Shown: piece after piece, positions 1 to 43,866 of the stretch | Position numbering within the stretch: position 1 is the stretch's first letter | Layout of the letters: each line of letters starts with the position of its first letter | IMG/VR virus record: IMGVR_UViG_3300005529_000062 | Coordinates: 1-43,866 of that record | DNA: 43,866 nt | Direction: 5' to 3' (one strand) | Source of the DNA: a virus | Translations under genes and position numbers: made by a program | The notes under the pieces: generated by a model | Database searches by the model: none | Told to the model about the DNA's origin: nothing | Seen by the model: only the letters and a program-made list of their open reading frames with translations

Positions 1-489
1 TCTGACGATCTCACAGGGGCAGGCGCTTTGGGTTCATTTGGTTCAGGCGGGGCGATGCTGACCGGCGATGAAGCCGCACTCTATGCCTCGGTTCATGCTG
101 GCGAACTGGTGACGGGAATCAATACTACTACCCAACGCATGATCGCCGACATCATCCAGCAAGGCATCGACGATTCGCTCGGCGTAGACGGCACGGCCAG
201 GTTATTACGGCAACTGTTCCAAGACATGAGCACCTATCGCTCGCACCTGATCGCGACAACGGAAATGAACGACGCCTTCTCGGAAGCCGCCTTGAGAAAA
301 CTCGACCGCATGGGTGTCCAGTACAAGCAATGGATCACTGGAACCCAGTGCTGCGACGAGTGCTCGGAAAACGAAGATGCCAGCCCGATTCCAACCGATG
401 AAGATTTCCCGAGCGGAGACGCGAGACCACCGGCGCATCCCAACTGCCGCTGCGCCGTGACCGGCGCAAGAGCGCCGACGGTTCAATAA
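1..489 (+). CDS. Phage head morphogenesis protein (SPP1 gp7 / Mu gpF-like), C-terminal part
   Basis: The frame is open from the first base, so this is the 3' part of a gene that begins left of the window. The visible 162 residues include a region rich in helix followed by a Cys/His cluster: TQCCDECSENED, then HPNCRC near the end. This W-x-T-x-x-x-x-x-C-x-x-C ... HPNCRC pattern is characteristic of the minor head protein family (SPP1 gp7, Mu F), which sits inside or at the portal vertex and is needed for head assembly or DNA ejection. The family normally follows the portal gene and precedes protease, scaffold and capsid genes, as here. The family call is firm; the N-terminus and total length cannot be seen. 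Confidence 0.85.
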   Translation, partial: SDDLTGAGALGSFGSGGAMLTGDEAALYASVHAGELVTGINTTTQRMIADIIQQGIDDSLGVDGTARLLRQLFQDMSTYRSHLIATTEMNDAFSEAALRKLDRMGVQYKQWITGTQCCDECSENEDASPIPTDEDFPSGDARPPAHPNCRCAVTGARAPTVQ

Positions 490-798
490 ATGCCAGAGCA
501 AACCCAGTTGCAGGAAGCTTCGACGAAAGTCGAAGCTTCGGCCATTGAAATCGTCGAAGTTGTGTCCTCGACCATTACCCGCATCGGTTACGACTCCGAG
601 CGCCAACTGCTTTACGTGAAGTTCCAGAGCGGCGATTGGTATGCCTTCAAAGACGTGCTGCCAACAACCCATCAGGAGTTCATCGAGTCGGAATCAAAGG
701 GCAAGCACTTTCACGCGAAGATCAAGTCCAGTTTCCTATTCGCGAAAGTGTTAGCAGACGAGAACGGCGTACCCATCGCACCCGAGATCGACGAATAA
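490..798 (+). CDS. KTSC-domain protein
   Basis: 102 residues, starting one base after the previous stop codon. Residues about 25-88 carry the KTSC pattern: S-x-x-I-x-x-IGYD (residues 32-35), alternating hydrophobics with a Gly-x-x-Tyr turn (GDWY, 48-51), and the E-S-K-GKHF segment (71-74). KTSC is a short domain named from the C-terminus of some lysyl-tRNA synthetases. It is common as a free-standing small protein in phages and its biochemical role is not settled. Residues 1-24 are a variable Glu/Ala-rich tail. It lies among head genes but is not itself known to be a virion protein. Confidence 0.75.
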   Translation: MPEQTQLQEASTKVEASAIEIVEVVSSTITRIGYDSERQLLYVKFQSGDWYAFKDVLPTTHQEFIESESKGKHFHAKIKSSFLFAKVLADENGVPIAPEIDE

Positions 799-990
799 AT
801 GGAAGCCATCGGCATCAAACTCGCGTCCGCCGTGCTCTGCGAAGATTGCGAGACCATCACCCAGGGAAGGAACAACTGCTGCGAATTGTGCTCGAGTATC
901 GCGCTTTTGCCGCTGGCGCGGATTCTCAACCGGCAAGTGATCCCGGCGAACGAACCGCAGCAAGTCCTCGGCAGAATGGGCGCGGCATGA
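799..990 (+). CDS. Small Cys-pair protein, unknown function
   Basis: 63 residues, starting immediately after the preceding stop. C14-x-x-C17 and C27/C28-x-x-C31 could bind one zinc ion as a small zinc ribbon. The rest is hydrophobic followed by a polar tail. No family is recognised. It is one of at least five very small proteins with paired cysteines in the window. The tight spacing to the KTSC gene supports it being translated. Confidence 0.55.
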   Translation: MEAIGIKLASAVLCEDCETITQGRNNCCELCSSIALLPLARILNRQVIPANEPQQVLGRMGAA

Positions 991-1072
991 GCTATGCCAG
1001 CGGAGACTGAAAACGACAGGGTTCGGGATTGGTTCGATCTGCCTATCTAAGGACTAAGCGCATTTAAGAAGC

Positions 1073-1291
1073 ATGATTTGCCCATTGGCACTTACCGAAA
1101 AGGAAGCCATCCTCCGCGCACTGATGGAGATCGGGCATCCACTCGGCGCGGCGCGTGAACTCGGGATCGGAAAGACGACGATCTACCGCAAGCTTAAAGA
1201 GTACGGACTACCGCTGAAGGCAACCGTGAGCGAAATTGCGATTGCTCTGGCAGATACGCAAAGGGAGCAAACTTTATGCAAATCACTTTGA
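1073..1291 (+). CDS. Fis-type helix-turn-helix protein
   Basis: 72 residues. Residues about 9-45 match the Fis/NtrC C-terminal DNA-binding fold (HTH_8): E-K-E-A-I-L-R-A-L, then G-x-x-x-x-A-A-R-E-L-G-I and the recognition helix KTTIYRKLKEYGL. Proteins this short that consist of the HTH alone are probably nucleoid- or promoter-binding factors, but the target is unknown. It overlaps the next gene by 16 bases, so the two are probably co-translated. A DNA-binding regulator between small head genes and the prohead protease gene is unusual and could set late gene expression; this is inference. Confidence 0.7.
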   Translation: MICPLALTEKEAILRALMEIGHPLGAARELGIGKTTIYRKLKEYGLPLKATVSEIAIALADTQREQTLCKSL

Positions 1292-3213
1292 TCGAACGGA
1301 AGTTTACCGCTGACGAGCGCAAAGCGGCAGCGAAATCCGGCGCAGCCATGCCCGACGGAAGTTTCCCCATCGAGAACAAGAGCGATCTCGAGAACGCCAT
1401 CCGCGCTGTCGGTCGAGCCTCGAACCCTGCTGTCGCCAAGGCTCACATTAAAAAGCGCGCGAAGGCGCTGGGTGCGACCGCTTCGCTGCCCGATGACTGG
1501 AAGAACGAAAGCCTGCAAGCCAAATTCGGCAGCCTGATGTATGAAGCCGATGGCACCACGCCCAAAAGCGAGAGCTTCGATGCCATCCGTTGCCGCGTAC
1601 AGGATGCCATCAATCAGGCAATCGCCGCAGGCGAAGACATGGATTGCGACGGAGACGATGATTCCGGTTGCTACGCCTGGATCATGGATCTGTTTCCCTC
1701 GAGCGTGGTCTACTCGATGGATGGCTGCCTCTTCCAATGCGATTATCAGGATGATGGGGAGCTGGTGACGCTAGGAAAACCGGTCGAAGTTGAGCAGAGC
1801 TACACCACGGTAGCGGATGACTCGGAGGATTCCACCGACGAAGCCTACTCCAGTTACGGATCGCTCACCGCCTCAGCCGAAACTCCAGAAGAAGGCAAGA
1901 CCCATCAGGCGCTCACCGATCGCGGCTACAAAACCACCGACCTTAAATCAGACGGCTCTTCGGTGTGGACGAAAGGCGACTCGACCGTCCACGTCCGCAA
2001 AGACGGTTCCTGGATTCACGGCGAGCACATGGGTGACTCAGCCGATTCTCTGACTACACACATGGACGGACTCCATCAGGAATCCTTGCGTGAGTCGGGC
2101 AATCTCACCGACCGGCGACGCGGAATCTGCGCCGAAGTGCAGATGATGCAGGAAGCCGCCTACGACGCGCCGAAAGGTCTACTGACGCTCACCGTCATCA
2201 AACCAGGCTTCTCCAAAAACACCACGCGGCTGAAAAACGGCAAAGAGGCTCGCCGCTACTATCCCGCCGAAACCCTGAAGCGCGATTACAAAGTCTTCGA
2301 AGGCGCGAAAATGTTCGTCAACCATCAGACCGAGAAAGAGTCCCGCGAACGTCCCGAAGGCGATCTGCGCGACTGGGGTGCAAGTCTGAAGCGGGTGTGG
2401 GCGGAATCAAACGGCACCATCAAGGGCGAAGCCGCCGTCATCGATCCGCCGCTAAAGGCCAAGCTCGAAGAGTTGCAGAAGCAGGGACTCTTGAGCGACA
2501 TGGGCGTCTCGGTGCGCATTTCCGCCGAAGTCAGCGAAGGGCAAATCGAGAACCAGTCGGCAGTGATTATCGAATCGCTCCTGCACGGACGCTCGGTGGA
2601 TTTTGTTACCACTGGCGCTGCCGGCGGACAGCTCGAAATGATGGAAGGTGACCAAGGTTCTGAAAACGACATTGATCTGGTCAGCGAGGCAGAACTTCGC
2701 CAGCGTCGGCCCGATCTGGTTGAACTGATCGAATCAAACAAAGGAGATTCCAATCGTATGAAGACGCTGGAACTGCAGTTGAAGGAAGCAAACGAAGCCA
2801 AAATTGCGGCGGAAGCGAGGGCCAAGAAGCTTCAGGAGAGCGTAGACACGCTTTCCGAGCAAGTCAAAACCTTAACCGCCAAGATCGACGAGAGCGAACT
2901 GGCAGCGAAAAAAGCTACCGCTCAAGCCGAACTGACCAAGATGCTGTCGGAGTCGAAGTTGCCGGAACTCGCAAAGAAACGCATCATCCCGCAATTCGCC
3001 GAAGCCACCTCGACGCAAGGCATGAAAGAAGCCATTGCTGCGGAAGAGGGCTACATCAAGTCTTTGGGCGGGTCCTCGCGAGTCACCAACATGGGTGAAG
3101 GTCACAACCGGGCACAGTTGACCGAAACCGAGCGTCACCAGAAGCGCGTCGAGCTCTTCAAGCGCAACGGCATGAACGACAAAGAAGCAGAAATCGCCGC
3201 CCGCGGCCGCTAG
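1276..3213 (+). CDS. Prohead protease fused to scaffold domain
   Basis: 645 residues in several parts. Residues 8-78 match the DUF6582-type domain (FTADERKAAAKSGAAMPDGS, then repeated basic Ala-rich helices). Residues 100-172 form an acidic segment with a W-x-x-D-x-F-P pattern seen in phage protease N-termini. Residues 300-455 look like the prohead protease domain, with H350 (MFVNH), S412 (MGVSVRIS) and the SVDFVTTGAAGG segment (440-451) as candidate active-site elements. Residues 495-600 are a coiled coil typical of scaffolds. It would cleave capsid and scaffold during maturation. The protease assignment rests on motifs and on position just before the decoration and capsid genes. Confidence 0.75.
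   Translation: MQITLIERKFTADERKAAAKSGAAMPDGSFPIENKSDLENAIRAVGRASNPAVAKAHIKKRAKALGATASLPDDWKNESLQAKFGSLMYEADGTTPKSESFDAIRCRVQDAINQAIAAGEDMDCDGDDDSGCYAWIMDLFPSSVVYSMDGCLFQCDYQDDGELVTLGKPVEVEQSYTTVADDSEDSTDEAYSSYGSLTASAETPEEGKTHQALTDRGYKTTDLKSDGSSVWTKGDSTVHVRKDGSWIHGEHMGDSADSLTTHMDGLHQESLRESGNLTDRRRGICAEVQMMQEAAYDAPKGLLTLTVIKPGFSKNTTRLKNGKEARRYYPAETLKRDYKVFEGAKMFVNHQTEKESRERPEGDLRDWGASLKRVWAESNGTIKGEAAVIDPPLKAKLEELQKQGLLSDMGVSVRISAEVSEGQIENQSAVIIESLLHGRSVDFVTTGAAGGQLEMMEGDQGSENDIDLVSEAELRQRRPDLVELIESNKGDSNRMKTLELQLKEANEAKIAAEARAKKLQESVDTLSEQVKTLTAKIDESELAAKKATAQAELTKMLSESKLPELAKKRIIPQFAEATSTQGMKEAIAAEEGYIKSLGGSSRVTNMGEGHNRAQLTETERHQKRVELFKRNGMNDKEAEIAARGR
2740..2760 (+). promoter_or_regulatory. 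Internal ribosome binding site for nested scaffold
   Basis: AAAGGAG at 2740-2746 lies 11 bases before an in-frame ATG at 2758-2760, inside the protease-scaffold gene. It is among the stronger Shine-Dalgarno matches in the head module and falls exactly at the junction between the protease domain and the coiled coil. Confidence 0.55.
2758..3213 (+). CDS. Nested capsid scaffold protein (internal start)
   Basis: Translation from the internal ATG would give the last 151 residues of the protease-scaffold gene as a separate protein. It begins with a long heptad-like coiled coil (MKTLELQLKEANEAK onward) and ends with a basic tail, as scaffolds commonly do. The arrangement is the same as lambda C/Nu3, where an internal start produces the free scaffold in excess over the protease fusion. 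What is seen is the Shine-Dalgarno, the ATG in frame and the domain boundary; production of the short form is inferred. Confidence 0.5.
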   Translation: MKTLELQLKEANEAKIAAEARAKKLQESVDTLSEQVKTLTAKIDESELAAKKATAQAELTKMLSESKLPELAKKRIIPQFAEATSTQGMKEAIAAEEGYIKSLGGSSRVTNMGEGHNRAQLTETERHQKRVELFKRNGMNDKEAEIAARGR

Positions 3214-3323
3214 CCTCACCGTTCCGAATTTGCTTCAACCAACAATTCACAAATCCAATTTCCTGCCGCGTCCTTAGTTTTTTCTCAACCAAGACGGGCG
3301 GATGAGAGTAGGAGACTCTTTCC

Positions 3324-3767
3324 ATGAAAAATTGTGTACAGACGTATGACAACCTGGTGCAGTTGCTGGCGTCGGACTTAGTATTTCCGGCACATTCGAG
3401 CGGCGACACCTTCACCAACATCGCAGGCCCCCAGCAGGGCATTGCTACCCCGATCAACCTGGTCGAAGGCGGCGATCCCGTCGTCTGCGGCCGTATCGTC
3501 GGCGTCGCTGACCGAGACGCCTTGAAATCGACGGACCTGATCACGGTTTACGTGCGCGGCATCTTCAACCTGTCGGTGAGTTCGGTTCACAACGGCATCT
3601 CGAAGGGCGAAACCATCTACATCGACCCGGTGACTGCCGCGCTGTCCGACGATTTCAACGATGTGCCTTTCGGCCACGCTTTGCAAGCGGTTGGCGCGGG
3701 AACAACCGCCACCATTCAGGTGCGGCTGCTTGGCGCAACGCCTGGCGCAATCGGAGCCGACAGCTAG
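3324..3767 (+). CDS. Capsid decoration protein, DUF2190-like
   Basis: 147 residues. An N-terminal extension leads into a small beta-rich domain with the DUF2190 pattern: a GRIVGVADRDA segment, the ITVYVRGIFNLSV strand, K-G-E-T-I-Y-I-D and a C-terminal FGHALQAVGAG...IQVRLLG strand pair. This family forms trimeric cement proteins or head fibres on the capsid surface. It is placed directly between protease-scaffold and major capsid genes, the usual site. AGGAG lies shortly before the ATG, and a strong terminator follows it, so it may be expressed at a level different from the capsid gene downstream. Confidence 0.75.
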   Translation: MKNCVQTYDNLVQLLASDLVFPAHSSGDTFTNIAGPQQGIATPINLVEGGDPVVCGRIVGVADRDALKSTDLITVYVRGIFNLSVSSVHNGISKGETIYIDPVTAALSDDFNDVPFGHALQAVGAGTTATIQVRLLGATPGAIGADS

Positions 3768-3791
3768 AACTGAGTAAGAACTGATTCCACG

Positions 3792-3823
3792 AAGGCAGCG
3801 TTTAAAGCGCTGCCTTTTGTCTT
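3792..3823 (+). terminator. Rho-independent terminator after decoration gene
   Basis: A perfect 9-bp stem (AAGGCAGCG, 3792-3800, with CGCTGCCTT, 3808-3816) has a 7-base loop and is followed by TTGTCTT. It lies between the decoration and capsid genes and probably limits or attenuates read-through. Confidence 0.8.
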
Positions 3824-3884
3824 GCCCAAAGATTTCTCGATTTTCATTTCAACCGGCCACGGCCGGCATAGGAGACGACACAAC

Positions 3885-5066
3885 ATGAAGGACATACTCG
3901 AAGCATTACGGGGCGACTTTGACATCGGCGAATCGATGTCCGCCCAGGCCGGCCGGGTCGCAGCATTTGAAGAGCGTTACGATGCCGTGCTCGAACTGCT
4001 CACCAACAAATCCATGCCCCGCTACGAGCGGTCGTACCGCATGCAGCGGGCTTTCCAGGAAGCCGAGAACCCCTCGGATTTCCCGATCCTGATGGGCACG
4101 GTCATTGACCGCCAGCTCCTGGCGAAATATCAGGCGGCAAGTCCCGACTGGCGCACGTACGTGAAAGTCGGCACCCAGCGCGACTTCCGTCCGCAGAACC
4201 TGATCGGCATCTACTCCCTGCAAGGCCAACTCCAGCCCGTGGCCTTACGCGGACCGTACATGGCCGACGAAGTGCTCGGCGAAGGCAAGGTCCAGATTCA
4301 AATCCAGAAGTACGGCGCCATCTTCCCGTTCGGTTGGGAAACGATGGTCAACGACGATCTCGGAGCATTCTCCGACATCGCCGAGCGTCTGGCGCTGCGC
4401 GCCCTGCGCACCGAGTATTTCCAGGCGACCTCGCTGTTTGTGAGCGCCACCGGACCGCATCCGTCGCTCTTCGGCGCACCCATCGTCCACCCCATCGACG
4501 GCAAGAACGTGACCAACGCCTTCACTGGGGCAAACGCCACCTTCAACATCACCAATCTCGGGCAGGCCGCGGCCATCATGCGCCGCTTTGTGGACGCCGA
4601 TGGTGAGCCGGTCATCTTCGACGGTTTCGATCTGGTGGTTCCGCCAGCGCTCGAAATCCCGATGCTCCAAGCCTTGAACCCCGCCAACATCATCCAGTCG
4701 GGCGGCGACGCCACTGCCGGAGCGAAGGCGATCATCCGCTCGTCTTCAAACACGGTGCCGCAACTGAACATCACCGGTCACGTCAATCCCTACTTGCCGA
4801 TCATCGACAAGTCCGGAAATGCCGACAAGACCTGGTACCTGTTCGGACGCATGGGCATGCAGTATGCGGTGCGCATGAACTTCCTGGCTGGCCATGAGTC
4901 GCCAGAAGTTGTGATGAAGAGCCCCAACAAAGTCACGCTCGGCGGCGGATTGTCGAACCCGACCGACGGCGACTTCGAGTCCGACGCGATGCAGTGGAGG
5001 GTGCGGCACATTCTGGGTGGAACCCAGGTGGATCCGCGCTACGCCACTTCCTACGTTGGCGCATAG
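3885..5066 (+). CDS. Major capsid protein
   Basis: 393 residues from the ATG at 3885, which follows an AGGAG Shine-Dalgarno (3870-3874). A longer reading from an upstream TTG would begin inside the terminator and is rejected. The protein has the layout of HK97-fold major capsid proteins of the Mu-gpT-like or related group: N-terminal helical arm, then a central domain with paired aromatic and Gly positions (YGAIFPFGWETMVNDDLGAF), and a C-terminal segment ending QWRVRHILGGTQVDPRYATS. It contains no cysteine, in contrast to the secreted cassette that follows. Its size, position after scaffold and decoration genes, and length fit the main shell protein. Confidence 0.85.
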   Translation: MKDILEALRGDFDIGESMSAQAGRVAAFEERYDAVLELLTNKSMPRYERSYRMQRAFQEAENPSDFPILMGTVIDRQLLAKYQAASPDWRTYVKVGTQRDFRPQNLIGIYSLQGQLQPVALRGPYMADEVLGEGKVQIQIQKYGAIFPFGWETMVNDDLGAFSDIAERLALRALRTEYFQATSLFVSATGPHPSLFGAPIVHPIDGKNVTNAFTGANATFNITNLGQAAAIMRRFVDADGEPVIFDGFDLVVPPALEIPMLQALNPANIIQSGGDATAGAKAIIRSSSNTVPQLNITGHVNPYLPIIDKSGNADKTWYLFGRMGMQYAVRMNFLAGHESPEVVMKSPNKVTLGGGLSNPTDGDFESDAMQWRVRHILGGTQVDPRYATSYVGA

Positions 5067-5076
5067 CTGTAAGTTT

Positions 5077-5152
5077 CGCCGGACCTGCTTAACCGAGCCC
5101 CTTCGTCCGGCGGGTAGATGGACCCGGAAACGGATCGCTCCGCCCGGGTCCA
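5077..5152 (+). promoter_or_regulatory. Two consecutive strong hairpins after the capsid gene
   Basis: The first stem is CGCCGGAC (5077-5084) with GTCCGGCG (5105-5112). The second is TGGACCCGG (5119-5127) with CCGGGTCCA (5144-5152), and it encloses a further CGGA/TCCG hairpin. Neither is followed by a clear T-run. They may act as RNA processing or stability elements, or as a weak terminator, separating capsid mRNA from the secreted cassette. Confidence 0.5.
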
Positions 5153-5198
5153 CTGCTTTCCGCGTGGAAATGTGAAAAACAGGGAGGAACCTACGAAA

Positions 5199-5939
5199 GT
5201 GAAGACTCTGAAAATTGCAGCAGTCATTCTCGCGCTCTCGCTCGGCGCTTTCGCCCAGCAAGCCATCGACCTTGAAACCGTCGGCACCTATCCTGGTACC
5301 GCCATCTCTACCGGGAACGGCACTGCAGGTGCGGGTGTCCAGCGCGTGACTATCGCGTCCGACAACACGGCATTCCAAATCAAAGCTCTTGGTAACGCTG
5401 GGGCAATCATCGACTTCGCTGGCCAGAACGCGAGTTCGCCAGCGAACGCGTGGTTGATCGGCGGCCAGTTCAACACCTCACCCACCACCATCACCAGTGG
5501 CAACGCTTCTCCGCTGCAACTCGATTCAAGCGGCAAATTGCTGGTCGATTGCGCCACTGGTTGCAGCGGCTCATCTGGAGTGTCGCTGGTTCCGCAGACA
5601 ACCGGAGGATTGACCCTTTTGCACATTGTTTCGGCGGCATCAACCAATGCCACTAGCACGAAAGCGTCCGCCGGGCAGGTCTACCACGTTTGCCTGAATA
5701 ACAATACGAGCTATCCAGTTTTTCTGAAGCTCTATAACAAAGCCACGGCACCAACGGTCGGAACCGACACTCCAGTCCATGTTCTCAAAGCTGACTCGGG
5801 CATTTCTTCCTGTGAGGCTACTGAAGAAGGGTACGCGTTTGGGACAGGTATCGCGCTGGCCCTGACCAAGGGAATCGCGGATACCGACAATACGGCAGTT
5901 GCACTGAATGATGCGACTGTTGAAGTGGCCTACAAATGA
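5199..5939 (+). CDS. Secreted protein with phage decoration-like domain
   Basis: 246 residues from the GTG at 5199, chosen because GGGAGG precedes it and because it places a clean signal peptide at the start (KTLKIAAVILALSLGAFA-Q, cleavage about 19/20). A farther upstream ATG at 5118 would bury that signal behind 27 polar residues. Residues 30-60 contain the phage virion motif GVQRVTIASDN. Residues about 140-246 are homologous to residues 3-106 of the protein at 9796-10539: both have H-[IL]-V-x-A, NN-x-x-Y, and GI-x-L-x-x-TKGIAD. The secreted copy has C165 and C205, which are absent from the other copy, as expected if it folds outside the cytoplasm. It heads a run of six coupled signal-peptide genes. 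Confidence 0.7.
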   Translation: MKTLKIAAVILALSLGAFAQQAIDLETVGTYPGTAISTGNGTAGAGVQRVTIASDNTAFQIKALGNAGAIIDFAGQNASSPANAWLIGGQFNTSPTTITSGNASPLQLDSSGKLLVDCATGCSGSSGVSLVPQTTGGLTLLHIVSAASTNATSTKASAGQVYHVCLNNNTSYPVFLKLYNKATAPTVGTDTPVHVLKADSGISSCEATEEGYAFGTGIALALTKGIADTDNTAVALNDATVEVAYK

Positions 5940-6349
5940 AGGCCGCAGTCTCAGTGTTTCTGTGGTTTCTCCCTATCGCCTGCGCTGCGCAGGCTCATCC
6001 TGCGCAGCCAGCAGTCCCTATCGGCCCGCCGCCAATTAGTTCGTCTATGGGAACTTACTACCCGCTGCCAGATGAGGTGCGGTCGAAGATCAGGGAAGTT
6101 CAATTCCAGCAATCCCAGTTGCGATTCGCCAATGAGAGCCTGATTCTCCAGATTGAGCAAAACCTTGATCGCCATCGCGATCTCGAAATGATTGCTGAGA
6201 TCGAGCAGAACCTTGAGCGCGAACGAGATTGCGTGGACGAAATAAAGAAAGCTGCTGGCGGATATGCGCTCGCCAATCACATCGATCTCAGCCTGTTTGA
6301 GCTCGACGCGACGCAGCTAAAACTCATTCCTAAGAAGAAAACGCAATGA
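5936..6349 (+). CDS. Secreted coiled-coil protein
   Basis: 137 residues, starting by an ATGA overlap. A signal peptide (MKAAVSVFLWFLPIACAA-Q) is followed by a Pro-rich segment (HPAQPAVPIGPPP) and then charged, helical sequence with heptad-like spacing (about 45-110), including two related IEQNL-[DE]-R stretches. The rest is a short polar tail ending in Lys residues. No family is recognised. A periplasmic rod or spacer is possible. Its existence is supported by stop/start overlaps with both neighbours. Confidence 0.65.
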   Translation: MKAAVSVFLWFLPIACAAQAHPAQPAVPIGPPPISSSMGTYYPLPDEVRSKIREVQFQQSQLRFANESLILQIEQNLDRHRDLEMIAEIEQNLERERDCVDEIKKAAGGYALANHIDLSLFELDATQLKLIPKKKTQ

Positions 6350-7569
6350 AACTTCTGCGAATTCTCGGCCCGCTCATTCTGCTTGCGATGCCGCTTTGTG
6401 CGCAGCAGATGGTATCGGTCGCCCAGCAAGCGCGCACTACTGGCACAATCACGACTTCTTCGACAAGCATTCCCGTTTCTACAGTCGGGTATTCTGTGGT
6501 AACCGTCACGGTCAACGGGACCTACGCAGGGATCACCGTCAACTTCGAATTCTCGGACGATGGTGGCACGACCTACTATTCCGATACTTGCACCCGCACC
6601 GACAGCAATGTGCAGGAGTCGAGCGAGGCTCTGCCTTCGAATCAAAGCCGAGCTTGGGATTGCGGAGTATTTGCGGCCACGAATTTCCGCGTCCGCTCCT
6701 CGGCTTACACTTCCGGCACAGCCAACATCGGCATCACGCTGAGCGCGGCCTCGATCGAGCCGGCGCAAACCGTCAGCGTCAGTGGAACAGTTCCCGTCAG
6801 TGGCACGGTGGCGGTCTCGAATGTGAACGCCAACGGCCAAGCGACAATGGCAAACTCCGCGCCGGTCGCGATTGCGTCAGATCAAAGCGCCGTTCCAGTC
6901 AAAGGTTCTCTCTCAAGCAACGGAGCGGCCGCTTCCTCAAATCGTGAGGCGGATTTACCTTGTATCGCACGCACCGACTTTCAAGGTGGAACCGCCGCGA
7001 CTGCCGGCCGCGATCTCGCGCCGGACTGCTCAACCGATGGCGCTCTCGCAGTCAATGTGCGACCGGCAATGCGACCGGCCAGCTATCACGCTTCGAAATC
7101 CTTCGCCGGATCGAGCACGACCGATAACGCAGTACTACCGGGGAACGCCTCCAACACAGTCCTGGTCACCGGGATTTATGTCTCCTGCACGCAGACGACG
7201 GCAGGAATGGTAACGCTCAACATCATCAAGCGCTCGACTGCCGACACAGCCGGAACGTCAGCTTCGATGACGGCCGTTCCCGATGATTCGAACTATTCGG
7301 CAGCGGTGAGCGCACCGCTGAGTTACACCGGAACCGGCCCGACAGCCGGAACTTCGGTTGGAAATCTCGATACCTATCAGCTCGGCTGCATGGCAAGCGG
7401 AACGGCTTCGCCGAACGATCTTTACATCATGCCGGGATTGCAGTTCAAACCAATCGTGCTGAGAGGAACGGCGCAACAGGTCGCAGTCAACTTCAACAAT
7501 GCGGCCATCACAGGCGGGACGGTCACGGTGACATTCGCCTGGCAGGAGATCACCACCATCACGCCGTGA
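6346..7569 (+). CDS. Secreted beta-rich protein with virion-type IASDQ motif
   Basis: 407 residues, starting by an ATGA overlap. Residues 1-19 are a signal peptide ending LCA-Q. Residues 40-135 form a beta domain with the SDDGGTTYY turn and FRVRSSAYTSGTA strand typical of metagenomic phage structural proteins. Residues 140-190 contain the low-complexity linker VSGTVPVSGTVAVS and NSAPVAIASDQSAVPVKG, a motif recurrent in phage virion proteins. The C-terminal half (about 235-407) is another beta-rich domain. There are six cysteines after the signal peptide, at similar spacing to disulfide-bonded exported proteins. The function is unknown; virion-type modules on a protein with an export signal are the oddity. 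Confidence 0.65.
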   Translation: MKLLRILGPLILLAMPLCAQQMVSVAQQARTTGTITTSSTSIPVSTVGYSVVTVTVNGTYAGITVNFEFSDDGGTTYYSDTCTRTDSNVQESSEALPSNQSRAWDCGVFAATNFRVRSSAYTSGTANIGITLSAASIEPAQTVSVSGTVPVSGTVAVSNVNANGQATMANSAPVAIASDQSAVPVKGSLSSNGAAASSNREADLPCIARTDFQGGTAATAGRDLAPDCSTDGALAVNVRPAMRPASYHASKSFAGSSTTDNAVLPGNASNTVLVTGIYVSCTQTTAGMVTLNIIKRSTADTAGTSASMTAVPDDSNYSAAVSAPLSYTGTGPTAGTSVGNLDTYQLGCMASGTASPNDLYIMPGLQFKPIVLRGTAQQVAVNFNNAAITGGTVTVTFAWQEITTITP

Positions 7570-8309
7570 AGAAGCTGATCTCAATTTGTGTGTTTGTCGG
7601 CTGTTTGTGCGCCGTAGCTGCCTTTGCCAGCACTCCGACCGTCATACAGAAAGCAGCCAAGAATTGCACCGCAACGACCACATGCGCCACGGCGTCGCTC
7701 ACGACCACGACCGGACACGCAAATCTCGTCGGTTGCGGTTCGAGTTCTACTACATCTACCCTTTCGGCAAGCGATGGTGGCACGAACAGCTATGTTGCGG
7801 TAGGAACGGCAAACACCACGCAAACCAGTGAAGGTTCGATGCGCTGGTTTGTGGCCAAGAACATCACCGGAGTCGCGCACACCGTAAGCTGCACCTCAAC
7901 CAATTCCGGTACCGTAGAAATATTTTTTTATGAAACCAGCGGAGCAGATACCGTAACGCCTGTCGATGTGCCGTCGACCACCAGCGGGGCCCCTGGCACA
8001 AGCGCAACTCCGTCGTTCACGCTGCCAGCTACTACCTTCGCGCATGATCTTTTGTTGTTCGCCTCGACCTGCGGCGCTAGTTGCTCAGCGGACGTCGCTG
8101 CCGATGCGGGCAACTCGCAGTCCGATGGTGCGGGCGACGAATCAGAAACTTACTCGAAAAGCGCGACGGGAACTTACACCGGACAGTTCAGTCAAACTTC
8201 GAGCACCTATATCGTTGTCGGCGTCGCCATCACAGATCGAGTCGCGGGCGGCGGTTCGGCGTCAGCGGCAAGCAAAAGCAATCGGTATTCACGGCTGGGA
8301 GTCAGATGA
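7566..8309 (+). CDS. Secreted beta-sandwich protein, related to tail adhesin modules
   Basis: 247 residues, starting at a GTG that overlaps the previous stop (GTGA). The signal peptide is MKKLISICVFVGCLCAVAAFA-S. The remaining sequence is Ser/Thr/Gly-rich beta structure with the order seen in the repeats of the 22688-24019 protein and in the inserted domain of the tail hub: a hydrophobic N-terminal strand, S-A-S-D-G-G-T-N-S-Y, an aromatic strand (MRWFVAKN), and a strand with F-Y-E-T-S-G. About six cysteines remain after cleavage. It ends YSRLGVR; the next protein also ends LRVR. The function is unknown; it is probably an exported adhesion or display module. Confidence 0.6.
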   Translation: MKKLISICVFVGCLCAVAAFASTPTVIQKAAKNCTATTTCATASLTTTTGHANLVGCGSSSTTSTLSASDGGTNSYVAVGTANTTQTSEGSMRWFVAKNITGVAHTVSCTSTNSGTVEIFFYETSGADTVTPVDVPSTTSGAPGTSATPSFTLPATTFAHDLLLFASTCGASCSADVAADAGNSQSDGAGDESETYSKSATGTYTGQFSQTSSTYIVVGVAITDRVAGGGSASAASKSNRYSRLGVR

Positions 8310-9250
8310 AATTACTCTGGATTTTCCTTATCTCAGCGTGCGCCTTCGCGCAGACCAACACTTGTGCTTCCGGCACGGACTCGACCGCGCAATGCCAGCC
8401 CGTAATCTTTCATCCCTGGAACCACGGTGGCTGGGCAGCCGTGCATCACGTCGGCGATCTGACCAACAGCGAAGTCTCCTGCTACAGCCCTGACATGGTC
8501 GCAATGGGCAACGGAGCTGTGAACGTGATGGCTACCTCGCAATCTGCAACCTGCAACGATGCCTTCGAAGGCTCGCACACCTTCTCGGTAAAAGCTGGGT
8601 TCCTCATCTGGTACAGCTACAGCATCCAGCTCGGCACCATTGAAGTTCGCACTCGCTTCGGAAACGTGCAGCCGAGAGACGCTGGAATCTGGGCGCAAGG
8701 CACCGACTGCCAAGGCGTCGATCTCGTGAACGCAGCGAACATCTCGCCGTGCAACTGGCCAAACGCTGGCAGCGAAGAACTCGATATCGCCGAAGCCCAC
8801 TGGCCGACAGAAGTATTTCCTGACCTGCTTCAAGACTTGACCAACTCAGGCGGGGCGCACGTTTGCACCGTGGACGCGCCTACCGACCCGACGCTCAACT
8901 TCCACACTTACAAAGTCGTGATGGGCGCTTCGAGCACCACCTGGTTCATTGATGGGACTCAGACCTGCACCCAGGCGGTTGGCACATCGAAAGGCGTCTA
9001 CCTGAAATTATCCGTGCAGGTCGAATCGGGAACGCTCTCCGGAACTCCCGGTGCCGATGTCACGCAGTATGTGAAGGTCACCGATCCAAACGGCAATGTC
9101 GTCTTCTTCGACGATTTCGTCAACCCAGTCGCCGCCTCAGCCGTGAAGCCGATGGCAAGGCTCGCGCGCCTGGCTGGCGGCTCGACATCTCCAACGACAG
9201 GCATTTTCACGCTTGGCATAGCCAAAAATGAAGGTTTGAGAGTCAGATGA
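8306..9250 (+). CDS. Secreted GH16-family glycoside hydrolase
   Basis: 314 residues from the ATG at 8306, which overlaps the previous stop and starts a signal peptide (MKLLWIFLISACAFA-Q). The ISAC stretch could alternatively act as a lipobox with C12. The catalytic signature of GH16, E-x-D-x-x-E, is present as E158-L-D160-I-A-E163, preceded by W-P-N-A-G-S-E. Upstream is the family's conserved strand GTIEVRTRFGNVQPRDAGIWA (109-130 region), and downstream the FHTYKVVMGASSTTWFIDGT strand. GH16 enzymes cleave beta-1,3/1,4-glucans, agarose, carrageenan or related polymers; substrate cannot be told from sequence. Many cysteines suggest disulfides. It is placed inside the phage structural module and coupled to other exported proteins. 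Confidence 0.8.
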   Translation: MKLLWIFLISACAFAQTNTCASGTDSTAQCQPVIFHPWNHGGWAAVHHVGDLTNSEVSCYSPDMVAMGNGAVNVMATSQSATCNDAFEGSHTFSVKAGFLIWYSYSIQLGTIEVRTRFGNVQPRDAGIWAQGTDCQGVDLVNAANISPCNWPNAGSEELDIAEAHWPTEVFPDLLQDLTNSGGAHVCTVDAPTDPTLNFHTYKVVMGASSTTWFIDGTQTCTQAVGTSKGVYLKLSVQVESGTLSGTPGADVTQYVKVTDPNGNVVFFDDFVNPVAASAVKPMARLARLAGGSTSPTTGIFTLGIAKNEGLRVR

Positions 9251-9792
9251 AAAAGTTCGGATTTGCAATCGCGTTGCTTCTTTCGATCGGCGCATGGTGC
9301 GCAACCATCAAGCCCAGCTACCGCGCGACCAATACGTCGATGACGGTCACCTCGCTGAATTCTCTGGCGAACTCGACGAGCGCATCCACTGGAATCTGGG
9401 GATCGGCGGCGGTCGACAATACGACGAACCTCGATGTCGACGAGCTGGTCACGGTTCAGCTCACCAGCGGCGCCTCGGGAGTGAGCGCAAGCGGCAACGC
9501 CTTGATCTATGTCTATGGATGCATCGCTGGAACCACGACTTGCACCGATGGCATGAGCGGTTCGCAGGGAACGCAGACAATCACCAACCCAACAAATTTG
9601 ATACTGGCCTACACCTGCAACATTGTCGCCAACGCCACGGTCTACACTTGCGGACCTTTCTCTGTCGCCAATGCTTTCGGCGGAGTCGTCCCTGGCAAAT
9701 GGGGCGTTGTGGTTCGCAATCAGAGCGGCGCTGCTTTAGCAGCCAGTGGCAATTCCGTGCTCTACGATTCGCTGCAGATGATCTCGCAATAG
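9247..9792 (+). CDS. Secreted small beta-rich protein
   Basis: 181 residues, starting by an ATGA overlap and preceded by a GAGTCAG stretch identical to that before the GH16 gene. The signal peptide is MKKFGFAIALLLSIGAWCA-T. The mature part is Ser/Thr/Ala-rich with strands ending in a W-G-V-V-V-R-N-Q-S-G segment, and has four cysteines, including a pair in GCIAGTTTCTDG. No enzymatic motif is visible. It is the last of the six signal-peptide genes; the next gene starts four bases on and lacks a signal. Confidence 0.6.
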   Translation: MKKFGFAIALLLSIGAWCATIKPSYRATNTSMTVTSLNSLANSTSASTGIWGSAAVDNTTNLDVDELVTVQLTSGASGVSASGNALIYVYGCIAGTTTCTDGMSGSQGTQTITNPTNLILAYTCNIVANATVYTCGPFSVANAFGGVVPGKWGVVVRNQSGAALAASGNSVLYDSLQMISQ

Positions 9793-9795
9793 TCC

Positions 9796-10539
9796 ATGCC
9801 CAACTTCCACCTAGTAGCCGCTGACGGAACCAACGCGAACTCCATTCAGGCCGCTCCAGGTTCTGTCTCGCAGTACCGCATCACCAATAATGCCGGGTAC
9901 AAAATCTTCGTCAAATTCCACGACACAGCATCCGTCCCAACTCCAGGTGTTGGGGTCATCTTCACGATTGGAGTAGAAGCCAGCCTCAACGATTTCGATG
10001 ACATTGATCTCGATTTCACGCATGGCATCGGGCTCACCATTACCAAAGGCATTGCGGACGATGACACCACGCCAATCGTAGCGGGCGACTGCGTCGTAGA
10101 CATCACCTACGCGCCAGCCTCGGCAGGATCGGGCAGTTCGGGTTCCGGAAGCGGTTCCGCAAGCCTCGGCGTGAATGCCTTGCGCATTCTCTTGAACGAT
10201 CAAAGCGCGGTCGAATTCACCGACAGCGAACTGCAGACCTTTTTGGACATCGCGCAATTCAGTGGCACACTCGATGACAGCGCCTTATTTCTCGCAGCAT
10301 CGCTTGGCACGAATTCGCTGGTCGTAAAATACGGGTCGATTCCCGTACAGGAAGTATCGATCGGCGGCTTCCAGACGAGCGCCGGACGGACGCAGGTCCG
10401 ATACCTCGAATCCCAGGCTGACCGCTTCTACCAGCTCTATATCGACGCTCCCGCCTTCGCCATCGCAGAAGACAATCTCTCCGCCTTTAACGAGTTGGCC
10501 ATTCTGCGTAACTGGATTCTGCGGACGCAGTTGCCATGA
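9796..10539 (+). CDS. Decoration-like domain fused to head-tail adaptor
   Basis: 247 residues without a signal peptide. Residues 3-106 match the C-terminal domain of the secreted protein at 5199-5939 (HLVAADGTNAN, ITNNAGYKIFVKFH, HGIGLTITKGIADDDTT). Residues 108-123 are a Gly/Ser linker (AGSGSSGSGSGSAS). Residues 126-247 resemble a gp6-type head-tail connector: ALRILLNDQSAVEFTDSELQ, then an Ala-rich helix and a C-terminal helix with W-I-L-R. Such adaptors bind below the portal. The combination suggests a surface or collar domain tethered to the neck. The domain homology is clear by eye; the adaptor assignment is moderately sure. Confidence 0.6.
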   Translation: MPNFHLVAADGTNANSIQAAPGSVSQYRITNNAGYKIFVKFHDTASVPTPGVGVIFTIGVEASLNDFDDIDLDFTHGIGLTITKGIADDDTTPIVAGDCVVDITYAPASAGSGSSGSGSGSASLGVNALRILLNDQSAVEFTDSELQTFLDIAQFSGTLDDSALFLAASLGTNSLVVKYGSIPVQEVSIGGFQTSAGRTQVRYLESQADRFYQLYIDAPAFAIAEDNLSAFNELAILRNWILRTQLP

Positions 10540-10718
10540 GTAACGGCGTAAAGAGTAAGCCGAACGGCAAGGCAATGCAGCAGTTGGCGCTGGTGCTTTC
10601 GGACTCGCAACTGGATGCTCTGATGAACGGCGAGCGCGTCACCGTTCGGCTGGGCGAGATCGAATTGACGATCCGCGTGGATTACACCGCACCCGCTTAT
10701 TCGCTGGGAGAAGCATAA
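10536..10718 (+). CDS. Small hypothetical protein in neck operon
   Basis: 60 residues, starting by an ATGA overlap. A basic N-terminus is followed by LALVLSDSQLDALMNGERVTVRLGEIELTIRV, a helix then two amphipathic strands. No family is recognised. Coupling to the adaptor gene and close spacing (3 bases) to the next gene argue that it is real. Confidence 0.5.
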   Translation: MSNGVKSKPNGKAMQQLALVLSDSQLDALMNGERVTVRLGEIELTIRVDYTAPAYSLGEA

Positions 10719-10721
10719 GGA

Positions 10722-11225
10722 ATGCCAGCGAACGCGCTCACCTTCCCGCCTGACATCACGTGGGCCGATTCCGTGTTCGACGGAATGATGACCTCGGGAG
10801 CGGCAGTCTATAAGCAGATCGACACCTTCGACGGCTTCAACAACATCGTCTCCGACTATGTGCAAATTCCGACGGTGACCATCGTAAACGGAGTCACCAA
10901 GACCGTCGATTTGGTTCCCTGCTTGGTCAGGAATCTAAAAGGCGAAGAGCTGAACACGCCACCCGCGCCGCAGTCGCAGACCTCGCACGGCATTCAGGAA
11001 TTCCTGATCTTCATGCGACTGATCCGGGTGGACAATCCACCAGTCGATTTGAACATCAAGCACTGGCTGCAGATTCTGAGCCGCAACCAGATCGCAAACG
11101 GAGAATCCCTGCTTGACCCGAACGACGCCAATGCCGGAGCAGTGCTCTACAACATCACCAGTATTTCGAATCCGGCGCTGCTTGACCATCATTTGGAAGT
11201 GTCGGCCACGGTGATCACGCCGTAA
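10722..11225 (+). CDS. Putative neck or head-closure protein
   Basis: 167 residues. No clear motif; a mix of strand and loop sequence (FIGMMTSG-like start, DLVPCLVRNLKGEELN, LIFMRLIRVDNPPVDL). It lies between the adaptor gene and the HK97 gp10-like gene, the position normally held by head-closure proteins in siphophages. The call rests on gene order, not on sequence. Confidence 0.4.
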   Translation: MPANALTFPPDITWADSVFDGMMTSGAAVYKQIDTFDGFNNIVSDYVQIPTVTIVNGVTKTVDLVPCLVRNLKGEELNTPPAPQSQTSHGIQEFLIFMRLIRVDNPPVDLNIKHWLQILSRNQIANGESLLDPNDANAGAVLYNITSISNPALLDHHLEVSATVITP

Positions 11226-11251
11226 TCACCCGCTAACAATCGCATAGTATT

Positions 11252-11659
11252 ATGGCCACCCAGAACGTCAGCTTTGTTTCCCGCATTCCCCAAGCGATCT
11301 CGATCGCCAAGGAAGCGATTCTCGCGGCCGTCACCGAAGTCTTCGAACTGGACATCAAGCCCGCCGCAGTCGATAAATCTCCGGTGACCGAAGAAGGCGC
11401 GCTGATTAACGAAGCGATGGGCAAAAAGCCGCCGCATATTCTCGGAACTGGCACCAATCGGCGCTCCATCGACGTGTCAGTGACCGAAACCGACAAAGGG
11501 CCGCAGGCGCAACTTTTCACGCAATCCGGCTACGGCGGCTATCTGGAAACCGGAACTTCGAAGATGCGGGCCCAGCCCTATCTCTACCCCGCATTCATCG
11601 AGAACATCGACAAAGTTCCCGAGAACATCAAGACCAAGATCGAAGGGCAAGCGAAGTGA
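11252..11659 (+). CDS. HK97 gp10-like neck/tail protein
   Basis: 135 residues. The C-terminal segment YGGYLETGTSKMRAQPYL (94-111) followed by P-A-F is the hallmark of the HK97 gp10 family, which joins the head to the tail or helps complete the tail end. The N-terminal half is helical with charged residues. The gene is followed by a GTGA overlap with the tail-terminator candidate, the usual pairing. Confidence 0.75.
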   Translation: MATQNVSFVSRIPQAISIAKEAILAAVTEVFELDIKPAAVDKSPVTEEGALINEAMGKKPPHILGTGTNRRSIDVSVTETDKGPQAQLFTQSGYGGYLETGTSKMRAQPYLYPAFIENIDKVPENIKTKIEGQAK

Positions 11660-12153
11660 TCTCCCCGAATTTTCTGGTCAAGACCTGGCTTCTGAGCGAG
11701 ACGGTGAACGGAGTGGATATTTCAAATCCCTTGCTTCCTGTATTGGCGGACCTGTTCGTCGCCGGTGGAGCTTTCCCGAACAATGATCCCAATCGCATCT
11801 ACGTCGGCCATCTGCCGCAGGGCTTCGATCCGCTTTATGGGCCGGGAGTGGTGATTCGCGTAGGAGCTGGAACGACGGCGGGAACGGGCGGCGGCTCGGC
11901 GCATCCCGAAATCCCGATCACCATGCCGCGAATGCAGATCACAACCTTTGCCGGTATCCAGCAATACCAGATCGCGGGGCAAGTCTACGGAGCGATCCAT
12001 GACTGGATTCATCGCCGCAACAACGTTGACCTCGGCGATGCTGGATTTGTATTGAGCTGTTTAGAACAGGTCGAAGGGCAAGATGTCGATGATCCGCACC
12101 TCTTCTACGCCACCAACATCAGCTTTTGGAAGCTGATGCTCCGCGAAGACTAG
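11656..12153 (+). CDS. Putative tail terminator (tail completion) protein
   Basis: 165 residues, starting at a GTG overlapping the previous stop. It has a helix-strand pattern with PRMQITTFAG and GQVYGAIHDWIHRRNN, resembling the layout of DUF3168-type tail completion proteins, which cap the tail tube where it meets the head. An unusual Gly/Thr-rich loop (AGTTAGTGGGSA) is inserted. It sits directly before the tube gene, the expected place. Confidence 0.5.
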   Translation: MISPNFLVKTWLLSETVNGVDISNPLLPVLADLFVAGGAFPNNDPNRIYVGHLPQGFDPLYGPGVVIRVGAGTTAGTGGGSAHPEIPITMPRMQITTFAGIQQYQIAGQVYGAIHDWIHRRNNVDLGDAGFVLSCLEQVEGQDVDDPHLFYATNISFWKLMLRED

Positions 12154-12225
12154 CAGCCGCCGCGCGTTTCGCAGAAACAATTTCTCGCCAATTCTGATTC
12201 AAGTTCACTCACAGGAGAAAACATC

Positions 12226-12783
12226 ATGGGAACCGTTGCAAATATCACCACTGGCCCGAGCAATCTGTTTATCGCGCCCTCGGGCACGGCCTTGCCGACA
12301 CTCACCGGCAGCGCCACCGATTTCGTTAACTTCACCCCGTCCGGTTTCACCCAGGACGGAGTGGAATGGGATTATACCCCGACCTGGAAAGACATCATGG
12401 TCGACGAGCTGTTGGGACCGGCCAAGAAGAAGCTCACCGGGCACAAACTGCTGGTCAGCGCCAAGCTTGCCGAAACCACGCTGCAAAACCTGAATCTCGC
12501 GATTGCAGCTTCGACGCTGGTCAGTTCGACCGTGCTGACTATTGGCTCGCTCGAAGAGGCGCCGGAGTTCATTCTCGGCTGGATGGGGCCATCCCCGAAT
12601 GGCGGAACCCGTCAAGCACTGGTCGATCGCGTGGTCTCAATCGCCGCCACCAAGGCGCACTATCAGCGCAAGGACATGGCGGTATATCAGGTGCAGTTCG
12701 AAGCCCTGGCCGATGCCACTCAGGTTACCGCTGCCGACCTTGCCACCTACAAGGACTTTGCGACTCCGTTCGTGCTGAGCTAA
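12226..12783 (+). CDS. Major tail tube protein
   Basis: 185 residues with a good Shine-Dalgarno (CAGGAGA) before the ATG. The sequence has the tube-protein pattern of an N-terminal strand with FTPSGFTQDGVEWDYTP, a TWKDIMVDELLGPAKKKLTG loop, and a C-terminal strand VYQVQFEALAD. No cysteines. Its position between tail terminator and chaperone genes, and its length, fit the subunit that stacks as hexamers along the tape measure. Confidence 0.7.
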   Translation: MGTVANITTGPSNLFIAPSGTALPTLTGSATDFVNFTPSGFTQDGVEWDYTPTWKDIMVDELLGPAKKKLTGHKLLVSAKLAETTLQNLNLAIAASTLVSSTVLTIGSLEEAPEFILGWMGPSPNGGTRQALVDRVVSIAATKAHYQRKDMAVYQVQFEALADATQVTAADLATYKDFATPFVLS

Positions 12784-12855
12784 GCGAGATCAAGCTTCCG
12801 AGTCGTTCCGAACCCTTTCCGATTTCCCCAACCAACTTTCTAAGGAGCTTTCACA

Positions 12856-13305
12856 ATGCCGAAACACACATGGTCGTTCAGCGTCAAAAGCGACGCCGGT
12901 TCTGGTCCCGTCGATACGCTTATCGTCAGCGCTCCCACCGAAGTCAACGTGGGCAACTCTGGCGTGTCTACTTGCCAGGTCGGAGTGCAAGACGTGGTCG
13001 AGGTCGACATTGCCGTTACCATTGCCAACGTCCAATCCTTCTTCATGGAGTCGGACACCGACGTGCGCGTCCGCACAAATAGCGAGACCGTGCCCGCCCA
13101 GGAATTCAACCTGCTGGCGAAAAAAGCGCTCGGCTGGAACAACGCCGACCTGCCGCATGGCTTCGCCAATCCCCTGACCACCAACATCACCAAGCTCTTC
13201 ATCTACAACTTGGGAACCGTGGGCGGGGTCACGCCGACGGGCGGATTGAAGATCGCCAACTTTCAGGCTGGCTTCCTGCTTAACCAAGACAGCGTATTCA
13301 GCTAA
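12856..13305 (+). CDS. Tail-associated protein, unknown
   Basis: 149 residues with TAAGGAG before the ATG. A beta-rich protein (W-S-F-S-V-K-S, V-D-T-L-I-V-S-A-P, DIAVTIANVQSFFMES). No motif is recognised. Strong ribosome binding site, position after the tube gene and a terminator-like hairpin downstream suggest an abundant virion component, such as a second tube or tail decoration protein; this is inference. Confidence 0.45.
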   Translation: MPKHTWSFSVKSDAGSGPVDTLIVSAPTEVNVGNSGVSTCQVGVQDVVEVDIAVTIANVQSFFMESDTDVRVRTNSETVPAQEFNLLAKKALGWNNADLPHGFANPLTTNITKLFIYNLGTVGGVTPTGGLKIANFQAGFLLNQDSVFS

Positions 13306-13330
13306 ACCCTGACGCTTTCTCCCTTACCTG

Positions 13331-13386
13331 GCGGCTGGGCCGAAGCTTTGTCGATAAGCAGAGCCTTGCGCTCAGCCGCATTTTTG
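13331..13386 (+). terminator. Terminator-like hairpin before tail chaperone gene
   Basis: GCGGCTGGGC (13331-13340) pairs with GCTCAGCCGC (13370-13379) over 10 bp with one G-T wobble, followed by ATTTTTGC. The 29-base loop is long. It probably attenuates transcription from the tube genes into the chaperone and tape measure genes. Confidence 0.5.
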
Positions 13387-13401
13387 CTTCTGGAGTTCTA
13401 G

Positions 13402-13863
13402 ATGACCGCAATGGATCCCAATGCGCTCCCCAAGCGCTCCGAGTCGGATGTCATCCTCAAAGAATTGAAGCTCAAGTTCGGCGAGCAGGAATACACGGTA
13501 CCCGTATTGCGAATGCGGGCAGCCGCAAAGTGGCGGGAGGAGTATTTTGCCCGCACCAAAGAAGTAGCGGATGACATGAAAGCAGAAGAGACGGAGAACA
13601 TCTCAAAAGCAGTCAGTCGCGGATTGATGGCTGCCCTCTTGAAATTCCCCGACAAGGTGCCAGAGCTGGTGTTCTCCTATTCGCCACTACTCGCCGACAA
13701 GAAAGAAGAGATTCTTGAAGCCGCTTACGATCAGGATTTCCAGCGCGCATTCCAGCAGATTTGGCAGGTAGCTTTTGCGCCTTTTTTAGCCTCGCTGGGG
13801 ATGGTGCTGGAGATGCAGAGGTCACAGGATTCAGCGTCTCGCTCATCGGCAAGTTTGAACTAG
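13402..13863 (+). CDS. Tail assembly chaperone, short form (gpG-like)
   Basis: 153 residues. Helical and charged: the N-terminal part (DVILKELKLKFGEQEYTVPV) is followed by a helix with WREEYFARTKEVADDMK and KFPDKVPELVFSY. This is the usual look of the protein made from the zero frame of the tail chaperone pair, located between tube and tape measure genes. It overlaps the -1 frame ORF and carries a T_TTT_TTA site at 13782-13788. The zero frame continues 24 residues past the slip site. Confidence 0.75.
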   Translation: MTAMDPNALPKRSESDVILKELKLKFGEQEYTVPVLRMRAAAKWREEYFARTKEVADDMKAEETENISKAVSRGLMAALLKFPDKVPELVFSYSPLLADKKEEILEAAYDQDFQRAFQQIWQVAFAPFLASLGMVLEMQRSQDSASRSSASLN

Positions 13864-14090
13864 TGCTTGTCGAGTGGCACCTCACCCCAGAGTATTTGCT
13901 CGAAAACTGGACGGACGAGCAGTTCGAAGCCTTCTGGCAGGCGCGCAATCAACGGATCGTATCCATTGACCGTGCCATCGCGAAAGCCAGCAAGCCAAAT
14001 GATGCAGGTTCTTCGTCGGAAGTCACTCGCAGAGTGTCCGACCAGGAACTCTTTCAACTGATGGGTATGAAGCCGCAAGGAAGCGCATAA
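13402..14090 (+). CDS. Tail assembly chaperone, -1 frameshift product (gpGT-like)
   Basis: If ribosomes slip back one base at 13782-13788, the first 129 residues of the short form are joined to 100 residues encoded in the -1 frame (13788-14087). The extension includes a segment rich in acid and aromatic residues (WHLTPEYLLENWTDEQFEAF) typical of the T domain that binds the tape measure. The extension frame has no convincing start codon of its own near the overlap, supporting frameshifting. This is the standard arrangement in siphophages. The coordinates span both frames; the reading frame changes at 13788. Confidence 0.7.
13782..13788 (+). promoter_or_regulatory. Slippery heptamer T_TTT_TTA for -1 frameshift
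   Basis: The zero-frame codons are CCT TTT TTA, giving the canonical X_XXY_YYZ heptamer TTTTTTA. After slippage the next codon is AGC at 13788, in the frame of the downstream extension. A short CCTC/GAGG pairing may form downstream, but no strong stimulator was established. Confidence 0.7.
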
Positions 14091-14094
14091 CACA

Positions 14095-16941
14095 ATGGCC
14101 ATTGACATTGGCGACGCCATCCTGACTTTTACCCTGGATCAATCCCAGGGGATGGCGCAACTGGATCAGCTTGGTGCCGAGATTCCGGCCAAAATGCAGC
14201 CTGCCCAAGCTGCGATCAATGCCACCTCGGAATCAGTCGAAAAAATGACTGAGCAGATGACAGTCGGGCAGAACGGGGCAGTCAAGCTCGGCGAGGTGAT
14301 GAACCTAGCTGGCGAAGAAAGCCGCGAATCCATGTATGAGGCGCGCGGGGAAGTGGAACTGTTGGGCGAGATGATAGGCGTCCGGTTGCCGCGGCACGTT
14401 CGCTCCTTCATTTCCGAGTTGCCGGGCGTTGGTTCGGCCCTCTCCGCAGCATTCCAGGCAACCGCCATCATTTTCATCATCGACGCCCTAGTTCAAGTCG
14501 GCGAAAAGATTACGGAGTTCACCCATCGCGCCGAGAAAATCAGCGAGGCCTGGGACGCAGTCCATGAATCCGAGCAACAGGCGCTCGATCACCTCACCAA
14601 TGATCTGATTAAGGCGCAGGTCGAGACGGACAAACTCACCGGTGACCATCTCGGTGCGTTGCTACTAGAACTTCAATTGATCGACCGCACTACGCTCTCG
14701 AACCTGCGCAACGAGTTCATAAAACTAGAAAAAGAAGCGGACAAAGCCTTCGAGTCAATGGACGCGAATATGTTCGAGAGTCTGCTCGGCGGCTTTGAAG
14801 GTTCGGGAGAAGCCAAGGGCGTATTCGATACGATGGCCAAGTCGGTGAACGATGCGCTCGCCACCGGCAAGGCGGACTCTTTTCTTAAGGCCTTGAACGC
14901 GATCAACGCGGCGGCCACAACCGCAAGCGAAAGACTCAAGACGGCCACGCTGCCCGCCGACCAACTCGAAGCGTGGGCAGAAATCAACAAACGCGCCGAG
15001 GCCTATCGGGAATTACTGGAACAGACCGCAGCGCTCGACTGGCAGGAAAAACTCAACGATGCGCTGAATCTGGTCAAGCAACAAGAGACCGATCTAGAGC
15101 AGCGGGCCAAGCGCACGATGGAAGCCCGCATCGAGGCAGCGAAAGCAGCAGAGAATGCGGAGCACGATGCCTTCAATCAGGGAAAGATCAGCGCCGAAGA
15201 GTGGGCCCAGGCGCAGAGCAAGGCCACCGACGAAACCGCCAAGGCGCATGTCGATTACGCGAACTCGATTGCTGCCATCGTCAAACAGCAAGAACAACTT
15301 TCCGAGCAGTTAAAAACCGGCAGCATCAACGTTCAGCAGTGGATTGATGCCCAGAAGCGTTCCGCCGACAGCAGCAAGAGCGTCGCCGCGGCGCAGGATG
15401 CGCAAACCGAGAAGCTAAAGGAATGGAACTCCGTCGCGAAGGCAGCAGAAGATTCCTTGACCAAGGCGCAAGCGGAAACCGCCAAACTGCGCGACGAGAT
15501 GTTCAAGCTGGTTTTCCCCGTCGACAAAGCCCATGAGCAGACGCAGGCCTTCAAGGCGCTTGAAGCGGCAGAAAACAAATTAGCCGAGGCTCAGAAAACC
15601 CTGGCCGAAGCGCAAGTCTCGGCAGACTTCTCCGAACAGAAGGCCGCAATCACCCAACTGGCCAACTTGCGCATCATTTCGAAGGAGCAGGAAGCGCAGA
15701 TGCTCGCGCGGCTCAATCAGCAGGAAGAGCGCGATGCCATGACAGCGCTGAATCAACTGCTGGCTCAGCAGGAGCAGGCGCTGAATGTAGCCAAAGCCAA
15801 ATTCGAGCAGGCATCGAAGGACGTACTCTTCTCTCCTGCGGAACTGGCCGATCTCAAGGCCCATCTCGATGAGGCCCAAGCCGCCTACGACAAGACACAA
15901 ACCGAAATCGTCAAACGCAGTGCCCAGTTCAATAGCCAGCTAATCAGCCAATCGCGAGGCTACTATGGCGAAGCATTGGCTCTTGCGGTCGCGAGCGGCA
16001 ATCAGATCCTTGCCGAGAAGCTGAAAGAAAACCATGCCGCGCTGCTGGTCGCTGAGGGAGAACTCGCAGAAGCCAAGGCGCGAAAAGTTAATACGGATGC
16101 AATCCAGAACGAGATCAAGCATCTCCAGAACATCGAAAAAGAACTGACCAAAGAAGCTCGCACCGGCAAAACCGTCAATGCTGGATTGATTTCAGAGTTT
16201 GCGCAACTTTCCAAAACCATCGCCGCCTATGACGCCGAACTGCAAGACAGCGGCTCTAAAACCGCCGCATGGGGAGCGTCGATCGGAACAGTCTTATCGG
16301 AGGTTGCGCAAGCCTACGCCGCAGGCGCGGTCAGCATCGAGCAGGCGCTGGCGAAAGTGGCTGCGGCAGAAATCTCAGCCATCGCGCAAGTGGCCGAGAA
16401 AGAAGGAACCAAGCAACTGGCTCTCGCTTTCGGATCGTACCCCGACTTTGCAGGCATGGCGCAGCATTTCGCTTCGGCCACGCTTTGGTTCGGTCTTGCA
16501 GGCGGGCTTTCTGCCGCATCTGGCGCATTGTCTGGCAGTGGAAGCGGCAGGTCCTCTTCTGCATCTTCCTCGAATGCAGGCGTCTCAGCCGGAAACCCGA
16601 CCAATCTTGCCGGCGGATCACAACCCACTCAGGTCATCAATGTCACCCATCTCGCTTCGGGCGGATTAGTCACCGGACCGACGCTTGCCGTGATCGGCGA
16701 TTCCGCAAGCGGTGGCAGCTCACGCGAAGCCGTGCTCCCGCTCGACAATGGTCCAGCCCTGAAAGCGATCGCCAACGCCATCAGTGCGCAGATGAAAAAC
16801 ATGGGCGGCTACAGCGAAGTGCCGCAGATTCATTTGCACGGCAGTCTGGCAGCATTGGTCAGCGAAATCAACTATCAGACCAAATCCGGTCGCATCCGCC
16901 TGCACGCAACCACCTCCGACAAAACCATCCGCAAAGCCTAA
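14095..16941 (+). CDS. Tape measure protein
   Basis: 948 residues. Long helical sequence with Ala/Glu/Gln/Lys bias (about 150-720), a hydrophobic segment near 118-143 (SAAFQATAIIFIIDALVQ), another near the C-terminus (LWFGLAGGLSAASGALSG), then a Ser/Gly-rich stretch and the typical tape measure C-terminal domain, ASGGLVTGPTLAVIGD followed by REAVLPLD. It sets tail length and is ejected into the cell envelope. At about 0.15 nm per residue, a family rule of thumb, the tail would be roughly 140 nm. It follows the frameshifted chaperone pair, as in most siphophages. Confidence 0.9.
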   Translation: MAIDIGDAILTFTLDQSQGMAQLDQLGAEIPAKMQPAQAAINATSESVEKMTEQMTVGQNGAVKLGEVMNLAGEESRESMYEARGEVELLGEMIGVRLPRHVRSFISELPGVGSALSAAFQATAIIFIIDALVQVGEKITEFTHRAEKISEAWDAVHESEQQALDHLTNDLIKAQVETDKLTGDHLGALLLELQLIDRTTLSNLRNEFIKLEKEADKAFESMDANMFESLLGGFEGSGEAKGVFDTMAKSVNDALATGKADSFLKALNAINAAATTASERLKTATLPADQLEAWAEINKRAEAYRELLEQTAALDWQEKLNDALNLVKQQETDLEQRAKRTMEARIEAAKAAENAEHDAFNQGKISAEEWAQAQSKATDETAKAHVDYANSIAAIVKQQEQLSEQLKTGSINVQQWIDAQKRSADSSKSVAAAQDAQTEKLKEWNSVAKAAEDSLTKAQAETAKLRDEMFKLVFPVDKAHEQTQAFKALEAAENKLAEAQKTLAEAQVSADFSEQKAAITQLANLRIISKEQEAQMLARLNQQEERDAMTALNQLLAQQEQALNVAKAKFEQASKDVLFSPAELADLKAHLDEAQAAYDKTQTEIVKRSAQFNSQLISQSRGYYGEALALAVASGNQILAEKLKENHAALLVAEGELAEAKARKVNTDAIQNEIKHLQNIEKELTKEARTGKTVNAGLISEFAQLSKTIAAYDAELQDSGSKTAAWGASIGTVLSEVAQAYAAGAVSIEQALAKVAAAEISAIAQVAEKEGTKQLALAFGSYPDFAGMAQHFASATLWFGLAGGLSAASGALSGSGSGRSSSASSSNAGVSAGNPTNLAGGSQPTQVINVTHLASGGLVTGPTLAVIGDSASGGSSREAVLPLDNGPALKAIANAISAQMKNMGGYSEVPQIHLHGSLAALVSEINYQTKSGRIRLHATTSDKTIRKA

Positions 16942-16959
16942 GCGAGTCTCGACTTTCTC

Positions 16960-17430
16960 ATGGCACTACTGGTTCCCAAGATCACCTATCCGGCTGCTGC
17001 GCCGACCACCACGCTTACCTTCACTTATCCGCCGGTCGAAAAACCATTCGGCGCGACCAACGACGGCGATGAGATTGAATCGGTGCGCAATGACTCGATC
17101 ACGCTCTCGGGATTGCGGCAGTCGATGTTCTACCGGACGGACACCTTTAAGCACCTCATCATGGCGAACGTTCCCCAGAGCGACATGCAGAACTGGAAAG
17201 CGTTCATCACCTACGTCCAGCAGGGTGGAAGTTTTCTTTATTACCCCGATTCGACGGGGACGGCTTACGACGAATGGCTGCTTGAAGATTCCGGCGGCTC
17301 ACAACGTTCGCAGACTTCGAGCAGCATGGTTTCTTCTTCGACCAACTGGGCTCCGAAATATGTGGAGCGTCATCTGGCTCAGTTTGAGCTGGTGATGCGT
17401 AAAGTCCCCGGCGGATTGACTCACGCATGA
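16960..17430 (+). CDS. Putative distal tail protein
   Basis: 156 residues, 18 bases after the tape measure. Beta-rich with TLTFTYPPVEKPFG at the start, LRQSMFYRTDTFKHLIM in the middle and a W-A-P-K-Y-V-E-R-H-L-A-Q-F-E-L-V-M-R-K strand at the end. The order (tape measure, small beta protein, hub) fits a Dit-like tail-tip protein. No diagnostic motif was seen, so the call relies on position and general layout. Confidence 0.5.
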   Translation: MALLVPKITYPAAAPTTTLTFTYPPVEKPFGATNDGDEIESVRNDSITLSGLRQSMFYRTDTFKHLIMANVPQSDMQNWKAFITYVQQGGSFLYYPDSTGTAYDEWLLEDSGGSQRSQTSSSMVSSSTNWAPKYVERHLAQFELVMRKVPGGLTHA

Positions 17431-17585
17431 GGCTTTTGCGCTCACTCCGTCAATACACCTTTGGCTGGCTTCTGTGCGCACTCTTTGGCCATCTTCCCTG
17501 GGTCCATGAGTTCGCCTACGGAAGTCACTGGATTCGGCGCAAAGCGATGATGCACTGCGACCGCTGCGGTAACTACTGGGTATGA
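17427..17585 (+). CDS. DUF1660-like small zinc protein
   Basis: 52 residues, read directly from the gap; it starts by ATGA overlap with the previous gene and ends by ATGA overlap with the next. The pattern C17-x4-G-H22 ... H-C44-x-R-C47-G is that of the small prophage DUF1660 family (C-x-x-x-x-GH ... C-x-RCG). A hydrophobic N-terminal stretch with basic residues precedes it. Overlap at both ends leaves little doubt that the gene is real. Its role is unknown. Confidence 0.7.
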   Translation: MRLLRSLRQYTFGWLLCALFGHLPWVHEFAYGSHWIRRKAMMHCDRCGNYWV

Positions 17586-19588
17586 TCTCTGTTTCTTCAG
17601 CGTTTCAAGCGGCCAATGCGGCACTTGCCAAGCAGCCGATCTATCTGATCGAGATTGCCGGATACACTCGCGCCTTCTCGACTATCGGCGGACTGGGCAC
17701 CTTCGAAAGCCTGATCCCTGACATCGTGCTCCAGTCAGGAAACCTATCAAACATCGGCGGCGCTTTCGGCTTCCCTGGCACCGTCACTCTTCCGAACTCG
17801 ACTCCAGCGGGAAATATCCTTTACGCCTTCATGAACAACGAAGACGGAGGAACGTCGCCGGGAATTTCAGACACTGGCGGAAATACCTGGACACCGATCT
17901 GCTCAAACGTCGTAACTGCGTCGGGCGTGGGCAATGTCAGCATCTGGCGCGCGGTCTCCGTCGGAACCGGACCGGGAAATCAAATCACCTTCACCACCGG
18001 CGCGAACCGTTCCTCGAGTGACTTCTTTGTGATCGAGATTCCTGCAGCTTATTCGGCCTCTTTTTTCAGCCACAGCTCGGGCAGCGGAACTCCGTCTGGA
18101 ACCACATCGGATGGCAACACGCTAACCGTGCCAATGAACTTTTCGGGTCCGATCATCGACCTTTTCATGATCTCGGTGAATTCAGGCAGCGGCGTCACTG
18201 CCGCGACGGCCATCGGGCTGATTTGCTCGACTTCTTTTTCCGTCAAAGACCCGGAGCAGATACTTTCGCAAGCCGGAGGAGCGGCTGTAGTCGGGGGAGC
18301 AAAATCGACCGGATACGACTGGCTGGTATCAATTGACGATCAGAAACTCACCGTGAGCGATCTGGACGGGGGAGCGGATTTGGCCGATCTGACCTTCACC
18401 ATTCAAGATCGCGGCCAGCAGTTCACGGCCGATTTGTCGCAGTTCGTCTTCGAAGGCAAGAAGGCGCGACTCTTGCACGGCTTCGTCGGCATGACGATCA
18501 CGGACTTCATGCCCATGTTTACCGGCGAAATCGATAGCGTCGATTCCGCAAACGGCAACATGGAGTATCAGTTCACGGTCTCATCCATCAACCTGCGCAA
18601 GCTGGCCGCGAAAATCTATCTCACTGGCGATGACGGCTTCGCAATCGATTCCAAGCATCCGAAGACCATCAACGCCCATCCGCTCGACGTGCTGGTCGAC
18701 GCCTTGGAGCAAGCGGGAATCTCCGACACCTTCATCGACACGGCGAAGATCGACTACTACCGCGACAACCCGTACTCTGGCGCACAGTTCGTTTTCACTC
18801 TGACCTCGGCACCCACTGCGAAAGACTTCATCGAGAACGAGATCATGAAGCCGCTCGCCATGTATCTCTGGGAAAACAATCTCGGGCAGGTCTCGATCAA
18901 TTCCTTCTATCCCGCAGTCTCGGGCGCAGGCGGCTATACCCCGCCAACGCCGCCAGTAATGACGGCTGTAGTGAGTACGACGCCATCAGACGCCAACCAG
19001 ATGGAAGCTCCGATCGCGCAGGAAGCGCCGCTGGTTAACCAGGTGATCTTCAAGTTCGACGATGACGGAACTGGGAACGGGAACTTTAACGCGGAGCAGA
19101 TCGTCGACCTCGATGCCAGCATCGCCAAGTACGGACTCGTCGGCGGACAGACCATCGAGTCGCAGGGGATGAAGTCCGGCTTTCAGGGATATTTCCTGGC
19201 GGCCTTCGGTGGCAGATTGATCTCGCTGCGCTACGGCTTTAAGAGCCTCACCTTTGACCCGCTCCCGCTGACCTGGAACGCCTGCGTACTAGAGCCCGGC
19301 GACATCATCGCGGTAACCAATCCTTTTGTCCCCGACCGCGTGGCTGGAGTCCTCGGAATCACCGGACAATTCTTCGAAGTGCTCGACCGCAACTGGCGCT
19401 TCATGGATGGGGTGATCGAAGTAAAACTCTTGGCAATCAACTTCTCACTATTCAAGCAGTACCAGATCGCACCGAACGCGGAAGCCGATTATGCCTCAGC
19501 GTCGACAACCGACAAAGGGAAATACATGTTCCAGTGCGACTCAACCGGACACTACTCGACCGGAGCGACGGCGAACACGCTGGGATAG
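17582..19588 (+). CDS. Tail hub/baseplate protein with inserted adhesin-like domain
   Basis: 668 residues, starting by ATGA overlap. The first 35 residues and residues about 230-640 read as a tail-tip hub: YDWLVSIDDQKLTVSDLDGG, LVDALEQAGISDTFIDTA, and the strand-rich part ending in the L-E-P-G-D-I-I-A-V-T-N segment that is typical of Tal/gpJ-type proteins. Between residues about 43 and 215 lies an extra domain of the same pattern as the repeats of the 22688-24019 protein (NILYAFMNN, ISDTGGNTWTPI, an aromatic strand, then I-P-A-A). An adhesin-like domain inserted into a hub suggests an extra host-contact module at the tip. Confidence 0.6.
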   Translation: MISVSSAFQAANAALAKQPIYLIEIAGYTRAFSTIGGLGTFESLIPDIVLQSGNLSNIGGAFGFPGTVTLPNSTPAGNILYAFMNNEDGGTSPGISDTGGNTWTPICSNVVTASGVGNVSIWRAVSVGTGPGNQITFTTGANRSSSDFFVIEIPAAYSASFFSHSSGSGTPSGTTSDGNTLTVPMNFSGPIIDLFMISVNSGSGVTAATAIGLICSTSFSVKDPEQILSQAGGAAVVGGAKSTGYDWLVSIDDQKLTVSDLDGGADLADLTFTIQDRGQQFTADLSQFVFEGKKARLLHGFVGMTITDFMPMFTGEIDSVDSANGNMEYQFTVSSINLRKLAAKIYLTGDDGFAIDSKHPKTINAHPLDVLVDALEQAGISDTFIDTAKIDYYRDNPYSGAQFVFTLTSAPTAKDFIENEIMKPLAMYLWENNLGQVSINSFYPAVSGAGGYTPPTPPVMTAVVSTTPSDANQMEAPIAQEAPLVNQVIFKFDDDGTGNGNFNAEQIVDLDASIAKYGLVGGQTIESQGMKSGFQGYFLAAFGGRLISLRYGFKSLTFDPLPLTWNACVLEPGDIIAVTNPFVPDRVAGVLGITGQFFEVLDRNWRFMDGVIEVKLLAINFSLFKQYQIAPNAEADYASASTTDKGKYMFQCDSTGHYSTGATANTLG

Positions 19589-19599
19589 CTATTCAAACG

Positions 19600-19731
19600 A
19601 TGGCGTTCCAGAACGTAGATAGTGAACCGCGCATTCATGCTGGTCGCAGCAAGGACAAATCATTAAATACCGCGATCCAGTTTTACTTTTTCTCCATCCG
19701 CAGAGGCAGCTACATTTCGGCTTGCGACTGA
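19600..19731 (+). CDS. Possible 43-residue protein
   Basis: ATG at 19600, ending at 19731, in the 185-base gap between hub and fibre genes. It has no strong Shine-Dalgarno. The product is basic with a short aromatic stretch (IQFYFFSIRRG). Nothing else supports it; it may be chance. The rest of the gap holds no recognisable signal. Confidence 0.2.
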   Translation: MAFQNVDSEPRIHAGRSKDKSLNTAIQFYFFSIRRGSYISACD

Positions 19732-19773
19732 CCTCAGGGTTTTCTTCGTTAACTTCCATACCTCTCTTTTAGC

Positions 19774-22686
19774 ATGGGCCTCAAGCTCTCATCTCCTCCT
19801 GGATTCGCCGATCTCGCCGATTCCGTTTTAGCTTCCACCAAACCTGCGCTCGGAATCGATCTCGCCAAAATCTACGAGAACTCGGCCTTCGGCATGGTGC
19901 GGACGGAAGTCTTTTCAGGCATCTACACCAACGGTGACACCGTTCCACTGCCAGTTTCACCGCATGACGGCTACGCCTATTCCCGCGATGAACTGCTCTA
20001 TTTCTGGACCATCTACAACTCAGCGAACATTCAAACCGGATGGATTTCGGGAGCCGATTCGCTCTTCTACGCGGCGTGGCTGGTCGATCAAACGACGGGC
20101 GAAGTCTTCTGCGACGAATGGTATCGGCGTTCCGGCAATCATGCCGACATCACCCACACCAATGACGGGATTTTGCAGGTCTGGACGGTTGCCCAGAGAC
20201 AACTTTCGAATCTAGTTCTCGCGTCCTCGCCGAGCTATTCCGCCATCACTGGATCATGGATCGGAACCGACAAGCCGCTAACTCAGCAACTGGCGCAAGG
20301 GCTGAATGACGATGCGAAGTTCGCCGTTCTCAACAAAGAATTCTTCTATCTCGGCGAGTATTACAACGGGCAAACTGTAACGCTTCCCATTTCGCCCGCC
20401 GATGGCTACCACTACAGTTCGGCAGAGTGCAAGTTTCTTCCTTCCTGGCGCTGGACTTCGGTCGGAAATGTCTCGCCCATGCAAGCCCCGCCTCTGGCCT
20501 ATGGCCAGTTAGGGCCGATCAAAGCCTCGGTGAACGGGAGCGGCGTAGTTTCCTGCTCCTGCTCGATGATCGACGATGGCGGGAATCTGAATACGCCGCC
20601 GGCGCTCGGGCGAGTTGCGGTCTTTGCTTTTTGCCAAAGAAGTGGAACGCCCGGAACCATCACGCCGACCGCGAACTCCTTCGCCGAAATTTCCTTTGAC
20701 GATTTCATGCCGGGATCTGATCTTCCGGCAGCGAACGTCCAGCAAATCGAAAACAACATCCTCGAATCCCTGCTGACGCCGGAATACTTCGGGCCAACCA
20801 CGCACGCGAATGGCGACACCATCGCGCTTCCAACTTCGCCGATTGACGGCTACGTTTATTCGCGTTCCGAGTGCCAGTATCTCTGGAATTGGTCAGACAC
20901 GACCAATCAAACGGGCTCCAACCTGCGAATGCCCCTCTTTCTCGGGCATATCGACCAGACCACCGGCGTTGTGACCCTGCACGTCTGGCGCTTGCCGCCT
21001 GGCAGTAACCCCGTCGATGACAACGACTCGCTGGCTAGAATCAGCGTACTGATCTTAGCCAGAAGGAACGCCTCGGCACCCGCTGCGACACCCGCTCCAA
21101 GCACCAATCCACCCGCCGACAATTCGAGCACTTCGACCAGCGTGGATGCGCCGGATGGCGTAGAAATCCAGGTCAATAGCGTTCTCATTCCTTCGCCCGA
21201 GACGGCAAATTTTAACGGTTCACTACCATCCGCACCGACCGGAACTAGAAACGTTGTCTTTCAAGCCGACGCGCTCGATCCGACCAATATCTCGGCCAAT
21301 GTTCCGAATGTCGGCGGCGTCGATGCGCGGACCTCGACTTCAGAAACCATTGGACTCGCCAGCCAGGGAAAACTGGTCACGCTCAACAACGCGAGCGCGG
21401 TCTCCGTCTCGCTCGATTCAACCGCTGGCGGCGGCGGTGGAGGAGTAACGACGCTCGACATGCTGGCTTGGGTGATGATCGACTATCCGGATCGCACAAC
21501 CAAGCACCTCGTCGGAACCGGAGTTTACGCTGCCAACTGGTGCGACGCCGACGGGCAGAAGTTCTGGCTCATCAAGAATTCAGCCGGTAATCCTTGGGAC
21601 ATTAACACCTACGATTCGAATTTCATCTACCACTGGATCACCGAGAATGCCGACGAGGGAACCTGGGGAACCGCAACCGCCTGGAAGCGCGCACTCTCGC
21701 CGCGGCCGGTGATGCCCCGCTTCTTTGATCCCAGCGCGCCTTTCACCATCAATACCAATGGCTCAAATCCTTTCCAGCGAACCACCAACTGCGGAGCGGA
21801 TTCAGAACCGCTGATCGATCTCGGCAATATCTCCTGTACGACTTATCCGCCAACGTCGATGGCATGGGGCGGAGACGTAGGAACGCAACCTACCATCAAA
21901 CTCGAATACTTCTACGGTCACCAGCGCGAACAGTATTTCTGGGTCCAGAACTTCGGGCTGGTGCAGTGGACACACGCGAATCTCTCGGGCGGTAGCTATG
22001 TCATCGATCAGACCTCGACGCATGTCACCTTTGCATCGGGCGGCTGCCCAACGCCGAACTTCCCCTGCTACTCGACGCTAGTCACGGCGGGCACCTGGAT
22101 CGGCGGCGCGCCGGGCTCTGGTGGCAACGTCGCCAATCCTTCGAGTTCGCCACCGACCAGTAGCGCAACCCCTTCAACATTTTTCTGCGCGGTCAAGAAT
22201 CTCGGCGCGGGTACTGCGACGCTAACCCCGACGTCAGGAACGATAGACGTAGCGGCCAGCAAGAACCTCGACCAGAATCAAAGCTGCTGGCTTTTCTTTG
22301 ACGGCACCAACTGGCAATCGCTGACTGGTTCTGCGGGAACAACGAGCTTTGAAGTGGTCTCGGCCGTAGGCGGGAAACCGACGGCAAATCAGTTGGTCAT
22401 GATCTACACTGCTGGCCGCGCCGAGACTTTCCCGGCGAACTTCGCTTCGCCCAATTCAGTCGGATCAGCCGGGACGAACCCGACGGCAACCGCCAGCTAC
22501 ACGGTCAAAAAGAACGGCACTTCGGTTGGAACCATTTCGATTTCAACCTCTGGGGTATTCACTTTCACAACCACTGGTGGGACCAGTTTCACCTTGGCCG
22601 CAGGTGACCGGCTGACGATCACCGCCCCTAGTTCACAGGACGCGACCTTGGCCGATGTCGCAATCACGCTGACCGGAACGAGATAA
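19774..22686 (+). CDS. Tail fibre / receptor-binding protein with three repeats
   Basis: 970 residues. Three tandem repeats of about 145 residues begin near 43, 187 and 334. Each has NG[DQ]T[VI]xLPxSPxDGYxYS followed by an acid, then hydrophobic aromatics (LLYFWTIY, KFLPSWRW, QYLWNWS). A Thr/Pro/Ser-rich linker (about 430-455) leads to further beta domains. The final 110 residues match a common fibre C-terminal domain: GKPTANQLVMIYTAGR, ASYTVKKNGTSVGTI and LAAGDRLTITAP. The position after the hub and the length suggest the main receptor-binding fibre. No Shine-Dalgarno is obvious before the ATG. Confidence 0.7.
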   Translation: MGLKLSSPPGFADLADSVLASTKPALGIDLAKIYENSAFGMVRTEVFSGIYTNGDTVPLPVSPHDGYAYSRDELLYFWTIYNSANIQTGWISGADSLFYAAWLVDQTTGEVFCDEWYRRSGNHADITHTNDGILQVWTVAQRQLSNLVLASSPSYSAITGSWIGTDKPLTQQLAQGLNDDAKFAVLNKEFFYLGEYYNGQTVTLPISPADGYHYSSAECKFLPSWRWTSVGNVSPMQAPPLAYGQLGPIKASVNGSGVVSCSCSMIDDGGNLNTPPALGRVAVFAFCQRSGTPGTITPTANSFAEISFDDFMPGSDLPAANVQQIENNILESLLTPEYFGPTTHANGDTIALPTSPIDGYVYSRSECQYLWNWSDTTNQTGSNLRMPLFLGHIDQTTGVVTLHVWRLPPGSNPVDDNDSLARISVLILARRNASAPAATPAPSTNPPADNSSTSTSVDAPDGVEIQVNSVLIPSPETANFNGSLPSAPTGTRNVVFQADALDPTNISANVPNVGGVDARTSTSETIGLASQGKLVTLNNASAVSVSLDSTAGGGGGGVTTLDMLAWVMIDYPDRTTKHLVGTGVYAANWCDADGQKFWLIKNSAGNPWDINTYDSNFIYHWITENADEGTWGTATAWKRALSPRPVMPRFFDPSAPFTINTNGSNPFQRTTNCGADSEPLIDLGNISCTTYPPTSMAWGGDVGTQPTIKLEYFYGHQREQYFWVQNFGLVQWTHANLSGGSYVIDQTSTHVTFASGGCPTPNFPCYSTLVTAGTWIGGAPGSGGNVANPSSSPPTSSATPSTFFCAVKNLGAGTATLTPTSGTIDVAASKNLDQNQSCWLFFDGTNWQSLTGSAGTTSFEVVSAVGGKPTANQLVMIYTAGRAETFPANFASPNSVGSAGTNPTATASYTVKKNGTSVGTISISTSGVFTFTTTGGTSFTLAAGDRLTITAPSSQDATLADVAITLTGTR

Positions 22687-22687
22687 A

Positions 22688-24019
22688 ATGGCTGTCGCCC
22701 ACGTTCAAGACGCCTCGAATACCGCGCACAACGCCAGCTCGGTTGCAAAGGCCTTCACCTCGAATAACACCTCGGGGAACATGCTGCTGGTTGCCGTGGG
22801 CGTTTGGCGATCCTCGGGAGGCTTCACTGACCCTAGCCTTTCAGACACGCGGGGCAACACCTGGAAGCTGGTGCTTGCAACCGCACGGCAGTTGCAGTCA
22901 GGGCAGAGTTGCCTCTATCTTTTCGCCGCCTACAACTGCGCCGCCGGAGCGAACACCGTCACTGCTACGGTCGGGGTTACGTGCGACATCGACATCGCCA
23001 TTCACGAATACTCGGGCTGTGCGACGGTCACCGCGCGAGATCAATCAGCCTCAGGCTCCAATTATCAGACATCCCACATTGACGCCGGCACGATCCAGAC
23101 CCAGCTTGCCAACGAAGTGGTTTTTTCCTGCGCCTACGATCAATCGAACGGAGTTCAGACCTTTACCCCGACTTCGGGATGGACGCAGCGGCAGCAGACG
23201 GCAAACCCGGGCGCTGAAAGTCTGGTCACCTACGATCAACTGGTCAGCGCCACCGGGACTTTCAGCAATACCGTCAACATAACCAACACTTCGCACGGTT
23301 TTCATGCGATGGTCGTCAGCTTTGCCGACACCAGTACTCCCGACGATCTCGTACAGTATGTCGGGAATTCGGCAAGCTCGGCGTCTTCAGTTGCCACCCC
23401 GTCTTTCACGAACGGTGCCGGAAATCTTTTGCTGCTTGCGATCGCGCGCTGGACGAGTACGACACTCGGAACCATATCGAGTGTCACCGACAGTAAGGGG
23501 AACACTTGGACGCTGATCGCATCGACCACGATTGTTGCGGTCGGCGGGCACGGCCAGTCGCAGCTTCATCTTTATGCCTGTGCATCAGCCGCAGCGGGTG
23601 CAAATGTCATCACCGTCTCGACCTCCAGCGCACAAGATTCGCTTCAGATCGTCGCCCTTGAATATTCCCCGAGCACGATCAATGCCGAGATCTTCAATTC
23701 GCAGGGGAGCGGAGGGGTCTCGAACGTTGCCAGCGGTTCAATCACCCTCGATGCGGGAATAGCCGTTGGCTTCGGCTTCAATCAGAGCGACAATGTCGGG
23801 ATCTATTCAGACTTCAGCGGGACGGGATGGCGCAAGCGCGTCGGTCAATCGACTACAAGTTTCACATCGCTCGGAATTTTCGATCAGGTACTCGCTTCCA
23901 GTTCATCAATTGAAGAAACGATCTCGCTTCCATCGGGAAGCACTTCTTTCGGCCTCCATGTCATTGTCGCGGGTAAACAGCAGACCACGCCGCCGATCAT
24001 GGAGTTTGTCATCACCTAG
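22688..24019 (+). CDS. Tandem-repeat adhesin-like tail protein
   Basis: 443 residues, starting two bases after the fibre stop codon. Two copies of one domain of about 210 residues: copy 1 has GNMLLVAVGVW and LSDTRGNTWKLV; copy 2 (from about 216) has GNLLLLAIARW and VTDSKGNTWTLI. Both end in strands with F-x-x-M/V-V-V-S or H-V-I-V-A-G-K. The same pattern occurs in the hub insertion and in the secreted protein at 7566-8309. Beta-sandwich adhesion domains are the likely fold; binding target unknown. Probably an accessory fibre or tip decoration. Confidence 0.55.
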   Translation: MAVAHVQDASNTAHNASSVAKAFTSNNTSGNMLLVAVGVWRSSGGFTDPSLSDTRGNTWKLVLATARQLQSGQSCLYLFAAYNCAAGANTVTATVGVTCDIDIAIHEYSGCATVTARDQSASGSNYQTSHIDAGTIQTQLANEVVFSCAYDQSNGVQTFTPTSGWTQRQQTANPGAESLVTYDQLVSATGTFSNTVNITNTSHGFHAMVVSFADTSTPDDLVQYVGNSASSASSVATPSFTNGAGNLLLLAIARWTSTTLGTISSVTDSKGNTWTLIASTTIVAVGGHGQSQLHLYACASAAAGANVITVSTSSAQDSLQIVALEYSPSTINAEIFNSQGSGGVSNVASGSITLDAGIAVGFGFNQSDNVGIYSDFSGTGWRKRVGQSTTSFTSLGIFDQVLASSSSIEETISLPSGSTSFGLHVIVAGKQQTTPPIMEFVIT

Positions 24020-24107
24020 CAAAGAGCGGAATCTTCAGCCAGTGAGTCAGCAGTAGAGCTAGAACCACAATGGCAGCGACAGCCAGCGCATAGTTGAGTA
24101 GTCGCAT
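24012..24107 (-). CDS. Possible 31-residue membrane peptide
   Basis: On the minus strand, ATG at 24107 and TGA at 24012-24014. The product is a near-ideal single membrane helix (LAVAAIVVLALLLTHWL) with a short basic start (MRLLNY) and a basic end (FAR). Only 8 bases overlap the adhesin gene, so it fills most of a 162-base gap. The Shine-Dalgarno is weak (AGG about 8 bases upstream). It resembles type I toxin peptides in size, but that is only a resemblance. It may be chance. Confidence 0.25.
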   Translation of the reverse strand: MRLLNYALAVAAIVVLALLLTHWLKIPLFAR

Positions 24108-24181
24108 TCTGCCTGCATTGTGCGGCAAGAACCGGCAGGAATTTGCTGCGACAAAGATTTGTTACGAAAACGGAACACGCT

Positions 24182-25675
24182 ATGAAGACCCTGATCGCAC
24201 TCACCAGTTGCCACGCCTACCGCGACCGCGCGGACTCGATCCGCGAAACCTGGGCGCAAGAGATTGGCGAGCGGGCCGACTTCCGCGTGTTTCTCGGGGC
24301 TGGCGAGGCCAAACGTCCCGATGAAGTCACGCTGGACTGCCCCGACGGCTATCACTACCTCTCAGCCAAAACCCAACTGATCCGGCGTTGGGCACTCAAG
24401 CACGGCTACGAGTTCGTTTGGAAGGTGGATGACGATTGCTATCTGCGACCGGAACGTCTCTTCGCCAGCGGACTGAATGCCTACGACTACGTAGGCAGAT
24501 TGCGCGGGCCATCGGGGAACTACGCCAACCCCTACTGCTCGGGCTTCTGCTACGGAACCAGCAGAAAAGCTTTGGAGCTATTGGCGCCGCTTGACTGGGA
24601 CGCCTCGGACGATTTCTCGGAAGATCGTTGGACGGGAAACCAGCTCATGCGCTTCGGCATTACCCCGTTTAATGCTACCCAGATGATCGTCGAGTATTCG
24701 AAGAATTCCGCCATCAGCGGCCGCGAACCACCGCTTGCCGGCAATTCCGTGATTGCCTCCTGCGAATATCGGCCTGATCTCATGCGGCGGGTGCATGAGC
24801 AGTTCAAATCGGGGAAGCGTTCGGCAATGGGCGAGTTCGTCCGTCCGCAAGGTTCACTCAGCCGTGTGGCCATCATGATTAAGACCTTCCTGCGCGATGG
24901 CTATTTGTTCCGCTGCCTAGAAGGCCTCGAAAAGAACTTTCCCGAATCGAAGATCGTCGTAGTCGATGACGGCCATGAGTCAGGCAAGGGATCGCCCTAC
25001 AACAAAATTAGCAAGTACGCCGACCTCAGGGCGAAGCAACACGCCTGCATCTGGCTGCCCTTCGATTCAGGCTTCGGCGCGAAAGCCAACGCCGCGATTC
25101 CCGAGTGCATGAAAAAAGAATACGTGCTGATCGGCTCGGATGACTTCGACTTCAACGACCCGAACGTGCGGCCAGGAGTCGAAGCCATGCAGAAGGTGCT
25201 CGATGCGGTTCCGAGTCTCGGGCTGGTGAGTGGGCGAGTCGATAACAATCCCTATGAGTTCTGCTGGGAGCCATTCGAGCGCGGACTGAAAGAAGTCCCC
25301 AAGTATCACGGCACTGGACACGTCAACGGAACGACTTATCACTTGTGTGATTTGACGGTGAACTATTCGCTGGTGCGGACGAAAATCTTCGATCCGCAAT
25401 TCGGCGGCATCAGGTGGGACGGCGGACAGGTGAAGATCGGCGGAGGAGAACACTCGGCCTTCTTCATTGACTTGCAACGCAGCTATTGGTCCGTGGCCTA
25501 CGTCGAAGGTGCCAACATCAACCAGATGAAGTTCTCGCCCTTCGAGAAAGCGCAACGCCAGCACAAGGGCTACGACGAGATGCGGGCGCGGGCAAGGAAA
25601 CCGGGAAGGCCTTGTCTGAAGGAAAGAGGCATTGATACTTACATCTTGGGAGATGGGACGGTGGAGATTTCATGA
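24182..25675 (+). CDS. Two-domain glycosyltransferase, GT31-like plus GT12/GT2-like
   Basis: 497 residues from the ATG at 24182. The N-terminal domain (1-215) follows GT31 beta-1,3-glycosyltransferases: SCHAYRDRADSIRETW, FRVFLGAG, YLSAKTQLIRRWAL, and a DDD metal motif at 83-85 (WKVDDDCY). The C-terminal domain (226-497) is a second GT-A fold: RVAIMIKTFLRDGYLFRCLE, IVVVDDGHESG, GSDDFDF at 318-324 and GGEHSAFFIDL at 421-431, close to the D-x-D and H-E-x-x-F-F pattern of GT12/B4GALNT-type enzymes. It could add two sugars in sequence to a virion protein, host glycan or modified base. Acceptor unknown. Confidence 0.7.
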   Translation: MKTLIALTSCHAYRDRADSIRETWAQEIGERADFRVFLGAGEAKRPDEVTLDCPDGYHYLSAKTQLIRRWALKHGYEFVWKVDDDCYLRPERLFASGLNAYDYVGRLRGPSGNYANPYCSGFCYGTSRKALELLAPLDWDASDDFSEDRWTGNQLMRFGITPFNATQMIVEYSKNSAISGREPPLAGNSVIASCEYRPDLMRRVHEQFKSGKRSAMGEFVRPQGSLSRVAIMIKTFLRDGYLFRCLEGLEKNFPESKIVVVDDGHESGKGSPYNKISKYADLRAKQHACIWLPFDSGFGAKANAAIPECMKKEYVLIGSDDFDFNDPNVRPGVEAMQKVLDAVPSLGLVSGRVDNNPYEFCWEPFERGLKEVPKYHGTGHVNGTTYHLCDLTVNYSLVRTKIFDPQFGGIRWDGGQVKIGGGEHSAFFIDLQRSYWSVAYVEGANINQMKFSPFEKAQRQHKGYDEMRARARKPGRPCLKERGIDTYILGDGTVEIS

Positions 25676-26256
25676 AACCCATCGTCCTCATCGCCTCTTG
25701 TGGGCGTGACCGCGCTGGGCAGGAATCGCAAGCCGCACTCTTGCGCGGAGTCATCGACTATCGCTTCGTGCTCGGTGCTGGCAATTCCAACGCAATCGAA
25801 GACGAACTGATCCTTCCCGTGCGTGATGACTATTTAGCACTCCCCGTCAAGATGCGGGCAGCGTTCCGCTGGGCACTGGAGCATGAATACGACTACGTCT
25901 TCAAATGCGACCGCGACACCTTCCTTCATGTCGACCGGTTGCTCGCTTCTGGCCGTGAACATGCGCAAGCGGGAGATGACTTCGTTGGACTGGTGGGCAA
26001 TCCTGGCGATTGCTGCGGCGGCGGGGCGGGTTACTGGCTTTCAAGAACAGCCATCATCGCCTATCTCGAAAGCTATGACGAACGTCAGCTCGCACTCAGC
26101 CCACGTCAGCAACTGGAAGACTGGTGCCTGTTCTGGTCGCTGGATCGTGCGAACCCGCGTATCTCGCCGGTTTGCGACCGAAGATATTGGGATTTAAGAC
26201 TCGGGCCTGTGCCTGATCCGGAGACGAACATCACATGGAATCCGTGGAAACCATAA
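25672..26256 (+). CDS. GT31-like glycosyltransferase, short
   Basis: 194 residues, starting by ATGA overlap. It matches the N-terminal domain of the upstream enzyme: IVLIASCGRDRAGQES, DYRFVLGAG, LALPVKMRAAFRWAL and a D-x-D motif at 80-82 (FKCDRDTFLHVDRL). A CCGGGAGYWLS segment probably lines the acceptor site, as the equivalent GGPGYWLS does in the third copy. Short for the family but apparently complete. It overlaps the methyltransferase gene by 22 bases. Confidence 0.65.
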   Translation: MKPIVLIASCGRDRAGQESQAALLRGVIDYRFVLGAGNSNAIEDELILPVRDDYLALPVKMRAAFRWALEHEYDYVFKCDRDTFLHVDRLLASGREHAQAGDDFVGLVGNPGDCCGGGAGYWLSRTAIIAYLESYDERQLALSPRQQLEDWCLFWSLDRANPRISPVCDRRYWDLRLGPVPDPETNITWNPWKP

Positions 26257-26861
26257 GCGAAGTGAAAACCGCCGAACTCATCGACAAAGCCTTCTCCTTC
26301 GGCATGATCCAGGTGCGCGACGAGATTACTGCGTTTGTCGAGTTCCTGAAACAGCGTCCACTGCGAAACGTAATGGAGATTGGTTCGGAATCGGGTGGAA
26401 CCTTCTATCTCTGGACGCAACTCGCGAAACTCGGCGGACTGAAAATCTCGCTCGACAAGCCGGACGGAGAATCGGGGAGTTGGCTCTACAAGGAACCTGA
26501 CGCGCTGGCCAAGCGCACGGCTTTGTTTCAGTCCTTCGCGCCGCGAGTGAAAGTGGTTACCGGAGACTCGCACTCCCCAGAAATCAAACAACAAGTCGCG
26601 GACATTCTCGGCCAAGAGAAACTGGATTTCCTCTTCATCGACGGCGATCACTCCTACGAAGGCGTGAGAGCCGACTGGGAGATGTATCGCGAGTTTGTGC
26701 GTGAAGGTGGAATTGTGGCCTTCCACGATATCCAGCACTTGGGGCCGAAAGTGTTGTGGAAAGAGCTGGCGGACGAAATGACGTTTAAGGATCGCGTATT
26801 CAAGATGCGCGAGTTCAATTCGCGCTTGCACTGGGCGGGGATTGGCGTCATTGAGTTGTGA
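26235..26861 (+). CDS. Class I SAM methyltransferase, CmcI/Methyltransf_24-like
   Basis: 208 residues. SAM-binding motif I is VMEIGSESGGTF (47-57), followed by LKISLDKPDG, VVTGDSH and the family signature LDFLFIDGDHSYEGVRADW (130-148), then GGIVAFHDI with H164 and D165. This is the CmcI / rhamnosyl O-methyltransferase type, which methylates sugar hydroxyls using a metal held by Asp/His residues. Between glycosyltransferases, it probably O-methylates the glycan they build. Start chosen as the ATG at 26235, overlapping the upstream gene. Confidence 0.7.
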   Translation: MESVETISEVKTAELIDKAFSFGMIQVRDEITAFVEFLKQRPLRNVMEIGSESGGTFYLWTQLAKLGGLKISLDKPDGESGSWLYKEPDALAKRTALFQSFAPRVKVVTGDSHSPEIKQQVADILGQEKLDFLFIDGDHSYEGVRADWEMYREFVREGGIVAFHDIQHLGPKVLWKELADEMTFKDRVFKMREFNSRLHWAGIGVIEL

Positions 26862-27538
26862 GTCTCTCTGATCTCCAGATTGAGGCCAACTTTCCTCTGT
26901 TGGCCTCGGCCACGGTTCTGCTCGATCGCAAACTGCGGCAAGGGAAGTACGACCGCATCCTGCTTTCGGCGCGTGACTGTTACATGCAAGCCCATCTCTG
27001 GCGACAGATGTTTCCGTCAACGCCCTACCAGGTCATCTATTGGCTCACCAGCCGCTGGGCGCGGATCAAGGGATTGAACGGTTACTTGGATTACTGTGCG
27101 CCGCTTTTTCGCGGTAAGCCCTTGATCTTCGACCTGGTCGGGACTGGAGAATCCATCCGGACGTTATTCAAGCGCATGGGAGTCGATTGCGACTACCTGC
27201 TCTTGCAGAGCGATCCTCGCAAACAAGCGCCGCGCTTGCTCGATGCCGAAGGCGATCTCGAAGGATTGAACACCGCGCCTCACCCGATGGTGATTGATGT
27301 AACCGCCCACGCCTGGCCAGTCTATGACCCATCCGGCAACGACGGAGCAGACTATTTCGCCGCGATTGGTGGTCGAGTGTTCATGGAAAACTCGAAACGT
27401 CCGCACTATTCGGACTTTATCGACGCCAGCGAAGCCGAACTGCTCGCGAGAATGCGCCAGGCGCAGAAGCTGATTGCAGAGAACGACTGCCTGTTCCATC
27501 CCTTCCACGCCCAGCGGCGAGCGGAGGATTGGCAGTGA
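26858..27538 (+). CDS. Unknown protein, HAD- or PRTase-like
   Basis: 226 residues from a GTG overlapping the previous stop (GTGA). It has YDRILLSARDCYM, VIYWLTSRWARI, a LIFDLVGTGESIRTLFKRMG segment and LLLQSDPRK. The S-A-R-D ... S-R ... D-x-x-G-T-G-x-S order resembles the C-terminal part of predicted HAD-superfamily hydrolases of glycan gene clusters and, less well, the PRPP loop of phosphoribosyltransferases. No single motif decides. Its place between methyltransferase and glycosyltransferase genes suggests a role in sugar precursor or glycan modification. Confidence 0.4.
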   Translation: MSLSDLQIEANFPLLASATVLLDRKLRQGKYDRILLSARDCYMQAHLWRQMFPSTPYQVIYWLTSRWARIKGLNGYLDYCAPLFRGKPLIFDLVGTGESIRTLFKRMGVDCDYLLLQSDPRKQAPRLLDAEGDLEGLNTAPHPMVIDVTAHAWPVYDPSGNDGADYFAAIGGRVFMENSKRPHYSDFIDASEAELLARMRQAQKLIAENDCLFHPFHAQRRAEDWQ

Positions 27539-28239
27539 AATACCTCGTCGCCATCAGCAGTTGTTACGACTTCGAAAAGAACCGCAACAACGACGCCATG
27601 CGGGACACCTGGCTGCCTGATCTTCAAAGGTTCGGCGTCGATTACCGCTTCTTTTTCGGAGTCGGCCAGGGCGCCGAAAGCACAAGGCTCAAGCATGACT
27701 GCGTACTACTGCCATCGGTTGAAGATGACTACGGCCACCTGACCTACAAGACCCGCGCCTCGCTTGGCTGGGCCTTCGTACACGAATACGACTTCGTCTT
27801 CCGCTGCTTCCCTGACACCTACGTGCGCGTGGATCGGCTGATGACCTGTGGCTTTCAGAACTTCGATTACTACGGTGACTTCCGCGGCGATCCTTCAACC
27901 AATGAAGTCACTCATCAGAAAGCCCAGAACTATGCCTCGGGCGGACCTGGCTACTGGCTTTCAAAGCGCGCCTATTCGCTTTTAATCAGCGCTCCGGTGC
28001 TGGGCGTGTGGCGGGATGAAATCACTCCCTACACGGAAGATTTGTGGTGCGGAAATATTCTAGGGCGGCATCTCGAACTGAAACTCAAGTACTTCGATGA
28101 CACCAAGCGCTTCATCAACCGAGGCAGCCGCTCCTGGCCGACTCCGGAAAATGACGTAATTACGTCGCATCTTTCCTGCCCCGAGAAATACACGCCCGAG
28201 TTCATGTACGCGGCCCATCAGCCGTGGAGGAAGCGATGA
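27535..28239 (+). CDS. GT31-like glycosyltransferase, degenerate metal motif
   Basis: 234 residues from GTG at 27535, which overlaps the previous stop and follows GGAGG; a TTG six bases earlier is less likely. It is a third paralogue: LVAISSCYDFEKNRNND, MRDTW, DYRFFFGVGQG, LTYKTRASLGWAF. The position of the D-x-D motif reads RCFPDTYVRVDRL (F92-P93-D94), so the first Asp is lost. ASGGPGYWLSKRAYSLL is well kept. It may use another residue for metal, be inactive, or act as an assembly partner of the other two enzymes. Confidence 0.6.
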   Translation: MKYLVAISSCYDFEKNRNNDAMRDTWLPDLQRFGVDYRFFFGVGQGAESTRLKHDCVLLPSVEDDYGHLTYKTRASLGWAFVHEYDFVFRCFPDTYVRVDRLMTCGFQNFDYYGDFRGDPSTNEVTHQKAQNYASGGPGYWLSKRAYSLLISAPVLGVWRDEITPYTEDLWCGNILGRHLELKLKYFDDTKRFINRGSRSWPTPENDVITSHLSCPEKYTPEFMYAAHQPWRKR

Positions 28240-28643
28240 CGCTTGAAGAGCAACTGATCCGCGACGAAGGCCTGCGACTCAAGCCCTACAAGGATTCCGT
28301 GGGGAAAACCACCATTGGCGTCGGGCGCAATCTCGATGATGTCGGCATTTCGCGGGAAGAAGCGTTGACGCTTTTAGAGACGGATATCGACCGCGCCTCG
28401 GCGTGGGTGAGAACGCAACTGCCGTGGAGCTTGAACCTGAACGAAGCGCGTCAAGCGGCACTGGTCAACATGGCCTTCAATATGGGCGAACGGCTAACGA
28501 CATTTGCGCAGTTTCTCAGGAAGCTACAGGCCGAAGACTACGCTGGCGCTGCCGCCGAAATGCTCGATTCACTTTGGGCAAAGCAAGTGGGTGATCGGGC
28601 CCACAGATTAGCCAGCCAGATTGAAACCGGGGAATGGGTGTAG
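28236..28643 (+). CDS. Endolysin, T4-type lysozyme (GH24)
   Basis: 135 residues from the ATG at 28236, overlapping the previous stop. Counting from this start the T4 lysozyme triad falls at exactly E11, D20 and T26 (RDEGLRLKPYKDSVGKTTIG), which also supports the start. The rest has ALVNMAFNMGERLTTF, the usual GH24 helix. It hydrolyses peptidoglycan between MurNAc and GlcNAc. There is no signal peptide, so release should depend on a holin, and a candidate follows 28 bases later. Confidence 0.9.
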   Translation: MTLEEQLIRDEGLRLKPYKDSVGKTTIGVGRNLDDVGISREEALTLLETDIDRASAWVRTQLPWSLNLNEARQAALVNMAFNMGERLTTFAQFLRKLQAEDYAGAAAEMLDSLWAKQVGDRAHRLASQIETGEWV

Positions 28644-28670
28644 GGAGAAAACATAAGGGGAGAAATCAAC

Positions 28671-29078
28671 ATGCACGAAACACATTTTCAATCGCAGTTC
28701 ACGGCTGCCGCCGTACTTGAATACCTGCTTCACTTCTTGCAGAAGTGGTCAAAGACGCCGTGGATCAGTGAACACACAACCAAGATCACAGTCGCCTTCC
28801 GCGCGCTTTTTGCCTTCGCCGCTACGCTCGGAATCAACTGGAAATATTCCGGTGACACGCACACGCTGGTCATCACTGGGCTGAGCGCCATCGCCATCCT
28901 GACTGGCCTCTGGCACATCGTTTCCCAGTACGCCATGCAACACGCCTTCGGCGGACTGGTGCGGTCGGGGAATCTCGACAAAATCAAAGAGATCGTCGCG
29001 GACGCGGTTCAATTGGCGCTAGCGGATAAAGTCTCCGCAGAAGCTGCCGCGCCGCAGGCAAAACCGGCGGGCGCGTAA
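28671..29078 (+). CDS. Holin candidate
   Basis: 135 residues with AAGGGGAG before the ATG. Two hydrophobic segments, about 38-56 (ITVAFRALFAFAATLGI) and 65-85 (TLVITGLSAIAILTGLWHIV), with a short loop and a helical, Ala-rich C-terminal tail. Topology and position directly after the endolysin fit a class II-like holin that opens the inner membrane. No holin family was recognised by motif. Confidence 0.6.
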   Translation: MHETHFQSQFTAAAVLEYLLHFLQKWSKTPWISEHTTKITVAFRALFAFAATLGINWKYSGDTHTLVITGLSAIAILTGLWHIVSQYAMQHAFGGLVRSGNLDKIKEIVADAVQLALADKVSAEAAAPQAKPAGA

Positions 29079-29082
29079 ACAC

Positions 29083-29268
29083 ATGAACGCCTCCATCCAG
29101 ATCAAGAAGAGCTACGAAGTAGTTGCCTGGCTGTCTCTAGAACAGGTCAAGCTTCTGCTCGAAAGGGGCGAACTCACGCTCGGCGCTGGCGTCGGCACCG
29201 TCTGCCTTTCCATCCAGGCGATTGACCGGATCGCAGCCCAAGAGTTGCTAAAGAAAGCAGAGAAATAA
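29083..29268 (+). CDS. Small hypothetical protein, lysis region
   Basis: 61 residues, starting five bases after the holin candidate's stop. Amphipathic helices (SLEQVKLLLERGELTLG, IAAQELLKKAEK) around a short strand with a Cys. No family recognised; it could be a lysis regulator only by position. Confidence 0.45.
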   Translation: MNASIQIKKSYEVVAWLSLEQVKLLLERGELTLGAGVGTVCLSIQAIDRIAAQELLKKAEK

Positions 29269-29270
29269 TC

Positions 29271-29582
29271 GTGGGCCTGATCTCCATTCCCGATCCCGTC
29301 TCGATCTTTGAATCCGCCAAGAATGCGGGCATGGAGCGAGACGAGATCAATGCTCTCGCCAGCGCCGCTTACAGCTCATGGATCACGGCGATGTGGCGGT
29401 CCGGCTCGTCGAAGTGGGCGCAGTGGATTGGCGAAGGCAAAGCTCTGCAGGATGCCGCCACGGCGATGTACCTCAGCCTGCAAGAGCTCGAAAAGAAAAA
29501 CTTCCTGACCTTAACGGTGCCGAGTGACCTGCTCGACGCCGCCAACCTTTCACGCTTTCAGACTTCCTTCAAGGAGAAATGA
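29271..29582 (+). CDS. Hypothetical helical protein, lysis region
   Basis: 103 residues from a GTG three bases after the previous stop. Mostly helix, with WITAMWRSGSSKWAQWIGEG in the middle: four tryptophans in 20 residues. No family recognised. It lies between holin and the last gene of the late operon. Confidence 0.45.
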   Translation: MGLISIPDPVSIFESAKNAGMERDEINALASAAYSSWITAMWRSGSSKWAQWIGEGKALQDAATAMYLSLQELEKKNFLTLTVPSDLLDAANLSRFQTSFKEK

Positions 29583-29588
29583 ATTCCT

Positions 29589-29948
29589 ATGGGTAACAAA
29601 TTTGTCAGCTTTCTCGAAGCCGTCGGAAAAGACTTCGTCAAGGGGTTGAATGTGATCCTGCCCCTTGCGCAGACCGGCGGCGAAGTTGCAGTTTCGCTTT
29701 TCGCTCCAAGCCTCGGGCCGCTCTTCAATTCGACGGTCCATGCGGTAATCACCGCCGAACAAAATGCCGCCGCTCTCGGTAAGCAGAGCGGAACCGGAGC
29801 GCAAAAACTCGCAGCCGTAATCTCGATTGCTGGCGGACTCATCAAGCAGGGCTTGACCGATCTCGGGAAAGCCGCCGATGATGCCGCTGTCCAGAATTAC
29901 ATCAACGCCGTAGTTACCATCCTGAATTCCGTTCCAGCGCAAGGCTGA
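29589..29948 (+). CDS. Hypothetical protein, end of late operon
   Basis: 119 residues. Alternating hydrophobic and small residues with LNVILPLAQTGGEVAVSLFA, then AVITAEQNAAALGKQSGTGAQKLAAV, a helix-turn pattern seen in small phage proteins of unknown function. Moderately hydrophobic but without a clear membrane helix. It is the last gene before the terminator at 29967-30013. Confidence 0.5.
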   Translation: MGNKFVSFLEAVGKDFVKGLNVILPLAQTGGEVAVSLFAPSLGPLFNSTVHAVITAEQNAAALGKQSGTGAQKLAAVISIAGGLIKQGLTDLGKAADDAAVQNYINAVVTILNSVPAQG

Positions 29949-29966
29949 GCACTCCAAAAGCAAACA

Positions 29967-30013
29967 GGCAGTCCGGGTCTATCGAAATGATCCACTCGGG
30001 CTGCCCGTTTTTC
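29967..30013 (+). terminator. Terminator of the late operon
   Basis: GGCAGTCCGGGT (29967-29978) pairs with ACTCGGGCTGCC (29994-30005) with minor mismatch, followed by CGTTTTTC. It lies between the converging late operon and the minus-strand gene at 30035-30301 and could serve both. Confidence 0.7.
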
Positions 30014-30034
30014 TATCCTGCCGCCGTAGCTCAC

Positions 30035-30301
30035 TTACGCGGCTTTCCCGACAACCGCCAATTCTTTCCGCTTCTGCGCGGCGCGAGCTTTATTGGCCTT
30101 AGCGATCTTGCGCCGAGTAGTCAGCGACATCTGGCGCTTGCCCGATCCGCGAATCACGTTGCTGGTTCCGTTCCCGAGGAATCGCTCGGTGGCTTCGAGG
30201 TGATTGGCGACATTCAGCATCTCGCCCGCCCTTTCGCGGAGCGTGTTGATGGTGATAGTGACGTTTTGAGGATTCTGGGAGCGTGAGCTTTTGGTTTTCA
30301 T
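30035..30301 (-). CDS. Basic DNA-binding-like protein on minus strand
   Basis: 88 residues from the ATG whose first base is 30301, with AAAGGAG (30315-30321) upstream. A longer reading would place 62 extra codons through the promoter region and is rejected. N-terminal half: NVTITINTLRERAGEMLNVANHLEA, strand and helix. The C-terminal part is very basic (GKRQMSLTTRRKIAKANKARAAQKRK), resembling the R-x-K-I-A-x-A-x-K-A-R tails of small phage and host DNA-binding proteins. It is the only firm minus-strand gene, facing the late operon, so it is a candidate regulator. Confidence 0.65.
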   Translation of the reverse strand: MKTKSSRSQNPQNVTITINTLRERAGEMLNVANHLEATERFLGNGTSNVIRGSGKRQMSLTTRRKIAKANKARAAQKRKELAVVGKAA

Positions 30302-30328
30302 GGTTGAAGCTATTCTCCTTTGCCGAAA

Positions 30329-30357
30329 AGTGTAGCCCCAATCGAGGGGTAACCCAA
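30329..30357 (-). promoter_or_regulatory. Candidate promoter for the minus-strand gene
   Basis: On the minus strand TTGGGT (30352-30357) and TACACT (30329-30334) are separated by 17 bases. The spacer holds CCCC-6-GGGG, a small inverted repeat that could be an operator. The -35 match is weak. Confidence 0.3.
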
Positions 30358-30402
30358 ATAGTGCTAGCAGTTTAGGAATTGACAGAGTTACCATACGCCC
30401 CA

Positions 30403-30603
30403 ATGCAGAAGAAATCTCTCGGCCAGGTCGCATACGAGGCTTACTTCGAGCAATCAAAGGGAAAGTCTTTGATCTCTGGCGCGCCACTTCCTGAATTCGG
30501 AGCGCAGCGGCAGGATGTACAAGCTGCTTGGGAAGCCGCAGCCGATGCGGTCACGGCAGCATTGATCGGAGATGGCAAGCTGCCAAGCGCGAGGGTGGGA
30601 TGA
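30403..30603 (+). CDS. Small phage protein with QVAYEAY motif
   Basis: 66 residues from the ATG at 30403. KSLGQVAYEAYFEQSKGKSL, then LPEFGAQ and VQAAWEAAADAVTAAL: a pattern that recurs in small phage proteins of unknown function. A TTG at 30379 is an alternative start but would coincide with a TTGACA. It is divergent from the minus-strand gene and begins the rightward early block. After it, 30604-30800 contains only a 7-bp hairpin (CGCAGGA 30650-30656 with TCCTGCG 30671-30677) and no clear gene. Confidence 0.6.
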   Translation: MQKKSLGQVAYEAYFEQSKGKSLISGAPLPEFGAQRQDVQAAWEAAADAVTAALIGDGKLPSARVG

Positions 30604-30800
30604 CAGTGGCAGCGGCAAACATGCTCTGTGTGATTGCCAGTGCTACTCTCGCAGGATAGACGCGCGCGACTCCTGCGTAAAATCAGGTTAGTAGGTGGCG
30701 AACGCCGGGAGAGTGTGCATAGGCTTTTGGGATTCTCTGCGGGTTTGCTCCCACGATTGCCGAACGTGACAAACGAATAAATCCGCAGCGCGAAGTTTCA

Positions 30801-31271
30801 ATGACCTCTTCCATTCCCACTCCCGCCGAGATCGACCAAGCCGCGAAAGAATTCCTCGCGCTCAGGGATAACTATCTGCAGGCGAAGCTGGCCGCGACCG
30901 AAGCCCAACAGCAGATGGAACTCAAAAGCGAACTACTGAAAGACCTGGTCGAGAAACACGGCGGCCCACACGCCGAGAAATCGAAGATCGTTCACGGCGT
31001 GAACTACGAGTGCGTAGTCACCTTTGGACAGATGGTCTCGGTCGATGCAGTCGCGGTCGAGAACTTCCGCGCAGCACTCAAAGAAGCCAAGCAGACTCGC
31101 CTGCTCAAGAAAATCTTCGACGTGGTCGAGCGCGTCACCTTGAAGCCGGGAGCCTCGCAGATCGTGCGCGGGGAAAAACTCTCCGCGAAACTCCTGAACC
31201 TATTCGCCAAGTGCGAAGTGATAAAAGCCAAGACTCCCAGTCTACAGGTGAGATTGAAGGAAGCGGCGTAG
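30801..31271 (+). CDS. Hypothetical coiled-coil protein
   Basis: 156 residues. The N-terminal half is a long helix (EIDQAAKEFLALRDNYLQAK through ELLKDLVEKHG), then a short strand-rich part (VNYECVVTFGQMVSVDAVAV) and a basic C-terminus. No family recognised. First gene of a coupled pair with the membrane protein that starts directly after its stop. Confidence 0.5.
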   Translation: MTSSIPTPAEIDQAAKEFLALRDNYLQAKLAATEAQQQMELKSELLKDLVEKHGGPHAEKSKIVHGVNYECVVTFGQMVSVDAVAVENFRAALKEAKQTRLLKKIFDVVERVTLKPGASQIVRGEKLSAKLLNLFAKCEVIKAKTPSLQVRLKEAA

Positions 31272-31475
31272 ATGGAAGAAGTAGCGACTCAGCAATCATG
31301 GCGACAGCTCGGAATTACCTTTGCGCAAGTAGTTCCACGCCTCATCATCGCCATCCTAATCGCCATCCCCTTGTGGGGATTCGCCATCGTCTTGCGATTC
31401 ATTTTCGAGGAGCTGCACACTGGATGGAGATTCGGTGGACAGCTCGTCGACGGATTCTGGAAAAACGTTCGGTAA
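31272..31475 (+). CDS. Small membrane protein
   Basis: 67 residues, starting at the base after the previous stop. One or two hydrophobic spans at about 20-45 (VVPRLIIAILIAIPLWGFAIVL, shortened here to LIIAILIAIPLWGFAIV). Charged ends. No family recognised; possible superinfection exclusion or toxin role is speculative. Confidence 0.5.
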   Translation: MEEVATQQSWRQLGITFAQVVPRLIIAILIAIPLWGFAIVLRFIFEELHTGWRFGGQLVDGFWKNVR

Positions 31476-31532
31476 GCTGCAACTATTTTCACATTGCGCT
31501 TCTCTCCTCAACAGAGTTAGCATCCGGCGCAT

Positions 31533-31805
31533 ATGGTGAAAACCGCCACGCGCAAAACCCGCTCCGGCCCTGGCCGTCCCGCTGGCTCCAGCAGTTCCTA
31601 CAACAAAGTCATCCGCCGTCAAGGCAACATCGCCTCGCAACGCGAGTTTAGAGTCCGCATGTCGAATGAGCAGGAACGCTCATTCATTGAAGAAGCCGCC
31701 GATTCGCTCGATGAAAGCCTGAGCGCCTTCGGAGCCACGGCCTCACTCGAACGCGCGGAGAAAATCCTTCTCCGCTCCCGCCCTGTAGTTCCAGCCACCG
31801 CGTAA
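31533..31805 (+). CDS. DUF1778-like ribbon-helix-helix protein
   Basis: 90 residues. Residues 35-80 fit the TacA/DUF1778 antitoxin pattern: R-V-R-M-S-N-E-Q-E-R-S-F-I-E-E-A-A, D-S-L-D-E-S-L-S-A-F and A-S-L-E-R-A-E-K-I-L. The first 34 residues are a basic tail. Family members bind operator DNA and usually neutralise a GNAT toxin, but no toxin gene is beside it. It is more likely a free-standing transcription regulator here, between early genes and integrase. Confidence 0.7.
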   Translation: MVKTATRKTRSGPGRPAGSSSSYNKVIRRQGNIASQREFRVRMSNEQERSFIEEAADSLDESLSAFGATASLERAEKILLRSRPVVPATA

Positions 31806-32027
31806 AACCGACGACAAAGATTGCCCTTCCGCAGTAAATAGCACTTCGGTGTAACTCTGTTCCGTTTCCGTAACAACATTTTCATCTTGCTTTTTCCAGT
31901 ACATACAGCGTTATCATCTCGCCTTTCCAGAGAAGCTGATTGCTGTAGATGCTGTCGGTGCCGAACCCAGGGCGCAACTACTTCCGTTACCTGCCCCTGC
32001 TGTTCCTGAATTGAAACACTGGAGGGC

Positions 32028-33191
32028 ATGAACGAAGAGATGCGAGGAGACGGTACGGTCTATCGCCAAAAAGGATCGCGGTTCTGGTGGATCTCGTATT
32101 GGAAGACGAAGAACGGCAAGCGTACGCGCGTACGCGAATCCTCGCAGTCAGAGCAATATCAAGTCGCCCGCGATCTTCTTGCTGAGCGCCGCGCCGAGCA
32201 AATTTTCCCTGTCGCTACTTCGCCTGTCATTTCAGATTCCACGCCCGAGACCGTAACTATTGCCGAGCTTGTCGCCGATCTCATCGAGTGGTACGCCAGC
32301 GAAAACCCAAGACCGACATTCAAGAAAGACACTGAGTCGCGATGGAAGCTTCATCTCAAAGTAGCCTTTGGAGAATTGAAGGCCTCTGAACTCGGAACCG
32401 CCCATCTACGGGCCTATCGAACCAAGCGTTCGCAAGAAAAGGCCGCCTTCGCTACCATCAACCGCGAACTGCAGGTCATTCGCAAAGCCTTCAAGCTGGC
32501 AGCCGAAAGCGAACCGCCAAAAGTGTTGCGCATTCCGAAATTCAAAGGAGCGATCGGCAAGGAGAAAAATGCGCGCAAGGTTTTCGTCGATCCACTCACG
32601 CTAAAAAATCTGAGAGAAGCCGCCAGCAAGGAAGGCCTGTGGGCGAGAGTGTTCGTAGAAATGATGTTCCTCTTCGGCTGGCGCAAGGGCGAAATCGAAC
32701 CGATGTGCGTTTCAAATGTCCGGCTGGCAGAGAACACGATTCGCATCGAAGACTCGAAAAATGGAGAGCCGCGGGAAGTCGATATGCCAGAGTATCTGCG
32801 CGTCTTGATCCAGCCGCTCGTCATCGGTCGGAAGCCCAGCGAACCGCTGTGGCCAGTTCGCCAGTTCCGCTATGCCTGGAAGCGCATCTGCAACGCCGCC
32901 GGAGTAAAAGCAGGCAAACTGGAAGGCTTCGTGATGCACGATGCACGTAGGACCTCGGCGAAGATCAAGCGCGCCGCCGGCGTCTCGGAATCGGTGATTA
33001 TGGACATCCAGGGCTGGAAGACCTCGGCTCAGTTTCGGCGCTACGGAATTGTCGATCAGGCGGATCGCAGGCAGGCGCTAGAGAAAGAGCAGCAGTTCCT
33101 CACGGAAGCCGAAAGGCGCATCCGACAGGCGAAGCAGATCGAGATATTCGGACTCCAACTGACAGAGAAAACGCCACAGCCGACCCACTGA
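32028..33191 (+). CDS. int: Tyrosine-type site-specific integrase
   Basis: 387 residues. The N-terminal arm-type domain (1-70) is basic with W-W-I-S-Y-W; the core-binding domain spans about 75-165; the catalytic domain has R219 (FGWRKGE), K244 (SKNGEP), H304 and R307 (MHDARRTS), W330 (GWKTSAQF) and the nucleophile Y339 (RRYGI). The set is complete, with Trp in the common His/Trp position. GGAGG precedes the ATG closely. It catalyses integration and excision, so the element is or was temperate. The downstream non-coding region with repeats and tRNA-derived sequence is the likely attP. Confidence 0.9.
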   Translation: MNEEMRGDGTVYRQKGSRFWWISYWKTKNGKRTRVRESSQSEQYQVARDLLAERRAEQIFPVATSPVISDSTPETVTIAELVADLIEWYASENPRPTFKKDTESRWKLHLKVAFGELKASELGTAHLRAYRTKRSQEKAAFATINRELQVIRKAFKLAAESEPPKVLRIPKFKGAIGKEKNARKVFVDPLTLKNLREAASKEGLWARVFVEMMFLFGWRKGEIEPMCVSNVRLAENTIRIEDSKNGEPREVDMPEYLRVLIQPLVIGRKPSEPLWPVRQFRYAWKRICNAAGVKAGKLEGFVMHDARRTSAKIKRAAGVSESVIMDIQGWKTSAQFRRYGIVDQADRRQALEKEQQFLTEAERRIRQAKQIEIFGLQLTEKTPQPTH

Positions 33192-33321
33192 CATAGCTCT
33201 GTCATAGCCGACAGACGCTACCCCTAACTAACTAAGGTTCAAGGACTTCCGGCATCTTGATTTTTGTCGCATCGGATTCCAAATCCAGTGTTAAGCCAAC
33301 TGTCATAGCCTCCCGCCATAG
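33189..33321. repeat. Direct repeats after integrase, candidate arm sites
   Basis: CTGTCATAGCC occurs at 33199-33209 and 33300-33310. Related units lie at 33189-33197 (TGACATAGC) and 33316-33321 (CCATAG). Their spacing on either side of a non-coding stretch and next to the integrase gene fits integrase arm-type sites. Between them nothing else was recognised. Confidence 0.4.
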
Positions 33322-33348
33322 TTAGCTCCCTCTTTTCCGCACCAGAAA

Positions 33349-33493
33349 AGTAATCCACAGTAACTTTCCGCTTGACTTCATCTTTGACGCATGAAATATT
33401 CCACAATCGTACGACGCAGTTAACTTTCCCGCCTTTTTCGCGAGTGCTTTCGAGCCGAGGCGGATTAAAATCTGAAGCTCAGAGTTATCCAAG
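33349..33493. repeat. Second repeat set and DnaA-box-like sites
   Basis: CAGTAACTTTCCGC (33358-33371) recurs as CAGTTAACTTTCCCGC (33417-33432). TAATCCACA (33350-33358), TATTCCACA (33397-33405) and TTATCCAAG (33485-33493) each resemble the DnaA box TTATNCACA with one or two mismatches. This could be part of attP, an origin, or both; evidence is weak. Confidence 0.25.
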
Positions 33494-33512
33494 CTAGACC
33501 TCAATCGAACAG

Positions 33513-33553
33513 GGGCGCGTAGCTCAACCGGATAGAGCATCGGATTTCTAATC
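33513..33553 (+). pseudogene. 5' half of a tRNA-Arg(TCT), possible att site
   Basis: GGGCGCG (acceptor strand), GCTC-loop-GAGC (D arm with AACCGGATA), and the anticodon arm with loop TTTCTAA (anticodon TCT) are intact up to 33553. After this no variable loop, T arm or 3' acceptor strand is found. A partial tRNA beside an integrase suggests recombination at the anticodon loop, but attP usually carries the 3' half, not the 5' half. Confidence 0.5.
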
Positions 33554-33556
33554 CAT

Positions 33557-33601
33557 CTCGGCAGGGCGGGTTCTAAAAGAGAAGCCCAGCCCTATGCCGA
33601 G
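33557..33601 (+). promoter_or_regulatory. Long hairpin enclosing a start codon
   Basis: CTCGGCA (33557-33563) pairs with TGCCGAG (33595-33601); inside, GGGC, GGG and TTCT pair with AGAA, CCC and GCCC, around an AAAAG loop. That makes about 18 pairs with small bulges on the 3' side. The ATG of the next gene (33594-33596) lies in the 3' strand. There is no T-run, so it may block translation or be a recombination or structural element. Confidence 0.45.
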
Positions 33602-33887
33602 CGAGAATTTAGTCCTACACGATTTTCCTAACTACCCTGTCCGCGAACGCTTTCCCCGCAACCCAGCCGAAGCCGTCGGAACCGTAAGAAGCGCACTCCG
33701 GCATCTCTATCAGCAATTCACCCTGTGCTCGATGACGCGGCCAGAGGCTCTGGCCAACGTCGATGCGCGGCTGATTCTCCAGAACGCTTACGGCGAAATC
33801 CTCAAAGCCTCGGACGAATGGAAGCCTTCGTTTGAAGGCGAAACCATCAACTCGCTAATGCGAACGGTGGCGCGGAGGCAAAGGTGA
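33594..33887 (+). CDS. Hypothetical protein
   Basis: 97 residues. Helical with VGTVRSALRHLYQQFTLCSM and RPEALANVDARLIL; no family recognised. The start codon is inside the hairpin, so an internal start cannot be excluded, although no other ATG with a good ribosome binding site was seen. The end overlaps the next gene (GTGA). Confidence 0.45.
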   Translation: MPSENLVLHDFPNYPVRERFPRNPAEAVGTVRSALRHLYQQFTLCSMTRPEALANVDARLILQNAYGEILKASDEWKPSFEGETINSLMRTVARRQR

Positions 33888-34108
33888 TCTGCGCTCCCTC
33901 TCTTCGTCTTGAACTCCAGCAGGTTCCCCGCCGATTGAAACCCGTTCCGCCTAAGCTGCGCTGCGAATGGAAGCCAGCGGGAAAGGAATTCGGCCCTGGA
34001 ACTTTCCACTGCGGGAAGTGCGGCTGCTGGTCAGCCAACCCTGATCGCAAATCGATCTGCCCTGGCAAAGATCGGCGACGCAGACCGATGGACCGGAGGA
34101 GCGCGTAG
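33884..34108 (+). CDS. Small zinc-binding protein, basic
   Basis: 74 residues from a GTG overlapping the previous stop. C43-x-x-C46-x-C48 and C59 (HCGKCGCW ... ICPG) may bind zinc, with many Arg residues around and a very basic tail (DRRRRPMDRRS). Probably nucleic-acid binding; no family recognised. It ends in a TAGTG overlap with the next gene. Confidence 0.5.
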   Translation: MICAPSLRLELQQVPRRLKPVPPKLRCEWKPAGKEFGPGTFHCGKCGCWSANPDRKSICPGKDRRRRPMDRRSA

Positions 34109-34473
34109 TGGGCCTCTATAACTTTCAGCAGCGATTCGTGCCGAAGATTTTATCGGGCGAGAAGACGCATACCATCCGTGCTATCCGAGCGAATCCAGAC
34201 AAGCCGGGGAATACGTTGCACCTGTACACCGGGTTGCGACACAAGGGCGCACGGCTGCTGATGCGAGTTCCATGCGTGAAGGTCGATGAGATTTACATCC
34301 GGTTAGTTAACGGATGGGACGCAGGCATCGCAATCAACGGCATTGATCTTGATGCGACGGAATGCGACTACCTGGCACGGCGCGATGGCTTCAAGGACTT
34401 CGCCGACATGATGAGCTTCTGGGAGGGAAGGCTTCCGTTTGAAGGCCACATCATTCACTGGAGGAGCGCGTGA
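34108..34473 (+). CDS. ASCH/PUA-like domain protein
   Basis: 121 residues from the GTG at 34108. NFQQRFVPKILSGEKTHTIR, then NPDKPGNTLHLYTGLRHKGA and a CVKVDEIYIR strand: the ASCH pattern, in which a K-T-x-T-x-R loop faces RNA or modified-nucleotide ligands. ASCH domains act on or bind RNA; for this type of phage protein the substrate is not known. Coupled on both sides. Confidence 0.6.
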   Translation: MGLYNFQQRFVPKILSGEKTHTIRAIRANPDKPGNTLHLYTGLRHKGARLLMRVPCVKVDEIYIRLVNGWDAGIAINGIDLDATECDYLARRDGFKDFADMMSFWEGRLPFEGHIIHWRSA

Positions 34474-34643
34474 AAGCGCGTCCGGCTGGTCACTTCGTGC
34501 TCGAATCCGACAAGTTCTGCCGGAAGTGCGGAGTTGAGCTTATCACTGTGCCAGATAAATTCTGCGGCAAGTGCAAGACTCGGCTATTTGGTGGCGAAAA
34601 ATATTGCGCTCAATGCGGGATAAGAATTGACGTGCAATCGTGA
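34470..34643 (+). CDS. Small three-knuckle zinc protein
   Basis: 57 residues, read from the gap; GTG start overlapping the previous stop and GTGA overlap at the end. Three C-x-x-C pairs: C17/C20 (FCRKCG), C32/C35 (FCGKCK) and C46/C49 (YCAQCG). This is a rubredoxin-knuckle or zinc-ribbon style protein. Function unknown, likely nucleic acid or protein contact. Overlaps at both ends make it convincing. Confidence 0.7.
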   Translation: MKARPAGHFVLESDKFCRKCGVELITVPDKFCGKCKTRLFGGEKYCAQCGIRIDVQS

Positions 34644-34852
34644 CCACTTTCTCCCACTTAGACCTCGCCGTCTCGGCGCTTGAAGAAGCCACCATCCACT
34701 TCGCGGATGCAGTGAGGACCGGCGAGTTTATGAGCTACCACGTCAAGCATCTGGAGCGCCTGGATCTATTGAAGCGGGGAACTGCGAATTTACGGAAGCA
34801 GTTGCTGGAAGCTGCTGTCGAGACCGGCCAAGAGGAGCTGGTATTCGGATGA
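34640..34852 (+). CDS. Small helical hypothetical protein
   Basis: 70 residues from a GTG overlapping the previous stop. Two amphipathic helices (LDLAVSALEEATIHFADAV, KRGTANLRKQLLEAAVE). No family recognised. ATGA overlap with the next gene. Confidence 0.5.
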   Translation: MTTFSHLDLAVSALEEATIHFADAVRTGEFMSYHVKHLERLDLLKRGTANLRKQLLEAAVETGQEELVFG

Positions 34853-35352
34853 GCGACACTCCAATCACCGAAGAATGGCTTAAATCGGTCGGCTTCAAGT
34901 GGCACCAGTTCGACCGTCAACCGGAGAAGCAATGGCTACTCTGGTGCGGTATTCGTTCCGCCGACAACTGGGGAGTGGATACACAAGATATAGGCGTGGA
35001 AGTTTGCAGCGGATCGCATGACGATAGCTGGTTCTGCTGGCTGCGCTCCGATACGGCTCATCGCTACTCGCGCTTCCTTCACGTTCGCCACATTCGTACG
35101 CAGACCGATGTCATCAAGCTAGTCGAGGCGGTCACTGGGCTGCCGTGGACGCCAGAAAACCATATTCATGGCGCAGTCCACACCGACGAACAAGCTGCTC
35201 ACATTCGCGCTGAGTGGAATCGCATTGACAAAAGAATGCTCCGCGAAAACAGGCCTTGGCGCGAGATCGAAAAAGACTACACGCGCGGCGGCGCACTTCC
35301 CGAGCACATGAGCATTGCGGAAGGCTTTGAGAAACGGAGAGGAGAACCATGA
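34849..35352 (+). CDS. Hypothetical phage protein
   Basis: 167 residues starting by ATGA overlap. The N-terminal part TEEWLKSVGFKWHQFDRQP and KQWLLWCGIRSADNWGVDTQ is a recurrent opening in phage early proteins of unknown function. The rest has VRHIRTQTDVIKLVEAVTGL and a charged C-terminus. Nothing catalytic is visible. Confidence 0.55.
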   Translation: MSDTPITEEWLKSVGFKWHQFDRQPEKQWLLWCGIRSADNWGVDTQDIGVEVCSGSHDDSWFCWLRSDTAHRYSRFLHVRHIRTQTDVIKLVEAVTGLPWTPENHIHGAVHTDEQAAHIRAEWNRIDKRMLRENRPWREIEKDYTRGGALPEHMSIAEGFEKRRGEP

Positions 35353-35540
35353 ACGGACGCATGGAACGCTACGACGGACTGCTGGAAACCTACCGCGAGA
35401 ACGACTACTCCGGCGTGAACTTCTTTTTCGAAGAGCAGCGCGCGGCCAAGTGGAAAGGCATTGTGGCCGACTGCCTGCGGATTGGCTTCGTCTGGGGAAT
35501 GGTTTGGCTAATCATCTGGGGCGCGGGGAAGGCATTGTGA
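35349..35540 (+). CDS. Small single-span membrane protein
   Basis: 63 residues starting by ATGA overlap. A polar N-terminal half and one membrane helix at about 43-61 (LRIGFVWGMVWLIIWGAG). It ends by GTGA overlap with the helicase-methyltransferase gene. No family recognised. Confidence 0.5.
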   Translation: MNGRMERYDGLLETYRENDYSGVNFFFEEQRAAKWKGIVADCLRIGFVWGMVWLIIWGAGKAL

Positions 35541-38146
35541 CCTACGAAGAGTTCATTGCGGGGAAGGTCGACTTCGAGCACTCGTGCGGACTGCCGTGCG
35601 AACCCGAAGAGATCAATCCGCTACTCAAGCCGCACCAGCGCGACATCGTGCAGTGGGCGATACGCGGAGGGCGAAGGGCGATCTTTGCCGCCTTCGGACT
35701 GGGCAAGACTTTCATCCAGCTAGAAATCGGGAAACTGATATCGGAGAAAACTCAGCAGCCATTCCTGATCTGTGCGCCGCTCGGAGTGCGCCAGGAGTTT
35801 CGCCGAGATGCCGAGAAATTGGGGATTCAAGGCATGGCTTTCGGCAAGTCAACCGAGGAATTGCTGAATCGAACTCGTCCCCAAATTTGCCTCACTAACT
35901 ACGAATCCGTGCGGGATCGCAAGATCGACGTGAGTCTTTTCGCCGGCATCTCGCTCGATGAAGCCTCGATCCTCCGCGGCTTCGGCGGCACCAAGACCTT
36001 CCGCGAAATGATGCGGCTATTTGAAGGCTCAGGCAAATATCGCTTCGTCGCGACCGCAACACCTTCGCCCAACGAGTACATCGAACTGCTGGCCTATGCC
36101 GCATTTCTTGACGTGATGGATGTCGGTCAGGCGAAGACCCGCTTCTTTAAACGCGATTCGACCAAAGCCGACTCGCTTACACTTCATGCCCACAAAGAGC
36201 GGGAATTCTGGCTATGGGTTTCTTCCTGGGCGATCTTCTTGCAGAAACCTTCTGATCTCGGCTATTCGGACGAAGGCTACTCGCTACCTGACCTCGAAGT
36301 CTATTGGCATGAGGTTCCGAGCGATCACAAGGGCGCCGGATTCGAAACCTCTGGACAGGGCAAGCTGCTACGAAATGCAGCCATCGGCGTGACCGATGCG
36401 GCAGCAGAAAAGCGTAATTCACTGCCAGCGCGAATTCAGAAGTTGATGGAGCTGCGCGCGCTTGATCCAGACGCGCATCGGCTGATCTGGCACGATCTCG
36501 AAAGCGAACGCAAGGCCATTGAAGATGCGCTGCCGGTAAACCAGATGCGCTTCGACAAATCGATCGCAGCCGCAACCGTGTACGGCAGTCAAGACCTTGA
36601 CGAGCGCGAACAGATCATCCTCGACTTCTCGGACGGCAAGATTCAAGAGCTAGCCGCGAAGCCAGTGCTGGCCGGTTCAGGCTGCAACTTTCAGTACCAC
36701 TGCTCCTGGGAAATCTTCCTTGGCATCGGCTTCAAGTTCAACGACTTCATTCAGGCGGTGCATCGCTGCTACCGCTTCCAGCAGACCGAGCGTGTCCGCG
36801 TTGACCTGATCTACACCGAAGCCGAGCGCGAGATTCGCAGGAATCTAGAGCGCAAGTGGGAACAACACAAAGAACTGACCGCGCAAATGAGCGACATCAT
36901 TCGCCAGTACGGACTGGCCTCCGAGGCCCTGGCGCACGAATTGAAGCGTTCAATCGGCGTTCAGCGAAGCGAGATTGAAGGCGAGAACTTCCGGATAGTC
37001 AATAACGACTGCGTTCTTGAAGCGCGATCGATGCAGTCCGAAAGCATACATCTGGTCCTGACCTCGATTCCTTTCTCCACCCAGTACGAATACACGCCCT
37101 CCTATAACGACTTCGGGCATACGGATTCGAATCAACAGTTCTTCGAGCAGATGGATTATCTGACCCCGCAACTGTATCGCCTGCTCAAGCCCGGGCGCAT
37201 AGCCGCGATTCATGTGAAGGATCGCATTATGCCGAGCGGACTCACCGGACTGGGATTCCAAACCCTTTATCCGTTTTCCGATGAAACCGTGCGGCACTTC
37301 ATCAAGCACGGCTTCGGTTTCCTAGGTCGCAAGACTATCGTCACCGACGTAGTGCGGGAGAACAATCAGACCTATCGCCTGGGTTGGACTGAGCAATGCA
37401 AAGACGGAACGAAGATGGGCTACGGTTTGCCGGAATATCTTCTTCTCTTCCGCAAGCCGCCGACGGATCGCTCGAACGGCTACGCCGACGAGCCAGTGGT
37501 AAAAAATAAGACCGACTACACGCGCTCTCGCTGGCAAATCGACGCTCACGGCTTCGCCAGGTCCTCGGGCAATCGCCTGCTTTCCGCACAAGAGATCGAA
37601 GGTTTAAAGCACGAACAAATCTTCAAGCTCTTCCGCAAATACTCGCAATCGAGCGTCTACAACTTCGAGAACCATGTCGCGCTCTCAGAATCCTTAGAGC
37701 GCTGCATGGACTGCAAGCACATTCACACTGGCGACAAGAAGTGCGATGAGTGCGATTGTCCCAAGGCTGGCGGGCGGCTGCCGGTAACCTTCATGCTCCT
37801 GCAGCCGGCGAGCTGGCACCCAGACGTATGGACTGACATTACGCGAATGCTCTCGCTTAATTCGGCGCAATCGGCCAGCGGCCGCGAGATGCATCTCTGC
37901 CCATTGCAGTTCGACTTGGCGGATCGAGTCATCACCCAGCTTTCGATGCCGGGGGAAGTTGTCATGGATCCATTTGGCGGCCTGATGACGGTTCCACTGC
38001 GGGCGATCAAACTCAAGCGCTACGGGATCGGGGTTGAACTCAACACACGCTACTTCCTCGATGGCGCGGCCTACTGTAAAGCCGAAGAGCAGAGGCAGGC
38101 TATTCCCGATTTATTTGCAGCCGAAGAACTGGAGGCGACCGCATGA
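35537..38146 (+). CDS. SNF2-like helicase fused to DNA methyltransferase
   Basis: 869 residues from the GTG at 35537, which overlaps the previous stop; upstream in-frame codons run through another gene. Helicase part: Walker A GLGKT (54-58), D-E-A-S (141-144), ATATP (172-176) and motif VI Q406-A-V-H-R-x-x-R413. Methyltransferase part: motif IV at 509-513 reads TSIPF followed by QYEYTPSYNDFGHTD; motif I is at the C-terminal end, DPFGG (811-815), so the order is that of beta-class N4/N6 amino methylases. A Cys cluster (CMDCKH, CDECDC) sits between. No restriction endonuclease gene is nearby. It may protect phage DNA from host restriction. Confidence 0.8.
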   Translation: MTYEEFIAGKVDFEHSCGLPCEPEEINPLLKPHQRDIVQWAIRGGRRAIFAAFGLGKTFIQLEIGKLISEKTQQPFLICAPLGVRQEFRRDAEKLGIQGMAFGKSTEELLNRTRPQICLTNYESVRDRKIDVSLFAGISLDEASILRGFGGTKTFREMMRLFEGSGKYRFVATATPSPNEYIELLAYAAFLDVMDVGQAKTRFFKRDSTKADSLTLHAHKEREFWLWVSSWAIFLQKPSDLGYSDEGYSLPDLEVYWHEVPSDHKGAGFETSGQGKLLRNAAIGVTDAAAEKRNSLPARIQKLMELRALDPDAHRLIWHDLESERKAIEDALPVNQMRFDKSIAAATVYGSQDLDEREQIILDFSDGKIQELAAKPVLAGSGCNFQYHCSWEIFLGIGFKFNDFIQAVHRCYRFQQTERVRVDLIYTEAEREIRRNLERKWEQHKELTAQMSDIIRQYGLASEALAHELKRSIGVQRSEIEGENFRIVNNDCVLEARSMQSESIHLVLTSIPFSTQYEYTPSYNDFGHTDSNQQFFEQMDYLTPQLYRLLKPGRIAAIHVKDRIMPSGLTGLGFQTLYPFSDETVRHFIKHGFGFLGRKTIVTDVVRENNQTYRLGWTEQCKDGTKMGYGLPEYLLLFRKPPTDRSNGYADEPVVKNKTDYTRSRWQIDAHGFARSSGNRLLSAQEIEGLKHEQIFKLFRKYSQSSVYNFENHVALSESLERCMDCKHIHTGDKKCDECDCPKAGGRLPVTFMLLQPASWHPDVWTDITRMLSLNSAQSASGREMHLCPLQFDLADRVITQLSMPGEVVMDPFGGLMTVPLRAIKLKRYGIGVELNTRYFLDGAAYCKAEEQRQAIPDLFAAEELEATA

Positions 38147-38304
38147 GGCTCCTGATCCTCGCTCCGGTCGCGATCATTTTGACGGTGATTGCTATTGGCC
38201 TGATGCGTGGCTGGATCATCACCTGGGGCAGTTTTAGCGATGCCGAGTTAGAGGAAATGGGCGTGAAGTTTGGAAGAAAGGAATTCGATGGCGACAACGA
38301 TTGA
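38143..38304 (+). CDS. Small membrane protein
   Basis: 53 residues, read from the gap, starting by ATGA overlap. One membrane helix at about 3-28 (LILAPVAIILTVIAIGL), then a charged tail containing ELEEMGVKFGRKEFDGD. It overlaps the next gene by 17 bases. No family recognised. Confidence 0.5.
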   Translation: MRLLILAPVAIILTVIAIGLMRGWIITWGSFSDAELEEMGVKFGRKEFDGDND

Positions 38305-39139
38305 ATGGACGGAAGAAACCTGGAATCCAGTGACAGGCTGCCAGAAGATCAGCCCAGGCTGCAAGCACTGCTACGCCGAAAATGTGGCCGACCGCTTCTT
38401 CGGAAAGCTCTACAAGCCAAATGCCGATGGCTCAGCGCGGAAGTTCACCGATGTGCGGGTTCATCCCGAACGACTGGAAGAGCCGATCAAGCGCCGCAAG
38501 CCGACCATGTATTTCGTCAATTCGATGAGCGATTTGTTTCATGAGTCGGTCGAGTTTGAATTCATCTTGGATGTCTTCCGGGTGATGGCTGGAACACAGA
38601 GGCACACGTACCAGACTCTCACCAAGCGGCCGGAGAGAATGCTCGGATTTTTTAACTGGGCAAGCGACTACCATCTGCCATTCCGGTTTCCGCTGACAAA
38701 CGTCTGGCTCGGGGTTTCTGTCGAGTCCCAGAAGTATGCAAACGAGCGCATCACACTGTTGCAACACACTCCGGCGGCGATCCGCTTCTTGAGTGTCGAG
38801 CCGATGCTCGAAGAAGTCTCGCTCTCATTGTGGCTCGGAACCGACATCGATCCGAGTGACCACAATCGCGAATATCCCGGCATGGACTGGGTCATCTGTG
38901 GCGGCGAGTCCGGTCCCGGATCGCGCCCCTTTCATCTCTCTTGGGCGGATAAGCTTCGCCTCGAATGCTCGGACGCTGACGTTTCATTCTTCATGAAGCA
39001 GATCGGCTCAAACCCGCGCAGTTTCGCCGGAACTCCATTTCACACTCGCGACCACAAAGGCGGAGACATGTCGGAATGGCCGGAACGGCTACGGGTCAGG
39101 CAATGGCCGAAGCAGATGAGGAAGGGAGTCGCGGCTTAA
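38288..39139 (+). CDS. DUF5131 (phage Gp37/Gp68-type) protein
   Basis: 283 residues from the ATG at 38288, with GAAAGGA just upstream. It begins ATTIEWTEETWNPVTGC and has C18-x6-C25-x2-C28 (GCQKISPGCKHCYA), the hallmark of this family, followed by FVNSMSDLFHE and the TLTKRPERM segment. C-terminal part includes ICGGESGPGSRPFH and WADKLRLEC. The Cys cluster resembles an iron-sulfur site of radical-SAM type, but activity is unproven for the family. It lies in the early region, between methyltransferase and replication genes. Confidence 0.8.
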   Translation: MATTIEWTEETWNPVTGCQKISPGCKHCYAENVADRFFGKLYKPNADGSARKFTDVRVHPERLEEPIKRRKPTMYFVNSMSDLFHESVEFEFILDVFRVMAGTQRHTYQTLTKRPERMLGFFNWASDYHLPFRFPLTNVWLGVSVESQKYANERITLLQHTPAAIRFLSVEPMLEEVSLSLWLGTDIDPSDHNREYPGMDWVICGGESGPGSRPFHLSWADKLRLECSDADVSFFMKQIGSNPRSFAGTPFHTRDHKGGDMSEWPERLRVRQWPKQMRKGVAA

Positions 39140-39163
39140 GCCAGAGTCGCAAGGAGTTTCACG

Positions 39164-39619
39164 ATGCAGATGTTCACAAAAATTAAGCACTCGACAAAAG
39201 GCATAGTCGAGATTCATTGGCTCACCATCGTCGAGGATGCGGCAGAGTCGATCAAGTCGGAAATGGAATCCGACGACGAGCCGCGCAAGGAGTTCCGTAA
39301 GGCGCTCCAGGCCTTTCGCGGCTATGTGCAAACCATCTGCGAACTGCCGACATCTTGGAAGGAAACTCTGGACATTATCAGTATTTCCCTCAAGCCCGAC
39401 GAAGAGGGCGAAGGCCGCGGTCTGACCGTTACCGCCGTGCGCCATTTGGGCAATGGTCTGACATTACTTCTCAACACTCCATTCCTTACGGAATACGGAT
39501 TTGGCGAAGGCCTACCTAAGTGGCCTGATGGAGTGGCCGACTTGGTACATCGTGCCTGCGAAGAAGCAAAAAGTTACCGTGAAGGTGATCGCGCACAACA
39601 GGTCTTGAGAGCGTCATGA
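39164..39619 (+). CDS. Hypothetical early protein
   Basis: 151 residues with CAAGGAG before the ATG. Acidic, with strand-helix alternation (IVEIHWLTIVEDAAESIK, LDIISISLKPDEEGEG). No family recognised; it belongs to a class of early phage proteins found near replication genes. The end overlaps the next gene (ATGA). Confidence 0.5.
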   Translation: MQMFTKIKHSTKGIVEIHWLTIVEDAAESIKSEMESDDEPRKEFRKALQAFRGYVQTICELPTSWKETLDIISISLKPDEEGEGRGLTVTAVRHLGNGLTLLLNTPFLTEYGFGEGLPKWPDGVADLVHRACEEAKSYREGDRAQQVLRAS

Positions 39620-39807
39620 TCTCCGCTCCCATCATCCGTTGTCACGGCAAGTGTAAGCAGCCAAAGCCAGCCTACTTATTTTCTCCGGCTGCGCAGACAT
39701 CTCCTTATCCGATCTGCATGAGCTGCCGAAAGTCGCCGCGACCATTTAAGCGTAAAGGGCAGAGTCCAAATTCTCGACAGAGACTGCGGGAGATTTTCGC
39801 GCGGTGA
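39616..39807 (+). CDS. Small zinc-ribbon-like basic protein
   Basis: 63 residues starting by ATGA overlap. C9/C13 (RCHGKC) and C34/C37 (ICMSCRKS) form a possible zinc site, flanked by a strongly basic C-terminal half. No family recognised; likely nucleic-acid binding. Confidence 0.5.
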   Translation: MISAPIIRCHGKCKQPKPAYLFSPAAQTSPYPICMSCRKSPRPFKRKGQSPNSRQRLREIFAR

Positions 39808-40487
39808 GCGACCGGCTGGATTGGATTCCCTGGGAGAGGTCGATTTGTCCACCAGCCGGACTCACTGATTTTGAGCAAGCCTGGTTTTGGAATTTGTTAC
39901 GAGCGTCATTTTTCGATCAGACGGAAATGCAGGGTTACTTGCCAATCACGTCGAACCTTTGGTCGATCGCGGGAGCGAAGCGGAGCGACTTCTTTGAGTC
40001 ACACAAGTCCCGTCTGCTGGCTTGCTTCGAGGTCCGAAAGGTGGGTGGAAAGGAAGTGCTCTATTTCCCGCCGCTGATCGAGTCGATGAGAAAGCAGATG
40101 AAACGTCTGCGCAACCGGAGAAGTGTTGATAAGGAGTTTTCAACAGATTCACAGCCGTCCACAGAGAGAGCGGGAGGCTTTACTTCTCCCTCTCAATCTG
40201 ATCTTGCTTTTGATTTTGATTCTAATAAATCAAATCACAACCAAAAAACTAGTAATGCGCGCACGAATCACGGCTACACGCAAGCCGACTTCGATGCACG
40301 CGATCTCCGGAAACTGGCCGAAGCCGCTGCAAACATGAATGAAGTGATCCAAAAGCAGCCGTGGCTGACAGAAGGAGACCTTCTCGAACTGCAATGCGAA
40401 CGCGCCGGGATTCCCATCGAGCGCGCCGTCGAACTCAAAAAAATGCAAAGCGTCGCCGCCAGAAAGTTAGCAGCGACCGGAGACTGA
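39804..40487 (+). CDS. Putative replication-associated protein (winged-helix-like)
   Basis: 227 residues from a GTG overlapping the previous stop. The N-terminal part (about 20-95) reads like a winged helix: DFEQAWFWNLLRASFFDQTE, YLPITSNLWSIAGA, then KSRLLACFEVRKVGGKEVLY. The middle is Ser/Asn-rich and poorly ordered. The C-terminal helix contains KLAEAAANMNEVIQKQ. The layout and position before a HerA-type ATPase gene resemble phage replisome organisers (DnaD/O-like), but no diagnostic motif was found. Confidence 0.4.
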   Translation: MSDRLDWIPWERSICPPAGLTDFEQAWFWNLLRASFFDQTEMQGYLPITSNLWSIAGAKRSDFFESHKSRLLACFEVRKVGGKEVLYFPPLIESMRKQMKRLRNRRSVDKEFSTDSQPSTERAGGFTSPSQSDLAFDFDSNKSNHNQKTSNARTNHGYTQADFDARDLRKLAEAAANMNEVIQKQPWLTEGDLLELQCERAGIPIERAVELKKMQSVAARKLAATGD

Positions 40488-40523
40488 ACGTATGCAAGTA
40501 AAAACGCCTGTAGGAGCTTGCCT

Positions 40524-40736
40524 GTGTACCAATTCGTTCCGTGGGAGATGCCAAGACCGAAGTATATGAAAGAGATCGAGCCCGGTTCGTGTTACTGGCC
40601 GAGCGAAACGGCAAACGTAAGACCAGCAGAGTTCGATGCTGCAAAACTGAACCGAGAATTGTTCGAGTCTAGAAAGATAGATAGTCAGTCGTTCAAGAGA
40701 CGAGCGGCTGAGATTGTGTTGGGAAAGGGAGCATGA
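40524..40736 (+). CDS. Small hypothetical protein
   Basis: 70 residues from the GTG at 40524, chosen because AGGAG (40512-40516) stands seven bases ahead; a TTG at 40518 or ATG at 40548 are alternatives. Charged and helical, with RPAEFDAAKLNRELFESRK. It ends by ATGA overlap with the ATPase gene. Confidence 0.5.
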   Translation: MYQFVPWEMPRPKYMKEIEPGSCYWPSETANVRPAEFDAAKLNRELFESRKIDSQSFKRRAAEIVLGKGA

Positions 40737-41932
40737 AGAAACTGCACATCTCTGACGACTTGAGTTTGCCGCTGGATTTCGTCACCCAAACGCAGGCGAT
40801 CTTAGCGAAGCGCGGCGTAGGCAAGAGCTATACCGCATCGGTCGAAGCCGAAGAATTGTTAAAGGCGGGTCAACAGGTAGTAGTCATCGACCCGACCGGA
40901 GCATGGTTCGGACTGAAATCTTCTGCCAATGGCAAGAGCGCCGGGTTCCCCATCGCGGTTTTCGGCGGCGAACATGCGGATGTGCCACTTGAAGAACATG
41001 CCGGAGAAGTGATCGCACAGGCGATTGTCGAGCGCAGGTTCTCTGCGATCCTCGATCTATCGTTATTTCGAAAAGGCCAGGTCAACCGCTTCATGGCTCC
41101 GTTCCTCGAGACGCTTTACCGCCTGAACCGGGAAGCGATGCACTTGATCGTGGATGAAGCTGACGCGATTGCCCCACAAAAACCATTCGGCGAAGAGGCA
41201 CGAATGCTCGGCGCGATGGAGGATGTGGTCAGGCGCGGACGGCGGCGCGGAATCGGATGCACTCTCATCACCCAGCGGCCGCAGGTGCTCAACAAGAACG
41301 TACTGACCCAATGCGAGATCGTCTGCTGCCTGCGCCTGGTTCATCCGAAGGACATCGACGCGCTCAAGGAATGGGTCAACGTGCACGGCGATCCGCAGCT
41401 TGCAAAAGAGATGATTTCTTCGCTTCCTTCGCTTCCGGTTGGAACTGCCTGGTTCTGGGCGCCGGGCTGGGGAGACATCTTCAAACAGATTCACATCCGC
41501 AAACGGGAGACCTTCGCGAGTTCTGCCACCCCGAAGGCCGGACAAGTTCAGGTCTCTCCGAAGGTACTGGCGCCAGTCGATATTCGCGAGCTCGGCCAGC
41601 AGATCGAAGCCACCGTCCAAAAGGCAAAGGACAACGATCCCGCGCAATTGAAGCGCAAGATTGCGGAGCTACAGAAGCAGGTTGCGAGTCAGAAGCCAGC
41701 CGCAGCGTCATCGGCGAAACCCGAACCTCCGCAAGCCAAGCAGCTTGCCCGTTTACGTCAAGCCGCAGAGGAAGCCATGAAGATCATTGCCAAGATCAAC
41801 GCATTCGGATTCGAAGGTGCAGGAATAGATCAAGAACAGGTGAAGCAGGCGATTGAAAAGGCGTTTCGAGAGAAATCACGCGACTCGCATCGCGATCAGT
41901 CGAGTCTCGCCAGAAACAATTTGAACGGCTGA
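40733..41932 (+). CDS. HerA/FtsK-type ATPase (DUF87-like)
   Basis: 399 residues starting by ATGA overlap. Walker A is AKRGVGKSYT (25-34), Walker B is MHLIVDEAD (136-144), and an arginine-rich segment with RRGRRRGIGCTLITQRPQ (167-186) fits the sensor and arginine-finger region. VIDPTGAWFGLK matches the conserved V-x-D-P-x-G strand. These motor proteins form hexamers that pump or open DNA. After residue 290 the sequence becomes helical coiled coil and ends abruptly; in-frame coding-like sequence continues in the -1 frame, where a tandem winged-helix protein follows (see findings). Confidence 0.75.
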   Translation: MKKLHISDDLSLPLDFVTQTQAILAKRGVGKSYTASVEAEELLKAGQQVVVIDPTGAWFGLKSSANGKSAGFPIAVFGGEHADVPLEEHAGEVIAQAIVERRFSAILDLSLFRKGQVNRFMAPFLETLYRLNREAMHLIVDEADAIAPQKPFGEEARMLGAMEDVVRRGRRRGIGCTLITQRPQVLNKNVLTQCEIVCCLRLVHPKDIDALKEWVNVHGDPQLAKEMISSLPSLPVGTAWFWAPGWGDIFKQIHIRKRETFASSATPKAGQVQVSPKVLAPVDIRELGQQIEATVQKAKDNDPAQLKRKIAELQKQVASQKPAAASSAKPEPPQAKQLARLRQAAEEAMKIIAKINAFGFEGAGIDQEQVKQAIEKAFREKSRDSHRDQSSLARNNLNG

Positions 41933-42024
41933 AAGCCGAAGCAGAGCGAACACTGCAACGCATTCAGGCGCTTTTAGGAGATGAAAGCATCGAGGTTGCA
42001 GTCAATGTTCGGCGAAACGAGCCA

Positions 42025-42582
42025 GTGACCGTAATGCCGGCCAAACGCGAATATCGTCCACCGCGCGAAACGATCCCATTCAACGGTAACGGCGATCTAA
42101 GCGGTCCTGAACGAAAGATTCTCCGCGCCTTGGCCGAACTGATTTCGATCGACAAGGAAACCGCTCCGAAAAACATGGTCGCAGCCTGGGCAGGCTATTC
42201 ACCAATCGGCGGCGCCTTCGGCAATCCACTCGGTTCACTTCGCTCGAAAGGCTTGATTGACTACCCGCAGCCAGGCGTAATCGTGCTCACAGAAGAAGGC
42301 AGAAAGATCGTCGGGACAATTGAAGCGCCAGATCAGAACGAAATCTGGCGACGAATTGAGTCGACCTGCACCGGACCCGAAGTCAAGATTCTGCGCGCGC
42401 TGATCGACAACGCCGGCCAGGAAGAAATGCCAAAAGAATTACTCGCCGAAAAAGCGGGCTATTCGCCCATCGGTGGAGCATTCGGCAATCCGGTGGGCGC
42501 GCTGCGGACAAAGGGATTGCTCGATTATCCGCGGCAAGGAATCGTAAAAGCTGCGGACTGGCTATTTGAGATACCTGCATGA
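42025..42582 (+). CDS. Tandem winged-helix protein, possible C-terminal half of ATPase
   Basis: 185 residues from GTG at 42025. Two copies of a winged helix: ERKILRALAEL ... AGYSPIGGAFGNPLGSLRSK ... DYP, and EVKILRALIDN ... AGYSPIGGAFGNPVGALRTK ... DYP. In related HerA-type ATPases such repeats stand at the C-terminus of the same chain. The frame is open back to 41857 and that stretch encodes coiled-coil-like sequence (RQKQFERLKAEAERTLQ), so the true start may be a CTG at 41929 overlapping the ATPase stop, or the two may be joined by a -1 shift. The GTG start has no ribosome binding site. Confidence 0.6.
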   Translation: MTVMPAKREYRPPRETIPFNGNGDLSGPERKILRALAELISIDKETAPKNMVAAWAGYSPIGGAFGNPLGSLRSKGLIDYPQPGVIVLTEEGRKIVGTIEAPDQNEIWRRIESTCTGPEVKILRALIDNAGQEEMPKELLAEKAGYSPIGGAFGNPVGALRTKGLLDYPRQGIVKAADWLFEIPA

Positions 42583-42815
42583 GCACACCAAAAATCGAAC
42601 TCGCCCACGCCCGCCTCTCTGACGAAGAGATCAAAAGGATCTATTCGAACATCCCGCACTCGGAAGAAATTCCAGAGTGGTTGCACTCTTTCGCCGACGC
42701 CATCGTTAAAGCAGAGACGCGAGGAGACTTCATCCTGCTGCGGCCAACGGCGGTTGTATTCATTGCCAAGTACTCTCTCGGTTGCCACCTGGTCGCGACC
42801 AGAGAGACAGCGTGA
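42579..42815 (+). CDS. Small hypothetical protein
   Basis: 78 residues starting by ATGA overlap. Mixed helix and strand (LSDEEIKRIYSNIPHSEEIP, LLRPTAVVFIAKY). No family recognised. GTGA overlap with the following ORF. Confidence 0.45.
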   Translation: MSTPKIELAHARLSDEEIKRIYSNIPHSEEIPEWLHSFADAIVKAETRGDFILLRPTAVVFIAKYSLGCHLVATRETA

Positions 42816-42955
42816 AAGAGTTTTCTCAACTGTGCCGCGTGGTTAGCCTGTTTCGCTTGCGGCAGCGGGTCAACCGTGACGAACGGCGAAACGGGAAGCT
42901 GGAGGAGCGGTTGTTTTCGGCCAGGAAAATAGCCGCTCTTTTTTTACTGAGCTAG
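42812..42955 (+). CDS. Possible 47-residue basic protein, overlaps terminator
   Basis: Starts at a GTG overlapping the previous stop and runs to TAG at 42953-42955. Very basic (SLFRLRQRVNRDERRNGK). Its last 17 codons are the terminator hairpin at 42905-42945, so either the terminator lies inside the gene or the ORF is chance. Confidence 0.3.
   Translation: MKEFSQLCRVVSLFRLRQRVNRDERRNGKLEERLFSARKIAALFLLS
42905..42945 (+). terminator. Strong rho-independent terminator
   Basis: GAGCGG (42905-42910) pairs with CCGCTC (42933-42938); TTTTC (42914-42918) pairs with GAAAA (42925-42929); a run of seven T follows (42939-42945). It closes the early operon before the cytosine methyltransferase gene. 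The next 100 bases hold GAGGAG (43042-43047) for that gene. Confidence 0.8.
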
Positions 42956-43058
42956 GGGGAGAGCTAAGGTGAAGCCGCACCCTTATTTTCTACGAAGCAT
43001 CGCACGAAAGAGTTACTCGCGGGTCCCTACCCGACATCAGTGAGGAGATGGTGAGAGC

Positions 43059-43740
43059 GTGAGGCCAAAGGCATTGGATTTATTCTGCAAGGCCGGCGGA
43101 GCCACGAAAGGTTTGCAGAGGGCCGGATTTCATGTTACCGGGGTCGATATTGAACCGCAGCCACACTACTGCGGGGATCGTTTCATTCAAGCTGATGCTC
43201 TTACGGTGGCACTCGAAGGGTATGACTTTATTTGGGCTAGTCCACCGTGCCAAGCCTATACGATGGCCGGCCTATCCCAGAGAAATGGGCGGCAAGGCAT
43301 ACCCAGACTTAGTAGCAGCCACGCGCGATCGCCTGGAGTCAACAGGGCTACCGTTTGTGATAGAGAACACTCCCGGCGCGCCAATTCGCCCAGACTTAGT
43401 GTTGTGTGGTTCGATGTTCGGCTTGAGGTTAGTTCGTCATCGCTGGTTCGAGTTACACGGAATAGATTTTGAATTGATCCCGCCGTGCAGCCATCATCCC
43501 GACCCGGTTACGGTGGTCGGACACGGCACACCGTCGTGGGTTAGGGCGAGGCGCGGAGGCAAGCAATTCTTAATTCAAGAGAAGCGCGATGCCATGCAAA
43601 TTGACTGGATGAATCGGGGAGAGCTGGCACAAGCAATACCGCCGGCGTATTCCGAGTGGATAGGGAGTCGAGTGCTAGCCAACATCACCCCGATTATGGG
43701 TAGGGACCCGGTAGAGTCTATTTCGAGAGACGAATTGTAG
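43059..43740 (+). pseudogene. Cytosine-5 DNA methyltransferase, frameshifted
   Basis: Frame 1 part: GTG at 43059, motif [14 protein letters not shown] and catalytic motif IV SPPCQ with C64, then QR at about residue 75. The matching continuation is in the next frame from about 43279: [19 protein letters not shown], motif [19 protein letters not shown], and motif X QAIPPAYSEWIGS, to TAG at 43738-43740. Joined, they give a compact phage-type C5 methylase of about 226 residues. One base is gained or lost between about 43266 and 43284. This may be a mutation, a sequencing or assembly error, or, less likely, a programmed +1 shift. No cognate restriction enzyme is seen. Confidence 0.7.
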
Positions 43741-43821
43741 ACGAAAAGCGAGCGCAGGGAATCAGGAGGAGCGGGGCTGACCAAATATTTCTCGCAACAG
43801 AATTTTCAGGAGAAAAACGAG

Positions 43822-43866
43822 ATGGAAACTTGGATTACTGATGCAAATGGCAACAAATGTTCCGTC
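43822..43866 (+). CDS. Start of a further gene, cut by window end
   Basis: ATG at 43822 with CAGGAG ten bases upstream; only METWITDANGNKCSV is visible. This opening is common in small phage proteins of unknown function. The remainder lies outside the window. Confidence 0.5.
   Translation, partial: METWITDANGNKCSV

Follow-up and report, generated by a model that had tools for sequence, protein, structure and literature searches.

A set of six consecutive genes (g1 to g6), located between the capsid and neck genes of an uncultured, Acidobacteriota-type soil phage is, judged from its sequences, a recurring module common to phages with unrelated capsids, and no annotation accident. The phage occupies a window of 43,866 nucleotides (the whole stretch of DNA analysed), which is the whole IMG/VR virus record IMGVR_UViG_3300005529_000062. 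Export of this coherent block is well supported by the conservation of the block, by the parity of its cysteines, and by an exported domain family (YVDPC) with four invariant cysteines. The block proteins resemble virion appendage proteins and look like exported relatives of these, not evidently like host-derived effectors. We give about an even chance to the explanation that phages exchange the block horizontally as a module, and that it encodes Sec-exported, probably disulfide-bonded forms of appendage proteins together with a GH16-like enzyme, made late and working with the virion outside the cytoplasm. Within this explanation, the conserved module, signal peptides, cysteine parity, appendage relatives and neck pairing are read from sequence.

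The phage and its six-gene block

The window phage is siphovirus-like and probably temperate, since it encodes a tyrosine integrase, along with a Phage_capsid_4 major capsid protein (MCP), a cement protein, a tape measure protein and a lysozyme. A metagenome-assembled genome from the Bryobacterales (Acidobacteriota, Terriglobia) contains a close relative of this MCP (58%; L071) and so indicates a host within the phylum Acidobacteriota, phage-contig binning alone being weak evidence. Here, L-numbers denote compared loci, among them relatives of g1, g3 and the MCP, and all relatives are uncultured or assembled sequences. SP denotes a Sec-type signal peptide, and both gene calls and SP calls were obtained with home-made scripts, not SignalP. 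The main features are as follows, with the mature cysteines (Cys) counted by eye:

3822 or 3885-5066, + strand: MCP, Phage_capsid_4 (PF25209, E=1e-31)
5067-5198, + strand: intergenic leader from MCP to cassette, two strong hairpins, no T-run (RNA fold -54.7 kcal/mol, z=-2.9)
5199-5939, + strand: g1, GTG start with upstream SD-like GGAGG; SP; IASDN; C-terminal jelly-roll domain g1C (residues ~137-246); 4 mature Cys
5936-6349, + strand: g2, SP (weakest); small, charged, probably helical or coiled-coil; 1 mature Cys
6346-7569, + strand: g3, SP; N-terminal virion-type repeats with NGQATMANSAPVAIASDQSAVPV; C-terminal domain g3C; 6 mature Cys
7566-8309, + strand: g4, GTG start; SP; minor-tail-protein-like beta domain; C-terminal SRLGVR; 6 mature Cys
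8306-9250, + strand: g5, SP; GH16-like glycoside hydrolase with putative catalytic motif ELDIAE; 8 mature Cys
9247-9792, + strand: g6, SP; beta-rich-looking; 4 mature Cys after cleavage at WCA^TI
9796-10539, + strand: neck adaptor (Ad1) with a non-exported g1C domain fused N-terminally (residues 4-105) via a Gly/Ser linker; 32% identity to the g1 C-terminus
32028-33191, + strand: tyrosine integrase (PF00589, E=5e-12)

As a preliminary description of this DNA had stated, the six genes (5199-9792) run without interruption from capsid to neck and are coupled by overlaps: each of the five junctions is a 4-base overlap (ATGA or GTGA), the following gene begins at 9796, and the block has the MCP upstream and the neck adaptor downstream. 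The leader hairpins are possibly an attenuator, an mRNA stabiliser or a recombination boundary. No + strand sigma-70-like promoter was detected in positions 4900-10600 of the window; host promoters may differ from the sigma-70 type. These features bear on lysogenic conversion, in which the cassette would be expressed by the prophage and the host surface changed. The integrase, the related SP genes in Terriglobia genome assemblies and the position of L251 on a 2-Mb contig are consistent with such a role, but the coupling of the genes within a structural operon and the lack of a detected promoter argue against it, and we consider it improbable. Hence, where the preliminary description had proposed export in late infection or lysogeny, its export part has held, while expression in lysogeny is not favoured despite the integrase.

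Evidence for export

A heuristic scan of the whole window for n-, h- and c-regions with AxA sites found SP-like starts in all six block genes, in agreement with the earlier claim of a Sec-type signal on each; the predicted cleavage sites are of the types AFA^QQ, AFA^Q and AFA^ST, and the weakest signal is that of g2. Outside the block, the scan flags just two window genes, at 35349 and 38143, both low-scoring or TM-like, and the contiguity of six SP genes among the 56 window genes has a permutation p of 1e-4. No canonical lipobox was seen by eye in g1-g4 and g6, such that the small-lipoprotein character of Llp/Cor-type superinfection exclusion was not found in them. A lipobox-like ISAC at residues 9-12 of g5 is atypically short, and an AFA^Q site is present in g5 too. 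The assignment of g2 as an o-spanin or lipoprotein was rejected, as no lipobox was visible by eye.

Secreted, disulfide-bonded proteins tend toward even cysteine numbers. The count is even in five of the six block proteins, with g6 taken as cleaved at WCA^TI. The cysteine-free nature of the capsid and tube proteins, noted previously, was confirmed, since no Cys occurs in the MCP, the tail tube (12226-12783) or the tape measure; there are two in the cement protein. Across 28 loci, which were picked for SP genes and not for cysteines, the runs of SP genes have an even count in 69 of 76 Cys-bearing mature proteins (binomial p=3e-14, a guide only, since related sequences are not independent), compared with 115/235 among the non-SP proteins of the same loci. 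In five of the seven SP proteins with odd counts, a Cys occupies position +1 or +2, which hints that the cleavage site was misplaced. A weaker effect (36/47) was obtained in an earlier test that included the Stenotrophomonas loci L093 and L094; the SP runs behind the MCP of these two loci look like lysis-type small TM/SP genes, and were not counted as relatives. Within the g1C family, the mean number of Cys is 1.9 in SP+ copies vs. 0.55 in non-SP copies (p=4e-6, again a guide, given the relatedness of the sequences), and 12 of the 13 SP+ copies having Cys have an even count. Of the 18 proteins in the YVDPC family, 16 scored SP+ and the remaining two have SP-like N-termini, and the alignment contains four invariant cysteines at 21-53% identity to its first row. 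Taken together, the signal peptides and the cysteine parity point to periplasmic folding.

It might be supposed that these N-termini are no secretion signals but hydrophobic stretches that remain uncleaved on ordinary virion proteins assembled in the cytoplasm, as the domains are of virion type and SP-less related proteins are common. Such a view is at odds with the n-h-c structure and its AxA sites, with the cysteine parity (69/76), with the Cys pairs specific to SP+ g1C copies and with the invariant Cys of the YVDPC family, and is, in our opinion, very improbable.

Appendage relatives, recurrence and the neck partner

The motifs IASDN (g1) and IASDQSAVPV (g3), correctly noticed earlier as virion-type, also occur in non-exported phage virion-type proteins, and one non-exported protein with a block-type motif matches PHROG 1645 ‘virion structural protein’. 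The g1C domain is modelled with confidence as a jelly roll (C-terminal domain pLDDT >93), for which Foldseek matches include viral jelly rolls, plant-virus coat proteins, the HFTV1 turret, the KHP40 cement protein and many phage proteins, among them collagen-type fibres. Weak relatives of the g1 domain occur in cultured phages, those of Caulobacter and others, and the one inspected has no SP. The g4 model is moderate (pLDDT 61, pTM 0.64), with phage minor tail proteins as structure matches, and the C-terminal LGV motif of g4 is found in non-SP phage proteins adjoining non-SP g1C genes as well. A C-terminal LLGVG/RLGV motif is seen in g4, L029, L053, L056, L062 and L191, in exported and non-exported appendage-type proteins, often beside a g1C gene. 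No match to g6 was found in protein-family searches, and no relative of g3, g4, g5 or two YVDPC proteins was found in 50,697 cultured-phage records.

One gene had been described as a GH16 enzyme, which we soften to a GH16-like hydrolase with probable family membership. The catalytic ExDxxE motif is in place in g5 (SEELDIAEAHW) and aligns with EIDIME of the laminarinase LamCAT; the GH16 matches in Pfam, NCBIfam and PDB are all sub-threshold, that to Pfam PF00722 (E=0.002, 18.1 bits) being below the curated cut-off of 22. By its motif and sub-threshold profile match, g5 resembles phage depolymerases and the laminarinase-carrageenase family, but it differs in being a separate exported gene in the capsid-neck interval, and not a domain of a tailspike. 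Searches of IMG/VR, cultured phages and 396 genomes of the phylum Acidobacteriota yielded no g5 relatives. An origin of the block as host-derived secreted genes was set aside, g2 and g5 being unmatched in these 396 genomes; without a positive control, this negative result carries little weight.

The core order g1-g2-g3C-g4 is present in the window and in L112, which has the same capsid family, as well as in L187 and L188, which have an HK97-type MCP (that of L187 matches PHROG 10, E=2e-51); L186 has g1-g2, plus a g3C match at a contig end. Since the same core order stands on Phage_capsid_4 and HK97-type backbones, the set appears to move between phage backbones. In the core cassettes of L016, L112, L186, L187 and L188, g1 is followed by g2, and g3C is 67-71% identical in L112 (L185) and L186-L188, each copy inside an SP-gene block. 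A sigma-70-region-2 protein is inserted between g1 and g2 of the L188 cassette (9094-9555).

The slot of the block varies. A check of homologue neighbourhoods for the order of capsid, secreted block and neck, proposed in the preliminary description, recovered this order in L007 and L004 (contig ends) and in the genomic locus L250, and other slots elsewhere. In L112, L113, L115, L016 and L186-188 the slot is after tail completion, the SP genes of L112, L113 and L115 (MCP 58-60% identity) lying between the tail-completion gene and the tail tube, and in L003 and L117 (MCP 43-45% identity) two or three SP genes lie upstream of a prohead-protease-like gene. No SP block was seen in the MCP relatives L110, L111, L002 and L116 (57-62% MCP identity). 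Members of the g1C or YVDPC family also stand alongside additional SP genes in other SP runs (L017, L050, L052, L192, L198 and L204). Outside the window, SP proteins have matches to PHROG 10356, 27494, 863 and 454 (tail-fibre and virion families), an L017 SP protein has a ‘tail fiber assembly’ PHROG match (E=7e-24), and L052 SP proteins match virion structural families. YVDPC matches occur in 14 of 399 Terriglobia genomes, several of them in phage-like contexts, including an SP-YVDPC gene between capsid-like and neck-like genes in L250.

The pairing of the exported g1 domain with a non-exported sister on an adjacent neck protein was missed by the preliminary description, as were the exported-appendage nature of the block and its sharing by unrelated capsids. 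In the window, a non-SP g1C, about 32% identical to the exported one, is fused to the neck adaptor immediately behind the block. In L112, L113, L115 and L186-L188, the gene just ahead of the block encodes a tail-completion-type protein that ends in a non-SP g1C. This domain is preceded by the module GxGAPxxLHNNxDxYYDxxxGNLYEQ..W.LVGNIP.GGG.EM, with a Met resembling a relic start codon at the junction; in L016 it is a free-standing gene. Fusion of g1C to a neck or tail-completion protein is found in 7 of 11 loci with SP core genes vs. 1 of 77 connector-bearing loci without, a count that rests on few independent lineages (two capsid backbones); the single exception, L071, is the same phage as L113, and its SP gene is probably frameshifted. 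In the g1C tree, connector copies and exported core copies are sister clades (98/86 and 99/95), and the SP g1 copies of L112 and L187 are near each other, and not near their own connector copies. No g1C match was found in the records of the related phages L110, L111, L002 and L003, which have no SP g1 gene, and the SP blocks of L003, L007 and L117 are without connector fusion. In moving from one backbone to another, the SP set seems not to have taken its connector along, and this, together with the identity of only ~32% between the exported and connector copies of the window, falls short of tight co-evolution.

Possible roles outside the cytoplasm

Tailed-phage particles are thought to assemble in the cytoplasm and, to our knowledge, the known virion appendages are made and assembled there without signal peptides. 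The block proteins are like neck, tail and head appendages (whiskers, turrets, cement and minor tail proteins) in the g1C jelly roll, the g4 minor-tail fold and the membership of SP proteins elsewhere in PHROG tail-fibre and virion families, but differ from them in their Sec-type signals and even cysteine counts. In the explanation that we prefer, the module would consist of a jelly-roll neck or decoration domain (g1), a minor-tail-fold protein (g4), g2, g3, g6 and a GH16-like polysaccharide hydrolase (g5). From the coupling to structural genes we infer late synthesis, such that the co-translated products would reach the periplasm late in infection and undergo oxidative folding there, and lysis would bring the exported proteins and released virions together. 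The non-exported, neck-fused g1C most likely marks where or with whom the exported proteins act; they would join, or cooperate with, the neck appendage of the particle outside the cytoplasm, and the g5 hydrolase would clear surface polysaccharide. The pairing with the neck-fused g1C is the main reason for proposing that the exported proteins work with the particle; mimicry of a common target, or common descent within few lineages, could account for it as well. Docking outside the cell faces dilution at lysis, which counts against it, and we know of no precedent for it in tailed phages. As a general strategy, tailed phages of diderm bacteria might route some appendage proteins (adhesins, fibres, hydrolases) via Sec, for disulfide folding in the periplasm and mounting on particles, with the neck-anchored sister domain as the dock. 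We offer this only tentatively; a point in its favour is that the only fibre-like genes seen in the stretch of L052 that was read carry signal peptides.

Lambda Lom, an exported phage moron near tail or receptor-binding genes, belongs to the systems closest to the block. Phage morons (lambda Lom, T5 Llp and Cor lipoproteins) are likewise phage-encoded and envelope-exported, and some adjoin tail or receptor-binding genes (Llp: PMC9586334). The known cases, however, are single genes, expressed early or from the prophage, whereas in the window six coupled genes for appendage-type proteins form one block, whose core has a fixed order. No description of a comparable exported cassette was found in the open PMC literature.

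The main rival to docking is that the proteins are envelope or matrix effectors that never attach to the virion: exported adhesin-like domains would occupy host receptors, in the periplasm or in debris, and thereby block superinfection and progeny loss, and the GH16-like enzyme would dissolve matrix, freeing progeny. The Sec signals and the GH16-like gene fit this, and virion-anchored and exported sister copies of one domain fit receptor mimicry. T5 Llp, an exported periplasmic phage protein that blocks its receptor, is a precedent, and superinfection-exclusion proteins also stop adsorption to lysed cell fragments (PMC9586334). Nevertheless, many superinfection-exclusion proteins are made early (PMC9586334), whereas the block lies inside a structural operon, and the cassette is mostly structural-type beta protein. 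Moreover, the SP g1 copies of L112 and L187 are close to one another but not to their own connector copies, and a second g1C is absent from some phages with SP runs. On balance, we judge the effector role a real possibility, though less likely than docking.

The recurrence of a mobile appendage-type set with export signals and even cysteine numbers suggests that some phages deliberately place such proteins outside the cytoplasm, either for completing particles after lysis or for acting on host surfaces. The g1C, g2, g3C, g4 and YVDPC families are provided as testable protein families, and may bear on the adsorption, escape and spread of phages of abundant, hard-to-grow soil Acidobacteriota. 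They also call for caution in soil viromes, in which ‘secreted auxiliary gene’ calls may be appendage genes.

Several further arrangements were observed. In the podovirus-like L052 (5062-12930), consecutive SP genes occupy the usual tail-fibre position, with no non-SP fibre in the stretch read. L239-L242 and L244-L246, from Terriglobia genomes, have a recurrent order of a small virion-like gene, a YVDPC protein, a beta-helix- or g4-like protein (often SP), a small TM protein and terminase, i.e., a second exported-gene arrangement, upstream of terminase. In the window itself, a SNF2-like helicase fused to an N6/N4 methyltransferase is encoded at 35537-38143, and a DUF5131 protein and a HerA-like ATPase at 38288-39139 and 40733-41932, respectively. 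Behind the tail genes and directly before the lysozyme, glycosyltransferase-like genes, broken up by other genes, are found at 24182-28239 (TIGR00180-type at 24182, Galactosyl_T at 27535, and 25672 resembling them by eye), with a possible role in virion or host-surface glycosylation.
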